A stretch of 64,000 nucleotides of DNA, taken from positions 21,512 to 85,511 of IMG/VR virus record IMGVR_UViG_3300007517_000005. One strand, 5' to 3'. Each line of letters opens with the position of its first letter. Position 1 is the stretch's first letter. The notes under the pieces are model-generated. The model was given only the letters and a program-made list of their open reading frames with translations. It made no database searches and had not been told where the DNA came from. Source of the stretch: a virus. Made by a program: the position numbers and the translations under genes. Positions 1 to 64,000 of the stretch are shown here, one piece after another.

Positions 1-16
1 TGGCATAATCTATCTC

Positions 17-1303
17 CTAGTAAGGCATGAAGTTTAAGTCACCTTGTAGCGAGAGGCGATTATTGATGTCCCCTATAGATGCTACTGTCATGTGTACCAC
101 ACGGTATGGATACGTCAAGTAAGGCATACCTGCATTACCCATTTGTAGGTACATGCCAGGGGCCGCAGGTATATGCGTCTCCATATTAGTCCTAGACCAT
201 ATGCCCGGCTTACCATCTGGACTCTCACCAATACAGAACTGTGTACGACCAGGTGCTTGTGCCTCACCCGATGGACTCTTCTCACTAATGAACACTACCT
301 TGTTCTTAGGCCAGATACGCTTATTGATGCCATCTACAGGGTCAATGAACTGTGTATCTACTTCACGAATCTGCAACCCTGCAATGGCCGTAATCATACC
401 ATCAGGGCCGAATTGAATGAACTGACTGTACTGACTGGTACCACCTTGTTCAATATTCAATCCACTGCCATTCTGGTACATCATCATCTGCCCAGTAGAC
501 CATCGAGAGATGTTACTAGTTGATAACACAGACCTTAACTCTGGTGACATATACATTGCCGTCAAGTCTGACTTATGTGTCATCTTGAACCAGTGCTTGA
601 TGGCTTGGATAGTGTATACGTAATCACTGTATGGGTCAGCCCACGAGATACCTACATTCTGGGGGTTGATGGAGTTGGTGTCCTCGAATGACCTGAATAC
701 ACGGGCCTCATTCCTCCCCCCTATACCAGTAGTCACGTTATAACTGAATAGGTTATACGCAGGTATATTACTCGCTACATCTGTAAACACTCCAGTCCTA
801 GGGTCTGTATAGCGTATACCACCCAGTAACATACGTGCCCTGAACACATCCCATGTAAGGTTATGCTCCGCTACCATCGTGGCAATCATCTTCTGGATCT
901 GCTCACCAGTAGGGTATGGGTCATTACAATTCCTTACCCTGTTATTGATCTCCCCATAACATAGCGATGTACTCTGCCTAATGAATAGAGGCTGTACATA
1001 GAACATCCTCTCCCTACCATAGTTTGGGCCTACTAATACGTCGGGCTTACATGGGAGTACAATTGGGAAGATAGTGTGATTGGGCTCCATTGATTGACGC
1101 ACCACTACAGTCTGTGCTTCAATTGTCTCTACCGGGAATAGCTCCGTCAATGGAGTCACACCTAGCATGGGGATGTATGATTCCGCTAACTCTGTGAATA
1201 CACGCCCCCATTGCGCTTCTGTAGTGCCTGTCGTAACCCATGGAGAGATGTATGGTCCAAAGTTATAAGGCCCGTTAGGTTGTGTCTGTAATCCTTGTGG
1301 CAT
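17..1303 (-). CDS. Major capsid protein, lambda gpE-like family
   Basis: This 428-residue protein should form the capsid shell. The pattern matches the phage major capsid protein E family: an N-terminal segment on targeting a central region, then a C-terminal part with a lysine-valine 'KNKVVFISE' strand, a GRTQFCIGESPDG turn, and a final proline- and tyrosine-rich strand before a 'VVHMTVAS' end. Length is a little above lambda gpE (about 340 residues). It is the last gene of the minus-strand head operon in this window, 32 bases after the protease/scaffold gene. A purine-rich ribosome site (AAGGTAAAGGAAAC) lies directly before the ATG. The family call rests on overall pattern and gene order, not on a computed alignment. 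Confidence 0.8.
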   Translation of the reverse strand: MPQGLQTQPNGPYNFGPYISPWVTTGTTEAQWGRVFTELAESYIPMLGVTPLTELFPVETIEAQTVVVRQSMEPNHTIFPIVLPCKPDVLVGPNYGRERMFYVQPLFIRQSTSLCYGEINNRVRNCNDPYPTGEQIQKMIATMVAEHNLTWDVFRARMLLGGIRYTDPRTGVFTDVASNIPAYNLFSYNVTTGIGGRNEARVFRSFEDTNSINPQNVGISWADPYSDYVYTIQAIKHWFKMTHKSDLTAMYMSPELRSVLSTSNISRWSTGQMMMYQNGSGLNIEQGGTSQYSQFIQFGPDGMITAIAGLQIREVDTQFIDPVDGINKRIWPKNKVVFISEKSPSGEAQAPGRTQFCIGESPDGKPGIWSRTNMETHIPAAPGMYLQMGNAGMPYLTYPYRVVHMTVASIGDINNRLSLQGDLNFMPY

Positions 1304-1335
1304 GTTTCCTTTACCTTATATATTGCGTATATTAG

Positions 1336-2577
1336 TTAGATAGATGTCCTAGTAGCCTTCTGGCGATTCTCAGCAGCTACCTTCTTCAAGTAACCCTCGA
1401 CACCGCCTTCTTGCTCTGTGGGCATACCTGCTAGGCCTACCTGGTGTGTCACTACTGGTGTTTGTTGTAAGGCACCCACTAATAGGTCTCTGATACTATC
1501 CATTAACGATGTCTCTACTTCCACACCACCCTGAGATAACTTTACTACCTCACCCTTAGACTCCAATGCCTGCCTAATGGCTGCGTAACGGTTCACAATT
1601 ACAGCACTCGCACCCATACTCATTAATTGGTTGACCTCTGCCTCCTGCGCTGCACGTGACGCATGATTGCTATACATCGACGCATTGGTCTCCGCCTTAG
1701 CTAATCTGTCCCTCAACTCCACTAACTCCGCCTTAGCTAATGCACTAACCCTCTCTGTCTCTGCATCCACTACCGCCTTAGCACGAGCTTCTTCTTCTTT
1801 CACACGCTCCTGGTCAGCCTTTACCTTCGCTAAGATAGCTGTTGTGATGGCCTCTACATCCACACCAGGGTGTAAAGTAGATGCCGCTGATGCTACTGCT
1901 TGGGGGATGTTTGTACTCGGTGTAATCGCATTAATCACTGGTGCTAATTCCACAGGGATTGCCACTTGGGGAATTGCCTCTGGGATACTTGTCGCTGCAC
2001 CAGTTGTGGGTGATGCTTGCTCAGGGATAGATTGTCCTGTCATATTGATCTCTCCTTGTATATTCGTGGATAATCTCATCACACTAGTTATAACCTCCAC
2101 AGGGGCGTCACCTTGTGATAGTAACTGGACCTTCTCATCTACACCCCATGGGAGGTATGGTGTATTAGTTAAGGCCACACGACTAATCGCCATGCCCCTA
2201 CGCTCACCATTACCCTTATCTAATAGGTTCCTGATGAACTCACCAGATGAGTACTCATACCCCCCTTCTGCCACTATATTGGCTGTGCCAGGGGCCACAT
2301 TGAAGTAACCATCTAAGTTATCCCCATTTACCATCAAGTACTTCAAATCACCCCTCTTACGGGCTGAGTCTGTACTATTAGGCTCTTCATCTAAATGACC
2401 GAAGGTTAAGTGAGTCTCAAATCCCAGCGCCCTTTCATTGAAGTTCGTTATCGCATCAGTGAAGTCCTGGGCAGTGAATGCTACCGTACCGTACGTATCA
2501 TGTTTCCACGATCCTACCTTCGCGATAGGTACCTTCAGTATGTTATGGGAGTTTAACTCCCCCATTGCTTCTACCAT
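1336..2577 (-). CDS. Head maturation protease with scaffold tail (Mu I-like)
   Basis: The N-terminal 155 residues resemble the Mu gpI-type capsid protease: an opening strand 'ILKVPIAKVGSW', a histidine in 'THLTFGHLDEE', then 'YEYSSGEFIRN' and 'ISRVALTNTPYLPWG', the usual serine and ALTN-P-L signatures. The remaining 260 residues look like a scaffold: a proline/alanine-rich linker, then a charged coiled coil (about residues 255-310, rich in K, E, A and R) and a flexible C-terminus. Mu and related phages combine protease and scaffold in the same way. It lies between the head fibre gene and the capsid gene. GGAGAG precedes the ATG. Protease identity is likely; catalytic residues were not proved. 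Confidence 0.72.
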   Translation of the reverse strand: MVEAMGELNSHNILKVPIAKVGSWKHDTYGTVAFTAQDFTDAITNFNERALGFETHLTFGHLDEEPNSTDSARKRGDLKYLMVNGDNLDGYFNVAPGTANIVAEGGYEYSSGEFIRNLLDKGNGERRGMAISRVALTNTPYLPWGVDEKVQLLSQGDAPVEVITSVMRLSTNIQGEINMTGQSIPEQASPTTGAATSIPEAIPQVAIPVELAPVINAITPSTNIPQAVASAASTLHPGVDVEAITTAILAKVKADQERVKEEEARAKAVVDAETERVSALAKAELVELRDRLAKAETNASMYSNHASRAAQEAEVNQLMSMGASAVIVNRYAAIRQALESKGEVVKLSQGGVEVETSLMDSIRDLLVGALQQTPVVTHQVGLAGMPTEQEGGVEGYLKKVAAENRQKATRTSI

Positions 2578-2595
2578 TGTACTCTCCGTACATTA

Positions 2596-2630
2596 CACTC
2601 CCCTAGGGTCGCAGCCATGCGGCACTCCTT
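2596..2630 (+). repeat. Family A palindromic repeat (intergenic copy)
   Basis: A variant of the family A repeat with the core AGGGTCGCAGCCATGCGGCAC split by a hairpin-forming centre (GCAGCCATGC). It stands between the divergently transcribed protease/scaffold gene and the SWIM gene. The rest of this 170-base gap is AT-rich and could hold the start signals of the SWIM gene, but no clear promoter is seen. Confidence 0.7.
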
Positions 2631-2748
2631 TGCACGGCACTACATTAGAGTATCACGTGCCCTCTATTTATCTCTCTTACCACACGCTAAATGCTCTATG
2701 TATGTATAATGTGTGGATTGTGCACATATTTATAACTATCAAACAAAC

Positions 2749-3138
2749 ATGAGACAATTACATTGGTACGCTGTCCAATACCACATACTGCAGAAGGCTA
2801 TGGCTGGTGTAGTAATAGATGTCCTTGTAGAGCATGCCCCCACCATTGCCTACCGCAAAGCTAAGGGTAAACAACAAATCATCTCACTACCACCAGATGA
2901 TGATATATACCTCTACGTATACAGCAGCATGATAATGGAAGGGTACATCTTAGTGCCCTCCCCAGATAATACAGTACATCTATGCAGTGGTGGTTCTGCT
3001 ATATATAATGTCACTGACTCTACCTGCACGTGTCCCGCCTATACCTATAAGGGGATGGCCTGTAAACATATGCAGATGCTTAAAGGTTATTCAGTTTATA
3101 GGCTTAGAGCTATGGCATTACGTTCTAAAGCTATGTAA
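2749..3138 (+). CDS. SWIM zinc-finger protein
   Basis: A 129-residue protein whose only recognisable part is near the C-terminus: C93-x-C95 ... C105-x-H107 within 'CTCPAYTYKGMACKHM', the CxCx(n)CxH pattern of SWIM zinc fingers, which bind DNA or protein. The N-terminal part (RQLHWYAVQYHILQKA...) looks folded but is not recognised. I chose the ATG at 2749 because the longer reading frame upstream lacks any support. The gene is on the plus strand in the middle of the minus-strand head operon and its end overlaps the 3' end of the fibre gene by 8 bases, so it is likely an inserted 'moron' with its own expression. Confidence 0.72.
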   Translation: MRQLHWYAVQYHILQKAMAGVVIDVLVEHAPTIAYRKAKGKQQIISLPPDDDIYLYVYSSMIMEGYILVPSPDNTVHLCSGGSAIYNVTDSTCTCPAYTYKGMACKHMQMLKGYSVYRLRAMALRSKAM

Positions 3139-4237
3139 TGCCCCTATATAATCTACAATCATACACAGAACTATTTAGTACCCTGACCTCTATACAGTTT
3201 AATCCAGGCACTACACCCTTACTCATACCCTGTGGGAACTTGTACTCTGGCGAGTAACTGATATCTACACCTAAGCCAGCCTGTAAGTATAAGTAGAATA
3301 TCATACCAGGGTCTGCACCAGTAATAGTCCCTAACTCACCATCACTCTGGTACGTGTGTAGCTGCATCGTACCATCGAAGGCTATAGGATACCATACTGC
3401 TGTAGCCCCCGTATTCTTTACTTCATAGTCTACTAATTGTACCGATAACTTACTACTCAATGTTAAAGAGGTACCACTTACAGGGCCCGTGAATGTAGCA
3501 CCACTTAATGCAGCTAAGCCCGGCGCTTCTAATAGTACTGTATCCCCTGTCGTCGATAACCTTAATGTGGGGCCGGTGGTAATAGTTCTATACTGCAGGA
3601 TCGTGCCTACCTTCCCATTATATATACCTACACCTACCCCTACATTCACACCACTATTACTCTCTCCAGGGGGTGTACTAGTAATGCCCATCACCCTTCC
3701 TTTCGTATCAATGGATAGTGTAGGGTTTGTATACGTACCCGCTAACACTCCTGTGGGCTTTAGTAATGGGTTAGGGTATCCTCCTATTAAATCTCCACCA
3801 GCTAACCCTGAAGGGGGCATAGATGTTGGATAATCAGGTATAGATATACCAGGGGTGTGAGTGTGTGAGTCTGGTATTACTGATGGGGAAGGGTACTGCC
3901 CCGATAGATCACCACCTGCTGTACCACGTGGGGGTGCACTATCCCCTTCCATAGAGAACCTCACCCACGTTGGTGCTGTGTCTAGTAATACGAACACCTC
4001 GTCTGTGTCTACTTGTCTACACAATTTACCTACATCTGTATTGGTAGAGGTCACCGCCAATCTAGCTAACTTATTAGGGAACACCCACGCAAATGGGGCA
4101 TGTACTTCCTTCGGTGGTAAATCCCTATGATTTAATACATCAACACCCTGCGGTAATTCATTAGTAGGGATAGATACCTGTACATCCCTTACCTCACCCG
4201 TAGGTAATGTTACCTTAATAGTTCCTTCTATGATCAT
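3131..4237 (-). CDS. Head/tail fibre-like protein with GDLxGxYPxP repeats
   Basis: This 368-residue protein has three copies of a short fibre motif: GGDLSGQYPSPSV (about residue 108), GGDLIGGYPNPLL (about 147) and a degenerate AGTYTNPTLSIDTKGRV (about 168). Such motifs are common in phage tail and head fibres. The N-terminal 90 residues ('APFAWVFPNKLARLAVTS' and 'VFVLLDTAPTWVRFS') look like the virion attachment region, and the C-terminal half is beta-rich. It sits between portal and protease genes, so decoration of the head (a head fibre) is as likely as a tail fibre. GAGGG precedes the ATG. Confidence 0.68.
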   Translation of the reverse strand: MIIEGTIKVTLPTGEVRDVQVSIPTNELPQGVDVLNHRDLPPKEVHAPFAWVFPNKLARLAVTSTNTDVGKLCRQVDTDEVFVLLDTAPTWVRFSMEGDSAPPRGTAGGDLSGQYPSPSVIPDSHTHTPGISIPDYPTSMPPSGLAGGDLIGGYPNPLLKPTGVLAGTYTNPTLSIDTKGRVMGITSTPPGESNSGVNVGVGVGIYNGKVGTILQYRTITTGPTLRLSTTGDTVLLEAPGLAALSGATFTGPVSGTSLTLSSKLSVQLVDYEVKNTGATAVWYPIAFDGTMQLHTYQSDGELGTITGADPGMIFYLYLQAGLGVDISYSPEYKFPQGMSKGVVPGLNCIEVRVLNSSVYDCRLYRGIT

Positions 4238-4285
4238 TTGATAGCCCTCTTAATAGACTGTGTTTGACTTAGGTTTAGATCTCTT

Positions 4286-5710
4286 TTATGAGCCTATACT
4301 AGGCTTTGTACTATCTACAGTCGGTACCGCTGCTGCTTGTTTACTACGCTTCTTACTCCTGGGGAATGAGAGTAGGTCACGTACATGATTATTATCTATA
4401 TCATCTGAAGAGTCTATGTACCCTTTATCGGTCATCATGGCTATTGCATCTACTAATACCTTAGTCTCACTCCACCTTATTGGTAACTGCGGTAAGTCCC
4501 CGTAATCGTACGCTGCAGGAACAACCCTAGGATCGAAGTTGTACTGTATTAACTGCGCTACTACTGATGATAGGAAGTCCTGCGTAACCCTCTGATATAT
4601 GCTCGTTATGAAGTGGTGGTACATCTCCACCTGCCTCTCCGATGACTGCCCTGAACCTAACCCACTATTAGTATCTCTCATTATTAAGTTGGGTATGTTC
4701 AATCCCGTCATCATCTGCAGGTCGCACATATTGATGGCATCCGTAAAGGCAGATGCAAAGTTACTACCGGTAGTCAATGCCTCTAACTTCACGGGCTGGT
4801 CTACACTTAACTGTGTCAACACTAACCCCACTTCACTCCTCATCTCCGATAGTTCCCTCGCTACTACCTCATGGTAGAACATAGGCCTATCCTCTGTAGG
4901 GTGCTGCTCATCTGATTGCTGTATTGGTACTATCGCATATACTATCGGGGTGCCATACCTATCCAATGCCACCATCATTAGATCTAATATAGACCTCTTG
5001 AATAAGTGGTACTCAAATACTGCTGTCAACATGGACTCACCCTCTGGGTTATTGCCCATCCCCTCGTGCACTGTGTGGCAGAACTTGCCCTTATTTAATC
5101 TAACCCATCCCCCTACTGTAGATGTATCCATGGGCTTGGGTACCCATATACCTGTCTGATTGAAGTCCATACCTACTGATGTAGTATTAGGTACTTTCTC
5201 CCCATGCGTTAACATACCATTAGCATTTACTACATACCTGACTTCTGTCGGGTGGTACGTTACTACATCAGTTAACCAAGTCTGTGCCTCAGATCTAGGT
5301 CCTATTTTACCACACCATATGGCTTCCCCTAACCCATCCCCCGCCCATAGACTTTGATACGTTAGATCCTTCAACCACTTCTTCACACCCCCCTTTAAAT
5401 TAGCTGCTACAAACTCCTCAATCATAGGGTGTGAGTGTGCGAAGGGGCCCGCCATTGCCGCTACAGAAGAAGCAATCATATTCAATGCCTCTTTAAAGAC
5501 TGGCTCATTGATCCTAGCGTAATCGTATGCCGCTAATAAACCAGGGTCTCTGCGCCTCCTCGTCTGGAATGTCTCCCCTGTAGATATTAAAGGGGTCGCG
5601 CGCCCCAACATACCCATCTTTCTTGGTTGTCTCCTTATTAGAGCACTAGTCCCCACGGGGGGTAATGTACTCAACCCTGATTCCTTACCGCCCGTCGGGT
5701 GCTGATCCAT
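4286..5710 (-). CDS. Portal protein (DUF935/Mu gp29-like)
   Basis: A 474-residue portal, the ring through which DNA enters the head. Supporting features are the length, the start of the core ('ARINEPVFKEALNMIASSVA'), the 'TWLTDVVTYHPTEVRYVV' strand pair, 'FCHTVHEGMGNNPEGESML', the helix 'AVFEYHLFKRSILDLMMVAL' followed by 'DRYGTPIVYA', and a late helical stem 'SSERQVEMYHHFITSIYQRV'. This order of wing, 'RYGTP' and stem is typical of Mu gp29/DUF935 portals. A GTG two codons upstream is possible, but the ATG at 5710 has GGAG at the right distance. Next upstream is the frameshift chaperone, next downstream the fibre gene. Confidence 0.8.
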   Translation of the reverse strand: MDQHPTGGKESGLSTLPPVGTSALIRRQPRKMGMLGRATPLISTGETFQTRRRRDPGLLAAYDYARINEPVFKEALNMIASSVAAMAGPFAHSHPMIEEFVAANLKGGVKKWLKDLTYQSLWAGDGLGEAIWCGKIGPRSEAQTWLTDVVTYHPTEVRYVVNANGMLTHGEKVPNTTSVGMDFNQTGIWVPKPMDTSTVGGWVRLNKGKFCHTVHEGMGNNPEGESMLTAVFEYHLFKRSILDLMMVALDRYGTPIVYAIVPIQQSDEQHPTEDRPMFYHEVVARELSEMRSEVGLVLTQLSVDQPVKLEALTTGSNFASAFTDAINMCDLQMMTGLNIPNLIMRDTNSGLGSGQSSERQVEMYHHFITSIYQRVTQDFLSSVVAQLIQYNFDPRVVPAAYDYGDLPQLPIRWSETKVLVDAIAMMTDKGYIDSSDDIDNNHVRDLLSFPRSKKRSKQAAAVPTVDSTKPSIGS

Positions 5711-5757
5711 TATCACTCCATATAAACGCCCCCTGTAAAGGCTAGGTTCGCTATGCT

Positions 5758-5790
5758 ACCCCCCAAGGGTCGTAGCCATACGGCACTCAG
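5758..5790 (+). repeat. Family A palindromic repeat (intergenic copy)
   Basis: A near-consensus family A repeat (AGGGTCGTAGCCATACGGCA) lying between the end of the frameshifted chaperone extension and the portal start. Confidence 0.75.
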
Positions 5791-5795
5791 CCCTG

Positions 5796-6679
5796 CTACA
5801 TCTTTGGTAATGCTATGTCGTGGAATAGACTCCTCTGTGGTGTCCTATCTTCCATAGCTTGCTTGATCTCATTAGTCTTCTCCTGCGTCTTCTTCTCACG
5901 CTCGGAGATAAACCCATTCACGGCCTTGACTACCGCCTTTCTATCGAAGAACCCTAACTCTAACCAACTTTTACCTAGTGGCAGTGATGTCGCATTGGCT
6001 ATCGCTACCCAGTTATCTAACTCTAATCTCTTAACCGTATCCTCTACGGTGTAGATTATGTGAGCCTCCCATATATTGGGGATCTCTGGGTCGTACTCTG
6101 CTACTAGATTACAAAACCTACGCGGTATGAGTCTACTACGGGAAGCATACCCTGCCTGCGGATCCTTTAAGTGTAATGGTAATGCTACACGGCCCTCACT
6201 ATAACCTAGTGGGGCCGCTGCCCTTGCATACCATGCCGTAGCATCTCTTAAGGTGTGCCACCAGGGGCCTTCGCAGGAGACCTTCTCCCACCAGATGCTG
6301 GGGGAGTGGCCATCGATGCCATGAGCTTTTTTGCCTGCTCTTGCGCCTGCGCCCTTAACTTATCGTCAATGAATGCAATCGTCATGAATAACTCAAGGAA
6401 GTACTGTACCTCCTTCGGGTCCCACTCCATAAACAATTGGATTGGGTCTCTCCCAAACTCTACTTGCTGACCCATCTCATCTACTACACGCTGCCCATCT
6501 ACTTCTACAATAGATGCCGCTGCCATTAACTCCTCTAATGTATAACCCTGCTCCCTTGGATTATTACCCGCATACGATTGATACTGCTTTGCCAGATACA
6601 CACGATCCTCGAATGTGAACTGCCGTACCTTGACCTCACGGCCCGATGGTAATACTACTGGGTATAATACTGAATCCAT
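5796..6679 (-). CDS. Tail/baseplate assembly chaperone, -1 frameshift fusion product
   Basis: Joining the first 118 codons of the short product to the -1 frame at the A AAA AAG site (6332-6326) gives a 294-residue protein. The -1 frame is open for 177 codons down to a TAG at 5798-5796. It reads like true protein (for example 'WYARAAAPLGYSEGRVALP' and 'FFDRKAVVKAVNGFISE') yet has no start codon until its last 20 residues. That is the arrangement of lambda G/GT and of many tail chaperone pairs, where a few percent of ribosomes shift to make the long form. The extension ends with a charged helix. It lies between the giant tail gene and the portal gene. The frameshift itself is inferred from sequence. 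Confidence 0.8.
6248..6679 (-). CDS. Tail/baseplate assembly chaperone, short form
   Basis: The 143-residue zero-frame product. The N-terminus 'PVVLPSGREVKVRQFTFED' resembles the start of T4 gp26/Mu gp41-type baseplate and tail assembly chaperones, and a DR-like segment 'VEFGRDPIQLFMEWDPKE' follows. The last 25 residues, after the slippery site, are rich in A, P, G and R and look like a throwaway end. It follows the giant gene by about 150 bases on the same strand. The family assignment is moderate; the link to a frameshift signal strengthens it. Confidence 0.72.
   Translation of the reverse strand: MDSVLYPVVLPSGREVKVRQFTFEDRVYLAKQYQSYAGNNPREQGYTLEELMAAASIVEVDGQRVVDEMGQQVEFGRDPIQLFMEWDPKEVQYFLELFMTIAFIDDKLRAQAQEQAKKLMASMATPPASGGRRSPAKAPGGTP
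6308..6332 (-). promoter_or_regulatory. Programmed -1 frameshift signal (A AAA AAG)
   Basis: On the minus strand codons 116-118 are GCA AAA AAG, so the heptamer A AAA AAG stands in the exact X XXY YYZ phase used by dnaX and lambda-type frameshifts. Four bases further a TGGC...GCCA hairpin can form, and about 19 bases downstream a stronger stem (CTCCC/GGGAG with an inner CCAG/CTGG) is possible. AAGGG lies about 20 bases upstream and could act as a stimulatory ribosome-binding sequence. Confidence 0.82.
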
Positions 6680-6828
6680 TTTGCTCTTACCTACTATTGG
6701 TTATTACTTACTACATCTATTCCTATACGCCGATATGTTACACATAGTGGGCATTTATAAGATGAGTACACGCACGGTGTGTGCCCCCTCTGATGTAAGT
6801 CGCTACGCTCCAGGTGTGCGATACTACC

Positions 6829-9800
6829 TTATCCTACCACGTTTACTTCCCAATCATCCCCTTCTGAGTAATCACTCTCACCACTTGGGTATGCACTGAA
6901 GTCCGTAGTGGGATTATCCATCACATACGATACCTCTATAGCCGCTCTCATAGGGTCTCCATCATCATCCATTACCGTACCCTCACCCACTTGCGCTAAT
7001 CTCTCCCCTATCATATCCTGCCTCTTTGATTCTGTTTCTGACATACTCCTCACGAAGCTCTCTACAATGCCTAGTGATGGTATTAAGTTAGTGCCATGCA
7101 CTGCTACCTCCCCCCCTATTACGGATGTGAGCATCCCTAGTACAGATGATAGTACTGCACCTCCTAATGTATTGGAGGCCGCCTTCCACCCCTTGTACCT
7201 ATCTACATCCATAGGTCTATCTACACGTAAGGGGCTAAACTTAGATAGTATCCTCTCCGCACCACCCATAATGGCAGGGGCTATTACCGCTGCACCCATA
7301 AAGAACCCTACCTCTCTACCAACCCATCTCCTTACCCACTCCCCCTCATCCTGTGAACCCTTAGACTCCGCATGTGCCATCCTCGCTCTAAATGATTGCC
7401 CTAGTACTGACGCCACACCTGGTCTACCCATTTGCGAGTACCCTAACATCGATACCGTCCCACCCACTACCTGCCCTATTGTATTCTCGTTGATAGAGCC
7501 GGTCGCCATTAGTGAACCTAAGAGTGTGAGCCCTGCACCCAATACCATGTCATTCATGTCGTGCATCCTACCTACGGCATCGTGCATCTCCTGACTATGC
7601 CTTGCATGACTAGCCGCCTGAGCTCCTGGATTCATGCCCGTTAGTACTGCCCTAGGGGGATTTGATGTTACTGCCTGTGCCCTCAAGGCAGCACTAATTA
7701 TAGGCGTAGACGCATCGCCCATCTCTCTACCCCGTATCTCTCTGGTCTCCGCCTGGTGCAGTGGATCTCTTGCCTCTACTATGGCCTCTTGTGACGCCTG
7801 CTGCGCTGTCATACCCTTGGATACCTTCTGCTCGGATAGTCTCCGGATGGTCGCTGATAATACTTCAGCTTCTGGTAATGATGCCCCTAACGCACTACTG
7901 ATTGTGCCAGCCCATGATTGATCTGAGTGCATGGTCTGACTATTGAACGCATCCCCTATATTATCTAGTAATCGTCTCCTCTGTCCTGTTGATGTAGCCT
8001 CTAATGCTACATCCAAGAACCCCATGGGGGAGCTATGCTCACCTATCACCTCCCCCGCGCTATTCCTTACATTGAACTTCCTATAACTCTCCCCCTCCCC
8101 TAATGGGTCATCATGGTACCCTACACGTATACCCCCATCCTTCTTATTGATGACCCTTACGCCTACACCACTCACACTATTCAACTCAAGGAAGCTCCTA
8201 CCACCTTGAGTCTGACCTAGTACCTGCTCCATACCTGTACTATCGCCCATGAAGTCCTTCATCACGGTCATGTAATGTGAGGCAGCCTCTGGGTCTATGC
8301 CATTCATACTACTATTCATTAGGGCTATCGTTATATCTGTATCCGCTAACTCCGTTGATATGCCTGACATTGTCTGAGACCTACCGCCCCCTAACTTCCC
8401 TGCCTTCTTCCTCAATGTCTCTAATGTGACGAACTGATTCAATCCCTCCCCTACACTACCGAAGATAGGGTCTGTCTGTTTCCTCCCTTCATCTACTAAC
8501 GCCAGCATTAAGGCCTTGTTCTTGCTCGAAGCTTCATCCCACCACTCATTCGCATCCTTTGATAGGGCCGCCCCTATGTCAGCCTTCAATGAGGGGTCGG
8601 ATATGAACTTCCTATCCATAGCCTCATCCCGATCCACATCCTCCCCAACCCCTAAGAAGCCACGTATGCCACTCCATATTGTATCTAGGAATGGTTGATT
8701 GTCTTTTGACCCTAGTTCGTAGCGGAAGGCAGTAATCGTAGCTCTCATGTCCCTCGCTACTTTGTACCTGACTACATCCCCAATAGTCCCATCTGATACA
8801 TCCACACCCCTATCGCGCATCTCACTACTCAAGCGCGTCATCTCCTCATTAGATGAGATCTTGTACTCCTTACTCAAAAATGCTATAGAACTATCATCTA
8901 TGCCTGTCAGGGGCTTACCATATACATTATTACTTGATGTCTCTATCAGGGTACTTAACTGCATGTATGACCGTAATCCAGGGCCAGGGCCTAACTTACC
9001 CGCCATCTCACTCAAGACTGCCCTCGCACTCGCATCATCCCCCTGGTCAATGTACTTCTGGTACTCCCCATGTGTCTTCTGTAAATCACCTAATACATCC
9101 GTGTCCCCCTTGAATTTGATACTATCCCTTAGTAGCTGCTGTGCACTCTTCATGAATGCCTGCAATGACTCCGCTCTCTTCGCCTCTATATGTACCTGAT
9201 TGAATGTCCCCTCTACATCATCTGCCATAGTGGTACCAGCATAGTACTCCTTCATACTATCCATCACGGTACTGCCACCCTCACCGCCTAGTACATGCGA
9301 TAGAGCTATTAAGGGACTATCGCGGAATAAGGTACCCACTAGGGCATTGTATGACTTACCTAATATGTCACCGCCCGCTACCCCTAATGTCTTCGTTAAC
9401 ATGTCATATACTGTGGGGCTCATTGATGCACCACTACCCATACCCATATACTTACTGTAATTGGATACTGCTACCTCTGATGATGATAGTTGGGCCGCAC
9501 CCTCCATTAGGCTACTACTTACATCCTGCTCAGGCTTAGCTAAGATAGACTCCATCATCTTAGTTATTACGTCTGCTCTCAATGATGGGTTGTTTGTTAA
9601 TAGCTCCCTGAAGTGATTATCAGACACATCCTTCAACATCACTGACGTATCTATATTGGAGGTAGATAATGCCTCACTTATTGATGCACCCTGCTTGAGT
9701 GATGATAATGCACTTCTGAAGTCCTCTGTTGCATGTATAGACTCCATCGTCGCATGTAACGCCATGATGTTATTATCGTGCGCTACCCCTTGTACCCCAC

Positions 9801-12800
9801 CGAATAATCCCCTCGATTGCTGTAAGTACGTAGGCAGTACCTCCATTGATATGGGCTTCTCCTGGTACTCACTCATGAATGCTTGCGATACCCCTAAGTA
9901 AGATGACACCTCCTTCCTCAGTAAAGGGTCATATGTCTGCGCTAATGTATCCCTCACCGAGGACATCTCCGCATCTATAGCTTTGATCCTCATGCCTATC
10001 TCCTCATTAGCTATGCGGTACTCATCACTCGCTAACCAATACTCATCTAAGTACTCACCCCCATTACTACTCGCCTGCTTCCTCAGCATCCCCTGCCTTA
10101 ATGTATTACTCTTCACCCTATCCGTTAGCCTCTGCCTATCATTCATGGCAGTCCCTATCTTGGAGAAGATTACCGTGAAGTTATCACCATCATAATCTAG
10201 TAACCCCAGTGCATGACCTGACATCACGGGCATTAACCCCAGGCTCTTATTGCGTCTCTCATCTAACTGTGACATCCCCTGACTCTCTAAATACACATTC
10301 AAGTTCTTCACTAACCCCACGGCTGTAAATTGCTGTCTCTGTAACTCCGTAGAACCGAATGGGGCTGACCTGAAGACTGTTGCCTGCAATACATCAGATG
10401 TATTTAGAGATACCTGTAATGACTCCATACGCGCTAAGGGGGCCTCAATAGATGTCCACTCACCCCTACCCTTATGTAATGTATCTAAGGCGCTACTTAA
10501 CTCCCTTAACTCTGTGCGGCTTGTCTCTATTAACTCCTTCTGGGAAGTGTCGTAACCATATGCACTATCTACTCTCTCAAGTGATACCAATAGTTCATCT
10601 ATAGATACCTTAGATCTATCCACAGAGTCCGCTAATAACTCCCTACTCTCACCCATCCCTAATCCCTGGAATAGACTCCTATCTATCCTATACGTCTCTA
10701 TACGCCCTCGTACACTACCCTGCCACTGCCCCATACTATCTGCATTGATAGCCCTCCCTAACTGTTCTATGAGGTTCTTATTAGGGACTACCTTCTCACC
10801 CGCTGCCATTGCCTGCTCACGGTTAGCGTACTCCTCACCACCTACCATGAATGATGACATCGTCTCCGTACGTGAGAACAACCCCTCCCACTCCTTCGTG
10901 GCGTTCTCTCTTCTTCTAGGGTCTGCTGCTATCTGCTGTCTCTCTACTATCTCTCTTAACCTCCCTGTCGGGAGTGCTAACGACCTTGTTACCTTATCCC
11001 TCTGCTTACCCGTCCACGATGACTCTACTGTCTCGTACTTCCTATAATAATTACCATCCCCTGACTCTGATACACGTAATTGACTATCGCCCCCTACACT
11101 GTATCTCTTGAACCAAGTACCGCCCTCTTCGTTATAACTACTGCTAGTGTTGAATGCTGTATCGAACTGCCTGCGTTGGTACTCAAGCTGCGATGTAACA
11201 TTACCCTCCGCCTCCCTTAACCTAGTCAGTGTTCCCTTCTTTAATGTTATATCCCCGTACGTGCCAGTAAAGGCCACACTCTGCTCTAGAACGCGCGATA
11301 ACCTCCCTAATGGTGGTAACTCATTAGCTGTTGTCTCTATTAATAAGGATGGTGTAATAGACGTATATGGGTCTATACGGTATGGCTTATCTTTACTAGA
11401 TACGTACTGGTCATCTAACGCTAACCTAGCACGCCTCTCACTACCCTCGTATACCTTCTTACTCCTTAACCATGACTCTAATGCTGGGGGGTTTACTGTC
11501 CTCTCGTAACTGTTCTCCCATACACCACTCGCACTACGCAAGACCTGCTCCCCTAGCTCTACTGCAAAGTAATTACCCTCATTACCCTCTCGTGCACCTA
11601 CTATATCTCTATAACTCCTCACACCTGGTAAGTTCGGGATATCTTCTGTACCCACACGGGAACGGGTATAATCCTTTATCTCCTGCGTTATACGGTCTGC
11701 TTGTACCTGGCTCACACCTATACCAGACCTTGTCTCCATTAGGGTAGATACATGGTTAGCATCTTGTATAGTCCATAACCGGGCCGCTATATATTCCTTC
11801 TGTAGTAAAGGGTTCCTTGTTATGTACTCTACATCCCCTTGCACTGTACGCAATAACATTGAGCCCTTCTCCCCCATACCACCCATTAAGGCATCCCTCT
11901 CCGCTTTCAACAATCGCATGCTATCCCTTGATGCAGGATCGGATAAGGAGCGTGTTACCTCCTCTAATCTCTGACGGCGTAGAGAATCACGTACATCCCC
12001 TGCACCACGCATACCTTCCTCGGGGGCTAAAAACATCCCCTGTGGTAATCCGAATGTGGCGGCGAATGTACCCACAAACCCACGTAATCTCGCCTCCATC
12101 TTCAAGCGTGTACCCGTTGATGCCTCCGCTATCCTCTCCACAATCCCATACGCGGTCACATAATAGTTCTGTAGTGCTTTCACCTCATCTGCTGTGAACT
12201 CTACAGACCCCGCCCCTGTTGCCTTTACCTTCGATAAGGTAGAGAATATATTACCTATTGCAGTTCCTGGACTGAATGCAGATGCTAGTGTTAGTGTACT
12301 CCTCACTAATTCATCTGTATACGATCCATACTGGATACCATATGTTCTTAAGTCCTCTGCACTGGGTAGGTAGAAACTAGTACCTGGTGATACATCGTCG
12401 AACCTCGCAATGATGCGCCCTGACTCCGATGGCATACTATCGAATACCACCGCTGGTAAATGATATATACCTCTCTCATGCGACATCTCTCTGGCTATAG
12501 CTTCTGCCTCCCCCACACCAAATGCCTTAGTCGCTAGTAACTCATATCTCCTACCCACATCCTGTATGGCTGATAGGGATGTACTATACTCACCCCTCCA
12601 CATAGAACCTAACAATGATTGCGTGTGTATACTACTGGGATTACTAGCCTCGAATAATAATGTACTCAACTCACTCCCTAATGTGCGTACATCCCCCACA
12701 CCACTTGCTAGGGCAGTCACTCTCTCTTCAATAGCTATCTGTACCGCCCCACCATAATCTTTATATGACTTCTTCAGGGCCGTTATATCCTCCATCCCTG

Positions 12801-15800
12801 AACCATATATCCCTAAGTTCCTGGACATCGCTAACGGGGTGAATAACTGGGGGTCGAATACTGAACGTATCTCTACATCCTCTATGCCCTGTAACTTCAA
12901 CATCATCATCGTGGCCGTCTCTGTAGTGGCGGTCGATACCAACATATTCGCTAACACTACACGTAACTTCGATAAGTCCCCACCCTCTGTGAACTCCTTC
13001 GCTATCTGCGTGAATGGACGCACTAAGTCAGCATTCTGTAAGGCACCAGTGCCTTTAGTACCTATGGGCTCCTTCGATGATGAATACGCTAAGTCCATCT
13101 TCAAGTACACTGATGCTACAGACTGTGATAACCCCCTCACCATAGCCTGTGCTAACTCTTCTTCAGGGGCCTTACTTAAACCCACAAGACTCATTAACTG
13201 TTCTATTACATCGGGGCGGTAACTTACATCTCCAGGTGTCACCCTCTCATCCCTCATTAACTGCCGCGTTATATCTAAGGCTGTTAATATAGTGGCCGCC
13301 TGCCTCTCTATTGCATTATCTACATTCAAGTACTTACTACTCTTCGTACCCTTAGACATCAACTCACTCAGCGTGGACTTGATACCTGTACCCCCTGACT
13401 TATCTGGGGCACCACTCAAGGCTGATAACATCTGCTCGTTTGTTATATCCATTAACGAGTACATTGACGCAGGGTTCCATGCTTTATCTAATGATGATAG
13501 TAATTCCCTACTCCCTGCCTCGGGGCCCTGTCTCAGACCTATCTGCAGCGCGGTCTCCTTGTACACCCCAGGCATCTCACGAAGTGCTTCATATAAAGCT
13601 GATGATAATGCCCCTTTATCTGGTGTGTCTATGTAATTACTACCGAAGGCTAATAGCATCGCTACTGCAGCCTCTCTCTCACTCATGGCATCTAATACAA
13701 TATTCGCCTTACCCTCGCGTAGTAATGTACCGCCATGCTCTAGTGAGAATGACTTCAGGTTCGATGGGTTCACTAACCCGAATATATCCTTACTCTCTAT
13801 CTCCCCTAATACATTATCTGATGGCTTCCCCTTCCTTAAGGCCGCTATATTCTCGAAGTACGCTGATGTTAAGAATACCGCCACACCTTTGAATAACGAT
13901 GTACCCGAATCTACACGGCTACCACCACTCGGGGACTTAGCCTGCATGTACGTTAACTCATAGAATAACTGGTTCCCACCTCCGCCTGGTAAAGCCCTCA
14001 TTGATAATAGGTACTCTTTACTATCCTCCCCAGGCCTTACCCAGCCCGTCGTAGTGATAGTAGATGCAGATGAACGACCTATCTCCCTACCCTTATTCTC
14101 AATCATTGCCTCTAGCACAGATCTCTGACCCCTATCATCTATTACCTCTTTCGGGAGCGCTAATATGTCCCCTTCCGTTAGTGATGATAGTTCGTGGTTC
14201 GTCACTGCACCAGTTATATGGTTCACCACTATTACCTTTTGTAGTGACTCATCGAACATCACCACATCCCTGGCACTAGCTAATTCCTGACCCCCAGCAT
14301 CCGCCCTAGTCCACGCTACACCTAACATGGATGCCTTTACCTTCTTCGTGGTAGTACGTAAGTTCCCTTCCATAGGACTAGCATCGGGGTTAGCGTAGAA
14401 GTAATCTGAGTACATCCCCGCCATCTGTACCAATGCGAATGATGGGGAGGATGTGAACCCCTTCATACCCGTACTCATTACATCTGATGATATCGCCCTC
14501 ATACGCACTAACTCATGCCCTATACCACCCTCATTGAAGTCCTCGATATCTAATCCCAACTCCATTAGGGAAGACTCGTATGCCTCCATTATTGCTACCT
14601 GCTCACCACTCATCATACCGCGCACACTCATGGCAAAGGATGCAGCTAATACTACATCTTGCTCAGGCATTATCCTATCTACATACTGCTCCACCTGACG
14701 GGGCGTCCATGTGGGGTTCTTGCGTACTAACTTCTCCCTTAATCTCTGCCCTATATCCCTACCATACTCTCTCGCACTAGCTAAGAAGTCCGGGCCCGTA
14801 CCATCCATTGCTGTAGTTAAGGCCTGCGTTAACTTACCCATGCCCCTCTGACCTTGGGTGTTCTTTAATCTCTGTGGTATCTGCGCTACCTTCCCCTTAC
14901 CACCAAACATATATGTCAGTAACTCATCACTGCCTTGCTCATCAAATACTGCTAGGGCCCGCACCTTCGCCTTATCTGATAAGGTAGATGATAATATATC
15001 CTCCCTTGTAGTAGAGAATCCCACACCCATTGAGGATGTCACCCTATGGTGCATTATCGTATCTACTGCTGTACCTCTCTGCCCGAATAGTGTGAGACCT
15101 GTATCTGTAGACGTACCTTCATTATTAGTCCCACCCGCTACATTACGGTGTAGTCCGGGCGTACCTATTGATGAATAAGGACTGATTGCTCTAGGTATTG
15201 CTATAGCCCTTGTTGCTAGTGAATGGAACGGTGTCCCTTCTAAGTTCTGTAGTACCTCTTGGTACTCATTCGTTGCACTATACATCGGTAGTCTGAACCA
15301 CCCCTGAGCACCGCTATACTGTGACACCTGCGCCGATAATAAGAAGGGCTCCATCATCGCCCCTGACATCTTATTGATGCCCGATGATAGCATCTCCATA
15401 TATGACGCATTAGATTGCGCTACAGTTGCTTGGACTACCGCTAACCTGAAGTCCGCACTGGTGTCTAGTAATGGTAATAACATATCAACTATGTCACTAC
15501 TATAACTGCCCGCCCTCTTTATCCTCGCCTTACTTAAGTCTCCATCTGATATAGGTACTGATGCCCTAGCTTCTACATCAGACTTATTCTCTAACTTGTA
15601 CTGCTCATACTCGGATGCCGTGTACCCATATGACATTGATGATAGTAAGTGCTGTACATTATCTATTATTCCCCCTAGCTCATTAGATACATCCTTACCT
15701 CTTACCTCCTGACCAGTCCATGCGCGTGCCTTCTGTAGGGCGCCATCTACATCCCCCCTCAATCTCCTCGCTAATGTATCCGATAGGTTGGTAATACTAC

Positions 15801-18516
15801 TCCTATCACTCTCCCCAGCCTGCTGTATCAGATCCCCTGTAGGTGTGAAACTATCTAAATACTTCTGTACTAATGTCCTCTTCTCACCCTCTGATAAATG
15901 TGATAGGTACTGCTCTGGACCCCACACTAATAACCTATTCGTACTCTCCAATAATAATGTCGATACTAGTGATAGTGTTGTACCTATAGGGTTCATTACC
16001 GCTGCCTTATTTGGGGCTACAGTCACGAACTTCTTATTCAATGCCTCCGCTCTACCTAGTAATACATCCTGCCCTATACCACGGGATATATCCTCTACCC
16101 GTATATTCAATGAGGCTGCACTACTATTGTGGATAAGAGATCTCGATATCACGCGCCCCTTTGTTATATCTAATACGTACCCCTCATCACCCCCCATACC
16201 CCCCGCAAGGGTCGTATAATCCCATCTGAATCTAGGTCCATTACCCTGTACCCTCTCAAACCCCTCACCAAACCCTGCTAACTGCCGGGCGTCCATGCTC
16301 AGTGATAAACCTATACGCTCTGTTCCAGACTTACCACCATATTTATATGACACCTCCCCCACACCTAATGTGGTAGTTAACTCTGTCAACCGTGCATGTA
16401 ACTCCCCTAACCTAACCTTATCTACCTTATCCTCGTACCACGCGGACGTGGGCCTCCCTTGTACATCCCCTAACTCTGTGCGTGTTAATGTACCCCAATC
16501 TTTACTGAATGATTGACGGGCTAGCTCTAGCTCCGCATTCAACTCCTCCTGTGATAGTGAGTAAGGGCCCGTCCTTGCCTTACCCTGTATCATGGCTAAC
16601 CCCATCTCCCTATTAGTTCTCTCTATCTCCTGGGGGGATGTATTGAACTCTGGTGCGTGCATAGAGAAAGGCCCTAGGTTAGATGAGCCTGAGTAGAACG
16701 ATCTCGCCTTATCTATATCCCCTACTGCTGCCTGGGTAGAACCATTAATGATTGACTCAGTTACTAAGTACTGTTTTGAGTGCTGCATTGGTACAGTAGT
16801 CAACCTTATGTTCCCAGAGGTCATCGCTAGTAATTGCCTTGCATAACTCTCATTGAACCCCTCCGCTAATGTACTTCCCGTGGCTGCTTCTACTCTCCGC
16901 ATGAAGCTCTTCACGGGGTTACTTACATCGTACCCAACACGTGATACTAACTCTTCTAATGAGTTAATAGGTAATCCCGTACCCTTGAATATAGCCTCTG
17001 TACGCTCGTACATCGGAGTAAGGACGTGCTCAGAGTAGTTCCTATTATCTATTGCTAGGAAGGCTCTATTACCTATTACTAAATCTAGTAGCTCTGTTTG
17101 TATACCCTTCATGATGGGGCCGCGGACTGTGCTAGGGCTATCAAACTTACCCATCTCCCCATGCAACATCTCATTGAACATAGTGTCCTCGTGGTACAAC
17201 AAGAACACTTGATTCAATATCCCATAGAACTTCTTATCCGATGGGCTACGCATCATATCCAACGTCTCCCGTAAGTGCTCATACGTCTCCGCTGACCCTA
17301 CTATCTGCCCCTGGTTTAGGCGTAACTGTTCTGTGGGATCTTTTCGTAAAGCATCACGATTACCCACAGATGTCTGTAACTGCTTGAATAACTTATCAGA
17401 ACTAGATATTAGTACCTCTTCCTCGCGTGTGGGTGTCATCCCCTGATTCCTGTACTGCTCCTCAGAGTACTCACGAGTCTGTAATCTACGCACTACCTCA
17501 TAGTTACTACCCGCCTGATTCACATCATTACCCACAGGGGCTGTTAAGTTGAGACTACCTATCACCCCAAACTTATCAGTCACCATTACCTTCTGGTGAC
17601 TCTTCCTATCCTGTACGAATAACTCTATATCACCTCTCTCCCCTAATGCTTCTTTAACCCTCCTCAACCTCTCTAGTGATAGTAGGTTAGGGCCTAATAT
17701 ATCGAACCCCTTCTGCCCCTGCATTCCCTCATCTGGTAACGATAGGCGCACTGATACCTTGATGCCAGGAGTATCCCTTACTTTCTGTTCTAGCGCATCT
17801 AGTACTGTTCTATTCTGTAATTGGTATAGGTCTATTACTATCTCACGCTCTGCCTGATCTATCACATCTACTATCAGACCCACACCGGGGCGCCTTATAT
17901 ATGGATCCCCTAATGTACCGAACGTACCCTTCTGCGATAATGTCCTCGTCTCTCTATTCAATCTACTCATGCGGGTCTGTAATTGCGTAGCAGGTAATGT
18001 GTCCTTACTCACTAACACATCTACTATTTCTGTCGTGCGCTGCCTCAATGAGTATGAGAATGCGTCCTCATCTTCACCCCATGCTTGTGACCTGTTTAAG
18101 CCCGTGTATGTACCGCTGGGCATATCGTAGAATGTCTTGAATACAGAGCGTGATGCCTCTCCAGCCTCGTATCCCTTCTCACTAAAGAAGTCACCATGCA
18201 ATGACTTCAATACATCCTTACCTTCTGATAGTAGTGACTGTATGTCAGACCCGAATGTTGATATAGCACCACGGCTTAACTGCTCTAATGCTGACTCATT
18301 ACTCAAGCGGGATAAGTCAAACTTCTCCCCTACCTGATTGAGCGGAGGTGTCCTTGTACCACTGCGGGCATTATATGGTTCTGATGTGTACGGTCTCTTA
18401 TTACCTACCGCACTCGCTGTGCGTATAGACTTACTCTTACCCCTGACTGCCTTCCTTGCAGCCCTCCTTGCTTTAGAGAACCACTTCCTTGATAGTGCCC
18501 GCACCTTCCTTAACAT
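6829..18516 (-). CDS. Giant virion protein with PLD domain and DYDGD polymerase-like motif
   Basis: A protein of 3895 residues. The first 45 residues are very basic. Next comes a phospholipase D-type domain with two HKD-like motifs: 'HQKVMVTD' then 'GSLNL' (about residue 307) and a second, degenerate 'HSKQYLVTE' then 'NGST' (about 579). Around residues 2774-2778 is 'GHALGLLDYDGDNFTVIF', with a DxDGD motif like the metal-binding loop of two-barrel RNA polymerases. The last 350 residues hold several glycine-rich hydrophobic stretches (for example 'VLSSVLGMLTSVIGGEVAVH') that could cross a membrane. Most of the rest is helical. Its place in the structural operon and its size suggest an ejected tape-measure or virion-polymerase protein. 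A family C repeat is embedded in frame near residue 2510. AGGAGAG precedes the ATG at 18516. Confidence 0.6.
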   Translation of the reverse strand: MLRKVRALSRKWFSKARRAARKAVRGKSKSIRTASAVGNKRPYTSEPYNARSGTRTPPLNQVGEKFDLSRLSNESALEQLSRGAISTFGSDIQSLLSEGKDVLKSLHGDFFSEKGYEAGEASRSVFKTFYDMPSGTYTGLNRSQAWGEDEDAFSYSLRQRTTEIVDVLVSKDTLPATQLQTRMSRLNRETRTLSQKGTFGTLGDPYIRRPGVGLIVDVIDQAEREIVIDLYQLQNRTVLDALEQKVRDTPGIKVSVRLSLPDEGMQGQKGFDILGPNLLSLERLRRVKEALGERGDIELFVQDRKSHQKVMVTDKFGVIGSLNLTAPVGNDVNQAGSNYEVVRRLQTREYSEEQYRNQGMTPTREEEVLISSSDKLFKQLQTSVGNRDALRKDPTEQLRLNQGQIVGSAETYEHLRETLDMMRSPSDKKFYGILNQVFLLYHEDTMFNEMLHGEMGKFDSPSTVRGPIMKGIQTELLDLVIGNRAFLAIDNRNYSEHVLTPMYERTEAIFKGTGLPINSLEELVSRVGYDVSNPVKSFMRRVEAATGSTLAEGFNESYARQLLAMTSGNIRLTTVPMQHSKQYLVTESIINGSTQAAVGDIDKARSFYSGSSNLGPFSMHAPEFNTSPQEIERTNREMGLAMIQGKARTGPYSLSQEELNAELELARQSFSKDWGTLTRTELGDVQGRPTSAWYEDKVDKVRLGELHARLTELTTTLGVGEVSYKYGGKSGTERIGLSLSMDARQLAGFGEGFERVQGNGPRFRWDYTTLAGGMGGDEGYVLDITKGRVISRSLIHNSSAASLNIRVEDISRGIGQDVLLGRAEALNKKFVTVAPNKAAVMNPIGTTLSLVSTLLLESTNRLLVWGPEQYLSHLSEGEKRTLVQKYLDSFTPTGDLIQQAGESDRSSITNLSDTLARRLRGDVDGALQKARAWTGQEVRGKDVSNELGGIIDNVQHLLSSMSYGYTASEYEQYKLENKSDVEARASVPISDGDLSKARIKRAGSYSSDIVDMLLPLLDTSADFRLAVVQATVAQSNASYMEMLSSGINKMSGAMMEPFLLSAQVSQYSGAQGWFRLPMYSATNEYQEVLQNLEGTPFHSLATRAIAIPRAISPYSSIGTPGLHRNVAGGTNNEGTSTDTGLTLFGQRGTAVDTIMHHRVTSSMGVGFSTTREDILSSTLSDKAKVRALAVFDEQGSDELLTYMFGGKGKVAQIPQRLKNTQGQRGMGKLTQALTTAMDGTGPDFLASAREYGRDIGQRLREKLVRKNPTWTPRQVEQYVDRIMPEQDVVLAASFAMSVRGMMSGEQVAIMEAYESSLMELGLDIEDFNEGGIGHELVRMRAISSDVMSTGMKGFTSSPSFALVQMAGMYSDYFYANPDASPMEGNLRTTTKKVKASMLGVAWTRADAGGQELASARDVVMFDESLQKVIVVNHITGAVTNHELSSLTEGDILALPKEVIDDRGQRSVLEAMIENKGREIGRSSASTITTTGWVRPGEDSKEYLLSMRALPGGGGNQLFYELTYMQAKSPSGGSRVDSGTSLFKGVAVFLTSAYFENIAALRKGKPSDNVLGEIESKDIFGLVNPSNLKSFSLEHGGTLLREGKANIVLDAMSEREAAVAMLLAFGSNYIDTPDKGALSSALYEALREMPGVYKETALQIGLRQGPEAGSRELLSSLDKAWNPASMYSLMDITNEQMLSALSGAPDKSGGTGIKSTLSELMSKGTKSSKYLNVDNAIERQAATILTALDITRQLMRDERVTPGDVSYRPDVIEQLMSLVGLSKAPEEELAQAMVRGLSQSVASVYLKMDLAYSSSKEPIGTKGTGALQNADLVRPFTQIAKEFTEGGDLSKLRVVLANMLVSTATTETATMMMLKLQGIEDVEIRSVFDPQLFTPLAMSRNLGIYGSGMEDITALKKSYKDYGGAVQIAIEERVTALASGVGDVRTLGSELSTLLFEASNPSSIHTQSLLGSMWRGEYSTSLSAIQDVGRRYELLATKAFGVGEAEAIAREMSHERGIYHLPAVVFDSMPSESGRIIARFDDVSPGTSFYLPSAEDLRTYGIQYGSYTDELVRSTLTLASAFSPGTAIGNIFSTLSKVKATGAGSVEFTADEVKALQNYYVTAYGIVERIAEASTGTRLKMEARLRGFVGTFAATFGLPQGMFLAPEEGMRGAGDVRDSLRRQRLEEVTRSLSDPASRDSMRLLKAERDALMGGMGEKGSMLLRTVQGDVEYITRNPLLQKEYIAARLWTIQDANHVSTLMETRSGIGVSQVQADRITQEIKDYTRSRVGTEDIPNLPGVRSYRDIVGAREGNEGNYFAVELGEQVLRSASGVWENSYERTVNPPALESWLRSKKVYEGSERRARLALDDQYVSSKDKPYRIDPYTSITPSLLIETTANELPPLGRLSRVLEQSVAFTGTYGDITLKKGTLTRLREAEGNVTSQLEYQRRQFDTAFNTSSSYNEEGGTWFKRYSVGGDSQLRVSESGDGNYYRKYETVESSWTGKQRDKVTRSLALPTGRLREIVERQQIAADPRRRENATKEWEGLFSRTETMSSFMVGGEEYANREQAMAAGEKVVPNKNLIEQLGRAINADSMGQWQGSVRGRIETYRIDRSLFQGLGMGESRELLADSVDRSKVSIDELLVSLERVDSAYGYDTSQKELIETSRTELRELSSALDTLHKGRGEWTSIEAPLARMESLQVSLNTSDVLQATVFRSAPFGSTELQRQQFTAVGLVKNLNVYLESQGMSQLDERRNKSLGLMPVMSGHALGLLDYDGDNFTVIFSKIGTAMNDRQRLTDRVKSNTLRQGMLRKQASSNGGEYLDEYWLASDEYRIANEEIGMRIKAIDAEMSSVRDTLAQTYDPLLRKEVSSYLGVSQAFMSEYQEKPISMEVLPTYLQQSRGLFGGVQGVAHDNNIMALHATMESIHATEDFRSALSSLKQGASISEALSTSNIDTSVMLKDVSDNHFRELLTNNPSLRADVITKMMESILAKPEQDVSSSLMEGAAQLSSSEVAVSNYSKYMGMGSGASMSPTVYDMLTKTLGVAGGDILGKSYNALVGTLFRDSPLIALSHVLGGEGGSTVMDSMKEYYAGTTMADDVEGTFNQVHIEAKRAESLQAFMKSAQQLLRDSIKFKGDTDVLGDLQKTHGEYQKYIDQGDDASARAVLSEMAGKLGPGPGLRSYMQLSTLIETSSNNVYGKPLTGIDDSSIAFLSKEYKISSNEEMTRLSSEMRDRGVDVSDGTIGDVVRYKVARDMRATITAFRYELGSKDNQPFLDTIWSGIRGFLGVGEDVDRDEAMDRKFISDPSLKADIGAALSKDANEWWDEASSKNKALMLALVDEGRKQTDPIFGSVGEGLNQFVTLETLRKKAGKLGGGRSQTMSGISTELADTDITIALMNSSMNGIDPEAASHYMTVMKDFMGDSTGMEQVLGQTQGGRSFLELNSVSGVGVRVINKKDGGIRVGYHDDPLGEGESYRKFNVRNSAGEVIGEHSSPMGFLDVALEATSTGQRRRLLDNIGDAFNSQTMHSDQSWAGTISSALGASLPEAEVLSATIRRLSEQKVSKGMTAQQASQEAIVEARDPLHQAETREIRGREMGDASTPIISAALRAQAVTSNPPRAVLTGMNPGAQAASHARHSQEMHDAVGRMHDMNDMVLGAGLTLLGSLMATGSINENTIGQVVGGTVSMLGYSQMGRPGVASVLGQSFRARMAHAESKGSQDEGEWVRRWVGREVGFFMGAAVIAPAIMGGAERILSKFSPLRVDRPMDVDRYKGWKAASNTLGGAVLSSVLGMLTSVIGGEVAVHGTNLIPSLGIVESFVRSMSETESKRQDMIGERLAQVGEGTVMDDDGDPMRAAIEVSYVMDNPTTDFSAYPSGESDYSEGDDWEVNVVG
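10959..10986 (-). repeat. Family C palindromic repeat inside the giant gene
   Basis: A full family C copy (CTCCCTGTCGGGAGTGCTAA core) read in frame on the minus strand, giving the peptide RSLALPTGR in the giant protein. The same peptide, from the same repeat and frame, appears in the unrelated protein at 37352-37720. Confidence 0.85.
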
Positions 18517-18554
18517 CTTCACTCTCCTACTACCTATACCATCGCAAGACTATT

Positions 18555-18926
18555 ATGTGCACTAATGAATTAGATAATCTGTTCCAAGAGGTGAACGCAC
18601 TCGCTAGTGCCGTATGGCTACGACCCTTGGGGAGTACCATACCCTCCACTGATAGCCCAGCTATGCTAGAAGCTACCTACCTACTTGTACACTACACTAC
18701 TAGACTACATGCCTATCTACTACAAGAGGGCATAGCTTGTACTTATAAACCCTCTAGAGGCCCGCAGACAATTACTGTACACATAGATGGTTACTACCCC
18801 TTCACTGTGTCTGTATGGTTCCATCTCATATACGTTGAGCTATATGATTGTATTACTGTACAAGATGTACTCAGTGAAGTTAAGAAGGTGATCGAGCGGG
18901 ATAAGAGCTTGCAAAGACTTACATAA
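18555..18926 (+). CDS. Unknown protein with embedded family A repeat
   Basis: A 123-residue protein of unknown function beginning 'MCTNELDNLFQEVNALAS'. The C-terminal half mixes strands and helices ('ITVHIDGYYPFTVSVWF'). A family A repeat is inserted in frame near residue 20, encoding 'AVWLRPLGS'. It diverges from the giant gene, 38 bases away. No Shine-Dalgarno sequence is seen before the ATG; a start further upstream would overlap the giant gene's leader and is less likely. Confidence 0.55.
   Translation: MCTNELDNLFQEVNALASAVWLRPLGSTIPSTDSPAMLEATYLLVHYTTRLHAYLLQEGIACTYKPSRGPQTITVHIDGYYPFTVSVWFHLIYVELYDCITVQDVLSEVKKVIERDKSLQRLT
18606..18636 (-). repeat. Family A repeat within a coding region
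   Basis: Family A copy in reverse orientation (GTGCCGTATGGCTACGACCC) read in frame by the plus-strand gene. Confidence 0.8.
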
Positions 18927-18950
18927 CTACTACTAGGTCGCTACACTCAC

Positions 18951-19012
18951 AGCGTTGCTAGGTACACTCACCATGACTATAAGCGTTGCTAGGTACACTC
19001 ACCATGACTATA
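18951..19012 (+). repeat. 31-bp tandem direct repeat built on half a family B element
   Basis: Two adjacent identical 31-base units (18951-18981 and 18982-19012). Each begins with AGCGTTGCTAGG, the right half of a family B repeat, and continues with ACACTCACCATGACTATA. A family B left half (AGGTCGCTAC) precedes the first unit. Confidence 0.85.
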
Positions 19013-19167
19013 ATTCTCTCTAACAATACTTCCGCTACCCTTACATTTAAAGAGTCTAGGTCACAGTGAAGGGCTTCTAAACTAATAGTAGATGTAGCCT
19101 GCACTGCCTCGTACCCCACGCCGAACTTTAATATAGATGATGTAATGTTATTCCTTACAAGTACCAC
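18958..19167 (-). CDS. Small hypothetical protein
   Basis: A 69-codon frame opening with GTG. Its middle ('VGYEAVQATSTISLEALH' then 'VRVAEVLLERIIVMVSV') has the composition of real protein, while the C-terminal residues come from the tandem repeat at 18951-19012. It may be the tail of a gene that lost its start. No family is recognised. Confidence 0.33.
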   Translation of the reverse strand: MVLVRNNITSSILKFGVGYEAVQATSTISLEALHCDLDSLNVRVAEVLLERIIVMVSVPSNAYSHGECT

Positions 19168-19199
19168 CCATAAACCTTCTATTAAAGCCTATGGCGCAG

Positions 19200-19229
19200 G
19201 TGCCGCATGGCTGCGACCCTTGAGGAGGT
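19200..19229 (-). repeat. Family A repeat placed at a ribosome site
   Basis: Reverse family A copy (TGCCGCATGGCTGCGACCC) that ends with GAGGAGGT directly before the ATG at 19230, so the repeat itself could supply the Shine-Dalgarno sequence, although the spacing is very short. Confidence 0.7.
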
Positions 19230-19535
19230 ATGTGCGGTGAAGTAACCGTGGACTCATTACTATGGGTGGGGCCACTTGATGAGGTCGTTAGCACTCCCGA
19301 CAGCGAGGTAAATACCGGCACTCGATCTCTTAGAGAACTGTGGGTTAGTGAAGTCGATAAATATAACTCTCTCCTAGCGCATATAAAGTTACCGACCATA
19401 CCTGTAGATACAGATAGGGGGATTATTTATACCTTATCTATACCTATTGATGATTATGATGGAGCTATATCCTTTGAGGTAAATGTACAAGTACTACATG
19501 ACACAGTTTGTACATCATTTTGTTTATGGTGGTAG
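19230..19535 (+). CDS. Unknown small protein with family C repeat
   Basis: A 101-residue protein of unknown function. The C-terminal half alternates hydrophobic and polar residues ('IIYTLSIPIDDYDGAISFEV'), as in a small beta-rich fold. Residues 19-29 come from a family C repeat read in frame ('VVSTPDSEV'). It overlaps the next gene slightly. A minus-strand frame covers the same place but looks less like protein. Confidence 0.5.
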   Translation: MCGEVTVDSLLWVGPLDEVVSTPDSEVNTGTRSLRELWVSEVDKYNSLLAHIKLPTIPVDTDRGIIYTLSIPIDDYDGAISFEVNVQVLHDTVCTSFCLWW

Positions 19536-19714
19536 AAGTAGACGCGCACCTTAATGACGATGGCTTAGGTGTTGTAGGTAAGCTGGTACTATATGACTAT
19601 AGAGTAGAACTTGAAGGGGATCTTATTACACTACGAACTATTAAGGATACAATATCCCCTCATATCCATTACTTAGCTACATTAATGAAGGCTGCTAAGT
19701 CGCTACGCTCCTAG
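19526..19714 (+). CDS. Unknown small protein
   Basis: A 62-residue protein starting 'MVVEVDAHLNDDGLGVVGKL' with a helical end ('IHYLATLMKAAKSL'). The last residues come from a family B repeat at 19695-19722, which supplies the stop. It overlaps the end of the preceding gene. The two proteins may be fragments of one gene, since the second continues the same beta-rich style in a different frame. Confidence 0.45.
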   Translation: MVVEVDAHLNDDGLGVVGKLVLYDYRVELEGDLITLRTIKDTISPHIHYLATLMKAAKSLRS

Positions 19715-19722
19715 CGTTGCTA
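19695..19722 (-). repeat. Family B palindromic repeat
   Basis: Copy of family B (AAGTCGCTACGCTCCTAGCG then TTGCTA) covering the 3' end of the gene at 19526-19714. Confidence 0.8.
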
Positions 19723-19753
19723 CTACAACACTAACACTTACGTTAGATAGCTG

Positions 19754-20098
19754 TTAACGACTCTGTGCCTTACTAATAATGGGGGCTAGGTAATCCTCTA
19801 ACATCTTATACGGTAATGTGTTTAATGATGCCTTTACTGTAGCAGGGTGTACTACCCTCCTTATTAAAGATAAACCTACACCGTCTGGATCGTAATGTAC
19901 TAGCACTAGCTCCACCTGCCTTATGTGCGGTGGTACTGTGAATGAGTTAAATACTAATCCCTCTCTAGCTGGTACTACCTCTGAATGTAATACTGTATCC
20001 CCCGCTAGTACACAGTATGATAACTGGTGCCCCTCTAGTAAGTGGGGCGGCTCTTTATTAGCGACCGCCCCACACACTGCACATGCTTGTACTACCAT
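19754..20098 (-). CDS. Small CxxC protein of the tail cluster
   Basis: A 114-residue protein with 'CAVCGAVANKEPPHLLEGH' at the N-terminus (C6-x2-C9 and a later histidine), which may bind zinc, followed by a beta-rich middle ('VELVLVHYDPDGVGLSLI') and a helical end. It is the last gene of a minus-strand cluster of overlapping small genes behind the PAAR gene. Function unknown; a small virion or assembly protein is a guess from position. Confidence 0.6.
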   Translation of the reverse strand: MVVQACAVCGAVANKEPPHLLEGHQLSYCVLAGDTVLHSEVVPAREGLVFNSFTVPPHIRQVELVLVHYDPDGVGLSLIRRVVHPATVKASLNTLPYKMLEDYLAPIISKAQSR

Positions 20099-20364
20099 TG
20101 CACTACCCCCCCTTCCTTGCCCATGTAGTGTATAGAGAAACTATATATCTCCATACTCATACATAACATCGTGATGGCGCATGCCGCATCCTGTACATCC
20201 ACTACATCATCGTAATAGATACCTAGTAAGTACCTATCATCACATTCCTCCATGATTGATATATCTACTGTGGATATATCTTCTAGTAAGGCCTCTATTA
20301 CACCCGGTAAGTACCCTGTATCATCTAAGTCCCTTACCTCTAAACTAGCCTGCTGCTTCAACAT
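20092..20364 (-). CDS. Unknown acidic small protein
   Basis: A 90-residue acidic protein ('ALLEDISTVDISIMEECDDR') of unknown function. Its end overlaps the next gene's start by 7 bases, which suggests translational coupling. AGGAG lies six bases or so before the ATG. Confidence 0.6.
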   Translation of the reverse strand: MLKQQASLEVRDLDDTGYLPGVIEALLEDISTVDISIMEECDDRYLLGIYYDDVVDVQDAACAITMLCMSMEIYSFSIHYMGKEGGVVQW

Positions 20365-20382
20365 CTACTACTCCTATACCTA

Positions 20383-20631
20383 TCACGCTTCACCTACTCT
20401 ACTCAATAATTGACCTAGTACATAGTACAGTACCTTGTACTCCCTCAACATCCCTCTATCTATACCACGACCCCACCTACTTACTAATCTCTCCCTTGTA
20501 CTACGCACATGTTCCTCCTTCTCTAGGGTGTACATTCCTACTGAGTACTGCCCCGCCCTTAATAGACTTAGCCCCTCCTGTCGCTGTACTAACTCTACTA
20601 ACTCAGTACCCCTGCGTGGTATTACACCCAT
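20383..20631 (-). CDS. Unknown small basic protein
   Basis: An 82-residue helical, arginine-rich protein ('KEEHVRSTRERLVSRWGRG') of unknown function. It begins inside the last codons of the 248-residue gene upstream (10-base overlap) and has GGAGAGG before the ATG, so the two are probably translated together. Confidence 0.6.
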   Translation of the reverse strand: MGVIPRRGTELVELVQRQEGLSLLRAGQYSVGMYTLEKEEHVRSTRERLVSRWGRGIDRGMLREYKVLYYVLGQLLSRVGEA

Positions 20632-21368
20632 CCCTTACCTCTCCCTACTAATCCCTTCATCATTACCTTCTCCCGCGTGGGGTCATTGGGGAAGTCAGTA
20701 GGTACGTCATAACCGGGGGGCGTGCCTATACCCGTAGCCTGTATTAGTACATCATCATCTTCATCCTTACCTCGGGGGCCGGGGCTATGACTTACCTCTA
20801 GCACCACCTCCCCATATAACCGCACCTCTAAACTCTCCCCATACCCTAATGTGAATGTTAACTCCCGCTCCTGTACTACTTCCCTATCAGGGCCCCATGC
20901 TATTGCACTACCAGTACTCAACTTATGACTACTACCTATATCTACTAATGCGGGGGGTTTGGGTAACTCAATACCCCCCTTATCGTATAACGTAGGTGGG
21001 TCTATCTCCTCTCGCGTAGGCCTATATAACTTATAGGTAGATGACACCTCTTTACTTCTCAACTCCGTGACCCTCACGTAATCTCTACTACGTGCCCACC
21101 TCGTCAGTGGGTCATATGAACATAGGTTAATCATAGGGATTAATGTACGTACCCGGTACACCTCCCCTAAGTGTGGGACATTAATCTCATCTACCTCTGA
21201 ATCCTCTGCCTCATCTAATTGGGGGATTGAGTACTTCCTCATGAAGACCTTAGTGCCCTGCAGTAATTGCTGCCCCACCTCCCATAACCCTAGGCATGGA
21301 TACTCCTTCTGGATACTCCCATGCTCTATATCACTCATGTCTGGTATCACGCCTGCTATGCCTTCCAT
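20622..21368 (-). CDS. Unknown tail-cluster structural protein
   Basis: A 248-residue protein not recognised by family. It is mixed in structure, with a beta-rich centre ('LTFTLGYGESLEVRLYGEVV') and a glycine/proline-rich C-terminus. It starts two bases after the PAAR gene stop, with GGAG before the ATG, and stands where spike, baseplate or tail-completion proteins usually sit. Confidence 0.6.
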   Translation of the reverse strand: MEGIAGVIPDMSDIEHGSIQKEYPCLGLWEVGQQLLQGTKVFMRKYSIPQLDEAEDSEVDEINVPHLGEVYRVRTLIPMINLCSYDPLTRWARSRDYVRVTELRSKEVSSTYKLYRPTREEIDPPTLYDKGGIELPKPPALVDIGSSHKLSTGSAIAWGPDREVVQERELTFTLGYGESLEVRLYGEVVLEVSHSPGPRGKDEDDDVLIQATGIGTPPGYDVPTDFPNDPTREKVMMKGLVGRGKGWV

Positions 21369-21370
21369 TA

Positions 21371-21628
21371 CTACTCCATTAAGTACTCCATACTCGCTGT
21401 CACTATATTCCCGCCACAGCCTGTCTTATCCCCTAACCTAGCTATAGGCCGCCCATCTAACATATGTACTGGGGAACCTGATACTATCGGCCCGCATGTC
21501 GTCATATCCCCTATACGGGCTATAGGACGGCCATCTAATAAGTGGTCTAGACTACCCGTTAATATGACCCCTACCTTCTTGCATAGATGGCATGTGACCT
21601 TATCACCTACACGCGCTACACCCCTCAA
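21371..21628 (-). CDS. PAAR-domain spike tip protein
   Basis: An 85-residue protein made almost entirely of a PAAR-like repeat: 'ARVGDKVTCH', 'LLDGRPIARIGDMTTCGPIV', then 'MLDGRPIARLGDKTGCGG'. Proteins of this kind cap the spike of contractile injection machines and bind a metal with H and C residues, here probably C13, H14, C45 and C71. This points to a contractile tail. The start is a TTG overlapping the TGA stop of the gene before (TTGA); no in-frame ATG or GTG is available close by. Confidence 0.85.
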   Translation of the reverse strand: MRGVARVGDKVTCHLCKKVGVILTGSLDHLLDGRPIARIGDMTTCGPIVSGSPVHMLDGRPIARLGDKTGCGGNIVTASMEYLME

Positions 21629-22086
21629 TACAGTACCGTTGGTGTCTCTACCAATGGCATAGGCTCGACCTCTGCAGGTACTTCTACTCCCGTATCCATA
21701 GCTCCCACTAACTTACCTTTCAAGTATCTCAGTGATAGATTCTGCCCTGGCATGGGCGTCACCTCAATCACTGTAGGTTGTACACTCATCTTTGTATGGC
21801 CTACGCCTTCCTCTACCTTTGCCTTCAGTACATGGCCATTCTTCTTCTTACCACTGATGGAAGATGGTTCACAGTACAGGGTCAGTACCGGCATCGCTGA
21901 CACATCCTTCTCCCCTATTAGATCTCTCGCCACACGCGGTGATAAGTACTTCATCACCTCAAACCTATCTATAGTACCTAGGGAGATAGTCACATCCTCA
22001 CCCTCTACCACTACACCCAATGCCTTACCTAGTAACACATTACCCCTGTACATCGTGATGCCCATTGTCGTCGATCTCTTAATCAT
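21625..22086 (-). CDS. Unknown tail-associated protein upstream of PAAR
   Basis: A 153-residue beta-rich protein starting 'MIKRSTTMGITMYRGNVLLG'. It overlaps the PAAR gene by four bases. AGGGG precedes the ATG. The position next to a PAAR tip suggests a spike, baseplate or tail-tip role, but no family is recognised. It is the first minus-strand gene of the cluster, facing the plus-strand RlaP-like gene. Confidence 0.6.
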   Translation of the reverse strand: MIKRSTTMGITMYRGNVLLGKALGVVVEGEDVTISLGTIDRFEVMKYLSPRVARDLIGEKDVSAMPVLTLYCEPSSISGKKKNGHVLKAKVEEGVGHTKMSVQPTVIEVTPMPGQNLSLRYLKGKLVGAMDTGVEVPAEVEPMPLVETPTVLY

Positions 22087-22575
22087 CTAATTACCCCTAT
22101 ACACTTGCTTCCATTAGTATAGCCCTTATATAGCTATCTTGTTATCATCACAGCATTCAACCCATAACCACATAAGAAGTAGGCACACATGAAAAGAGCA
22201 CTCGTTGAGAGACATACTGTACTCCTCGCTACAGTCGGCAGTATCGCATATGGTCTGACATTATCTACCTCCGATAAGGATATCAAAGGCATCTGCATCG
22301 CACCCGCTGAATATTACTACGGTCTCAAACAGTTCGAGCAGAAGGATAAAGGCTGGGATGATACAACAGATCTCTCAAGTGGTCTATTCCCAGTCCTTGA
22401 TGGTATTAAAGACTGCACTATATATGAGCTCAAGAAGTTCCTCCGCCTGGCCATGAATAATAACCCCATAGTACTGGAGATGTTATGGCTCAACGATTAT
22501 GAGTACTTATCTACAATAGGGCGTGCACTTGTTCGTAGTAGACATCTATTCCTATCCAAGAAGGTCAAGCATACC

Positions 22576-22602
22576 TTCCCAAGGGTCGTAGCCTACGGCA
22601 CC
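22576..22602 (+). repeat. Family A repeat in frame in the RlaP-like gene
   Basis: Consensus family A copy (AAGGGTCGTAGCCTACGGCA) read as 'PRVVAYGTY'. The same peptide, PRVVAYGT, occurs in the unrelated protein at 56761-57099. Confidence 0.85.
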
Positions 22603-22714
22603 TACATAGGCTACGCATACGCACAACTGAAGAAAGTATCTACACATAAGTCATGGTTACTCAACCCCCCTACTGCTAAGCCTCAAGCTAATGACTATGG
22701 CTTAGATGATGCAC

Positions 22715-22784
22715 ACCTCCCTGTCGGGAGTGCTAACGACCTCCCTGTCGGGAGTGCTAGCAACGCTGTGAGCGTAGCGACTAA
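22715..22784 (+). repeat. Two family C copies and one family B copy in tandem, in frame
   Basis: Two overlapping family C units (CTCCCTGTCGGGAGTGCTAA and CTCCCTGTCGGGAGTGCTAG) run straight into a family B unit (GCAACGCTGTGAGCGTAG). Together they encode the low-complexity segments LPVGSAND, LPVGSASN and AVSVATND inside the RlaP-like protein, probably as a surface loop. Confidence 0.9.
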
Positions 22785-23445
22785 CGACCTCCCCTTAACT
22801 AAGAGTCAGATGGGCTCATTCCTAGAGTACATACTAGTGCTCACTAAAGATAGTATTGAATTCATGGAACCCGTGGCTGAACTCAAGAAGCTACTACTCG
22901 AAGATATAGACCTTACCGCTATCGTTAAACAGAGACCACTAACTACTGATGTTATACCCTATGTGCAGGCATTGACACGTGGTAGTACAAACTTCATGCA
23001 ATTACTACAAGCTAGTCAGGCTTATAGGAAGGCTATCTCTGAGTGGGATAACTACCAACAATGGAAGACTAATAGGAACCCAAAGAGGGCCGCACTTGAA
23101 GCACATTGTGGGTTTGACTCTAAACATGCTGTGCATAGTGCCGCATGGCTGCGACTGCCAAGGAGTGTACGTCTATTACGTCAAGGTCTTGAGGTGTTAC
23201 TACATGGTACCCTCACTGTTGATAGGCGTGGTTGATAGGCGTGACGCGGGTGATGCACCGCAGTTACTCGCTATACGTAATGGTGAGTATACCTATGAGC
23301 AAGTCATTGAGATAACTGATGCCCTATTCCTAGAAGTAGATGAGGCTTATAAACTATCCACTCTACCTCATGGGGTGCATCAGGAACATATAGATATACT
23401 GTGCACACAGTGGGTGCGAGATAGTCTGAGTAATTAACACTACGT

Positions 23446-23640
23446 TTGACCTACCTTTCTGATGTAGAGCACATACCATTACATAATAGATACAATGTCA
23501 CATTGGCCGCAGACCCTAATATTGATTACGTTATGTGGAATGAGTGAGGCCCTGTAGAACATACATGCGGTGTCCCTATACAGATTAGAGTAGTAGGAGA
23601 TGACGCACCTGTATTATTAACTGCCTCCACTCATCGTTAA
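23446..23640 (+). pseudogene. Small gene with an in-frame TGA
   Basis: One reading frame of 65 codons runs from a TTG at 23446 to a TAA at 23638 and is interrupted only by TGA at 23545-23547. Both halves look like protein ('NRYNVTLAADPNIDYVMW' before, 'GVPIQIRVVGDDAPVLL' after). TGA ends many intact genes here, so this is most likely a decayed small gene rather than a changed code. Confidence 0.4.
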
Positions 23641-23656
23641 ACCCAGTACATCATAG

Positions 23657-23800
23657 ATGTCCAGCATCTTTGATGCAGTAGCTATTAAAGCATTAGCATA
23701 CACTATCCATAGTTGTGGTAGTGATTCTGTACCACCACACCTCATTGAAGAGTTTAGAGGGGTGGTACATATTACAATCCCTGACCCGTCGGTTTTATGA
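23657..23800 (+). CDS. Small unknown protein
   Basis: A 47-residue frame starting 'MSSIFDAVAIKALAYTIHS' whose end overlaps the 3' end of the SNase-like gene on the other strand. No family is recognised and no strong ribosome site is seen. Confidence 0.35.
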   Translation: MSSIFDAVAIKALAYTIHSCGSDSVPPHLIEEFRGVVHITIPDPSVL

Positions 23801-24257
23801 TAGCTGCCCCATTAACAGAGGCTAGTAATATAACCGTATCGGGTGCTGCATTGGGGTGTATTATAGTTGTACTAATCCCCCTACCAGCAGCCACATTACC
23901 CGCCTTAGTCAATGTCTCGCACACACTCACACCATCTATCATGGGCGTTATTAACCACCTACCATACTTATCCTTACCGTGTAATAAGAACTTGATCTCT
24001 GTATCTATAGGGAGGGCCGCACTTAATCTACCCCTAGCCTCTACGCCAGCTACTGTCCCCATCTCCGCTGCATAGAACTTCCATAGTCTGCACCTTACCT
24101 TCTTCAAGGTTAGCATCCCATCCCCCTGAATGTAGTAATCAGGTGGTAAGATAGATATACAGGGCATCACTATGGGCGTTAGGTTTATATCTAAGATTAA
24201 TGTATCCCCGTCCACTATGCGCTTGACTATCCCTGCGTGAGCTACTATCTGTTTCAT
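23772..24257 (-). CDS. Staphylococcal nuclease-like (SNase) protein
   Basis: A 161-residue protein with the order of SNase motifs: 'VKRIVDGDTLILD' (D16, D18), 'VRCRLWKFYAAE' (R55 or R57, E65), then 'HGKDKYGRWL' (residues 93-102), the conserved DKYGR segment. These enzymes cut DNA and RNA with calcium. The usual 'DAPE' is replaced by 'YAAE', which keeps the glutamate. A 15-residue loop (residues 33-48) is longer than usual. The C-terminal 35 residues are not part of the core. It is transcribed away from the PD-(D/E)XK gene 20 bases away; AAGGG lies before the ATG. Confidence 0.75.
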   Translation of the reverse strand: MKQIVAHAGIVKRIVDGDTLILDINLTPIVMPCISILPPDYYIQGDGMLTLKKVRCRLWKFYAAEMGTVAGVEARGRLSAALPIDTEIKFLLHGKDKYGRWLITPMIDGVSVCETLTKAGNVAAGRGISTTIIHPNAAPDTVILLASVNGAAIIKPTGQGL

Positions 24258-24276
24258 ACCCTATACCCTTAAGAAC

Positions 24277-25674
24277 ATGACTGATCTGATGACTATGACC
24301 GCACTGGCCTCGGACTGTACCCCACAACAGTTGGCACTAGATTTCATTACCTATAAGGGTTCGCAGTGGGTGCCCATTACTCGTATATACCGCAACACAA
24401 ACTATTACTACAATAATCAGAAGTACCTATCACAACATGGGCAATCCCTTACCCTCACAGGTGTTGAACTACTAGAGTATAAGAACTTATACCATGCACA
24501 GGTAGGGTATAAGTTGAAAGGGCCTCAACTTACTATCGTAGATACCGCTAAGGCAACAGCTTACTTACATCTACTCAATCTTAAATCACACACCCCTTTA
24601 GGGACCGTGAACGACACTTGTGGGCAATCGTGGTTACATGACACTGCTACAGTAACTGATATCACCTCTACCTTAGAGGCATTATTAGAACAGCCAGTAG
24701 ACTCGCTACGCTACCCAGCGTTGCTAGGCTGTCACAATACTATCCTTGCTGACTTGATGCGTATTACACAGGATAAGGGATTGCATTGGACTCCCTATGT
24801 TAATGGCATATACTTACCTATGGTCGAGGCATCACTCGCTAAAGGTATGGAGAAAGATGATTACTCTTCCAATAGCTGGGGCCCTAAATTACCTGGCACC
24901 TCTTACCTACTCAAAGGGGATTACTTACGTACCTTCAAAGATAACTACATTCGTGAGCATGGGTCGTGGCCTTACCCGCGTACCCGCTCCCTCTGTATAG
25001 GGGATTGGGAGCATGCCTATGGTTACTTAGTGCAAGGGAAGAGTACCACTGCTAATGCCTTCCAATCAATGGGCGCTAATAGCATACAGCAAATAGTTAC
25101 TATAGCCCCACCCTGTCCTGAGACGTGGGCCTCTGAAGAGACATTGGTGGATCGTGTGTTTAAGTTGATGGAACTATCCCCCATCAGTATGCAGCGTGAG
25201 GCTTGCTTCAGTAACTCACTCGCTAATACACCCACTACTAGACGTGTAGATGCCATTGAACATGTGCACTCCCCTGATGGTATTAATCGTGTACATGTAT
25301 ATGAGTTCAAGAAGACTAGGATTACAGGGGCCGATGTCTACGATACCGTAGCTGGTAAAGGGTACCTACATCTAGTAAAGGAACAGTACCCTACCTCTAA
25401 AGTGTGCCTATTCATGGTCGGTAATGCTATCGATCCCATGGCACAGCGATTACTTGAGTGCATGTCAGGTGTTGTCTACTTACCACTGAGTACACTACTC
25501 AATCGTATACTCGCCTCCATCATTAACTCCTGGCCGCAGGAAGGGCATTACCAATTACGTAAGCACTACCTCAGTCAGTTCAGTGACATACTCCCGCAGG
25601 AGATGCTATCCGGCCCAGTGCAACACCCACAGATAATAGCTACGTACATTAAACCTCGTACCATAACAACATGA
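24277..25674 (+). CDS. Probable PD-(D/E)XK nuclease
   Basis: A 465-residue protein. The C-terminal third has a restriction-like nuclease core: D325 in 'RRVDAIEHV', then E343-x-K345 in 'VHVYEFKKTRITGADVYDT', then 'GYLHLVKEQYPTSKVCLFMV', which would be the third core strand. The first 300 residues are unrecognised. A family B repeat (24697-24727) is in frame near residue 145 ('DSLRYPALLG'). A role in host DNA breakdown, recombination or defence is possible; the motif does not decide. It overlaps the next gene by four bases (ATGA). Confidence 0.6.
   Translation: MTDLMTMTALASDCTPQQLALDFITYKGSQWVPITRIYRNTNYYYNNQKYLSQHGQSLTLTGVELLEYKNLYHAQVGYKLKGPQLTIVDTAKATAYLHLLNLKSHTPLGTVNDTCGQSWLHDTATVTDITSTLEALLEQPVDSLRYPALLGCHNTILADLMRITQDKGLHWTPYVNGIYLPMVEASLAKGMEKDDYSSNSWGPKLPGTSYLLKGDYLRTFKDNYIREHGSWPYPRTRSLCIGDWEHAYGYLVQGKSTTANAFQSMGANSIQQIVTIAPPCPETWASEETLVDRVFKLMELSPISMQREACFSNSLANTPTTRRVDAIEHVHSPDGINRVHVYEFKKTRITGADVYDTVAGKGYLHLVKEQYPTSKVCLFMVGNAIDPMAQRLLECMSGVVYLPLSTLLNRILASIINSWPQEGHYQLRKHYLSQFSDILPQEMLSGPVQHPQIIATYIKPRTITT
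24697..24727 (-). repeat. Family B repeat in frame in the nuclease gene
   Basis: Reverse family B copy (CGCTACGCTACCCAGCGTTG) inside the PD-(D/E)XK gene without breaking its frame. Confidence 0.8.
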
Positions 25675-25904
25675 CAGTTACACCTCACAATAGAGAGATG
25701 ATCCTGAAACTATGGCTTGTACAGCGTACAGATGGCGTAGAAGAAGATGAAATAGATTCTATGGTCATCGCTTCTCCCACTAGTGAAGATGCTATACGAC
25801 TGTTCTACAAGGCCTGTGCACATAATATATGGTCCCGTCAAAGGGATCTACTCACTACCTGTATTGGTACGAGTAACGATGATAAGCCCTGTATAATACT
25901 CTAA
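25671..25904 (+). CDS. LWLVxRTD-family small protein
   Basis: A 77-residue protein with 'LKLWLVQRTDGVEEDEIDSM' followed by a conserved 'TTCIGTSN' near the end. The same layout occurs twice in the protein at 33714-34235, so this is a small protein family in this genome. Function unknown. The start ATG overlaps the stop of the nuclease gene. Confidence 0.62.
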   Translation: MTVTPHNREMILKLWLVQRTDGVEEDEIDSMVIASPTSEDAIRLFYKACAHNIWSRQRDLLTTCIGTSNDDKPCIIL

Positions 25905-25907
25905 GGT

Positions 25908-26639
25908 ATGACAGATATGCAACATTGGCAGAAGGAACATCCACTATACGCATTGAGCGTACGTAACCCTAAACCTAATAGGAAGTTACTATATGAAGGG
26001 GAAGACTTTGTAGTTAGATGGTCTAAGTATTATATAAAGACGTATGCACGCTGGGATGATGAATTACGTAATGGTAGTAATACCTTTCATGTTCACACTG
26101 ATGTCTATCATGCTAATTCTGATGATAAATCAGAATGTGTATTCCTATCTGATGTACCTGAGCAAGTGGCACGTATACCTCAACATGTACGTGCCCTTCA
26201 GAAGTGGAATGGGTGCCATTCTATAGGCCCCTGGTACTACTTAGAGAATACCGTGTATCTAGCTGGTAATAGAGACTATAATGGATTACTTGAAGGGGAA
26301 GTTAGACAGTTACGTAATGGGAAGACTGGTCAGCTAGTATGGCAACTCTCAGTCCTAGATGATAAGGGCAATGAGGTACCACGTCATACCCTCCAATCTA
26401 TTAACCCAGAAGGTGATACCTGCCCGACTACTGAATATAAACTAGTGTGGCGGCCATGGAATCAGATAGGTAAAGGTAAAGAGAGACAGTTAAATGCTGC
26501 TAGAGAGGTCGCTATATGGCCTGATGCTACTGATGAACAATTGATGTCTGATGACCTGAGACAATTGCTGATTGATAGACACCCTGCCCTAATACAAGAG
26601 TTCCATGGTGTGATAGTGGGGCTGGGGTTCACTTGGTAA
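25908..26639 (+). CDS. Unknown protein
   Basis: A 243-residue protein starting 'MTDMQHWQKEHPLYALSVRN'. It is rich in tryptophan and tyrosine ('WSKYYIKTYARWDDEL', 'GPWYYLENTVYLAG') and mixed in structure, with no motif I recognise. It starts three bases after the LWLV gene and is probably cotranscribed with it and the next gene. Confidence 0.6.
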   Translation: MTDMQHWQKEHPLYALSVRNPKPNRKLLYEGEDFVVRWSKYYIKTYARWDDELRNGSNTFHVHTDVYHANSDDKSECVFLSDVPEQVARIPQHVRALQKWNGCHSIGPWYYLENTVYLAGNRDYNGLLEGEVRQLRNGKTGQLVWQLSVLDDKGNEVPRHTLQSINPEGDTCPTTEYKLVWRPWNQIGKGKERQLNAAREVAIWPDATDEQLMSDDLRQLLIDRHPALIQEFHGVIVGLGFTW

Positions 26640-26684
26640 TATTACACGATACTAATTAGGGGCACTGCACCCTAGGAGAAAGCT

Positions 26685-28724
26685 ATGACTACATATGACT
26701 TCAAAGCCTTTGCTACCGCTATCAATGATCACTTCAAGTTGATGGCTAACTATAACCTATATACCACTACTGCTTCTAAAGATGATCTATACGACGCATA
26801 CCTACAAGCATACCCTGATGGTACTAACCCTATATACGTGAATCGTACAGAGTATGATTGCTCTACCTGTAAGGAATTCATACGTAACATTGGGGGTGCG
26901 GTTGCTATCGTAGATGGGGCAATAGTACCTGTGTGGGATGTGCCGGGGCTTGAGTACCCATACAATGTGGTTGCTGAGACTATGTCCGCTTACGTTACAT
27001 CACACCCTATTAGCTCTGTCTTCTGCCTTAAAGAACTATCCTATGGTGCACCACATAGTAAACAGTTATTACAGGGTGGGGATATACGCACCTGGTACCA
27101 CTTCTATGCGCGTGTAGATGCTAAGTACCATTCCAATACCCCGGCACAAGTTATAGGGGACTCTATTACTGCTATGCAAGTCCTACGTAGAGGATTGAGT
27201 GAGTTAACCCTGGACTCTATCACTACTGTACTAGAACTCATAGATACTAACTCTATCTATAGAGGGGCTGAACATAGGGCCGCTCTCGTAGCCTTTAAGA
27301 CACTTAAGGAGTCGTATGACACTACACCCGCAGAACAACAGGAACTACTGCTATGGCTTAATGTGACACACCATAATGCACGGTTCCGTAATACTGTCAT
27401 CGGTACATTAGTACAAGACCTATCAGATGGTGTGGAACTAGAGAAGGCAGTACACTCCTTCGAGACTAAGGTTGCACCTACTAACTATAAGAGGACTAAG
27501 TCCCTTATTACACCCGGTATGCGCGATGGTGCCCTGAAGACCGTGCGGGAGTTGGGGCTTGAACCCTCCCTCAGTCGTAGACATGCACGTGTATCTGATG
27601 TCTCCATTAATGATGTCCTGTGGGTTGATAATGCAGTACGGGGGCTTATGAAGGAAGGCGGTATAGCTGCACTACTGCAGACACAAGTTAAGGTTAAACC
27701 CCCTAACTTAGATAGTGCTACCCCTATCAGTATTGAAGACTTCATGTCCTCTGTACTCCCACAGACTACTACGCTGCAGGTATTACTGGAGAGTAGATTA
27801 CTAGGTAACCTAATGAGCCTCACTGCACCTTGTGATGTGAGCTCCCCGCGTATCTTTAAGTGGGGTAATAACTTCGGGTGGTCATACCGTGATAATGTGG
27901 CCGATAGTATTATCAAGCAGAGAGTTAAAGGGGCGGGGGGTAATGTTACCGCCCCCTTTAGGGTTAGCCTCGCATGGTTTAACTATGATGACCTAGACAT
28001 ATACGTTTATGTACCTGGGGGCGGGTGGCCTATATGCTTCATGAATAGGACTGTGGGCACAGGTACATTGGATGTAGATGCAAATGCAGGTCGTCGTCGC
28101 AGTAGAACACCCGTCGAGAATGTATGTTGGACCGCTCCGATAAATGGCACCTATCAGGTACACGTTAAGAACTTCAGTAAGAGAGAGTCTATTGATGTAG
28201 GCTTTACCTTAGAAGTAGAATCCATGGGGATTATCTCTACATACCATTACGACCGCCCTGTAGGTGATCGCTGTATTGTACATTGCCTAACCATTACCGT
28301 CAGGGGTGGACAGGTAACTGATATCACAGCCGCCCCCAATGTAGAAGGTAATTCATCTTCCACGACTGAGTGGGGCCTCATGACACAGACACTCGTGAAG
28401 GTAGATACCGTAATCCTCAGCCCTAATTACTGGGGGGATAATCATAGTGGTAATAAGCACTGGTTCTTTATCCTACATGAGTGCCTCAACCCTGAGCCTA
28501 CTAGGGGTATCTATAATGAGTTCCTGCGCCATGAACTAGAATCACATAAAAAGGTGTTTGAGGTGCTCGGTGATCTTACTAAAGTACCGCCTGTGCCTGA
28601 ACAACTATCAGGCCTAGGGTTTTCGTCTACACGTAACGATAAGCTTAAAGTCATAGCTACTGGCATCAAAGCTAACAGCGCCGTGAGCATATCGACTAAA
28701 GCCTATGAGATTAACTTCTCGTAA
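26685..28724 (+). CDS. Large conserved phage protein with a C-terminal beta-sandwich
   Basis: A 679-residue protein. Its N-terminus has 'EYDCSTCKEFIRNIGGAVAI', a CxxC segment I associate with uncharacterised proteins of other phages. Residues 420-510 read as a secreted-protein-like beta sandwich: 'VSLAWFNYDDLDIYVYVPG', 'TLDVDANAGRRRSRTPVENV', 'GTYQVHVKNFSKRES', similar to DUF2135/YfaP-type domains. It may bind other proteins or sugars. A decayed family B repeat lies in frame near the C-terminus ('NSAVSISTK'). An AGGAG site lies before the ATG. Function unknown. Confidence 0.62.
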   Translation: MTTYDFKAFATAINDHFKLMANYNLYTTTASKDDLYDAYLQAYPDGTNPIYVNRTEYDCSTCKEFIRNIGGAVAIVDGAIVPVWDVPGLEYPYNVVAETMSAYVTSHPISSVFCLKELSYGAPHSKQLLQGGDIRTWYHFYARVDAKYHSNTPAQVIGDSITAMQVLRRGLSELTLDSITTVLELIDTNSIYRGAEHRAALVAFKTLKESYDTTPAEQQELLLWLNVTHHNARFRNTVIGTLVQDLSDGVELEKAVHSFETKVAPTNYKRTKSLITPGMRDGALKTVRELGLEPSLSRRHARVSDVSINDVLWVDNAVRGLMKEGGIAALLQTQVKVKPPNLDSATPISIEDFMSSVLPQTTTLQVLLESRLLGNLMSLTAPCDVSSPRIFKWGNNFGWSYRDNVADSIIKQRVKGAGGNVTAPFRVSLAWFNYDDLDIYVYVPGGGWPICFMNRTVGTGTLDVDANAGRRRSRTPVENVCWTAPINGTYQVHVKNFSKRESIDVGFTLEVESMGIISTYHYDRPVGDRCIVHCLTITVRGGQVTDITAAPNVEGNSSSTTEWGLMTQTLVKVDTVILSPNYWGDNHSGNKHWFFILHECLNPEPTRGIYNEFLRHELESHKKVFEVLGDLTKVPPVPEQLSGLGFSSTRNDKLKVIATGIKANSAVSISTKAYEINFS

Positions 28725-29293
28725 GATTATACGTGGGGTATGTCTATCCCCACTACCACACACATAGCTATGGAGACACACAATGTCAGGAACTCAAGGC
28801 GAAAGCCACTGAGCTTGTAAGACGCAAGTTGAAGCAAGCTATTCTGACCAGCCTAAGTCGTTACGCTCTTAGCGTTGCTAAGTCTTAACTGACTACGTTA
28901 TTTGAGTCACGACACCCTGGGATCTTGCTAGTCCTCTGCCCTGTCGCTAGTGGTTAAACAGTTCTAAAGTCACTGGAACAGTGCTACTAGCCTAGCTACG
29001 CTCCCAGCGTAGCGACCTAACAAACTCTTATAACATTGGCGAAGCAAACATTACCTAAGAAATTAGAGGCCCCACAAGGGCAACCGTTATGCGTACAGGG
29101 TTGTGAGATTTGAGATGGTAATTGTCCCATCGAAAGTGCCGTAGGCTACGACCCTTGGGGAGTACACTACAAAAGTACACCTAGTCAAACAGCCCCAAGG
29201 CGGTAATGGATAGATTCACGGTGGTTCAAACCACCCGCGTTGTTTCCCTCTCAGGGCTAAGGCCACTGAGTTTCCCACTTACCGAGGTTTTCT
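28725..29293 (+). other. Non-coding stretch with repeats and structured pieces
   Basis: No convincing gene is seen in these 570 bases. It holds family B copies at 28853-28882 and 28992-29020, a family A copy at 29135-29167, and a structured segment at 29185-29290. A segment near 28786 (ACTCAAGGCGAAAGCCACTG) partly mirrors the structured segment (GCTAAGGCCACTGAGTTTCC), so both may be ends of decayed mobile elements. Confidence 0.6.
29185..29290 (+). ncRNA. Structured RNA-like relic, possibly a TnpB omega-RNA/right end
   Basis: Two strong hairpins follow each other: GGTGGTTCAAACCACC (seven base pairs, two-base loop) and CTCAGGGCTAAGGCCACTGA(G), in which CTCAG pairs with CTGAG around an inner GGC/GCC stem. 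Adjacent conserved-looking text ('CAGCCCCAAGGCGG') reminds me of the 3' structured ends of IS200/IS605- and IS607-type elements that carry TnpB guide RNA. A TnpB relic is present 2.5 kb away. This is inference from memory and structure. Confidence 0.35.
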
Positions 29294-29725
29294 ATGACCA
29301 CTACAGATATCAATGACATCTTCTTCTACGCCGCTGTTCATAAGTTACGTTACCCCTCCTGCACGGGTATGCTCACTACTGAGCAATTGCTAGACTTACC
29401 CCTTGTGTATAGTGGGTCGGGTGCACCACGCCCTAACTTAGATGATACCGCTAAGGCTATCAATATCGAACTCCGTGGCTATGCTGAAGAGTCCTTCGTG
29501 CGTAAGGGTGTCAATCGACAGGAAGCAGAACTGAGAGCAGCCCTTGAGATAGTTAAGTACATCATCGCTTACAAGCAGGATGAGGATAAGAAGAAGGCTG
29601 ATAAGGTAAGTAAGGCTTCTAAGAGAGCTACATTATTGGAGGCCTTTGAAGCTAAACAGAAGGCTGAGTTAGGCGCTATGTCAACAGAGGATTTACTTAA
29701 GCAGTTGGCTGCCTTGGAGGATTAA
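29294..29725 (+). CDS. Conserved small phage protein, helical C-terminus
   Basis: A 143-residue protein resembling a widespread unnamed phage family: 'KLRYPSCTGMLTTEQLLDLP' at the N-terminus, then 'NLDDTAKAINIELR', then a charged coiled coil rich in K, E and A, ending 'STEDLLKQLAALED'. GAGG lies six bases before the ATG. Function unknown in the family as far as I know. Confidence 0.65.
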   Translation: MTTTDINDIFFYAAVHKLRYPSCTGMLTTEQLLDLPLVYSGSGAPRPNLDDTAKAINIELRGYAEESFVRKGVNRQEAELRAALEIVKYIIAYKQDEDKKKADKVSKASKRATLLEAFEAKQKAELGAMSTEDLLKQLAALED

Positions 29726-29961
29726 TGAAGTTCTATTACTGCGTAAGGTAGAACAAGAAGATTACTGTATCAGAGATGCTGGACATCTCTGATGTACTGG
29801 CTTAGCAGTCTCACGTTACCCTCAATAATGAGACATATGCTGGTGGCACATCGAACGCTTGGTATTTAAGCCTGACCACAAGCTAGTCCCTCAAACTGAG
29901 GACGGTGGAATTGATTGGGGTCGAGTGGCACGAGTTAGTATTTTCTGGATAGGAGATTATC

Positions 29962-30267
29962 ATGACTGAAGTTTTACAGCCTTTTACCCCGGATTGGATC
30001 TCGCCGCCAGGGGAGACGATAGCTGATTTAATTGAAGAACGGGGCTGGAGTCAGGTTGATTTAGCAAAACGCCTGGGCTACACCTCGAAGCACATAAGCT
30101 TGTTGATCAATGGTAAAGCGTCGATCACAGAAGAAATAGCACTCAAATTAGAAGATGTATTGGGCAGTAGTACAAGCTTTTGGTTGAGCAGGGAAGCACA
30201 GTATCGCGCAAAGCTGGCTCAACAGGGAGCCGGCGCTCTTACGTACAAGGAGAACATTGGCTCATGA
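29962..30267 (+). CDS. higA: HigA-type antitoxin, truncated
   Basis: The first 90 residues are a clear HigA/XRE protein: 'FTPDWISPPGETIADLIEER', the helix-turn-helix 'WSQVDLAKRLGYTSKHISLL', then 'INGKASITEEIALKLEDVLG'. HigA proteins of this class continue well beyond 'FWLSREAQYRAKLAQ', but here the frame leaves the family at about residue 91 and finishes in sequence that matches the leader of the next gene (compare ACAAGGAGAACATTG at 30244 and 30701). So it is a foreign fragment dropped in front of a phage gene. The base composition differs from its neighbours. No intact HigB toxin is present; the bases ahead of the start could encode a short '...FWIGDYHD' tail overlapping the ATG. Confidence 0.82.
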   Translation: MTEVLQPFTPDWISPPGETIADLIEERGWSQVDLAKRLGYTSKHISLLINGKASITEEIALKLEDVLGSSTSFWLSREAQYRAKLAQQGAGALTYKENIGS

Positions 30268-30653
30268 TGACTGTTAATACTGCTGGCCCATTATCGTGTC
30301 ACGCACAACTAGCTGGTGGTAAACTACTGCACCTCCATAAGTGTACCGATGATACCTCCCTGCTGCGACAAGACTATTGGGTCTATGGTATTACATTGCC
30401 TTCAATAGGTGAGACCTATACTGAGATGTGTGAAGAACATCGAGCATATTTAGAGTCTCCAGAAGTTATTAATTGGATACTCAACACCTACCACCTGAAA
30501 GAAGATGTCTTCAATAAAGAGTATACTTACCATAACTTTACCTTTGAATGTTTGGATATTGACCATAGAGCTACATGGGTTTTCATTAATGAGGCAGCCT
30601 ATATTTATGAGTTCACACTTGATTGCGATACTCTCTACTTCTGCAGTCCCTGA
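30264..30653 (+). CDS. Unknown protein, KLLHLHKC family
   Basis: A 129-residue protein with 'LAGGKLLHLHKCTDD' near the N-terminus and tyrosine-rich strands later ('AAYIYEFTLDCDTLYFC'). AAGGAG lies before the ATG. A shortened second copy follows at 30720-30818 behind the same leader, so the gene was duplicated. Its start overlaps the end of the HigA fragment. Function unknown. Confidence 0.6.
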   Translation: MMTVNTAGPLSCHAQLAGGKLLHLHKCTDDTSLLRQDYWVYGITLPSIGETYTEMCEEHRAYLESPEVINWILNTYHLKEDVFNKEYTYHNFTFECLDIDHRATWVFINEAAYIYEFTLDCDTLYFCSP

Positions 30654-30719
30654 AGTTTGATACACATAAGGGGGCAGTAATATACCCGCCCTCCCTACAT
30701 ACAAGGAGAACATTGACTC

Positions 30720-30818
30720 ATGACTAATAACTCACTACAGTATAACGTACGCTATGGCTTCTTAGATGGCGGTGAGCTACTACACCTCCATAAGTGTGTG
30801 CGTACAATGAGGCGTTAA
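30720..30818 (+). pseudogene. Truncated duplicate of the KLLHLHKC gene
   Basis: A 32-residue frame with 'FLDGGELLHLHKCV' that matches the N-terminus of the gene before it, after the same AAGGAGAACATTGACTC leader. It stops at once after the shared motif, so it is a broken copy. Confidence 0.7.
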
Positions 30819-30912
30819 GCATATAGTTATGGGCCGGCCTATTGTCACACAGAGAAGTAAGTTGATGTCAGTTATTTAATGAGGCAAGAGCTATAAAAGA
30901 GAGAGGATAACT

Positions 30913-31245
30913 ATGAGATGTATATACACTGTCCACACTGGCATATACGAGGAAAGAGACGATAATCTGTGGCCTACACCGAGACCCCCTATGTTAGATT
31001 ACGTGTACAAGTGCACGGTGAACTACTCCTGCAAACTACCACCATCTATTAATGCCTCCGTGTGGGAATTGGTAAAGCCCCTTGGTATGCCAAGCATGTG
31101 GTGGGCTACTGATGTATTGACACCCCCTTCTATAGGCTGGGATGTGGATGTACCTGGTCATACCACAGAAGTCAGGATCATAGGTATGAAACAGTATAAG
31201 CATCATCTAGTAGCTTCTTGTAAGGTTCTACATGAACAGAGTTAG
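30913..31245 (+). CDS. Unknown small protein
   Basis: A 110-residue protein with a tryptophan- and proline-rich sequence ('PLGMPSMWWATDVLTPPSIG') and a probable beta end ('HTTEVRIIGMKQYKHH'). GAGAGAGG precedes the ATG. No family is recognised. Confidence 0.55.
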   Translation: MRCIYTVHTGIYEERDDNLWPTPRPPMLDYVYKCTVNYSCKLPPSINASVWELVKPLGMPSMWWATDVLTPPSIGWDVDVPGHTTEVRIIGMKQYKHHLVASCKVLHEQS

Positions 31246-31327
31246 ATATGCCCCCCTTGTAAAGGTGGAGTCAATGAAGGGAATTACCGGGTTCTAAGTT
31301 AACTTAGATAGTTTATTAAGCGTCACT

Positions 31328-31643
31328 ATGAACTACATAGACATTCACGATAAGATCATTGGTACCACGCACAGTCTAGAATTATTACCGCCTTCTATTT
31401 TGGAGGATGTACTGAATACCTAGCAACGCTGGGAGCGTAGCGACCTACTGTACATTCAATTATGTCAGAGATATGCAGCACCCGTCTATCAAGGTAAATA
31501 TACATGCTGCTATGGATACGGGTATGGGTACTTACCGCACTGTGTGCACTGTATTGATTGATAATCTACCTAGCATACTCTTCTTAGTGAATACTGATCG
31601 TGAAGAATATGAGTACTCCTATGAAGAGCTGCAACTTAGTTGA
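31328..31643 (+). pseudogene. Small gene broken by a 28-base family B insertion
   Basis: The frame starting 'MNYIDIHDKIIGTTHSLE' stops at a TAG inside a family B repeat (31420-31447). Deleting these 28 bases joins it to a second open frame ('FNYVRDMQHPSIKVNIHAAM' ...), giving one 95-residue protein ending at the TGA 31641-31643. The repeat is therefore an insertion. CTA stands at both ends, so a 25-base element with a 3-base target duplication would also fit. Function unknown. Confidence 0.8.
31420..31447 (+). repeat. Family B repeat, clean 28-base insertion
   Basis: CTA-GCAACGCTGGGAGCGTAG-CGAC-CTA, the consensus element, interrupting a small gene. The empty site can be read from the restored frame. 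Confidence 0.9.
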
Positions 31644-31669
31644 CATATGAGTGTACAATGTCGTATTAT
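31640..31669 (+). promoter_or_regulatory. Sigma70-like promoter, probably of the IS607 relic
   Basis: TTGACA at 31640-31645 and TATTAT at 31664-31669, 18 bases apart, a near-consensus pair. It lies just before the remains of an IS607-type left end and transposase start. Confidence 0.5.
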
Positions 31670-32110
31670 ACATGTAACGAGTTGAGGGCAGGATTATAAA
31701 TTATGTTACCCCTGAAGAAGCAGCACAGCACTTAGGTGTTACTTAACCCATAACTATAAGGTTATACTTCTGCTTACCTTTGAGACTTCCAACATGGTGG
31801 CCAAGGTAAAGAGAAGGATTGGGTCTAAGACTGCCAGGGTCATGTTAACGAGGTTCAAGCAGACATTAAAGCATCAAGCTGAACTTTGCTCCCGTGAGGT
31901 AGTAGAAGTGTCTGAAGCCTACACCAGTAAGACTTGTACCAAGTGCGGACAAGTACATACAAAGCTAGGTCGCTACGCTCCCAGCGTTGCTAGGCAGTTC
32001 CAAGATCTTTAGGTGCCCTTGGCATTATGCTAAGGGCTTTGAGGGATATCTCCACTACATTAAGTAGTGCTATCATTGACCCCTGAGTAGTGATATTCAG
32101 GAATGTTCAG
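31660..32110 (+). mobile_element. tnpB: IS607-like element relic (tnpA start + tnpB end)
   Basis: A deleted transposon. About 31703-31743 encodes 'YVTPEEAAQHLGVT', the MerR-like start of an IS607 serine transposase (TnpA), and then stops. From about 31746 a second frame gives the C-terminal part of TnpB: 'LLLTFETSNMVAKVKRRIGS' and 'EAYTSKTCTKCGQVHTKLG', the RuvC-III/zinc-ribbon region. A family B repeat (31965-31993) replaces the second CxxC of the zinc ribbon and shifts the frame; afterwards 'ALGIMLRALRDISTTLSSA' continues the family to a stop near 32085. The middle of both genes is lost. The element cannot be active. Confidence 0.78.
31965..31993 (-). repeat. Family B repeat inside the TnpB relic
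   Basis: A reverse family B copy (TAGGTCGCTACGCTCCCAGC then GTTGCTAG) at the point where the TnpB zinc ribbon is broken. Confidence 0.88.
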
Positions 32111-32139
32111 TGTAAATATATCAGCTAGGTGGTACACGT

Positions 32140-32232
32140 ATGTTGTACGGTAAGGCATACATCTATGAGCGCAGAGTCAGTGGCTATGTCGAGAACACAG
32201 AAGGGTTAGGGGTTTTACTAGACCGTAGATAA
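32140..32232 (+). CDS. Very small unknown protein
   Basis: A 30-residue frame ('MLYGKAYIYERRVSGYVE' ...) with AGGTGG about eight bases before the ATG, just before a terminator hairpin. It may be a real micro-protein or the remains of a larger gene. Confidence 0.38.
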   Translation: MLYGKAYIYERRVSGYVENTEGLGVLLDRR

Positions 32233-32253
32233 ACCCTACACACACAATAAAAA

Positions 32254-32287
32254 GGGGAGTGCTATCAGATAGACACTCCCCCGTTTG
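32254..32287 (+). terminator. Strong hairpin terminator
   Basis: GGGGAGTG (32254-32261) pairs with CACTCCCC (32274-32281), with a second stem CTATC/GATAG in the loop, followed by CGTTTGCG. Preceded by A-rich sequence, so it may work in both directions. Confidence 0.7.
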
Positions 32288-32331
32288 CGTGGTACACTAT
32301 AAATATCAACCTAAATAGGGGACCCCGCAAT

Positions 32332-33093
32332 ATGTTTAATATATCACTGACCACCGCTACATACAACCCGACGGCAGCTACAGGCATCAAGAGAGCCATC
32401 TACACCTACTCTCAAGATAATAGGGTTATTAAGTCATCCTCCAAGAAGAGAGTCCTTAAGCTGCGTGGGAAGAGGGTTGCTAATGGCCCCCTATATAATA
32501 ATGAATCCCTACGCGCACCATTAGATGAGATATCTACTTCTATACTCACGATAGTCGGTGTACTGTATATGGGTGCAGAGAGGAAGTCTACAGTGCCTGT
32601 ACAGTGGGTGCAAGATAGACGTGGTAACTGGAGACGGGCTATCACACAGAAGGCATTCAGAGCTCTTCCACAGTACATGCAGCAGATCGCTATAGATAAA
32701 GGCGTGGATGTTAGAGGGAGTGTTACCTTCTCACGCTGCGTAATGGCGTGGGCTGGTATTACTGTCAGTGGTCTCGATGTACACCACGTCAATATGGATA
32801 CTACAGATGACCGTCTCGGGAACTTACAGGCATTAACTAAGGCTGAACATGCTGCCGCACATGCTGATAAGGATGACCTCCTATGGGATGCTGATTGGTA
32901 CGAGTACAACTCATACTGTGAAGGACTGCTGCGTATTAATCAGACCTTCTTATTGAGTGATGAGGATATCGCAGTAGCTATAGCGGCTGCATTAGAGCCT
33001 CCTACACACGAGATAGAAGAACTATCTGATGCTGATCGGTGGGACCTGGCATGGGCTGCAATGTGGGCTGACGAAGAGATAGAGATAATGTAA
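32332..33093 (+). CDS. HNH endonuclease, homing type
   Basis: A 253-residue protein with an HNH motif: H151-H152 in 'GLDVHHVNMDTTDDRLGNLQ' followed by 'TKAEHAAAH', the usual HH...N...H order of homing endonucleases. The N-terminal 130 residues are basic and may contact DNA. The acidic C-terminal 70 residues are unusual. A possible -10 (TATAAA) lies about 35 bases before the ATG, after the terminator, so it may have its own promoter. Free-standing HNH genes of this type spread between phages. Confidence 0.8.
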   Translation: MFNISLTTATYNPTAATGIKRAIYTYSQDNRVIKSSSKKRVLKLRGKRVANGPLYNNESLRAPLDEISTSILTIVGVLYMGAERKSTVPVQWVQDRRGNWRRAITQKAFRALPQYMQQIAIDKGVDVRGSVTFSRCVMAWAGITVSGLDVHHVNMDTTDDRLGNLQALTKAEHAAAHADKDDLLWDADWYEYNSYCEGLLRINQTFLLSDEDIAVAIAAALEPPTHEIEELSDADRWDLAWAAMWADEEIEIM

Positions 33094-33110
33094 CTACTAC
33101 AAAGAGAGAT

Positions 33111-33701
33111 ATGAATATAACTGGACGATGGGATGCTGTGAGCCTGACGGGAGAAGGGACCGGCCCTTACATTACTGTCACTGGTGAGACACTCACGACT
33201 ACTATTACCATAGATAATGATAGGCAAGTTAGTATTAATATCATTGATCTGTCCAGCCCATTAGGTGTTGGGGTAGATGTAGATACAGCGTATGAGGCAG
33301 TGATTGGCCTTGAGGCGCAGCTAACTCAAGTCTTCAGTGTATGGTCGATAGAGCAGTACCTCAAGGATAAACTACTATCACAAGTATCATTGGTAGGCTG
33401 GGGTGGCCGTAACTGGCTACTACAGTGTAATGATGAAGGACTATATTGGCAGCTATTACTTAAACCTGGTAGACGAGCTAATATAACCGTCACAGTCTAC
33501 CTAGACATAGATCTAGATGCTTACTTAAATCTTCATGAGCGTACTGTAACTAGACGATATATATGCCTTGAAGCTAGAGATATCCATGGGGTAGTGGCAG
33601 AGATACACGCAATAGATATCCCCAAAGATGTACTGATTATAGATGATCAATTAGTTAGGGACTACTTACCCCAGGATTATATAGCGGTTAAAGATGTCTG
33701 A
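33111..33701 (+). CDS. Unknown beta-rich protein
   Basis: A 196-residue protein with regular strands ('LTTTITIDNDRQVSINIIDL', 'NITVTVYLDIDLDAYLNL') and the end 'IDIPKDVLIIDDQLVRDYL'. Its C-terminal end is echoed by the small frame at 35724-35831 ('IKVPEGVISNQTIKDFMI'), so it has a decayed relative nearby. GAGAG precedes the ATG. Function unknown. Confidence 0.6.
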   Translation: MNITGRWDAVSLTGEGTGPYITVTGETLTTTITIDNDRQVSINIIDLSSPLGVGVDVDTAYEAVIGLEAQLTQVFSVWSIEQYLKDKLLSQVSLVGWGGRNWLLQCNDEGLYWQLLLKPGRRANITVTVYLDIDLDAYLNLHERTVTRRYICLEARDIHGVVAEIHAIDIPKDVLIIDDQLVRDYLPQDYIAVKDV

Positions 33702-33713
33702 TAGGTAATAGAT

Positions 33714-34235
33714 ATGGCAAAGCTATGGTTGGTAGGGCGTACAGATACCACGAGGAATGAGTACCTTGAGATGGTTGTATCTGCAGGTACGAGAGAGCAG
33801 GTACTGAGTATTAATCCCAACAATGGGAAGGTTATAGAGTTATATAAGGATGGTAGTGGTTACTACTGTGCGGGGTGGACTGATCCCGAACACCTAACTA
33901 TAGAATGTATTGGTGCCTCAGTACATACAAGTAACCGCCTCATACTAACATCATGGAATGAAGGGGAGAATGGCACACCCTCACCACCATATACTAAGGG
34001 GGGAGTACAAGATACTATCACTAACTTATACCTAGTAGATAGGGGGTTCTGTATCTATTACTCCTTTAATAAGGTACTCATTGCTTGTGATAGTTTAGAG
34101 AGTACAACTGCTACATCATTACTAAATGAGATGTTGGGTATCAACTGGTACCAGGAACGGTTCGCATATATAGAGTGCGTTGGTACGACCAATATACACG
34201 GCATAGTATTAGCATCTTACGGGGCTGGCTCATGA
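33714..34235 (+). CDS. Two-copy LWLVxRTD-family protein
   Basis: A 173-residue protein made of two copies of one small domain. The first is 'AKLWLVGRTDTTRNEYLEMV' to 'LTIECIGASVHTSNRLILTS'; the second is 'ITNLYLVDRGFCIYYSFNKV' to 'YIECVGTTNIHGIVLASYGA'. The single-copy relative is at 25671-25904. The duplicated layout is clear; the function is not. It overlaps the next gene by four bases. Confidence 0.65.
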   Translation: MAKLWLVGRTDTTRNEYLEMVVSAGTREQVLSINPNNGKVIELYKDGSGYYCAGWTDPEHLTIECIGASVHTSNRLILTSWNEGENGTPSPPYTKGGVQDTITNLYLVDRGFCIYYSFNKVLIACDSLESTTATSLLNEMLGINWYQERFAYIECVGTTNIHGIVLASYGAGS

Positions 34236-34615
34236 ACATAACTAAGCTCAAAGAGATAATCTACTGGAGTCTTGAGGGTGTACAGGTGCCGCGAGCCACG
34301 CCCCTTCTTGAGGTATTGACACACATCAAGTGCCATACTACAGCGCCCCTATTAAGGAGTCCTAGAAAGCCACGCCTACGTGAGCACTACTCTGTAAATC
34401 CCACAGTATCTATATATATTAAGGGGGTTAATAATGCCATTGACTCAACCATCGTATACAAGAGTAATGGCTACGTAGATATAGAATCATTAATGCCTGA
34501 TATACAGTTATGGATAGAGGAGAACCATAGCATTAGTAATTGGGAGAGAGAGTCGCGGGAGTATGATAGGGTCACCAACTACCACCTAAATGGTATCGAT
34601 TACCCCAACATATAA
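34232..34615 (+). CDS. Unknown protein
   Basis: A 127-residue protein starting 'MNITKLKEIIYWSLEGVQVP' from an ATG overlapping the previous stop (ATGA). Near residue 25 the DNA (GTGCCGCGAGCCACGCCCC) looks like a drifted family A repeat. Mixed strands and helices; no family recognised. Confidence 0.55.
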   Translation: MNITKLKEIIYWSLEGVQVPRATPLLEVLTHIKCHTTAPLLRSPRKPRLREHYSVNPTVSIYIKGVNNAIDSTIVYKSNGYVDIESLMPDIQLWIEENHSISNWERESREYDRVTNYHLNGIDYPNI

Positions 34616-34632
34616 CAACCCCTTACTTATCT

Positions 34633-34842
34633 CTCAAGGAGACTACGGGGGTACCGATACGTAGTGAACTACCAGCAACAATAGTAGATATCAAGGTATG
34701 TAAGCTAGGGGGTAGTATCCATATATACTATGGGGATAATGAGTGGAACTATAACATAGAGTTCCCAATAACAGTGCAGCGGATACTGGAAGCCATCCAC
34801 ACTAACTATAAAGGGGCTAGAGACGTACCCTCTATATTCTAA
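34633..34842 (+). pseudogene. Open frame without a start codon
   Basis: A 70-codon frame reading as protein ('ELPATIVDIKVCKLGGSIHI' and 'EFPITVQRILEAIHTNYKGA') but with no ATG, GTG or TTG at its beginning. It may be the C-terminal part of a decayed gene, or continue the gene before it through a frameshift. Confidence 0.35.
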
Positions 34843-34861
34843 AGGTATAACAGGGAGAGAT

Positions 34862-35656
34862 ATGTCTGATTACTCTGGGGATGCCACATTAGAGGATTGG
34901 TTGAGTAAGGAAGTATTCAATAGCCCGGTACCTAAAGAAGTAGTAGATAAGTTCAAGGGGTACCGCACGGGTATAGAGAATGATGTAGGGGCCTGGATAA
35001 GTCAATCATATGATGAATGGCACATAGGTTGGAGGAGTTGGGGTAGGGGGTACAATACAGTGGACGAGGAGTTTGAGGTAATAGTACAATCATGTATCGC
35101 ACAAGTAACTAAGTACAAACTATCACAGGTAGACATGGCTAGATATACAGGCAAGGCTACATTAGAGGATTGGTTATCTATAGAGGTATTTAAATGCCCC
35201 ATCCCTAAAGAAGTAGTAGATAGATTCGAGGTGTACCGCACACGTGTAGAGGATGATGTACAAGCTTGGATAGATCAGAGTACAACCCACCGTCAAGGAT
35301 GGAACTTATGGGGCAGGGGGCGCGATGACTTAGATCACTCGTTCTATGAGTTAGTAGAAGTATGCACCCCTTATGTTGAGGCGTATATAGAGTTCCATGG
35401 ATTACCTAGACATGATTGTACTATGAGCCTGTACATAGTATTAGGTACACCAGGAGTAGTATCAGAAGCAATGCTTGTAATGGCAGATACATTGGAGCAG
35501 GCATTAGATTATAGTTGCCACATGACAGGCAATGATAGGGCTAGTGCTAAGGGGTACTTAATGTGCGATGTCAATGGTGAGGCGCAGCACCTATACGGTA
35601 ATGTATCTAAGGCTTTGCAAGAGTATGTACAGATCCATAATGCAGGATTATTATGA
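34862..35656 (+). CDS. Protein with an internal duplication
   Basis: A 264-residue protein. Residues 5-85 and 95-175 are copies: 'ATLEDWLSKEVFNSPVPKEV' and 'ATLEDWLSIEVFKCPIPKEV', each followed by 'YRT..E.DV.AWI.QS' and 'W.LWGRG'. A different C-terminal domain ('SLYIVLGTPGVVSEAMLVMA') follows. GGGAGAG precedes the ATG. The function is unknown; the tandem domain could be a binding module. Confidence 0.65.
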   Translation: MSDYSGDATLEDWLSKEVFNSPVPKEVVDKFKGYRTGIENDVGAWISQSYDEWHIGWRSWGRGYNTVDEEFEVIVQSCIAQVTKYKLSQVDMARYTGKATLEDWLSIEVFKCPIPKEVVDRFEVYRTRVEDDVQAWIDQSTTHRQGWNLWGRGRDDLDHSFYELVEVCTPYVEAYIEFHGLPRHDCTMSLYIVLGTPGVVSEAMLVMADTLEQALDYSCHMTGNDRASAKGYLMCDVNGEAQHLYGNVSKALQEYVQIHNAGLL

Positions 35657-35831
35657 TAGATAGTATACCGGGTACATTAGAAGTAGAGTGGTGTATCTCA
35701 ATGTACATAGTAACAATACACACATGACTCTAGCCGGTATCAAGGTACCAGAAGGCGTGATATCCAATCAGACCATAAAGGACTTCATGATATCAGATGA
35801 ATACGTACAGTACATAGTAAATGACCAATGA
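35653..35831 (+). pseudogene. Two overlapping short frames, relic of a small gene
   Basis: A 24-residue frame (35653-35727, 'MIDSIPGTLEVEW' ...) overlaps a 35-residue frame (35724-35831, 'MTLAGIKVPEGVISNQTIKD' ...) by ATGA. The second resembles the C-terminus of the protein at 33111-33701. They may be two micro-genes or one frameshifted gene. Confidence 0.4.
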
Positions 35832-35841
35832 GGTAATAGAC

Positions 35842-36120
35842 ATGCAGATAGTTGTAATGATAGCGATAGTAGCAGCGGTGTGGGCAGCCCTCGCCCCAGG
35901 TAAGGCCCCACGTAAGAAATCAGGTGTACCGTCTAGTATGGCAAGGATACGCAAGCTAGAAGGGTTAAGGAATAGGGGGGCCTTAGTTATGAAACTAGGG
36001 CGAGGTACTAATAGTGTGGAGGTAATAACCAGAGATAGTAGGAAGATATTAGATGAGCTAATAGAACAGGAGAAGGATGGCCTGATTAATATATTCAAGG
36101 GGGAGGAATACAATGATTAA
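35842..36120 (+). CDS. Small membrane-anchored basic protein
   Basis: A 92-residue protein whose first 20 residues form a hydrophobic helix ('MQIVVMIAIVAAVWAALAPG') followed by a basic stretch ('KAPRKKSGV'), an N-terminal anchor with the body inside the cell. GAGG lies eight bases before this ATG, which is preferred over the one at 35821. It overlaps the next gene by eight bases. Confidence 0.6.
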   Translation: MQIVVMIAIVAAVWAALAPGKAPRKKSGVPSSMARIRKLEGLRNRGALVMKLGRGTNSVEVITRDSRKILDELIEQEKDGLINIFKGEEYND

Positions 36121-36424
36121 TGACATCAGGCAGTGGGTACAGGAGAATGACCACTTATCATTAATGTGGTGTAATGGAGATGAATTACAGTTCAAAGATG
36201 GCATACATTATTACCGCATCTTGCACGATGCAATAGATGTAGCAATAATAGAAGGATTCTGTAGATGGGGGCCCGATACCAAATACTACATGATGTACAC
36301 GCCTTACTCTAAAGAAGAGCTAGTACGACTAACTAAAGTATGTAGGTACTTAACACAGCATGTAGTGAACACACAAAGTACTGAGATAGACTTAGCAGAT
36401 CTAATGGATATAATCAACCAATAA
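36113..36424 (+). CDS. Unknown small protein
   Basis: A 103-residue acidic protein ('RQWVQENDHLSLMWCNGDEL') of unknown function, translationally coupled to the membrane protein before it. Confidence 0.55.
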   Translation: MINDIRQWVQENDHLSLMWCNGDELQFKDGIHYYRILHDAIDVAIIEGFCRWGPDTKYYMMYTPYSKEELVRLTKVCRYLTQHVVNTQSTEIDLADLMDIINQ

Positions 36425-36436
36425 AAAGAGAGAGCC

Positions 36437-37018
36437 ATGAGTAATCAACAGACCGGTACTACTACAGAACTACCAGTATATGCACCTTCATCATGGAAGT
36501 TAAATGCAAGTACGTCATTAGAGAGTACACCTGCGCTATCACCAGGGCGGCAATTAATAGCCTTAGTGGGTAAGAAGAATACGGGTAAGCACACGTACTT
36601 AACGGACTACTACAAGAGTCTTAGTAATGGGGTGTACGAGTATTTAGCATATGAGAGATCTCTTGAGGAGAATGGCATACACCCCCATGAGCAAGTAGAG
36701 TACGTCAATCAATTAAGAGTGAGTGGGGAGTATACGCCAACGCACGATGTATTACCAGACCCTTACATGTTCGTGACGTACAGCCCTTATATACTGGATG
36801 GCATAGGGTGGGATGAGGCACACAATGTAATCTTCTTCCACAGATGTGGGAAGGGTAGATTCTACCGTGGGTCATTACTATGTAACCCCACATTCATGAG
36901 TAGCTTAACGAGGATGAGGAGTGTACTAACCCTCGGCCAGTTCTGGTACACACAGGGTGAGGCATGGTTAGAGGAGTGTGGCGAGGATGTAACAGACATA
37001 GGTTTAGTACTACCATAG
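36437..37018 (+). CDS. P-loop ATPase-like protein
   Basis: A 193-residue protein with a Walker A-like loop at residues 45-52 ('GKKNTGKH' in 'LIALVGKKNTGKHTYLTDYY'); the last position is histidine instead of S/T. Further on, 'PYMFVTYSPYILDGIGWDEA' resembles the 'HSPYILD' segment of SMC/OLD-type ATPases, with D as a possible Walker B residue. The odd Walker A and the small size suggest a reduced or inactive ATPase. GAGAGAG precedes the ATG. Confidence 0.55.
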   Translation: MSNQQTGTTTELPVYAPSSWKLNASTSLESTPALSPGRQLIALVGKKNTGKHTYLTDYYKSLSNGVYEYLAYERSLEENGIHPHEQVEYVNQLRVSGEYTPTHDVLPDPYMFVTYSPYILDGIGWDEAHNVIFFHRCGKGRFYRGSLLCNPTFMSSLTRMRSVLTLGQFWYTQGEAWLEECGEDVTDIGLVLP

Positions 37019-37300
37019 GACATTGTAAGACCAGTATGCCGCCTGTAGTTTATTCTTATAGGCGGGCTTACCATCTTTAGTCTTAATAGCCGCATGCCTA
37101 GAGCGATAATTAGCCCTACGTTTAGGGTCGCGGTGAAGGGTGTAATCACTCATCGTGCTATCGCCGAAGTGTAGTAATCGGCAGTTATCACCTATGCAGG
37201 CAAATACTGCCTTCTTCTTACCAGTACGACAACTCTTGACGGGGGTATTGGGTGTCATGCGCCTCTTCGTACCAGGGATTAATGGTGGTGTACGTTTCAT
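37010..37300 (-). CDS. Small basic protein, 'HFGxxxxSDYTxHxDPKRR' family
   Basis: A 96-residue basic protein with 'LLHFGDSTMSDYTLHRDPKR' and 'YRSRHAAIKTKDGKPAY', a pattern I associate with small proteins of giant viruses and large phages. Their role is not known. It is transcribed against its neighbours, and its 3' end overlaps the P-loop gene. Confidence 0.62.
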   Translation of the reverse strand: MKRTPPLIPGTKRRMTPNTPVKSCRTGKKKAVFACIGDNCRLLHFGDSTMSDYTLHRDPKRRANYRSRHAAIKTKDGKPAYKNKLQAAYWSYNVLW

Positions 37301-37351
37301 GTAAACAATCTATATAGTAATACACAATGCAAGCAGTAATGGAGGGGTGAT

Positions 37352-37720
37352 ATGCAAGCAAGTAATAAAGGGGCCGGCCCCCATAATATAAGAGATAACA
37401 ATAGGTCGTTAGCACTCCCGACAGGGAGGTATAGCTGTAATAGCCAAGAAGTGCCGTGCCGCGACCTGGAGACGGTACCTATTGCGGATAGTGATTACCT
37501 TGAGGATATATTAAAGGGTGCAGATGAAGAGACACTAGCAAGTATATTAGAATGTACTGTAGAGGAGTTATATGAGCTCCTAGCGGGTGATAAGGAACTA
37601 ACCATGGAACACATAGATAATCTATCTGATAGTTATGACAGTACGCTAGGGAGTGTATTCAGGGTGGCATGTCAGCTAGCTAATGCAATCAATAATCATA
37701 CGTCAGGAACCTCAGCCTAA
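37352..37720 (+). CDS. Small HTH-like protein with a family C repeat
   Basis: A 122-residue protein. Residues 55-100 ('DEETLASILECTVEELYELL' and 'LTMEHIDNLSDSY') look like the core of an XRE helix-turn-helix, so a DNA-binding regulator is possible. Near residue 20 a family C repeat (37403-37430) gives 'RSLALPTGR', the same peptide as in the giant virion protein. A GGAGGGG lies upstream of the ATG. Confidence 0.5.
   Translation: MQASNKGAGPHNIRDNNRSLALPTGRYSCNSQEVPCRDLETVPIADSDYLEDILKGADEETLASILECTVEELYELLAGDKELTMEHIDNLSDSYDSTLGSVFRVACQLANAINNHTSGTSA
37403..37430 (-). repeat. Family C repeat in frame
   Basis: Complete family C copy (TTAGCACTCCCGACAGGGAG) read in frame. Confidence 0.88.
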
Positions 37721-37752
37721 AGGTATGAGGCTTGAAAGAGTAATCTAACAAG

Positions 37753-37775
37753 CCGTCCTATAAGGACGGGGTTTC
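37753..37775 (+). terminator. Hairpin with T-rich tail
   Basis: CCGTCC (37753-37758) pairs with GGACGG (37764-37769) around TATAA, followed by GGTTTCT. It may be a terminator; similar hairpins also occur at the right ends of IS200/IS605 elements. Confidence 0.5.
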
Positions 37776-37790
37776 TACCCAATTAACAAT

Positions 37791-38135
37791 ATGACGTGGG
37801 GTCTATTCTGGCACATGAATAAGGGATATAAAGACATGAGAGATAGCCGCATAAGTAGAGATGATCTGCATAGGTTACATAATCTGAATGTACTATTTAG
37901 CACGGTGCTAGATGTAATAGATGATTGGGATAGGGTAAACCCAGACGCTACTAAAGAAGATAGGGAGGCTTATAGAGATCATACGTTCAGTATAACGTGG
38001 GATCTATTCTGGCACATAAATAGTAGTATCACGGTATCTGTTGATTATTATGACCCAGACACCACCTGCGAAGAAGACATGAGAGCTAGGTTAGATACAT
38101 ACAATAGTGCAAGTCAATCACGGGCATATAATTAG
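37791..38135 (+). CDS. Small protein with internal WxLFWH repeat
   Basis: A 114-residue protein with 'MTWGLFWHMNKG' at the start and 'ITWDLFWHINSS' at residue 68, so it probably arose by internal duplication. Function unknown. No clear ribosome site. Confidence 0.5.
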   Translation: MTWGLFWHMNKGYKDMRDSRISRDDLHRLHNLNVLFSTVLDVIDDWDRVNPDATKEDREAYRDHTFSITWDLFWHINSSITVSVDYYDPDTTCEEDMRARLDTYNSASQSRAYN

Positions 38136-38254
38136 AACTTGCCCAGATAGTGTGCTATAGTCATCATTAGTATGATGTGTGGGAGTACTAGCTTGTAGTG
38201 TATATCCTTCTCCCTGGAGAGGGTGTACACTAAGGCATGGGCTCAACCCACTAA

Positions 38255-38326
38255 TGCTGGGTAGCACAGTGGCAGTGCGCTTGATTGTTACTCAAGATGT
38301 CGTAGGTTCAATCCCTACCCCAGCAG
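38255..38326 (+). tRNA. tRNA-Asn (GTT)
   Basis: A complete cloverleaf of 72 bases. Acceptor TGCTGGG/CCCAGCA, D stem GCAC/GTGC with GG in the loop, anticodon stem CTTGA/TCAAG with loop TTGTTAC (anticodon GTT), T stem GTAGG/CCTAC with loop TTCAATC, discriminator G. CCA is not encoded. All four stems pair fully. Confidence 0.93.
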
Positions 38327-38330
38327 TTAT

Positions 38331-38364
38331 ATAAAGCCGGCCTTTAATGTGGGGCCGGCTTTAT
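38331..38364 (+). terminator. Perfect 12-bp hairpin after tRNA-Asn
   Basis: ATAAAGCCGGCC (38331-38342) and GGCCGGCTTTAT (38353-38364) pair perfectly around a ten-base loop, five bases after the tRNA. Likely a terminator or processing signal. A drifted family A copy follows at 38366-38392. Confidence 0.7.
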
Positions 38365-38457
38365 AGTGCCGTGACTACGCCCCTTCAAGATAGTAATGGA
38401 GAACTCTGATGCAATTATCTGATGAAGAAGAGCAGTTAATATAAAGGTAATACAGCC

Positions 38458-39013
38458 ATGAGTAATAGATGGAAGACACCTATACATTTAGCAACGCTGT
38501 GAGTGTAGCGATTTAGAGTACTGGAATAACTTTATCCCATACGAGGATAAGGTAGCTGTACTCAATAGTAATACCAAGCAGGATCTAATAAGAGCTATGG
38601 TAGATTACCAGTACAATACATTCTGCAGGGCCATGGAGAGGCAGATACCAGTGAGTCAACCCAGCGGTAAGGTAATACCCTACATAGGTTCATTCTGGAG
38701 GGATATAGAGTGGAGTAGTAGTCGTCAGACTGTGCGTGACGGTAGTAGCACTAATATACACATAGGAAGAATAGTAGAAGATGGTAATGAGCCTCCTGAA
38801 CAAGGGTCGCCCTTCATAGGCTTCATGGCCAATAATAAGTGGGGGTACCCTGAACGTACACTCACTGCTGAGGAGAGGGCACATGTCATCTCCCTATTAT
38901 ATACAGCCATGCTCTCTGATAATAAGGTTGTCAAGGCAGGTACACTACAACACTTATGGGAGTACATGCAGACGTTGAGTGTAGAGTATGAGAAAGGGTA
39001 CGGGCCCCAGTGA
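38458..39013 (+). pseudogene. Gene broken near its start by a 28-base family B insertion
   Basis: The frame starts 'MSNRWKTPIH' and then hits TGA inside a family B repeat at 38488-38515. Removing exactly 28 bases joins it in frame to 'EYWNNFIPYEDKVAVLNSNT' and the remaining 138-residue frame, giving a 175-residue protein. Translation could restart at the ATG at 38597, leaving an N-terminally shortened protein. The function is unknown. AAAGG lies before the original ATG. Confidence 0.8.
38488..38515 (+). repeat. Family B repeat, second clean 28-base insertion
   Basis: TTA-GCAACGCTGTGAGTGTAG-CGAT-TTA. Here TTA flanks both ends, as CTA does in the copy at 31420-31447, in line with a 3-base target duplication. 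Confidence 0.9.
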
Positions 39014-39025
39014 GACGGCTAGGTT

Positions 39026-39208
39026 CTACTTCTTCTTCATACCCATGAGGACGAAGTAGAACCTAGCCTGCTGCCCCCTCAATCCTTTATCCCCCCTATG
39101 TTTCTGTGCGTACTCTGCAACAGACATACCCGCTCCTTTAGCAGCCTTTGTGAGGGCACCGGGCCTCTTTACAGAATCCTTTATCGATAACTTCTTCTTC
39201 TTAACCAT
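39026..39208 (-). CDS. Small lysine-rich protein
   Basis: A 60-residue basic protein ('MVKKKKLSIKDSVKRPGALT', 'AAKGAGMSVAEYAQKHRG', 'QARFYFVLMGMKKK'). I recall similar 'RPGALT...GMS...A...' proteins in other large viruses, without a known role. The ATG at 39208 with GGGGA upstream is preferred over one ten codons earlier. Its start codon overlaps that of the plus-strand gene at 39207. Confidence 0.62.
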   Translation of the reverse strand: MVKKKKLSIKDSVKRPGALTKAAKGAGMSVAEYAQKHRGDKGLRGQQARFYFVLMGMKKK

Positions 39209-39671
39209 GATCACATCCCCTATCACAAATGAGTACATACAGACTTACATGAGTGCCAACCCCTTATATGTACTAGAGACAGATTGCTGTCATGTAAGCA
39301 CAGGCATTGGGGGCTGGCCCTCCGTTACCGCAACCAAAGAGAGGATATGTATACTACCACCTGAGCATACCTGGTTACTAGATATACAGGAAATGGGAAT
39401 GTGCTGGGACTTCAAGGTACATATATTCCATTACGTTAATACAGCCGCAGGTGAGTCTATAACGGACTTACAGGTTCGTGATAACCCCCATAGGTTCTAC
39501 ATCAATCACCACCATACCAGTCCCAATACACTCTATACAGTACTACCTATATTATTGTTTAATAGAGTAGAAGTGTTAAGTGCACACAACCCTGCTGATA
39601 TAATAATAATGAGCCGCACAAGTACATATAAACTACCACCCCTATTAGATATGAGTGACTCCCCATGGTAA
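39207..39671 (+). CDS. Unknown protein, first of a tandem paralogous pair
   Basis: A protein of 154 residues (140 if the ATG at 39249 is used). The core 'ICILPPEHTWLLDIQEMG' and 'IFHYVNTAAGESITDLQV' matches the next gene ('IAVLPPAYRWLLDADTRV' and 'IYHYVDVALGENLMQLIH'). No ribosome site is seen at 39207, so the start is uncertain. Function unknown. Confidence 0.58.
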   Translation: MITSPITNEYIQTYMSANPLYVLETDCCHVSTGIGGWPSVTATKERICILPPEHTWLLDIQEMGMCWDFKVHIFHYVNTAAGESITDLQVRDNPHRFYINHHHTSPNTLYTVLPILLFNRVEVLSAHNPADIIIMSRTSTYKLPPLLDMSDSPW

Positions 39672-40012
39672 GTATAAGTAACACAATGAATAATACAGCG
39701 GCCCTACAGACCCCATCTGACCTATACGTAATAGATATCCAATATAAGTATGTGGGAGACGATAAGGTATACAGCGGTAAGATAGCAGTACTACCACCTG
39801 CATATAGATGGTTACTAGATGCCGATACACGGGTACACCCCATACCAGAACAATGGTCTACCTTTGATAAGACCATATACCATTACGTGGATGTGGCATT
39901 GGGTGAGAACCTCATGCAATTAATACACATGAATAACGCACATGGATTCTACATCGTGGGTAATGCACGGGCCCATATCTTAACAACATACATAAAGGAG
40001 ATGAGTATATGA
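39665..40012 (+). CDS. Unknown protein, second of a tandem paralogous pair
   Basis: A 115-residue paralogue of the previous gene, sharing the PPxxxWLLD and YHYV..A.GE motifs and the end 'HGFYIVGNA'. Overlaps the previous gene by seven bases and the next by four. Confidence 0.6.
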   Translation: MVSISNTMNNTAALQTPSDLYVIDIQYKYVGDDKVYSGKIAVLPPAYRWLLDADTRVHPIPEQWSTFDKTIYHYVDVALGENLMQLIHMNNAHGFYIVGNARAHILTTYIKEMSI

Positions 40013-40251
40013 GTACAGGTGCACGGCACGTCCCTGATGCAGGTAATGACATAGAGTATGCAGTACATAATGTACTAGGTAGGGTGCGGCATAAGGCACT
40101 TGAGCTAGTGCTACACAAACATGATAATAATCCAGAGATAACTATAGACGAGGTAGAACGAGAAGCTGAGGAGATAGTAGAGTTATGGGTAAGGGATAAT
40201 ATGGTGGTGAGGGTGAATCCCATCAACAATACACCTAAAGAGGTTACATGA
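40009..40251 (+). CDS. Small helical protein, pair member 1
   Basis: An 80-residue helical protein ('VRHKALELVLHKHDNNPEIT', 'EREAEEIVELWVRDNMVV'). It resembles the next gene in length, helix pattern and the end of the second helix. GAG lies before the ATG. Function unknown. Confidence 0.55.
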   Translation: MSTGARHVPDAGNDIEYAVHNVLGRVRHKALELVLHKHDNNPEITIDEVEREAEEIVELWVRDNMVVRVNPINNTPKEVT

Positions 40252-40523
40252 GTGATTCAGAACATCTAAGAGATATATTCGCACGTATACGGGGTAAGGC
40301 GTATTATACCGCTTTACTTAAGACGATGAACAGATACACCGGGCCGTTAACTCCTGAGTTAGGAGATATCATAGTAGAGGAAGCGACAGCCTTAATTGAT
40401 AAGTGGGAGCGTAAGGGAGTGTTCAAGGATAACATTACGGTCAGTGTAAGTAAAGAGTCGGGCCCCAAACACATAGATATAAGCATAGGGATATCAAATA
40501 TAACAATACCGACTGACCGTTAA
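40248..40523 (+). CDS. Small helical protein, pair member 2
   Basis: A 91-residue relative of the preceding gene ('IRGKAYYTALLKTMNRYTGP', 'IVEEATALIDKWERKGVFKD') with an added beta-rich end. The start overlaps the previous stop by four bases. Confidence 0.55.
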   Translation: MSDSEHLRDIFARIRGKAYYTALLKTMNRYTGPLTPELGDIIVEEATALIDKWERKGVFKDNITVSVSKESGPKHIDISIGISNITIPTDR

Positions 40524-40619
40524 ACGTAAGGTCAGTGGATAATATACAGGTACTCCCTGAGCTTAGCTAAATCGTGGTATATGCCACCTACCTCTGAGGG
40601 ATATATATACATGTAGGTA

Positions 40620-40632
40620 CCCCCCCCCCCCC
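40620..40632 (+). repeat. Run of 13 C
   Basis: A homopolymer of 13 C between two genes. It may vary in length between genomes or be an assembly weak point. Confidence 0.9.
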
Positions 40633-40678
40633 TGCTGTATGTAGGCCACGCTGGTATATCATCCCACTGAGGTAGTAT

Positions 40679-41059
40679 ATGAATCTAGACAGAGTAATCA
40701 GTACGTTGAAGAGGTTCATTGGTGATGCCAATGAGTCTACCTACACACAGGTAGGCAGCATATGGTTATCGCACCACGATCGTTGTCACTTAGAAGTGGC
40801 CGCCCTCCCTGCCTTACCCATGGGCGGAGTGATGGTCACTGGTATTGCAGGTGTCTGCGTACCAGAGTTTGGTAATCAAGAGTGTACTCCCAAGTACAGT
40901 GGTCTGTACGATGAGTGCAGAGTGGCTATTCATCAGGCATTGGTGTATCCATCCCCATGTGGATACCTTCGACTATTTAAATGGTACCTCTGGATGATGT
41001 CCAGAGGTATCAATCCTATCAGTACTGTAATGGTACACAAAGGAATGTTATGTTCATAA
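40679..41059 (+). CDS. Unknown protein
   Basis: A 126-residue protein ('MNLDRVISTLKRFIGDANES') with several cysteines (for example 'CVPEFGNQECTPKYSGLYDE') and no recognised family. GAGG precedes the ATG. It overlaps the next small gene by ten bases. Confidence 0.55.
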   Translation: MNLDRVISTLKRFIGDANESTYTQVGSIWLSHHDRCHLEVAALPALPMGGVMVTGIAGVCVPEFGNQECTPKYSGLYDECRVAIHQALVYPSPCGYLRLFKWYLWMMSRGINPISTVMVHKGMLCS

Positions 41060-41241
41060 TCAAGAGTGTAGGCTTAGTTATAGGAGTATGTGTTGGTTTG
41101 TACCTCACATACTCCTTGAAAGTATATCTGGGTATCAATCTAGATATAGCAGGGGATGAGCACTTCCCTTCAGTCATTGAGAGGAAGTCTCACGGAGTGA
41201 TTAAATGTAGATGGTTCCCCAACCATCACCATTGTAAGTAG
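41050..41241 (+). CDS. Small single-pass membrane protein
   Basis: A 63-residue protein with an N-terminal membrane helix ('FIIKSVGLVIGVCVGLYLTY') and a basic, histidine-rich end ('RWFPNHHHCK'). AAAGGA lies before the ATG. It could be a small membrane effector; no family recognised. Confidence 0.55.
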   Translation: MFIIKSVGLVIGVCVGLYLTYSLKVYLGINLDIAGDEHFPSVIERKSHGVIKCRWFPNHHHCK

Positions 41242-41245
41242 TAAT

Positions 41246-41278
41246 ATAGTAGGCCCTACCCATGGGCCTATTATTGTA
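41246..41278 (+). terminator. Conserved hairpin 1 (TAGGCCC/GGGCCTA)
   Basis: TAGGCCC (41250-41256) pairs with GGGCCTA (41264-41270), extended by weaker pairs, then TTATTG. The 16 bases GGGCCTATTATTGTAC recur at 41948, 43273 and 53120. It could end transcription from upstream or mark the start of the next gene. Confidence 0.55.
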
Positions 41279-41296
41279 CTCTATCAATTTAGTCCC

Positions 41297-41911
41297 ATGT
41301 TAGTATTAGCTCTGTCTGTTGTCTCCGTGGTATGTGTGGTATCTATTGTATCAGTCGTGTATTTGTACCAACAAGTACAGTCGATGAAAGCTCAATTGGT
41401 GGCAGCACACACCAATACCTCGTTCGATTGTCTCACTCGCACTGGTGTGCGGGTCACGTGGAAGGGCGGTCGGCAGGGATTGATCTTTATGGATCTAGAT
41501 CACATGCACGGCTTGAATAGCCTCCTAGGTTATGCACAAGTAGATGCACTGATCCACCGCGCCCTTGCTACCTTGCGTAGCACCGATGCAGTATCATCGA
41601 TCGGGCAATGGATGAGTGGTGATGAGTTCATCATCACCTGCTTTGCAGGTGAGGAAGTGGGTCTCGCCACGCGGCTGCGTGGTGTCATGAGTGATATCAC
41701 TCAAGAGTTACGGATGGATTCATCCATCCAAGCTAAGCATGCAGAGTTACTGGCTACGGATGCTCGGTATGGCATGTCAGCACCTACGTTTGCAGCCACC
41801 TATGGCTGTGTCACCACAGTGACAGGTGCATCACTAGAAACAGAGGTGAACCGCGCCTCTTTTAAGGTACAGGCTGCAAAGGCCGCCAATGATCGTGGAA
41901 CTGTAAACTAG
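41297..41911 (+). CDS. Membrane-anchored GGDEF-like protein
   Basis: A 204-residue protein. Residues 1-24 form a membrane helix ('LVLALSVVSVVCVVSIVSVV'). The rest resembles a diguanylate cyclase domain: 'IFMDLDHMHGLNSLLGYAQV' (D66, D68, as in the metal-binding 'DxDxFK' segment) and 'IGQWMSGDEFIITC' (S107-F111, SGDEF in place of GGDEF), spaced by about 40 residues as in the family. SGDEF is known in active enzymes and also in degenerate ones, so activity is open. It may make cyclic di-GMP or act as a sensor in the host membrane. It stands in the module with the kinase-like and polymerase-like genes. Confidence 0.7.
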   Translation: MLVLALSVVSVVCVVSIVSVVYLYQQVQSMKAQLVAAHTNTSFDCLTRTGVRVTWKGGRQGLIFMDLDHMHGLNSLLGYAQVDALIHRALATLRSTDAVSSIGQWMSGDEFIITCFAGEEVGLATRLRGVMSDITQELRMDSSIQAKHAELLATDARYGMSAPTFAATYGCVTTVTGASLETEVNRASFKVQAAKAANDRGTVN

Positions 41912-41929
41912 GCTCTGTATATTTATCTA

Positions 41930-41962
41930 GTAGTAGGCCCTACCCATGGGCCTATTATTGTA
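41930..41962 (+). terminator. Conserved hairpin 2 (TAGGCCC/GGGCCTA)
   Basis: Second copy of the hairpin, 41934-41954, identical in stem and loop to the first, between the GGDEF-like and coiled-coil genes. Confidence 0.55.
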
Positions 41963-41983
41963 CATACTCAAAGGATAAAGATC

Positions 41984-42535
41984 ATGACTAACTCTAACTT
42001 CGATTACGTAAACAACTACACTCCCGAAGTGGGTGTAGCAATGGACTACTACGCAGCGTCACTGGGTGAGATGTTTGCAGCAGAAGAAGCATTAAATGTC
42101 GCCAAAGAAGCAGAAGAAACAGCATTAGCAGAAGCTGATGCAGCCTCACTACTCAATCACACACAAGAAGAATATCAGTACTACCACCGTACAGTGGTAG
42201 CATTGTGTGCAGCAGAAGATGCAACCTCTGCCGCCCGTACAAACTACGATGCTGCGTGTGCAGCATGTCTAATTCAATTAGACAATCTCTTAGCCGCAGA
42301 GGCAGCAGTATTGTACAACTTATACTGGGACGCCCAGTTAACGGTGTACGCTGCTGAAGAAGCAGAAGAAGCTGCATTAGCAGAAGCTGATGCAGCGTCC
42401 TTACTAGATCACACGCGCGAAGAGTATCAGTATTATCAACAGACAGTAGTAAAACTACGCACTGCGGAGGAGGCTGTGATAGCAGCCTGTGAATTACTGG
42501 TAGTAGCTGCGGTGGCTGCAAGCATCACAAAATAA
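41984..42535 (+). CDS. Alanine/glutamate-rich coiled-coil protein, duplicated
   Basis: A 183-residue protein made of two copies: 'KEAEETALAEADAASLLNHT' with 'EEYQYYHRTVV', and 'EEAEEAALAEADAASLLDHT' with 'EEYQYYQQTVV'. It is almost wholly helical and is likely an extended coiled coil or helical bundle. AAAGGATAAAG lies before the ATG. Function unknown. Confidence 0.62.
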   Translation: MTNSNFDYVNNYTPEVGVAMDYYAASLGEMFAAEEALNVAKEAEETALAEADAASLLNHTQEEYQYYHRTVVALCAAEDATSAARTNYDAACAACLIQLDNLLAAEAAVLYNLYWDAQLTVYAAEEAEEAALAEADAASLLDHTREEYQYYQQTVVKLRTAEEAVIAACELLVVAAVAASITK

Positions 42536-42597
42536 CCCTTCTTTTAGTAGGGGGATCCCCAATCCCCTTCTCTTGACCCCCTTACCCCCTAACATAT

Positions 42598-43251
42598 ATG
42601 TCTATTAACTACTACCACCAAGTCTGCGGCACAGAAACAACCACGACTCGCCTCGCGCGTGGTGGGTGCGGTACATTGACAATGGCCGGCCACTGGGCCG
42701 GCTACAATTGGATATCAAAAGTAGATCAGAGTGGATGTGCAATGCCACTCGTCCAACGTGAGTGGGAGATACTCAAAGAGTTACAAAACACTGGCTTAGT
42801 GCCAGTAGTGAGCCCTGTCTCACCGCACATAAACGGTAGTATCATGCACATCCAGTGCATCGATAATGCTGCCAGTCTGCTTGACTATACACAAGCATAT
42901 CTAAATGGGTTAATACCTATTGGGGTATTGCGGGACATATTAACATTAGTGGTAACTGCTGTTACCACGTTCCACTCACTCGGGTGGGTGCACAACGACC
43001 TACACAATGGGAACATTGTCGTAGGACATAACCAGTACACATGGGAAGTGTACATAATCGATGTGGCCATGGCCACACGCGCAGAAGAAGAGGTACCAGA
43101 AGCCTTAGCAGAGGCATTTAGTATACCTCACTTACCCAGTGAGGACTGGTACTTCCTCAAGTGGTCAATAATGGCCGAGGCGGAGGAGTACGAGGACGCG
43201 GATAAGGGGCGGGAGTTGCAAGACTTAGTTGATGAATTGATACCTGAGTAA
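42598..43251 (+). CDS. Protein-kinase-like protein
   Basis: A 217-residue protein with a small kinase fold. A lysine (K41 in 'NWISKVDQ') and E in 'QREWEILKEL' can form the ATP pair. The catalytic loop is 'HSLGWVHNDLHNGNIVV' (H132, D134, N139). 'VYIIDVAMAT' supplies the metal aspartate (D155), with DVA in place of DFG. It is nearer to RIO/lipopolysaccharide-type small kinases than to classical ones. It could phosphorylate host or phage proteins, as T7 gp0.7 does, and lies directly before the giant polymerase-like gene. No ribosome site is seen; a GGGGATCCCC palindrome lies in its leader. Confidence 0.72.
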   Translation: MSINYYHQVCGTETTTTRLARGGCGTLTMAGHWAGYNWISKVDQSGCAMPLVQREWEILKELQNTGLVPVVSPVSPHINGSIMHIQCIDNAASLLDYTQAYLNGLIPIGVLRDILTLVVTAVTTFHSLGWVHNDLHNGNIVVGHNQYTWEVYIIDVAMATRAEEEVPEALAEAFSIPHLPSEDWYFLKWSIMAEAEEYEDADKGRELQDLVDELIPE

Positions 43252-43255
43252 TTAG

Positions 43256-43288
43256 TAGTAGGCCCTACCCACGGGCCTATTATTGTAC
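43256..43288 (+). terminator. Conserved hairpin 3 (TAGGCCC/GGGCCTA)
   Basis: Third copy (43259-43279) with one loop change, between the kinase-like gene and the second giant gene. Confidence 0.55.
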
Positions 43289-43309
43289 TTACAACAATCA
43301 ATGAATATC

Positions 43310-46300
43310 ATGGCTACTTCAAACAACGGTTCCATTGTTTCTACCACCACCTCTACTACTCCTTCTGCTACTCCTTCTGCTACTACTATGAACACTACAT
43401 CTACCTCTTCCATCTACAAAGCTGCTGCTGCAGCCCGCAAAGCAGCAAAGGCAGCAGCAAAGGCTGCACCAGGTATTGCCATTCGTGCAGCGAAAGCAGC
43501 TAAGGCTGCAGCCATTGAAGCTGAACGTGAGGCAACTAAGGTTGCCGCTATTGAAGCTGCGCGTGCGGCTGCAGCTATTGCCACTGCTACACGGTTTGAA
43601 GTCTACTGCTACTTGACTGTAGCCTCTATTAAGGGCAATGCTGCCACTGCGGCAGTTATGGGTTCTACCACATTGGTAGTAGCCGCTGCCTTTGCAGTAG
43701 CAGTCTTAAAGGTACGCCGCCCACGCAAGGCCACTCGTGCCGCTCGTAAAGCAGCCGCACGGAAGGTAATGGGTATTGCATCTCGCAAGGCTAACCGCCC
43801 TTCTAACCGCCCCTCTCGCGCTACAGTAAGCACTTCTAGTGCGTTTGTACGTAAAGTGCACCGCAACAGCATGGCTGTTAAGCGTGCAGCACGCATGGGT
43901 GCATTAGCTGTGTATCAGTATGTAGCTATTGCTACTGCTGTCGCGGCACCTGTTCTGGCTAACACTTCTACCTCTGAAGTAGAAGCTATACTAGAACGCC
44001 CTAAGCGCACTGCGAAGGTAATGCCTTTAGCTTTGGTACGACCCAACGTACGAGCAGTACGCCACTATATTGCAGTTGCAGTTGCAGTTGCAGTTGCAGT
44101 AGAGGTAGAGGTAGAGCCTACTACTGCATTCTCACGCACTGAAAAGGCCGAGGCTGACAAAGCTAAGGCTTCATTGAAGGGCAGCCGCACAAAGGCGCAG
44201 GACGATGCTATCGAAGCTAAAGCTAAACGTAAAGCTGAAGCTAAGGCTAAGAAGGCTGCTAAGTCTACTTCCACCCCCAAGACTAAGACTGATAAGAAAG
44301 ATAAAGGTAAGGGCATCACCTCTGAACGCAAAGGAGCCCACAACCTAGTTGTGGCGGGCCCTACCGCTGACAACTACGGTTGGGTAGAGATATCCAATGA
44401 GGAGTTACTCCTCTCCCTTGAGTCTTCAGACTCTCATACTGCAGTAGGTCAAGCTGCAGAAACTATTCACAAGGACAATAACGACATGACTACTAACTTC
44501 TCCCCTGAAGTAATCACAAAGAACTTAGAATGCTTACTGGCTGGGGTTATTACTCCCGCAGAAGCATTCCTATTGGCACAGCACCAAACTGTAGCCGCCA
44601 CAACTGTGGTAGATGGTTCTGTGGTGTGCATGAAAGCACCCGCAACTCCTGCTACATTAGCGCCTGTGACTAATGTAGAATTGGCCTACACAAGCGAAGG
44701 CCGGTTCTACCCTGCCAAGGCTTTAACCAAAGAGTACTTTGCAATCCCGGCAGACTTCTACGCTATGGAGTCCATCCGTATTGCGTACAAATCAATGAAG
44801 TTGGATACTCACACGTATAACTTCTACGATGAAGGTGGCACTGTCTCTATTAAGACTAACAAACACAACAACAGTATCTTCATCAACAATTCCCACCCTC
44901 GCATCTACTTAGTAGATGGTGTAGAGTACCACTTCAACAACTTGTTGGAGGCAGTGTTCAATGAATCTATATCTGCCACTAATGCAGGTGTGCTAGAACA
45001 GTGGGCTGACTTCAATATTGAAGTTACAGGAGTAGCTGAAGATTTGGGGTGTGACTTAGAAGAAGCTACTACTCTAGTAGTAGCAGCAGGATTTGTTAAA
45101 CCAGCCCAACCTATCCACTACATAGTCCCTATCGCAGAGCGTGTAGAGACTAAAGAGAAGGGTAAGTTTGAGTATAAACTGAATGAGAAAGCTATCATCG
45201 AGAGTGCAGCCTTATGGGAAGAACAAGGCTATGAAGTACTCGTTATTAAAAGCGAGTTAGTGGTTAGCAACCTCTCTGTAGAGAACTTCCGCTACAACGG
45301 GTGCATTCCTTGCGAACCCATTACTAACCGAGAGCTAGAGCGGTTAGTATTGAGTGAGGTTGTACAGAAATGGAGTGCTGATAATATCCACTTATCAGTG
45401 AAACCCATATCCAACCTGTCTGAATGGTTGGATAAGGTAATGAACTCCAATACCGGCTCTGTAAAGAGCATTAGTTTCTCCTTCAATAACATCACCAATA
45501 TACAGCAACGTATATCTGATGTGAAGGGATTCTCACACGAGTTCACCTTCGCTACTCCCAAAGATCACTACGATGCTTTAGGTTTGGAGGAGGGTTCTGT
45601 ACCTGCGTTTACAATTAACTTGTGGACTAGCGCCCCTGCTAAATCTGCAGTAGTAAGCCAGAAGGTTATGGCAGATGTCTTAACCAATGTACCAAAGTTA
45701 GAACGCCGCACTGGTACACAAGGTTCATCTTTGTCTGTGCGCGGCTTATTTGCACAGAATGCAGGTCGTAATAATGTGAAGCCTGATGCTCCAAGACAAT
45801 CATTAGCTCATAAAGTGCTCGCTACTAATGTTGTAGCTTCAACCACTAGTGCATCAGTCACTAATGAAGTGATTACACCTACTGTTGCTGAGGCTAAAGA
45901 GGCTACCGCTTCGGCTGTTGTCATAGACACAGTATCTGGTGGGGCCGCTTTTGAGGTAGATTCAGTTGGTGGTGCATTAGATACAGCCCCAGTTATTAAT
46001 GCTGGTGATGTATTAAAACCCGCAGCGTCTAGCAAACAATCAGCTACTCCTGTAGTAGCTACAACCTTGAAAGACGTAGATAGTCAATTACTAGCCTTGA
46101 CTGGCTCATCATCTGATGATGAAGAAGAAGAGATTGATTTAGATGATATGGATCTCTGCCAAGCAGTAGAGTTGAAGGAAGTAAAGTTTACTCCTAGCTA
46201 TGATGGCGACATCAAAACTATCATAAACGACTTAGATTTGGCTATAACAACCATACCCGCAGGTGGTGACTACGGGAACTACCTCAACGATGTGATATCC

Positions 46301-49300
46301 ATCTCTGAAGAGTTGTCAGGGGATGAAGCTACCCAAGTGTTAGTCCACGAACTAATGCACGTAGTAATCTCCAACGTCAGCGAAGATGCGGCTAATAGCT
46401 TCATCACTGACTGGTTAGACACGGTGGGTCAATCTAGTATCTGCCCCGCAGACATGAGTATGGAGGAACAGTTCTGCTACTCCTTCATGGAGTACGAGCA
46501 TAATGTAGATGACCTATCCGCATTCCTAGATGGAGTATTCAATCGTGATGATAGCTGGGTTGATGCTTACAACGCATTAGCTGTAGCAGCCGGGCCAGAA
46601 GTAGCCGCTAAGTCTACTGCCCACCTCAGCATCATCGCTGAGGGCACTGCACCTGTAGTACCAGCATTGAGCCCCATGAAGGCCGCCTTATTGGCGGTGA
46701 ATGATCAAGAGATCATCATCGTAACAAATAACAAGGGGACAGTGCCAGTAGCATACACTGATGCGTTCCCTGAACTGTTAGATGTTATGCCAAGAACGTT
46801 GGAGTACGGTAGCACAACTACTGTGACTGCCGCCTGTGGTGTTACCTTGCATGCTATCTGCGCGGTGAGTGAGACAGGCACTTTGCATACTGACTCACTG
46901 AAGAGTGGCTTGATGCACATCGCAACTCTTGGTTGCGATAAGAAGTACGTCTGTGAACCAGACCTGGGCTTTGGCGATGATATCATCATCAAGCCCTACA
47001 TATTGGGTGCTGTCACTACCTTGTTAGGACAAGCTAAGGTACGCACTTTACAATTACCTGTAATGGGGCGCCTCGTTAAAGCATGGGCTAATGCCGGTGC
47101 TGTGGTAACGTACCCTAAAGCAGACCTAAGCCTATGGGCCGCTGATTTATGTCGAGGTACAGCACTAACTGCTACTGCAGTAGGTACTGGTGAAGTGCTG
47201 ATGGCACAACGCACTCCAAGTGGTCGCTCTATGGTTGCCACTATGGCGATCATTAAAGAGGACGGTACAGTTGATAAGGCTGCCTTAGCAGTCGGCTTAA
47301 CTGAATTAGAAGAAGGTATCGCTAATGGTCTAGTGCCACTGCCAATCACGGTATACAGCAATCAACAGGTTGCCTTTAATACCATCAAGTACCAACACTC
47401 TAATGCCATACGGGGGGTAGAGGTTGTAGACTATGAGCAGAATGTCTTCCCCGAAGCAGTAAAGATTGGTGTCTTAACGAAGGGCCCCAAAGGTGAAGTA
47501 GGCGCTGACCTATATAAGTGGTATAGCTTCTTACGAGATGGTATCAGCGGGGGCGCTGGCCTGTACAATGTACAGGAGTTGAGCGTAGAGCTCTTCACAG
47601 AAGCATTCAAGGCAGTAGGGTTGCCTGTAAACCTAGCTGGGTTCGCATTATGCCCAATGCCACTACGCTTCTTAAAGAACGGCATGGTGTTCGTACGTAA
47701 TGGTAAGACCGCCAAAGGTGTAGTAGAGAATGCTACTAAGTTCGAGGACATGATCGATAAGACATTACTCGGTGTGTTATTAGATAGTGGTGTAAAAGTG
47801 TACACAGCGCAATATGCGTGGGATGCTGCTGCTAAGAAGTCCATGATTCGTGGTGTTGTAGAGAACATCTACGATTACGAGCAAGGGTATGGTCTGGAGC
47901 CATTACCAGAAGGTATAGCTGGCCAAGACATGCTGAAGCTGAAAGAAGATAATGAATTCATGTACCCTATCATCGCATTGGGTACAATAGGTCACAGCCT
48001 AGACCAGTACATGCAGAAGCATGTCCACGATACACTACAGTACCTGGTAGACAACTTCGGCGTAGGTGTCGCAATCCGCTATACACAAGCATTACTCCCT
48101 GAGTTAATGCAGAAGGAAGGCGTGATGACGACCGATGGTACATTACAGTATCGTCTATCCGTGTTCAGCTTGCAGAATGCAGCAGAGTACTACATGGAGT
48201 TCACTCCTGTAGAAGGTCTGAATGATACGGATCCTAACTGGCTATCCCCACGCGACTGTACAATCATCTCGCGTCGCCAGTATGACGTGAATGCCATCAC
48301 TAACCTGTCTGGCTTCCCTGACACTATGTACGATGGGACTGTGGTAGCACTGGCTTTGGCTATCTCTGCAGCTTGTGGGCGTAAGGTAACACAGGATGCC
48401 TTTGAGGGTTACCTTGCTGGTACCACTAACCTCTGGGCCCGTAGTGAGAACTACGGTAAAAAAGGTATCACCGAGAAGTTCGCCAACTACTCACTGACAT
48501 CTACACTGAAAGTCATCATTGACAACAGTGGTAAGACTATTTCAAGTACACCGAACCACGTTATTGACGCAAGTGGTGTCCGCTTAAGCAAGGAGACAGG
48601 TGCAGGTCGCTGGCCATACCACATGCCTTGTAATGCCCCCCTAGACCTCTCTGTAATGCAGTGTCTAATGAAGAAGGGGCAACTTGTTATATGCGATAAG
48701 TACGCTATGGAGCGTATTGTAGTAGGTGATGGCGCACGTGCCATGATGGCCTCTATACTGACTGTAGAGCAAGCTTCTGAGCTAGCCGGCTATAACCAGA
48801 ACTATGGTCTGAGCATGGCCCTAGACCCCAACAATGGTAACTGTGTAATGTCAGTATGCTGGCCTACGGATAAGGCTAGTAAAGCATTGAACCGGCCGTG
48901 GCAGTTCAATGGAGCCAGCCAAGCAGATGGCTGGCATGAGAAGTTAAGCTGGTGCCCATTGCACACAGACTTAGGGAACAACAAGCGCTCCGCTATCGAA
49001 GGTTTCAAGCGCACCTTTATCGCTACTAACGACTTTATGTCGCACGGCAGCGGTACTGCACAACAACATCCTGACGCCTCTTTGTGGAGTCTATTTGTAC
49101 CAGGCTCCATGTCGGCTACATTGACCTGGAACCAAGTTCCAGCAGTACAAGAGAAAGTGGATGCCAATGGTAATCACTTAAAGGGTCTGCGTTGCAATAC
49201 TGCAATCATGGGGCCCGTATCAGGTGAAGGCCCCGCTGGTAAGGATGCAGATGGCAAGGAGGTACCAGTGTCTAAGTGGTTCTGCGATACCTTTGCGAAG

Positions 49301-52300
49301 ATGTTCGTAGAGAATGCCATTAAGAAGGCTATGTTTGAAGCCGATGGCACTACTCCACGGGTATACGCTCCAGGTGAGGAGATGGTAGTAATACTCGATA
49401 AGTTAATGGTCAAGGGTAATGAAGTAGTTGGATACTACCCTAATGGTCAGACTCCTGGCTTACCTTCATCCCGAACTGTATTGTTTACCAATGATTTAGG
49501 TAAACAGGACTGCGTTATCACAGGGTACCGTTTACTCCCACAGCAACGTGGTGAGAAGTTACAGATACGACTAGACTATGCGACAGTCATGGATACCAAT
49601 AACATTGACACTTCAATGTACTCTGGTATGAAGGGGCGTGGCCTAGGTATCAAGTTCATCATCAACCACGATGGCACTATTGAGTACATCGGTAAGGTTC
49701 TTTATAATGGGGAGATGGTTGACGCCAATGAGTTGTACAAACGTGGGGCTATCCACGTAACTCCAGAAGGTCTGAAAGGTAACTACGCCTTCATACAAGG
49801 GTTCGCCTCTGCACACGGTAATGCAGTAATGAGCGGCCCTTACCTGACCATTGACAGTACCATGCCAGATGGTACTCCTAACCCTCACTACCTCCTAGGT
49901 AGTGCAGACATGGTATCGGATATGTCCGATTCTAATGCTTACTTCTACAAGTGGATGAAGAGCATCACGCAAACTAACCGCATGCGGAAGACAGTGAACC
50001 GTGATGTATGGGAAGAGATTGTAGCCTACAACCGGGAAGCATTAGGCCCCGATGGTAAGTTACCAGGCTTAGTCATCATCCCACAACCTGGCCCCTACGC
50101 TATTGAGTGGGATGGGGAAGTAGATGGGCAACCTCACGTCACTACACCCAATGTAGTGACGGTAGAGTACGACGTGCAGATCGCAGTATTTGATTACTGG
50201 GTGCAAGTGGAAGTCGCTACACCGGGTGCATGTACAGGTGACCAAGGCGCTACCTCTGAGCAAGCAGTGCACATTGAGGTCATGCGTGAAGCTACTGCCA
50301 CCCACTTATGGAAAAGTAGTGCGAAACAACGCAAGGGTGTAAATAGTGCAGTAAGATCTGCAGAAGTCCACGCTAACGTGGAAGCAGGTATTCAGGAAGA
50401 TGGCCTGTTCCAGTTCAATCCACTAGACAAAACACATCAAGAGTTGATGATGCACTTGTTGAATCAAGTGTCTAGTACAGGTGTACGTACAGAACGTAAG
50501 CCTGAACACTTCTTCATACTGTTAGCTACATTGTTCGGTGGGGCCGCTATGAACCCAACCGCGCTATGGTTGAACATGTTAGCAGGTAAGGTATCAAACC
50601 TTGACTATGTTGAAGGTGCTAAGGGTATGGAAGTAGTTACCAACAGTGGTGGCTATAACTACCTGACTGAAGTTACTGGCTTATTGGAGCTAGTGATGAA
50701 TACACTGGGTGTCTTTCCCTTAGAAGAGCTAGGCTTAACGTTACGTGACTTGCAGGAACTTGTTAGCATAGCTATTCAAGATCACCTGACAATGGACGTA
50801 GCCGGTACACGCACAGTAGTGGAGAGCATCACTGGTGTTACCATGAGCACATCCGCTACAGCCCTAGGTATACAGATGTATATCATGGACCTTATTGGGT
50901 TAGGGTACACAGTAGTAAAACAGGTTGAAGGAAAGCCTGAACCGGATCTAGCCATCATCCCATTGCACGTGGGACAAGGTTTAGTGATCAATACAACTTC
51001 AGAGAACACTGAAGCTGGTGAAAGCCAGGAGGCGGTGACTTATGTTGACCCGACTGTGTTCTTACAGTTGGGTGCATTTGAGGTTAGCCGCATAGCCGCA
51101 GACCCTAAGACTCATGCCCCTGCACGTACTGTTACAGGTGCTGCTACAGGTGTGGTCAATGACATACACCACGCATTCGTGGAATGGACCACAACACAGT
51201 TCTGGCAACGTAATGGTAGCGGCACCCGCCCACACTCCATGAACTGCCGCTTGCGGGCATCCATGGCGGGTTGGATTGGGGTTAACAGTAAGAAATCAAC
51301 CCAGCTTAACGCTAAGGGTGTACTGTCACGCGTAGCACGTATTAACAAAGGTGGTGTAGCTGGTAAAATAGATACAGGCTTAGGCCCTGAATTAGGTCAC
51401 CACATCGTCACCGATAAGAATGGTACACCAGTAGGTAAGCTACCTGTAGCCATCATCCACCCTGACTGCTTACTAGCCAAAGGGCTGAAGCATGGTGACT
51501 TAATTGCAGTAGGCCGTACCCCCACGGTATCCCTAATAATGGCCGTAGTGCGCTTCTCCCGCGTATTCGGACGTATGGGATATATCCGCATGTCCTTCTC
51601 CGTATGGGCCGCTGGTAACAACGGAGATAGCGATGGAGACCCATGTAACCGCATCCGTATGGGTGGCGCCACCGATAAGGGTTGGTCTGGCTTAACCTAC
51701 CGAGGTGCGATGAAGATCAATAAGAGTGCCCTCGGTATGGGCGGCTATAGCATAGTGTGTGGTGTCCCCTTACATCAACATGACTGTGCAGAGTTCGTGT
51801 CCTTTACGAACTCCTGGACTAAGAAGGTATTCAATGATGCCTTGATACCTGACTCCATTAAAGCATGGCTAGCCGTTAAAGGCTTGAAGGTCAAGGGACT
51901 GGAGACATTGGTTAACTTGATGTTACCTGCTAGCTTACTGGATAGTGCACGTAAAGTGTCACAACACTACCGCGCTAACGTAGGCGTCGCCTATGGTTGG
52001 TGTAGTGCATACTCCGCACACATGAAGGAGAAACACTCATACCTGAAGGCAGTACTGAATGCTGTCTTGAAGAGTGAGGCTGCTTTAGCTTGTGGGCATG
52101 AACTGCCATCAATAGATACATTGATGGAAGTGTTAATGAGTGGTGAAATCTATGAAGCTATCCGACTTACCGCTGTAGATACAGTGGTGGATGGTACAGT
52201 AATGACCACTATAACTCAAGATGCAGAAGCAGTTGTGCGGATCCGCATCAAGTACCCTGCCATTATGGCACTGTATGACCTCAAGCTAATTGCTGAAGTC

Positions 52301-53044
52301 AACCCTATGGATATCGTGAGCCTAGGGCAACACGTCAATGTAATGACTCAGGCATCCGCTTGGTTATGGCGTGGCGTGTACGAAGGCTTAGGCCTATCAG
52401 GTTATAGCCCTGACGCATTCACCTTCTTCGAGGCCTTCACTTACGCGCTCCGCAATAAGGGTCTGGTAGGGGATGCCTCAATTGTCGATGATAAGGGTAA
52501 TGTCACAAGCATAGCTGTTGCTAAGCCCAATGTCATTGGTGGTGTAACTATAGGTATGACCTTGGGTGCATTCTTGAGTAAGCACTACAAGATGACCTTA
52601 GAGATTGCCAATGAAGTAATGGCAGCTTGTTTGCTCTATAACGGGTACCGTGCTATCGAGCGTGGTCAACACGTGCCATCAGAGGCCGTCTATGATAAGG
52701 TTCCTCCAACAATGTTGGACACCTACGAGAACCTTTACTACGACAACATGTCCGGATGGCCGGACACCAAAGAAACTGAGTACATAGACCACGCTGTACT
52801 GGCTGGTGTATTCCGACGTGCGGGACAAGGTACCACTGGTGTATCCTTCGATGATGAAATGGATGGTGAGTCATCTTCGCAGATGATCTACACCTACGCC
52901 GCTGAGTTATGGGCTATTGCCATAGCAAGTGGCCGCTCCCCATTCTTGAATGTCATGTTAAATGACATCGTCTATCAAAGCGTAAGTCTGTACTGTAAGC
53001 TAGTGCAGATTGCTTCCATCGAATCCACAAACGAGGCTTACTAA
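43310..53044 (+). CDS. Giant protein with RNA polymerase beta'-like catalytic motif
   Basis: A protein of about 3244 residues. Residues 20-330 are low in complexity: AAK/AAR repeats, AV and EV runs, lysine-rich, histone-like. About residue 1013 there is 'VLVHELMHVVIS', an HExxH metalloprotease-like motif. About 2730-2780 is the strongest signal: 'VGRTPTVSLIMAVVRF', then 36 residues after its R the motif 'NNGDSDGDP', nearly the same spacing as R-x-P-T to DFDGD in bacterial beta' (35). At about 2080-2110 'RGEKLQIR' and 'SGMKGRG' might be the two lysines of a beta-like barrel. This suggests a single-chain RNA polymerase. The start is uncertain (43301, 43310, or an internal ATG at 44486). Confidence 0.62.
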   Translation: MATSNNGSIVSTTTSTTPSATPSATTMNTTSTSSIYKAAAAARKAAKAAAKAAPGIAIRAAKAAKAAAIEAEREATKVAAIEAARAAAAIATATRFEVYCYLTVASIKGNAATAAVMGSTTLVVAAAFAVAVLKVRRPRKATRAARKAAARKVMGIASRKANRPSNRPSRATVSTSSAFVRKVHRNSMAVKRAARMGALAVYQYVAIATAVAAPVLANTSTSEVEAILERPKRTAKVMPLALVRPNVRAVRHYIAVAVAVAVAVEVEVEPTTAFSRTEKAEADKAKASLKGSRTKAQDDAIEAKAKRKAEAKAKKAAKSTSTPKTKTDKKDKGKGITSERKGAHNLVVAGPTADNYGWVEISNEELLLSLESSDSHTAVGQAAETIHKDNNDMTTNFSPEVITKNLECLLAGVITPAEAFLLAQHQTVAATTVVDGSVVCMKAPATPATLAPVTNVELAYTSEGRFYPAKALTKEYFAIPADFYAMESIRIAYKSMKLDTHTYNFYDEGGTVSIKTNKHNNSIFINNSHPRIYLVDGVEYHFNNLLEAVFNESISATNAGVLEQWADFNIEVTGVAEDLGCDLEEATTLVVAAGFVKPAQPIHYIVPIAERVETKEKGKFEYKLNEKAIIESAALWEEQGYEVLVIKSELVVSNLSVENFRYNGCIPCEPITNRELERLVLSEVVQKWSADNIHLSVKPISNLSEWLDKVMNSNTGSVKSISFSFNNITNIQQRISDVKGFSHEFTFATPKDHYDALGLEEGSVPAFTINLWTSAPAKSAVVSQKVMADVLTNVPKLERRTGTQGSSLSVRGLFAQNAGRNNVKPDAPRQSLAHKVLATNVVASTTSASVTNEVITPTVAEAKEATASAVVIDTVSGGAAFEVDSVGGALDTAPVINAGDVLKPAASSKQSATPVVATTLKDVDSQLLALTGSSSDDEEEEIDLDDMDLCQAVELKEVKFTPSYDGDIKTIINDLDLAITTIPAGGDYGNYLNDVISISEELSGDEATQVLVHELMHVVISNVSEDAANSFITDWLDTVGQSSICPADMSMEEQFCYSFMEYEHNVDDLSAFLDGVFNRDDSWVDAYNALAVAAGPEVAAKSTAHLSIIAEGTAPVVPALSPMKAALLAVNDQEIIIVTNNKGTVPVAYTDAFPELLDVMPRTLEYGSTTTVTAACGVTLHAICAVSETGTLHTDSLKSGLMHIATLGCDKKYVCEPDLGFGDDIIIKPYILGAVTTLLGQAKVRTLQLPVMGRLVKAWANAGAVVTYPKADLSLWAADLCRGTALTATAVGTGEVLMAQRTPSGRSMVATMAIIKEDGTVDKAALAVGLTELEEGIANGLVPLPITVYSNQQVAFNTIKYQHSNAIRGVEVVDYEQNVFPEAVKIGVLTKGPKGEVGADLYKWYSFLRDGISGGAGLYNVQELSVELFTEAFKAVGLPVNLAGFALCPMPLRFLKNGMVFVRNGKTAKGVVENATKFEDMIDKTLLGVLLDSGVKVYTAQYAWDAAAKKSMIRGVVENIYDYEQGYGLEPLPEGIAGQDMLKLKEDNEFMYPIIALGTIGHSLDQYMQKHVHDTLQYLVDNFGVGVAIRYTQALLPELMQKEGVMTTDGTLQYRLSVFSLQNAAEYYMEFTPVEGLNDTDPNWLSPRDCTIISRRQYDVNAITNLSGFPDTMYDGTVVALALAISAACGRKVTQDAFEGYLAGTTNLWARSENYGKKGITEKFANYSLTSTLKVIIDNSGKTISSTPNHVIDASGVRLSKETGAGRWPYHMPCNAPLDLSVMQCLMKKGQLVICDKYAMERIVVGDGARAMMASILTVEQASELAGYNQNYGLSMALDPNNGNCVMSVCWPTDKASKALNRPWQFNGASQADGWHEKLSWCPLHTDLGNNKRSAIEGFKRTFIATNDFMSHGSGTAQQHPDASLWSLFVPGSMSATLTWNQVPAVQEKVDANGNHLKGLRCNTAIMGPVSGEGPAGKDADGKEVPVSKWFCDTFAKMFVENAIKKAMFEADGTTPRVYAPGEEMVVILDKLMVKGNEVVGYYPNGQTPGLPSSRTVLFTNDLGKQDCVITGYRLLPQQRGEKLQIRLDYATVMDTNNIDTSMYSGMKGRGLGIKFIINHDGTIEYIGKVLYNGEMVDANELYKRGAIHVTPEGLKGNYAFIQGFASAHGNAVMSGPYLTIDSTMPDGTPNPHYLLGSADMVSDMSDSNAYFYKWMKSITQTNRMRKTVNRDVWEEIVAYNREALGPDGKLPGLVIIPQPGPYAIEWDGEVDGQPHVTTPNVVTVEYDVQIAVFDYWVQVEVATPGACTGDQGATSEQAVHIEVMREATATHLWKSSAKQRKGVNSAVRSAEVHANVEAGIQEDGLFQFNPLDKTHQELMMHLLNQVSSTGVRTERKPEHFFILLATLFGGAAMNPTALWLNMLAGKVSNLDYVEGAKGMEVVTNSGGYNYLTEVTGLLELVMNTLGVFPLEELGLTLRDLQELVSIAIQDHLTMDVAGTRTVVESITGVTMSTSATALGIQMYIMDLIGLGYTVVKQVEGKPEPDLAIIPLHVGQGLVINTTSENTEAGESQEAVTYVDPTVFLQLGAFEVSRIAADPKTHAPARTVTGAATGVVNDIHHAFVEWTTTQFWQRNGSGTRPHSMNCRLRASMAGWIGVNSKKSTQLNAKGVLSRVARINKGGVAGKIDTGLGPELGHHIVTDKNGTPVGKLPVAIIHPDCLLAKGLKHGDLIAVGRTPTVSLIMAVVRFSRVFGRMGYIRMSFSVWAAGNNGDSDGDPCNRIRMGGATDKGWSGLTYRGAMKINKSALGMGGYSIVCGVPLHQHDCAEFVSFTNSWTKKVFNDALIPDSIKAWLAVKGLKVKGLETLVNLMLPASLLDSARKVSQHYRANVGVAYGWCSAYSAHMKEKHSYLKAVLNAVLKSEAALACGHELPSIDTLMEVLMSGEIYEAIRLTAVDTVVDGTVMTTITQDAEAVVRIRIKYPAIMALYDLKLIAEVNPMDIVSLGQHVNVMTQASAWLWRGVYEGLGLSGYSPDAFTFFEAFTYALRNKGLVGDASIVDDKGNVTSIAVAKPNVIGGVTIGMTLGAFLSKHYKMTLEIANEVMAACLLYNGYRAIERGQHVPSEAVYDKVPPTMLDTYENLYYDNMSGWPDTKETEYIDHAVLAGVFRRAGQGTTGVSFDDEMDGESSSQMIYTYAAELWAIAIASGRSPFLNVMLNDIVYQSVSLYCKLVQIASIESTNEAY

Positions 53045-53084
53045 TCGAGAGTATAGCCTTCAGACCATCACTATGTAATCAATA

Positions 53085-53135
53085 GGGGGCCCTCCCCCTA
53101 GATAATGGGCCCCTAATACGGGCCTATTATTGTAC
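53085..53135 (+). terminator. Double hairpin after the giant gene
   Basis: GGGGG-CCCT-CCCCC (53085-53098) is followed by GGCCC/GGGCC (53108-53124) and by GGGCCTATTATTGTAC (53120-53135), the fourth copy of the motif seen at 41264, 41948 and 43273. A repeat of the first hairpin stands at 54493-54506 after the next gene. Confidence 0.6.
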
Positions 53136-53187
53136 AGTATCCGCATGAGTGGGTGCTTACTCCCTAAGTCTATAGCGCAGTAGCGCT

Positions 53188-53425
53188 GAACCACTCACAT
53201 AAGCTAAGATAACTAATGCTCTTAGAGCTAGTAACGCTTGCTATGCGTGTAGTGCCGAACCACTTACATAGGCAAGGATAACTAGTGCTATAACCGCTAA
53301 TATCGCTGTCTGTGTGCATGGTGTTGAACCACTCACATAGGCAAGGATAACTAGTGTTATAAACGCTAATATCGCTGTCTATGTGTATGGTGTTGAACCA
53401 CTCACATAGGCAAGGGATATAATAT
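53188..53425 (+). repeat. 69-bp tandem repeats (3 units and a partial fourth)
   Basis: Units begin at 53188, 53257, 53326 and 53395, each with GAACCACTCACATAGGCAAG or a close variant, exactly 69 bases apart. The second and third are nearly identical; the first is more diverged; the fourth ends after 20 bases. All frames have stops, so it is not coding. It may be a set of binding sites (iterons), an origin element, or repeated start sites ahead of the next gene. Confidence 0.92.
53393..53423 (+). promoter_or_regulatory. Possible sigma70-like promoter in the last repeat unit
   Basis: TTGAAC (53393-53398) and TATAAT (53418-53423) with a 19-base spacer. The -10 is created only in the last, shortened unit (GATATAATATC); the other units read GATAACTAG at this place. 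Confidence 0.45.
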
Positions 53426-53485
53426 CTTTACCCGCAACCCACCGCGTAAGTGTGGGACTATTCAAACCTCAGAGAGCTTAACGTC

Positions 53486-54481
53486 ATGATTATCTCAAAC
53501 ACCAACTCTTCAATGTCTAATGGTCGTGTAAGTGGATTCGTTCCTACTGTACGCCCTGAAGAAGGTACTGTTCTTGTAGTGCTCCTGCAACGCAAGCGTA
53601 CTGAGAAGGATGGGGGGTCAGACCCTCGCCAGAAGACTCGTGGTAATGATGGCATCGAGAATGGCACAGGCTCCCAAGTCATAATGGATTTAGTAGGTGT
53701 CTTTATACCGACAACTGTAATGGTTGATGGTAAGGAAACTACTGAAAACATTTGCTACCCGGACCCAACCGGGCAGCATATGCTACCCGAGCTAGGAAGT
53801 GATGAGTTTATTGAGCTCATGGCTCGCCCATGTGGGATATGGGTAGAGTCTTTATATAGTGACGCTTTAGTCACCATAAAGAATAACATCCAGTTCATGC
53901 CCTTCACTGCTGAGGACTTGGCCAAAGCTGAGGCGAACAAGAGGGTGAACCTCTTGTTAGGAACGGCCGGTAAGGCATTACGCCAGCTAGGGCTGATAAA
54001 GAAGCAACAATGGACCGTAGGGGATGTTCTGTTTGGTGGCAAAGCCATCACAGTGAACCTCCTAGCGGATGGTGAAGGTGATGCCTTCGCGCGTGGCTTC
54101 ACCAAGTTGCGTGGCCACTTCGGCTTCCCCAACGTGGCTTTCATAGCCAATATGGGTACCACCCTGCAGGCCACTGATTTGGAGAGTGGGCCCTCCTACA
54201 CACCCTCGCGTGTGTGGTTCCGCTGGGAGAAGGTTCAAGGTACTATGGGGCGTATGACCTATGACCTCGACCCAGCCTGCGCCCTGAGCGGCGCAGAGTA
54301 TGCGTCTAACGCTACATCCTCTGCGACGGCATCAGACCTAGCCAAGCGGTCTAGCTCTAGCTCTGCAATCGGGTCAACTACTGCGGTCAATGACCGTATG
54401 GCTGCCCGATTAAAGGCACAACAGGATGCCCTCCAAGGTGGTGTAAAGACACCGGTTTATGACCCGTCCGTGGGTCTGTAG
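53486..54481 (+). CDS. Unknown protein after the repeat array
   Basis: A 331-residue protein, start 'MIISNTNSSMSNGRVSGF'. The centre is beta-rich ('VLVVLLQRKRTEKDGG', 'SQVIMDLVGVFIP') and then mixed; the last 60 residues are serine/alanine-rich and disordered. The leader AGAGAGCTTAACGTC is weak. The separate array, promoter and terminator suggest it is strongly expressed by itself. A single-strand DNA-binding or structural role is possible but not shown. Confidence 0.6.
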   Translation: MIISNTNSSMSNGRVSGFVPTVRPEEGTVLVVLLQRKRTEKDGGSDPRQKTRGNDGIENGTGSQVIMDLVGVFIPTTVMVDGKETTENICYPDPTGQHMLPELGSDEFIELMARPCGIWVESLYSDALVTIKNNIQFMPFTAEDLAKAEANKRVNLLLGTAGKALRQLGLIKKQQWTVGDVLFGGKAITVNLLADGEGDAFARGFTKLRGHFGFPNVAFIANMGTTLQATDLESGPSYTPSRVWFRWEKVQGTMGRMTYDLDPACALSGAEYASNATSSATASDLAKRSSSSSAIGSTTAVNDRMAARLKAQQDALQGGVKTPVYDPSVGL

Positions 54482-54492
54482 TATATAGAGAC

Positions 54493-54512
54493 GGGGGCCC
54501 TCCCCCTCTCTC
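54493..54512 (+). terminator. GGGGG-CCCT-CCCCC hairpin
   Basis: GGGGG (54493-54497) pairs with CCCCC (54502-54506) around CCCT, followed by TCTCTCT. Same hairpin as at 53085. Confidence 0.6.
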
Positions 54513-54531
54513 TATGCTATGGCCTACACCC

Positions 54532-54560
54532 AGGTCGTTAGCACTCCCGCTACGCAGGCC
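54532..54560 (-). repeat. Family C variant
   Basis: AGGTCGTTAGCACTCCCGCT, a family C copy with a changed right half, in the 285-base gap between two genes; the rest of the gap shows no gene. Confidence 0.65.
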
Positions 54561-54765
54561 ATTATAAAGGTATGACAGCGGGCGTATATGCGCCCCTGAC
54601 AGCCTTTCGTGTAATGTAGCCATAGACAGTGTCTATGCTGGTCGCAAGCCCACCGGCACGACGCGCACCGTGGCGCGCAGACCCTACCCACGGGATACAT
54701 CCTACTCTTCGAGCATTATGCGAGGAGAGCGCACAACAACCATTATTCATAGAGGAGACAACGAC

Positions 54766-55218
54766 ATGATTACTATCACTAAACAAGACGTGTGTGAGTC
54801 CGTGTTCAACCCATGCAACTTCTTTATCGACAACTTACCCATAACAGGGTGGGTCATCGATAATGATGGCATCATCATATCGAATGAAGATGGCGAGGGT
54901 CATGTAGAGTGGCCACTGGTTCTTTCAGAGACCGCTCTTTCAGAGACCGCTCCTCCCCAAGGGTCGCCGCATGGCTGCGACCTACAAACAGACATACTAT
55001 CTGCGTTCACCCAACACACCAACAAAGAGTTGGTCGGGCGCATATCAGATGTACTAGTGATAAAAGGGAAGGGGCTACGTATAGATACCCTATACGCAAT
55101 GCTGGAGACTGAAGAGGATGGCATTGTCATTGTATACGAAGCATTTGGCCATCCGAACAGTAGCTGGGTGGTCGGTCGATCCCTTCAGGGTACGTTGTTC
55201 ACACAAACGCCCGTATGA
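54766..55218 (+). CDS. Unknown protein with family A repeat
   Basis: A 150-residue protein starting 'MITITKQDVCESVFNPCNFF'. GAGGAGA lies before the ATG, which decides the start. A family A copy (54951-54983) is in frame near residue 65 ('PPQGSPHGCDLQ') and follows a small duplicated 'LSETA LSETA'. Function unknown. Confidence 0.58.
   Translation: MITITKQDVCESVFNPCNFFIDNLPITGWVIDNDGIIISNEDGEGHVEWPLVLSETALSETAPPQGSPHGCDLQTDILSAFTQHTNKELVGRISDVLVIKGKGLRIDTLYAMLETEEDGIVIVYEAFGHPNSSWVVGRSLQGTLFTQTPV
54951..54983 (+). repeat. Family A repeat in frame
   Basis: AAGGGTCGCCGCATGGCTGC, a family A copy inside the gene at 54766-55218. Confidence 0.8.
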
Positions 55219-55288
55219 ACGACCATGACGTGCGGTCTATCCCCCTATGGGCCGCACAACAATCTATTCACATTAAGGAGACAGCGAC

Positions 55289-55474
55289 ATGTTTAAGGTA
55301 ACTTCCAATGGTAATATCGAGTACCACAACCACAACCACAATTGGGGTTTCTACTCAGACAGCCGCTCAGACGGCCACAGCGCAGTGACGACAGTTTACT
55401 GTCAATCAAATGTTGTATCCGTAGGGTATAAATATTTGCACATAGTCATAGGCCGGTTCCGCGGCCACCTATGA
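55289..55474 (+). CDS. Small unknown protein
   Basis: A 61-residue histidine- and asparagine-rich protein ('GNIEYHNHNHNWGFYSDS') with a strong site (AAGGAGACAGCGAC) before the ATG. Function unknown. It touches the next frame by four bases. Confidence 0.55.
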   Translation: MFKVTSNGNIEYHNHNHNWGFYSDSRSDGHSAVTTVYCQSNVVSVGYKYLHIVIGRFRGHL

Positions 55475-56328
55475 TGGCCGGCCTCAATGTTATGGTGTCT
55501 ATACCTCCCTGTCGGGAGGTACCGCATACCTGCGACCCATGTAAGCATCATCAGACACACCGCCCACAACCCTTGTATGCTTCCTCGCCGTACACTCCCC
55601 TAGGGTTGTGGGTCACGGCACCCCTCTATAATTGTGAGGACAGTACTATATCTACTAAACCATGCCCATCTGCAGTACGCACTTCAATATCTACTACTAC
55701 AGACCTAGACCTTACCCCAGAGGTACAGCAGGCAGTACTAGCCAATAATAGCTTCCCAGAGCTATTAGAGTACGCCGTCTCGCAAGGGGCCGGATTGTAC
55801 GTACTATTGGATAAGTCATACGTCAAGTGGTGGGGCGTGCCCCCCAAGGATTACTACAAGCACGTGTACATCTGTGCCCCGATTGCAGAGGCGCCCGCTA
55901 ACTGTAATGGCTTGCAGTACACTAGCATAGGAATCAACCCCTATACCGGTAAAGTACTGTGCCCAGCAGATGGGTTGACCGAGAGGGATGTTTATAACAT
56001 CTTCCTGGTGAAGGGTAGTGCCTTTACTATAAAGGACACCAAGCGGTGTGCCTACTCGGATTTACACTCTGCCGTAATGCAGTACTGGTGCCTCGCTGAG
56101 AAGAACCACAGCTTGAAACTACTACTGAATACGAAGAAAGCCACTCTGTACGTGATAGGTACCGGTGGTGGGTGCGCCATATTCCAGTCCTTCAAGGATA
56201 TTAGAGAGTTCTTCTATGGGGATGTAGACCCCAATGATGGGGAGTCCTTAACGAATCTACTCGCTATGTACGGCAGTCGGTTACATGATAGATTACGCGC
56301 CTTACCTAATGGGCGCTCTATTGTGTAA
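55471..56328 (+). CDS. Unknown protein with repeat-built N-terminus
   Basis: A 285-codon frame. Residues 1-45 come from a family C/A hybrid (55502-55538) and another drifted family A copy (55588-55620), so the native start is uncertain. From residue 70 it reads as normal protein ('LTPEVQQAVLANNSFPELLE', 'SLKLLLNTKKATLYVIGTGG'). Function unknown. Confidence 0.52.
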   Translation: MMAGLNVMVSIPPCREVPHTCDPCKHHQTHRPQPLYASSPYTPLGLWVTAPLYNCEDSTISTKPCPSAVRTSISTTTDLDLTPEVQQAVLANNSFPELLEYAVSQGAGLYVLLDKSYVKWWGVPPKDYYKHVYICAPIAEAPANCNGLQYTSIGINPYTGKVLCPADGLTERDVYNIFLVKGSAFTIKDTKRCAYSDLHSAVMQYWCLAEKNHSLKLLLNTKKATLYVIGTGGGCAIFQSFKDIREFFYGDVDPNDGESLTNLLAMYGSRLHDRLRALPNGRSIV

Positions 56329-56368
56329 CATCACCCGTTCAACCCTATGGGCCACACACCCCTATCAC

Positions 56369-56431
56369 TATTAACTTCGCTACGCTCAGAATGCTCTGAG
56401 CATCCTGCGAGGAGGGAGCGTAGCGACCTAC
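56369..56431 (+). repeat. Composite repeat cluster (families B and D)
   Basis: CTTCGCTACGCTCAGAATGC, then GAGCATCCTGCGAGGAGGGA, then GCGTAGCGACCTAC. A family B element appears to have been opened by a family D segment. Confidence 0.85.
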
Positions 56432-56447
56432 TTACTCAACAAACACC

Positions 56448-56693
56448 ATGTATACCCAAACACAGACATCATTACCTTCTCGCACAACCCTCCGTACAGC
56501 CCCTGCTGTAATGTATGCGGCCCTCTTGGGACCACGCTGTGTCGATGTCTATCAATCCTATAATGACGCAGCAGCCGCCATCAAAGCCTTCCCTATGGGG
56601 TGGGTAATGGAACTACAAGCAGATGCTGTATTAGAAGACGCATTACATGAGACAGAGTACGACCACGTGCCACTGTTCTATGCCCCTTGGTAA
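56448..56693 (+). CDS. Small unknown protein
   Basis: An 81-residue protein ('MYTQTQTSLPSRTTLRTAPA', 'SYNDAAAAIKAFPMGWVMEL') of unknown function. Its leader is A/C-rich (CAACAAACACC) without a Shine-Dalgarno sequence. Confidence 0.52.
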   Translation: MYTQTQTSLPSRTTLRTAPAVMYAALLGPRCVDVYQSYNDAAAAIKAFPMGWVMELQADAVLEDALHETEYDHVPLFYAPW

Positions 56694-56760
56694 TGAATGC
56701 GGCTATCAATGATGTAAGGGGGTACCCACTCCCCCACAATATACTCAATAGGAGACAATC

Positions 56761-57099
56761 ATGTATACCAACCACTCCCCAAAGAAGTACCCACTAGGTA
56801 TGGATGTAATTACACCCAATGGTGTAATGTACATTGAATGGAAAGCCCTGTGCGTTAAGCTAGGAGTGACGAAGGCTAAGGCATTGCTACGGAACTGGGA
56901 GACGGCCCGAGATGGTCGTTACGCTAAAACACCCCACAAGACAGAGCAAGGGGTATTCATACACTCCCCAAGGGTCGTAGCCTACGGCACTCTAGTACCT
57001 ATGGGTGTATGGACTACTGGGGCATCACCCAGGTCCACTACAGAGGCTCCCTACCAAGCCCCAGTAAGGGCAAGCCTGTGGAGACTGCGTGGTCCTTAA
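56761..57099 (+). CDS. Small unknown protein with family A repeat
   Basis: A 112-residue protein. The first 75 residues look native ('MYTNHSPKKYPLGMDVITPN'; 'WKALCVKLGVTKAKALLRNW' could be a small DNA-binding helix pair). A family A copy (56962-56993) then gives 'SPRVVAYGTL', after which the C-terminus is of low quality, so the repeat may have replaced the true end. GGAGAC precedes the ATG. Confidence 0.5.
   Translation: MYTNHSPKKYPLGMDVITPNGVMYIEWKALCVKLGVTKAKALLRNWETARDGRYAKTPHKTEQGVFIHSPRVVAYGTLVPMGVWTTGASPRSTTEAPYQAPVRASLWRLRGP
56962..56993 (+). repeat. Family A repeat in frame
   Basis: Consensus copy AAGGGTCGTAGCCTACGGCA inside the gene at 56761-57099. Confidence 0.88.
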
Positions 57100-57649
57100 T
57101 GAAGAAGGCACTACTATACAAACTATTCTAGCAACGCTCAGAATGCTTCCTCGCTGTACACTCCCCAAGGGTCGTAGCCTAGCAACGCTCAGAATGCTCA
57201 GAGCATCCTGCGAGGAGGGAGCGTAGCGACCTACGGCACTCGGAGAGGGGACAAGAGCATCCTGCGAGGAGGGAGCGTAACGACCTAGCAACGCTCAGCC
57301 GGCCCTCGCCACCGTAGGTACGCTACTACAGATGATAAGGGTATACTGTACTCCCATGGTACATTACCCCTATATGCCTGTTGTGCGGCCCACTCACGGT
57401 TCTCTGTACCCGCTAATAGGAATCTATGGGCGGCCTGCATTGACTTCGGTATGTGCCGCATGACTGCGACCCTTCGCGCTATTGTTGGTAATGCTGTCAT
57501 ATCTGTAGCAACCTCCCCAAGTGTTATACCTAATTATAGTATAGCGCTGGTAAGGGAATGTTGCACAGATAATACTCCCTGCTGGGCATCTCTGATGTAC
57601 TGCTATCTGCGACACAGTCGCTACGACCCTTAAGGAGTGCTAACAACCT
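57100..57649 (+). repeat. Repeat cluster without a clear gene
   Basis: From 57128 to 57298 families A, B and D are packed in tandem (for example GCAACGCTCAGAATGC, CCCCAAGGGTCGTAGCC, GCATCCTGCGAGGAGGGAG). Reverse-type A copies follow at 57457-57476 and 57604-57636. I see no convincing gene here; short frames are made of repeat sequence. Confidence 0.8.
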
Positions 57650-58066
57650 ATGGAATATAGTGAGACCACTAAGAATGCCCTCGCTACCATGAATGCTAGG
57701 AGACTTAAACTAGCCACTGCTGCCGCCTTACGCGGTGATAAGAGGCCGCCAGTCTATAGGAAGAGTGCCCTATTCTACTCTACTAAGCCCGGTGCTAAAC
57801 CCTGTAGTGATGGTAATATCGAGAACCTTATCATTAAGCTAGATCACTCCGATGTACATACCGGGACTGGCCTCGCCATTGATGCCGCCCTCTGGTACGT
57901 CGTTGAGGGCTTCATAGCCCCCATCTTCATCCTCATTGATGGTAACCCTCTATCCATAAATGACCACGGGCGTGTTACCTTCTGGGCCGGCTATCAGGGC
58001 TCTATCTACACCCGTCGCTACCTTGATGCACTCATCGCACGTGGTGCCGTGGGCCACGACCTTTAG
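57650..58066 (+). CDS. Unknown protein
   Basis: A 138-residue protein starting 'MEYSETTKNALATMNARRLK'. The first 50 residues are basic; the rest looks like one folded domain ('GLAIDAALWYVVEGFIAPIF'). The C-terminus ('RGAVGHDL') comes from a family A copy (58043-58071). Function unknown. Confidence 0.52.
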   Translation: MEYSETTKNALATMNARRLKLATAAALRGDKRPPVYRKSALFYSTKPGAKPCSDGNIENLIIKLDHSDVHTGTGLAIDAALWYVVEGFIAPIFILIDGNPLSINDHGRVTFWAGYQGSIYTRRYLDALIARGAVGHDL

Positions 58067-58460
58067 GGAGGTGGGCTCGTATAACTCCCCTATGTATTAT
58101 CTGTGCGACATTATTGCCATAACCACCCAACCTGTGCTATACTTGTTGTAACGAGCGAGCGATCAAGTGTACCTGACCACAAGGCAGTGATGCTAATACC
58201 AGGTATTTACTAAGATCCCCTTCACTGCTGCCTCTCTGAGGCTATAGAGCAGAGTAAAGCTGGGGGCACGTAACAGAAGATGGATAAGACGGCGGTAGTT
58301 CCTCCCCTCACAAGGAGATGATCGAGAACCTCCCAAAGGAAGCGTAGCGACCTAACAGAGAAGCATCAGTCATTCTACTTAGCCCATACCTTACGTGTAG
58401 GACTCGTCCAAGGCTGCTGGTGATGTATAACATTGCCTACCTTCATACTCCCCCTACAGG
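58067..58460 (+). other. Non-coding stretch, possibly structured
   Basis: No clear gene in about 390 bases. It includes GTTGTAACGAGCGAGCGATC, which recalls the left end of the IS607 relic (ATGTAACGAGTTGAGG at 31672), several small self-complementary pieces, and a family B/D right half (AGCGTAGCGACCTA) at 58332. It may be the remains of a mobile element. Confidence 0.45.
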
Positions 58461-58673
58461 ATGTGTGATAAACAGTACTTGGACCCCAAGGGGGGATACG
58501 CTACATACTCTGTAGTGCCATACAACAGTTGGCACCGCCAGAGACTAGTAAATATGGCTCAGGATACGTGTGGTTATATATCGACTCCTTGGAGTTTATT
58601 CAGACAAGGGCTGACACCTTTATATAACTCAACTCCTGCGCGACCGCATAAGATGACCTCCCTCTTTCATTAG
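58461..58673 (+). CDS. Small hypothetical protein ending in a terminator
   Basis: A 70-codon frame ('MCDKQYLDPKGGYATYSVVP' ...) whose stop lies within the stem of the terminator at 58657-58680. No family and only a weak ribosome site; uncertain. Confidence 0.33.
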   Translation: MCDKQYLDPKGGYATYSVVPYNSWHRQRLVNMAQDTCGYISTPWSLFRQGLTPLYNSTPARPHKMTSLFH

Positions 58674-58687
58674 AGGGGGGTTTCTTA
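58657..58687 (+). terminator. Rho-independent-like terminator
   Basis: CCTCCCTCT (58657-58665) pairs over nine positions (one G-T pair) with AGAGGGGGG (58672-58680), loop TTCATT, then TTTCTTATT. Confidence 0.8.
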
Positions 58688-58730
58688 TTGCATATCCCCC
58701 CTACCGGAACACGACCCTTAAGGAGCGTAA

Positions 58731-59402
58731 CGACCTATCCTTTACTCTGAACTACAATCCATCCTCGACTCCTTTACCAGCACCTCGCTAGGTAAATACC
58801 CTCACCGCTACATCTTCTTCGATCTTAACGCTAAGTATAATGCCTCACTCCGTGAGCTACTTCATACTGATGGCTACTGGGATTGGGCTCCCGCACGCTC
58901 TAAGGTACTCGTCAGCGCACACCAACTCGTTGCCTTCTACTGCACACCACACCCCGCTACTGGTGGTGACTCTGTAGAAGTTCATCATATCAATGGTAAC
59001 TCCACTGATAATCGCCCCTCTAACCTTATCTACCTCACCCCCGCCGATCACGCTCTCGTTACTAAACATCAGCGTCATTACTCTAAACTATCTCTCAAAC
59101 TATTCTCTAAGATTCAAGACGGCCTTCCTCGCTCTTCCTTCAATCGCCGTGGTGCACGGGTTCGTTCCTGGGCTCACTTCATACTTATGGTCATTGCCCT
59201 TACCGTCTCTAAGACTCTAACCTGGGTTCATGCCTATAGCCCCGTCAAACACCCACAACGCTCTATCAAGGGCGCTATCCATAACATCCTCCGCGCCCTC
59301 CTTGCTATGGCTCCCTCCTCGCAAGATGCTCTTGTCCCCTCTCCGAGTGGACAGCGAGGAAGCATTCTGACCCCTGCACCACTTCCCTGTCGAGAGTGCT
59401 AG
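58731..59402 (+). pseudogene. HNH endonuclease without a usable start
   Basis: An open frame of 223 codons with a clear HNH motif: 'VEVHHINGNSTDNRPSNLIY' then 'TPADHALV' (first H at codon 85), much like the HNH protein at 32332-33093. A basic C-terminal part follows. No ATG, GTG or TTG lies in the frame before the motif. Just upstream is a family A/B-like repeat (CGACCCTTAAGGAGCGTAAC) whose TAA closes the frame, so the start was probably lost when the repeat entered. The end (from about 59310) is also repeat sequence. Confidence 0.72.
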
Positions 59403-59428
59403 CAACGCTGGGAGCGTAGCGACCTAGT
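59328..59428 (+). repeat. Composite repeat cluster (D, C and B)
   Basis: GCGAGGAAGCATTCTGAC, then CTTCCCTGTCGAGAGTGCTA (family C-like), then GCAACGCTGGGAGCGTAG (family B), head to tail, overlapping the end of the HNH frame. Confidence 0.85.
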
Positions 59429-59466
59429 CAACGCCGCCCACTAATCACTTAAGCCCCGCCCCTACT

Positions 59467-59574
59467 ATGTCACTATACAAACACACCCTTACAGGTGCCT
59501 TAACATTGCCCCTATATAAATGGAAGTGGGGCATGACAGGTCTAACCTTGTATAACAGACATACAGTGCATTAA
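59467..59574 (+). CDS. Very small hypothetical protein
   Basis: A 35-residue frame ('MSLYKHTLTGALTLPLYKWK' ...) in the gap before the next gene. No family and no good ribosome site; it may be chance. Confidence 0.28.
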   Translation: MSLYKHTLTGALTLPLYKWKWGMTGLTLYNRHTVH

Positions 59575-59646
59575 AGATGCAACCCCCGGGAGAGTACACA
59601 CGCTGTACGCTCTATTTATGTTCTCTACCCACAACACAACAAAGAT

Positions 59647-59997
59647 ATGACTACTCAAACCCTCGCAGAATCATTACTACCCTCAGATCCCATCAATGAA
59701 TTACAGACACACTACCTCGGCGTGCTGTGCGGTGATTGTGACCGCCACTTGTTCATACCCCTGTTCTTCAAAGAACTGAAAAGGTTGTTGGGTATAGACC
59801 TAATACCAGCTAGTGAAATATACAACGATAGTATAACATTCACAATAAATGGGTGGTACGTAATAATGTTACTACCAGATAAACACACCGAGCTCACTCA
59901 AGAAGTCATATGCCCACAATTCACAATGAAAGGTAAAGAGCGTACAATTACGCATGATAACGTATCTGAGTTAATAGACACGTTAAATAACGTGTAG
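59647..59997 (+). CDS. Unknown protein
   Basis: A 116-residue protein ('MTTQTLAESLLPSDPINELQ', 'SITFTINGWYVIMLLPDKHT') with mixed structure and no recognised family. The leader is A/C-rich (CCACAACACAACAAAGAT) without a Shine-Dalgarno site, as for other genes in this part. Confidence 0.55.
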   Translation: MTTQTLAESLLPSDPINELQTHYLGVLCGDCDRHLFIPLFFKELKRLLGIDLIPASEIYNDSITFTINGWYVIMLLPDKHTELTQEVICPQFTMKGKERTITHDNVSELIDTLNNV

Positions 59998-60164
59998 TTC
60001 TAGTAAGAGGCCCGGCTCTATAAATAGCAAGAAGTAGGCACACACCCATAAATACCTACTCCCTGCTATAAACTACATGTGTGCAATCTACTATGATTAC
60101 ATTAATCATAGTAAATTGCATAATCTCTAATCGTAAGCTGTGTATAACAACAGTTGACACTAAA

Positions 60165-60360
60165 GGCAGCCGCAGCCATGCGACACTATGCAGCCTCTGT
60201 CACCCATGCAGTGAAGGTCTAGCAACGCTGGGAGCGTAGCGACCTAGCAACGCTCAGAATGCTGTTGTCCTCTCTCCGAAAGTGCCGTGGGCCGCGACCC
60301 TTGGGGAGAGCACAGCGAGGAAGCATCCTGCGAGGAGTGAACGTAGCGATCTAAAGCCCT
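60165..60360 (+). repeat. Repeat cluster (A, B, D) in a gene-free stretch
   Basis: Between 60000 and 60405 there is no clear gene. From 60219 to 60356 a family B copy, a D segment, a reverse family A copy (GTGCCGTGGGCCGCGACCC) and a further D/B hybrid follow each other. An A-like half lies at 60165-60185. Confidence 0.8.
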
Positions 60361-60405
60361 TGTAAATGCAGATAGGTGATAATCAACTAAGTAAAGGTGA
60401 AAGAT

Positions 60406-60629
60406 ATGTCTATTACATACAGCTTGAATGTCAAAGGCCACTTGTGCATGCACAGTGAAGAGGGCCGGCCCTTTACACTATGTGGGGCACAGTACATCTA
60501 CACCCCTCCCTTGGGGAGGTGCTAGCGACCTCCTGTATCAAGCAAACTGAAACGTTAGCGGCCCTTAATGCCTCTGTGCAATATGGGTCGCCCTACAATA
60601 ACGTAGAAGGTAATGATGATGATGGATAA
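60406..60629 (+). pseudogene. Small gene broken by a family C-like repeat
   Basis: The frame 'MSITYSLNVKGHLCMHSEEG' ... runs into a TAG within a repeat (60502-60530, CCCTCCCTTGGGGAGGTGCT then AGCGACC). Beyond it, in a frame shifted by two, 'CIKQTETLAALNASVQYGSP' continues to a TAA at 60627. Removing 26 or 29 bases restores one gene of about 65 residues. GGTG precedes the ATG. Confidence 0.65.
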
Positions 60630-60694
60630 TATACCCACACACACAACGCTCTAAAAACCTATAGTACCCATACACAACAAAATATGGTAGTATT

Positions 60695-60859
60695 ATGGAG
60701 TTCAACTACAGAGGTTACAGAGGGCCGTATATGTGCGAAGAAGGGGTATACTTTGGGCAGGTGTTAAACACAGGCGCAGAGTTAATCTCGTTCCAAGGAG
60801 ATACAGTAGCTGGTGCATACTCTGCCTTCAAAGATGCAGTAAATAATTACCTAAACTAA
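60695..60859 (+). CDS. HicB-like N-terminal domain, stand-alone
   Basis: A 54-residue protein that matches the N-terminal partial RNase-H fold of HicB antitoxins: 'FNYRGYRGPYMCEEGVYFGQ', 'ELISFQGDTVAGAYSAFKDA', 'VNNYLN'. The usual C-terminal DNA-binding domain is absent, and no HicA toxin is nearby. It could be a trimmed antitoxin that neutralises a host HicA, or a relic. Confidence 0.65.
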   Translation: MEFNYRGYRGPYMCEEGVYFGQVLNTGAELISFQGDTVAGAYSAFKDAVNNYLN

Positions 60860-60869
60860 CAACAAGCAA

Positions 60870-61037
60870 ATGACAACAAAACCAACAGATAAAGAAATTG
60901 ATGATAGACTAGCCCAGCTAGAAGATGCACTGAATAGGCATAAAGAGGCTCTAACAGTGTATGAAGAAGAGATCAAAGGACGCGAAACTGGTAAAACAAC
61001 CCCAGCATCTAACACCTCTGACACTTCTAAAGATTAA
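60870..61037 (+). CDS. Small coiled-coil protein
   Basis: A 55-residue protein ('MTTKPTDKEIDDRLAQLEDA', 'LNRHKEALTVYEEEIKGRET') that is one charged helix with a serine/threonine end. It starts ten bases after the HicB-like gene. Leader A/C-rich. Function unknown. Confidence 0.5.
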   Translation: MTTKPTDKEIDDRLAQLEDALNRHKEALTVYEEEIKGRETGKTTPASNTSDTSKD

Positions 61038-61113
61038 ATGTAAGGCTGCATACTACCCGTTTGAATGTGTGTATGCAACCCTACTTTAGAGAATGTGAGC
61101 GACCCTTATACAA

Positions 61114-61186
61114 CGGCTCTTAGCAATCTGGTGAATGCACAAGCCTCATAAGCTTGCTGAGGTGGGTCCGATTCCCACAGGGCCGA
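61114..61186 (+). tRNA. tRNA-Met-type (CAT)
   Basis: A 73-base cloverleaf. Acceptor CGGCTCT/AGGGCCG (one T-G pair), D stem GCA/TGC with GG in the loop, anticodon stem CAAGC/GCTTG with loop CTCATAA (anticodon CAT), variable CTGAG, T stem GTGGG/CCCAC with loop TCCGATT (unusual C in place of the second T), discriminator A. CAT can also serve Ile if the C is modified to lysidine, so elongator Met or Ile2 both remain possible. Confidence 0.88.
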
Positions 61187-61273
61187 TTAGAAACCACAAC
61201 CATGTGACGCTGCCAACGGTTAAGGCATAGTACCGGATACTCAAAGACTAACAAACCCACACCCCTAAAAGCC

Positions 61274-61831
61274 ATGACTGACACAATGACAGATACCAAT
61301 CTCGTTACAGATGCTGACACCCTGTTAGATGAAACTGTAGAGTTAGAAGTCAGTGAGGAAACATACGCACCCGTAATGGATGCGTACCCAGATATAGTGC
61401 TCCCAGCATCAACCATAGATTCAATCCACTGTGATGAATCTCTGTCTGAGTTACAAGGACTGGTTGAATACTTGACATGTGAGTTACAGGCCGCGCAATC
61501 TAAACTACAAGACCAGGTAACACAAATGATGAATGACGCTAAAGCAGAAGCTATTGCCGCTAAACATGCGGCCAATGAAGAAGTCGTAATGCAAGCGCTG
61601 GTACAGCCAGATGTGATGCGAATCCTCGCAGAAGTCATCACACTCCTGCAAAGTGACAAGGCAGGGGCTCTGTTAGACGTTATCACATCCCTCCAAGAAG
61701 GGGATGTGGTATCTGCTCAACAGACAATGTTATCCTACGTAACGCCTGCCGCACCTATCGCAGAAGCAGCACCGTACGTTGAGTACACACAACCCGCACC
61801 TAAAACTTCATCATCCACCTGGTCACTGTAA
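61274..61831 (+). CDS. Acidic protein with central coiled coil
   Basis: A 185-residue acidic protein. The middle has a coiled coil ('LVEYLTCELQAAQSKLQDQV', 'AKAEAIAAKHAANEEVVMQA') and a helical domain follows ('ILAEVITLLQSDKAGALLDV'). The C-terminal 30 residues are proline/alanine-rich. The leader has no Shine-Dalgarno site. It could be a scaffold-like or adaptor protein; not recognised. Confidence 0.55.
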   Translation: MTDTMTDTNLVTDADTLLDETVELEVSEETYAPVMDAYPDIVLPASTIDSIHCDESLSELQGLVEYLTCELQAAQSKLQDQVTQMMNDAKAEAIAAKHAANEEVVMQALVQPDVMRILAEVITLLQSDKAGALLDVITSLQEGDVVSAQQTMLSYVTPAAPIAEAAPYVEYTQPAPKTSSSTWSL

Positions 61832-61947
61832 CGCTCACAACCCGTCTATATGGCGGGCACCCCCTACAATCATCCACCTGCATCAAAGATGCCGTGCACC
61901 TAATCACTGTAACCCTCACAGCCCGTCTATATGGCGGGCACCCCCTA
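61811..61947 (+). repeat. 81-bp-spaced direct repeat with a CCCG/CGGG hairpin
   Basis: CCCGTCTATATGGCGGGCAC occurs at 61841 and again at 61922, with TCACTGTAAC before each (61823 and 61904). Each carries a CCCG...CGGG hairpin. The first copy contains the end of the coiled-coil gene. A terminator duplicated with its surroundings would fit. Confidence 0.85.
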
Positions 61948-61949
61948 AC

Positions 61950-62810
61950 ATGTTATCCCTATTCAAACCACAGACAATGTCCGCATCCCAAATGTTAGAC
62001 AAACTAACTAAGTTACGTACCCAACGTGCCCAGTTAGTGATACAGTTATCTAACGTAGATAATGAAATTGCCCCCCTAGAGGCATCCCTCAATAAGTTCA
62101 TCAACCCCCAAGCAACACATACCCAACCAGTTGCCACCCCTATTAAAGTTACCACACAAGTTAACAACACCCCGTTGGTCGCTAAAAGAGACCTACAAAC
62201 ATGCACACAAACAAACAAGCCAATAACACAGCCAGTAACACAAGCACCACTCTCTACTATCGAAACTGTACCTAATAAACCAATGCCGCCTACGCAACTT
62301 GCAACTACTGCCGCCCCTAAACAAACAGCAACAAGTGCAAGTACAGTAGTACCCGGCATGGAAGCAATGGTAAGGTCACGAGCCCAGTATCACACAGAGG
62401 AACTACAGATCACGTCTGTGGTAAACTCAGGTGTGATTGAAATGTATAACCATTACTTAGGTAATGGAGTCGCACCTCTAGAAGGGTATACAGTTACTGA
62501 CCGTGTATCAGCCGCAAGTAAACCATACAAACTAATGGCAGTACCAGCACTGAAGATCACATGCACGTTAGTACAACCTTTACCCGAAGGTATGATAGAG
62601 AAGAAGAGAGTAATCAGTGAGTGGCTAGAAGCTAATGACTACCTCCGTAGTGAAGACCCTAACAAATTCATATTCGAGACAGAGTATGATAAATGGGGTC
62701 ACCGGTACTCGCCATACCTATCAATTGATAGCAAAGGCTGTACACTATACATACGTGTAGGAGCAGTGTCGTTAGATAGCCCACAACCCTGGCCCATACT
62801 AATTGCTTAA
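61950..62810 (+). CDS. Unknown protein: coiled coil, linker and C-terminal domain
   Basis: A 286-residue protein. Residues 10-50 form a coiled coil ('MLDKLTKLRTQRAQLVIQLS'); residues 55-130 are a threonine/proline/glutamine linker; the rest is one folded domain ('VVNSGVIEMYNHYLGNGVAP', 'TLYIRVGAVSLDSPQPWPIL'). I start at 61950 because the codons before it are made of the direct repeat. Function unknown. Confidence 0.55.
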   Translation: MLSLFKPQTMSASQMLDKLTKLRTQRAQLVIQLSNVDNEIAPLEASLNKFINPQATHTQPVATPIKVTTQVNNTPLVAKRDLQTCTQTNKPITQPVTQAPLSTIETVPNKPMPPTQLATTAAPKQTATSASTVVPGMEAMVRSRAQYHTEELQITSVVNSGVIEMYNHYLGNGVAPLEGYTVTDRVSAASKPYKLMAVPALKITCTLVQPLPEGMIEKKRVISEWLEANDYLRSEDPNKFIFETEYDKWGHRYSPYLSIDSKGCTLYIRVGAVSLDSPQPWPILIA

Positions 62811-62891
62811 CGTACACTAAGACAACTGTGTAGTATAGCAACATAGCTGAATGTTACTGGTAATAGATGCCGCCATCTAACTACCACAATC

Positions 62892-63296
62892 ATGTCCCTG
62901 ACCATCGCCTCCAGCTTAGAAGATCTGAACAACACACCTTACACGTACGAGTTCAACAAACGTCTACATCTACTAAAGTACTTCCTGTATGAGGTACTAG
63001 GGCCGCAACATATGCTAGCAGTAAATCACATGAATAATGAGATACTACTAGCATCACAAGTGCCTGGAAGAGGTATGGGATCAGCTATTGCCTTAGTACT
63101 ATCACCTAAATATAGTACTAAGATAATACTGCATGACCATCCTAATGTAACGCAAAGACTTATCATGTACCTACTACGTGGTATCGGTGAAGAAGTACTG
63201 CGCCCAATAGACGTAGAAGCTGGCGAGTCCAAAGCACTAGAACTTATGAGAAGTGCACTAACCAGAGAATACTACCGCACTCCACAAGGGTCGTAG
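62892..63296 (+). CDS. Unknown protein, C-terminus on a family A repeat
   Basis: A 134-residue protein ('MSLTIASSLEDLNNTPYTYE', 'LHDHPNVTQRLIMYLLRGIG') of unknown function. Its stop (TAG) is supplied by a family A copy at 63280-63305 (CAAGGGTCGTAGCC), so the true end may be changed. Leader A/C-rich. Confidence 0.55.
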   Translation: MSLTIASSLEDLNNTPYTYEFNKRLHLLKYFLYEVLGPQHMLAVNHMNNEILLASQVPGRGMGSAIALVLSPKYSTKIILHDHPNVTQRLIMYLLRGIGEEVLRPIDVEAGESKALELMRSALTREYYRTPQGS

Positions 63297-63356
63297 CCAT
63301 ACAACACCCACACAAACTAAACACTACTGGGGCTCCCATGCCCCTCCGTAAATACA

Positions 63357-64000
63357 ATGACACACCCACAACAGTTACAATTACAAACAGAGATCTGCTA
63401 CATAGCAGACGACTTCCTCAAACACATGTCCGTGCTTGAGATGACATTAGAAGTGACCACCGCCTCTATACTTGAAGCAACCAAATGCTTACCAAGTAAG
63501 GAGCGTAAAGCAGTGCAACACGTCATAGAGCGTGTTTCACCAATAGGTCTAAAGAACCTACTAGAAGCAGTGCGAATGACTGCCTCGCGCACTAACCACT
63601 TACGCACACAAGTATATGCAGATGCCGCTAAAGCGCTTGTAGATACTATCTACACACAGAAAGGTGTAGCCGGGCCAACTAGTGAGCGCACGTTCACGAG
63701 CGCTGCAGATGGTGCTGCAGCAGCTATAAAAGAAGTAGCAACTGCAACAATCGCTGCACCTAAACCTGTAGTAACCCCTACCAAAAAGTCTAAGCCACAA
63801 GTCAATGCTGCTGAACGTAAAGCAGCTATGGAAGTCTACAAACAATGGGCTCTCAAATGCCCATTAGTAAGGTGCCTAGGTAATCCAACCGAACCACCTT
63901 CAGATGCCCACCTCTGGGTGATGACATGCGGATACCTAATGTCATCAAAACAAGAAGCACAAGCTACCCTAACTTTAGGGTTAAATGCACTACGGTGGCA
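63357..64000 (+). CDS. Unknown helical protein, cut by the window edge
   Basis: An open frame from ATG 63357 to the right edge (214 codons and still open). It is helical at first ('ICYIADDFLKHMSVLEMTLE'), then has an alanine/lysine/threonine-rich linker, then a more compact part with cysteines ('WALKCPLVRCLGNPTEPPSD'). Not recognised. No Shine-Dalgarno site. Confidence 0.6.
   Translation, partial: MTHPQQLQLQTEICYIADDFLKHMSVLEMTLEVTTASILEATKCLPSKERKAVQHVIERVSPIGLKNLLEAVRMTASRTNHLRTQVYADAAKALVDTIYTQKGVAGPTSERTFTSAADGAAAAIKEVATATIAAPKPVVTPTKKSKPQVNAAERKAAMEVYKQWALKCPLVRCLGNPTEPPSDAHLWVMTCGYLMSSKQEAQATLTLGLNALRW

Follow-up and report, generated by a model that had tools for sequence, protein, structure and literature searches.

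Is the giant protein encoded at 43310-53044 of this viral DNA an RNA polymerase, and if so, of which kind? The window studied here is the whole stretch of 64,000 nucleotides, and it belongs to an 85.5-kb viral contig. An earlier note had read two motifs of the protein, GRTPTV and NNGDSDGDP, as the signature of the beta' type of largest polymerase subunit. Both are found where the note had placed them, at 51512-51529 and 51617-51643, in the single stop-free frame of the giant open reading frame, with R-T-P-T followed 37 residues on by D-S-D-G-D. The chain has the length of about 3.2 kilo-residues that had been given for it: 3244 residues from the ATG at 43310, or 3253 from an upstream TTG at 43283. 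The ATG is the likely start, because the homologue in Microcoleus phage My-WqHQDG opens with the same residues, MATSNN. Residue numbers are given in the TTG frame (3253 aa).

We find that the protein is very probably a two-barrel RNA polymerase of a new and highly divergent family, with its catalysis and its second barrel inferred; this judgement does not extend to its role in infection. The features of the gene are:

43310 to 53044, + strand: giant single-chain RNA polymerase candidate (gp064-like), 3244 aa from the ATG at 43310.
46346 to 46360, + strand: HELMH, zinc-metallopeptidase-like motif, residues 1022-1026; HELVH or HELFH in the cyanophage branch.
49460 to 50218, + strand: inferred second barrel (DPBB-B, beta-subunit type), limits approximate, from a beta-rich region of the orthologue model.
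49631 to 49654, + strand: KGRGLGIK (K2117, K2124), conserved lysine pair and candidate triphosphate-binding lysines, from the aligned relatives.
51347 to 51664, + strand: predicted catalytic double-psi beta-barrel (DPBB-A, beta'-type), residues 2689-2794, from AlphaFold and Foldseek.
51458 to 51469, + strand: HPDC, which opens the conserved hxPxC...GlkxGD stretch, from the family alignment.
51515 to 51526, + strand: RTPT (R2745), counterpart of the beta' R-x-P motif; R and P invariant in 13 members.
51617 to 51640, + strand: NNGDSDGD, putative catalytic aspartate loop with D2782, D2784 and D2786, magnesium ligands by analogy; invariant.
51929 to 52069, + strand: long predicted helix with HYRANVGVAYGWCSA, candidate bridge helix, from the models; Y, V and G invariant.
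52379 to 52411, + strand: YEGLGLSGYSP, conserved motif and putative downstream element of the polymerase core, from the family alignment.
52811 to 52831, + strand: FRRAGQG, conserved C-terminal motif, from the family alignment.

The relatives of the window are Ma-LMM01-like cyanophages (Fukuivirus) and phage My-WqHQDG. With tblastn the giant ORF is 42% identical to the My-WqHQDG homologue across 80% of the query, and 27% identical around the motif to Ma-LMM01 gp064 and its counterparts in MaMV phages; all these homologues are annotated as 'hypothetical'. In a first alignment of five homologues, at about 23-53% identity, RTP(T/M) and GDxDGD are invariant and the distance from the R to the G before the first Asp is exactly 36 residues, which takes the signature beyond chance. 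Ma-LMM01 gp064 (YP_851078) and the MaMV homologues have an identical motif layout, including HExxH, at about 23-27% identity. However, gp064 is only 1673 aa long against 3244 aa in the window, and it has no annotated function. We place the giant ORF in the gp064 family by homology of the conserved core and by a common context, namely a gp080-like gene, tandem repeats downstream and a tRNA-Met.

Single-sequence and narrow-alignment searches of viral and genome contigs gave no close relatives, and a search with the five-sequence alignment reached only Ma-LMM01-like contigs. The wider family was reached by motif-level DNA patterns, scanning viral contigs for back-translated NxGDxDGDxC and W...NxGDxDGD. 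This added members on contigs of 65-252 kb (L111, L113, L116, L117, L120 and L121) as well as the more distant L119, L043 and L106. When the Trp was left out, the NNGDxDGD pattern matched mostly by chance, and the pattern matches in genome contigs were rejected, being only archaeal Asp-rich repeat proteins.

In all, the family reaches down to about 20% identity. It spans My-WqHQDG, Ma-LMM01 gp064, the MaMV phages and, among environmental phage contigs, at least six more lineages, and the independent lineages are mostly 18-37% identical to each other. Conservation of the motifs is observed directly: R, P, W, N, G and D-x-D-G-D are invariant across 13 aligned members, and the distance from R-x-P to the first Asp is 36-39 residues, with L043 and L106 as longer outliers. 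Further, the family keeps W...NxGDxDGD. The match to the cellular NADFDGD proposed in the earlier note holds for D-x-D-G-D but not for the Asn, since the invariant one sits three residues before the first Asp and not two. Most members of sufficient length carry K-x-R-x-x-G-x-K or a close variant of it upstream (KGRGLGIK, KLRGLGKK, KLRGPGVK, KLRGFGIK, KFRTAGLK) and HY...VG..Y and YE..GL.G downstream. Lysines near 2083 and 2108, positions that fit ATG numbering, had been suggested to face the aspartates; the second is conserved (K2117 in TTG numbering) but the first is not, and the conserved partner of K2117 is K2124, in K-G-R-G-L-G-I-K.

In L043 the catalytic part is a 694-aa ORF flanked by separate ORFs of 357 and 436 aa, and we infer that the chain appears to be split there. 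A giant phage ORF of 1383 aa in L106/L107, with R-Y-P...NDGDCDGD, has no match to the family profile; it may be yet another divergent polymerase.

The family is not recognised as a polymerase by any Pfam, PHROG or PDB sequence profile. A confident match to another family, which would have refuted the polymerase reading, did not come out of these searches either. Cellular beta'/Rpb1 (PF00623) has the same order and spacing of R-x-P...DxDGD but gives no HMM match, and the comparison of the family with beta/Rpb2 (PF00562) is not significant. In cells beta' and beta are separate subunits, while the giant ORF is one chain.

Profile-profile comparison does show a relation to one phage enzyme. Using hhalign, the family matches gp96 of Thermus phage P23-45, a validated single-chain virion RNA polymerase, with P=2.5e-4 and a score of 46.2, against a mean of 17.1 (sd 2.8, maximum 27.6) for 60 column-shuffled controls, and the alignment is in register across 'lgLKxGDxxxxxRxPm...DxDGD'. 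On the same scale, accepted relatives score P=0.096 (phi14:2 gp66 against archaeal A') and P=0.041 (gp96 against A'). A better score than that of the family against gp96 was reached only when gp96 was compared with gp64, also from P23-45 (P=1.6e-6). The match to archaeal A' is weak, 24.7 compared with a shuffled maximum of 22.1, but in register. Not significant are the comparisons of the family with gp64, of the family with gp66 (P=0.6, a single gp66 sequence) and of the upstream lysine region with archaeal B (P=0.41). Of the profile searches proposed in the earlier note, that against the beta' type gives the weak match to A', and those against the beta type (archaeal B) and crAss-like gp66 give nothing significant.

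The relation to gp96 is thus seen directly at the profile level, and gp96 is both the best profile match and the best fold match of the family. It is fused to a tape measure (PDB 8h2m/8h2n) and, like the giant ORF, it is a single chain with a metallopeptidase motif; the two have the GLkxGD...RxP stretch in common, and R-x-P to the first Asp is 38 residues in gp96 versus 37 in the giant ORF. Phage P23-45 also has a second polymerase. There are differences: the polymerase part is near the N-terminus of the tape measure in gp96 but in the C-terminal part of the chain in the giant ORF, the upstream lysine motif of the family is not matched in gp96, and tblastn of the window protein in a phage collection did not recover gp96. 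The claim that such an enzyme would be unlike known phage enzymes has to be softened, since a parallel has been published in gp96 (PMC10770324). As to the partial parallel with crAss-like phages, the closest known enzyme is gp96 and not gp66. The phi14:2 protein is also a giant single-chain phage polymerase with an Asp triad, but its motif is DFDID and, with one gp66 sequence used, it has no profile similarity to the family. Another single-chain two-barrel RNA polymerase, from a prophage, is YonO of SP-beta, of about 100 kDa (PMC5467207).

Next, we studied predicted structures. An AlphaFold model of residues 2010-3205 of the window protein, built with 12 relatives, is poor overall (mean pLDDT 48.6, pTM 0.54). 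It is confident at residues 2689-2794 around DSDGD, with block means mostly 71-86, and in the long helices that follow. The first Foldseek match of this model is the largest subunit of plant Pol IV (E=0.023, probability 0.28); the second, with probability 1.00, TMt 0.79 and 2.5 A, is a designed double-psi barrel. The hit table has no query ranges, and we place the designed-barrel match at DSDGD by inference from its length and from the model confidence. A model of the orthologue L009, from a Ma-LMM01-like contig (residues 659-1701), is better, with pLDDT 65.3, pTM 0.68 and mostly 82-93 in the catalytic stretch. Its top two matches among 350,542 PDB chains are the gp96 crystal forms 8h2m (E=0.0049, probability 0.66) and 8h2n (E=0.016, probability 0.44), each weak when taken alone. 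Lower in the list are E. coli beta', the largest subunit of Pol III and the second-largest subunit of Pol I, the last with a probability of 0.38.

For neither model does a match to a solved structure reach E<=0.001, and with superposition limited to pieces the TM-scores are low; therefore the fold search alone is insufficient as proof. It becomes persuasive because the same protein, gp96, is picked by the profile comparison. However, the two lines are not wholly independent since the same family alignment was used in both. With this reservation, the double-psi barrel around DSDGD that had been proposed as a test is predicted, its placement being inferred. A long helix, at the place where a bridge helix is expected, follows DPBB-A in both models (H874-920 in the model of the window protein; H790-825 in the orthologue model, with pLDDT near 89). 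Of the two barrels, with the DxDGD loop facing the lysines, that the earlier note proposed to look for, the second is not firm: it is inferred from the conserved lysines and from a beta-rich region at 245-450 of the orthologue model, of moderate confidence, which also sets the limits given for DPBB-B. We hold the second barrel unproven because the lysine region has no significant match to archaeal B.

By analogy, the gp064-like protein would be a single-chain, DNA-dependent RNA polymerase homologous to the cellular beta/beta' core. On the beta'-type barrel D2782, D2784 and D2786 would hold the magnesium ions, as in gp96 and the cellular enzymes, and R2745, which we take to be the counterpart of E. 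coli beta' R425, may contact the ribose of the NTP. K2117 and K2124 on the putative upstream beta-type barrel would bind the incoming NTP, and the helix after the DSDGD barrel may act as a bridge helix. A trigger loop was not identified in the models.

A barrel with these aspartates need not belong to an active polymerase. It could be real and yet sit in a structural or binding protein, or in a descendant of a polymerase that has lost its activity, and most high-probability Foldseek matches are indeed stand-alone barrels of the Cdc48-N, RlpA and formylmethanofuran-dehydrogenase types. To our knowledge, these lack the DxDGD triad and R-x-P. Moreover, the longer fold alignments are to RNA polymerases, gp96 first, and loss of activity is disfavoured because the three Asp, R-x-P and the lysine pair are conserved in the family. 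We consider this explanation improbable. Sequence motifs alone also leave the product undetermined, and archaeal PolD has the two-barrel core as well (PMC4996933), so the protein might be a DNA polymerase resembling the D family. Yet PolD is absent from the 50 best structural matches listed for either model (there was no direct comparison with DP2), Ma-LMM01 already has a DNA polymerase, 3'-5' exonuclease, clamp loader and primase, and the best relative, gp96, makes RNA (PMC10770324). A DNA polymerase is in our view very improbable.

A further observation speaks against a two-barrel RNA polymerase: only host sigma-70-like promoters are reported in the Ma-LMM01 transcriptome paper (PMC5780444). 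The reading of the giant protein as a single-chain RNA polymerase of beta' type largely survives, as an activity that is only inferred.

The HExxH motif noted before is present in the chain, as HELMH at residue 1022, with a PHROG metallo-protease match of E=7.7e-4. Among the members examined it is limited to the cyanophage branch, and it is missing in L111, L116, L120 and L121. Near the split genes of L043, small HExxH-type ORFs lie on the - strand at 6542-7027 and 8612-9199 (FLHELIHAF, FVHEAIHAL). Because of this restriction and of these separate ORFs, HExxH is probably an accessory module, perhaps for processing.

The polymerase candidate is not the only giant protein in the window with a DxDGD motif. 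At the left end are the genes of a major head protein, a portal protein and a phrog_31006 protein of 3897 aa:

17 to 1303, - strand: major head protein (phrog_30785, E=2.6e-99).
4286 to 5716, - strand: portal protein, near the second giant (phrog_113, E=4.4e-16).
6829 to 18522, - strand: second giant DxDGD protein (gp080-like), 3897 aa, candidate virion RNA polymerase (phrog_31006, E=3.9e-92).
10183 to 10197, - strand: DYDGD of the second giant, residues 2776-2780; L-x-D-x-D-G-D invariant in 10 members.
10354 to 10371, - strand: RSAPFG of the second giant, residues 2718-2723, an R-x-x-P-x-G motif; R, P and G invariant.
17548 to 17598, - strand: a feature within the gene of the second giant.

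In the gp080 family R-x-x-P-x-G...LxDxDGD is invariant in the 10 members, and most have an N-terminal HKD nuclease-type motif and C-terminal hydrophobic segments. The profile comparison with gp96 is not significant (P=0.24), and for this reason it is only from motifs and context that the second giant is taken for a polymerase. That the two giants co-occur is a direct observation. The second is found in nearly every phage with a gp064-like protein, and searches started from the second giant and from the first converge on the same contigs of 94, 107 and 252 kb. G014 carries both types; in G011 and G013, where the profile missed the partner, a GDxDGD scan gives an ORF with the layout R(S/A)xPxG...GDFDGD (the reversed pattern gave 0 or 1 matches per contig). 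No partner was found in G005, G007 and G010 (31-80 kb) or in G015 (10.5 kb), which may be fragments. We lean towards two polymerases per phage, with that of the second giant inferred from motifs and context.

In P23-45 a virion enzyme is used for the pre-early genes and a non-virion enzyme afterwards (PMC10770324). Together with the pair seen here, this suggests a virion and a non-virion polymerase, and an inferred division of labour: most likely the gp080-like protein would be packaged and injected with the DNA, as in P23-45, and the gp064-like protein would be the non-virion enzyme, active after infection in transcribing part of the phage genome. The roles might also be swapped within the polymerase reading, with gp064 packaged and gp080 acting later or being no polymerase at all. 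The gp064-like protein is likewise giant, shares the HExxH motif with the P23-45 virion polymerase/tape measure and contains hydrophobic stretches in its N-terminal part, and it is the gp080 family that lacks the match to gp96. However, the gp080-like gene lies close to those for portal and capsid, and its product has the C-terminal hydrophobic segments and nuclease-type motif, while Ma-LMM01 gp064 adjoins the published early genes gp063-gp054 (PMC5780444), away from the structural module. Swapped roles are less likely but possible.

After the giant ORF the window has tandem repeats and then, at a greater distance, a tRNA-Met, and the same arrangement is found in Ma-LMM01. The repeats directly downstream of the gene, at 53187-53415, are 69 bp x 3.3; those of Ma-LMM01 (L001 15697-15977) are in the same position but of a different unit, 42 bp x 6.7, and the published early-gene cluster gp063-gp054 comes after them. 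An intergenic hairpin, AGGCCC-loop-GGGCCT followed by ATTATTGTAC, occurs in near-identical copies at 41244-41283, 41928-41967 and 43253-43292, with no match expected by chance for three such close copies. The last immediately precedes the polymerase gene, which is itself followed by a diverged copy at 53100-53139. The hairpin is possibly a terminator, a processing site or a promoter; a search of the upstream regions for phage promoters gave only this hairpin and no clear promoter. Families of short dispersed repeats (GCTAGCAACGCTGGGAGCGTAGCGACCTA and related) are found at 22744, 28979, 31407, 38475, 59386, 60206 and 54710-60353. Elsewhere, the window encodes a nucleotidyltransferase-like protein at 22189-23235 (phrog_388, E=2.5e-34) and a conserved 679-aa protein of unknown function at 26685-28724 (phrog_1735, E=1.9e-223).

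For Ma-LMM01, the transcriptome paper describes three expression classes, no phage sigma factor, no phage-specific promoter and unchanged host transcription during infection; it concludes that all classes depend on sigma-70 and leaves the switching between them open (PMC5780444). The genome of MaMV-DH01 is stated to lack an RNA polymerase (PMC9927357). A full-text literature search, which did not extend to subscription journals, gave no report of a polymerase in the Ma-LMM01-like group within the texts it covered, and priority is uncertain. The giant protein family, probably unrecognised before, is also present in Microcystis viruses reported without an RNA polymerase of their own. Whether Ma-LMM01-like cyanophages and at least six further lineages share two giant RNA polymerases, of which one is packaged and the other synthesised after infection, is evenly balanced on present evidence. 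If true, transcription of these phage genomes would not depend, at least in part, on the host, whereas the literature has it that the phages lack an RNA polymerase. The gp064 family adds to the two-barrel polymerases known so far, with a chain that may be split in one case (L043). One phage polymerase, possibly two, would bear on how the expression classes of Ma-LMM01 switch, a question that is approachable in the cultured pair Ma-LMM01 and Microcystis.
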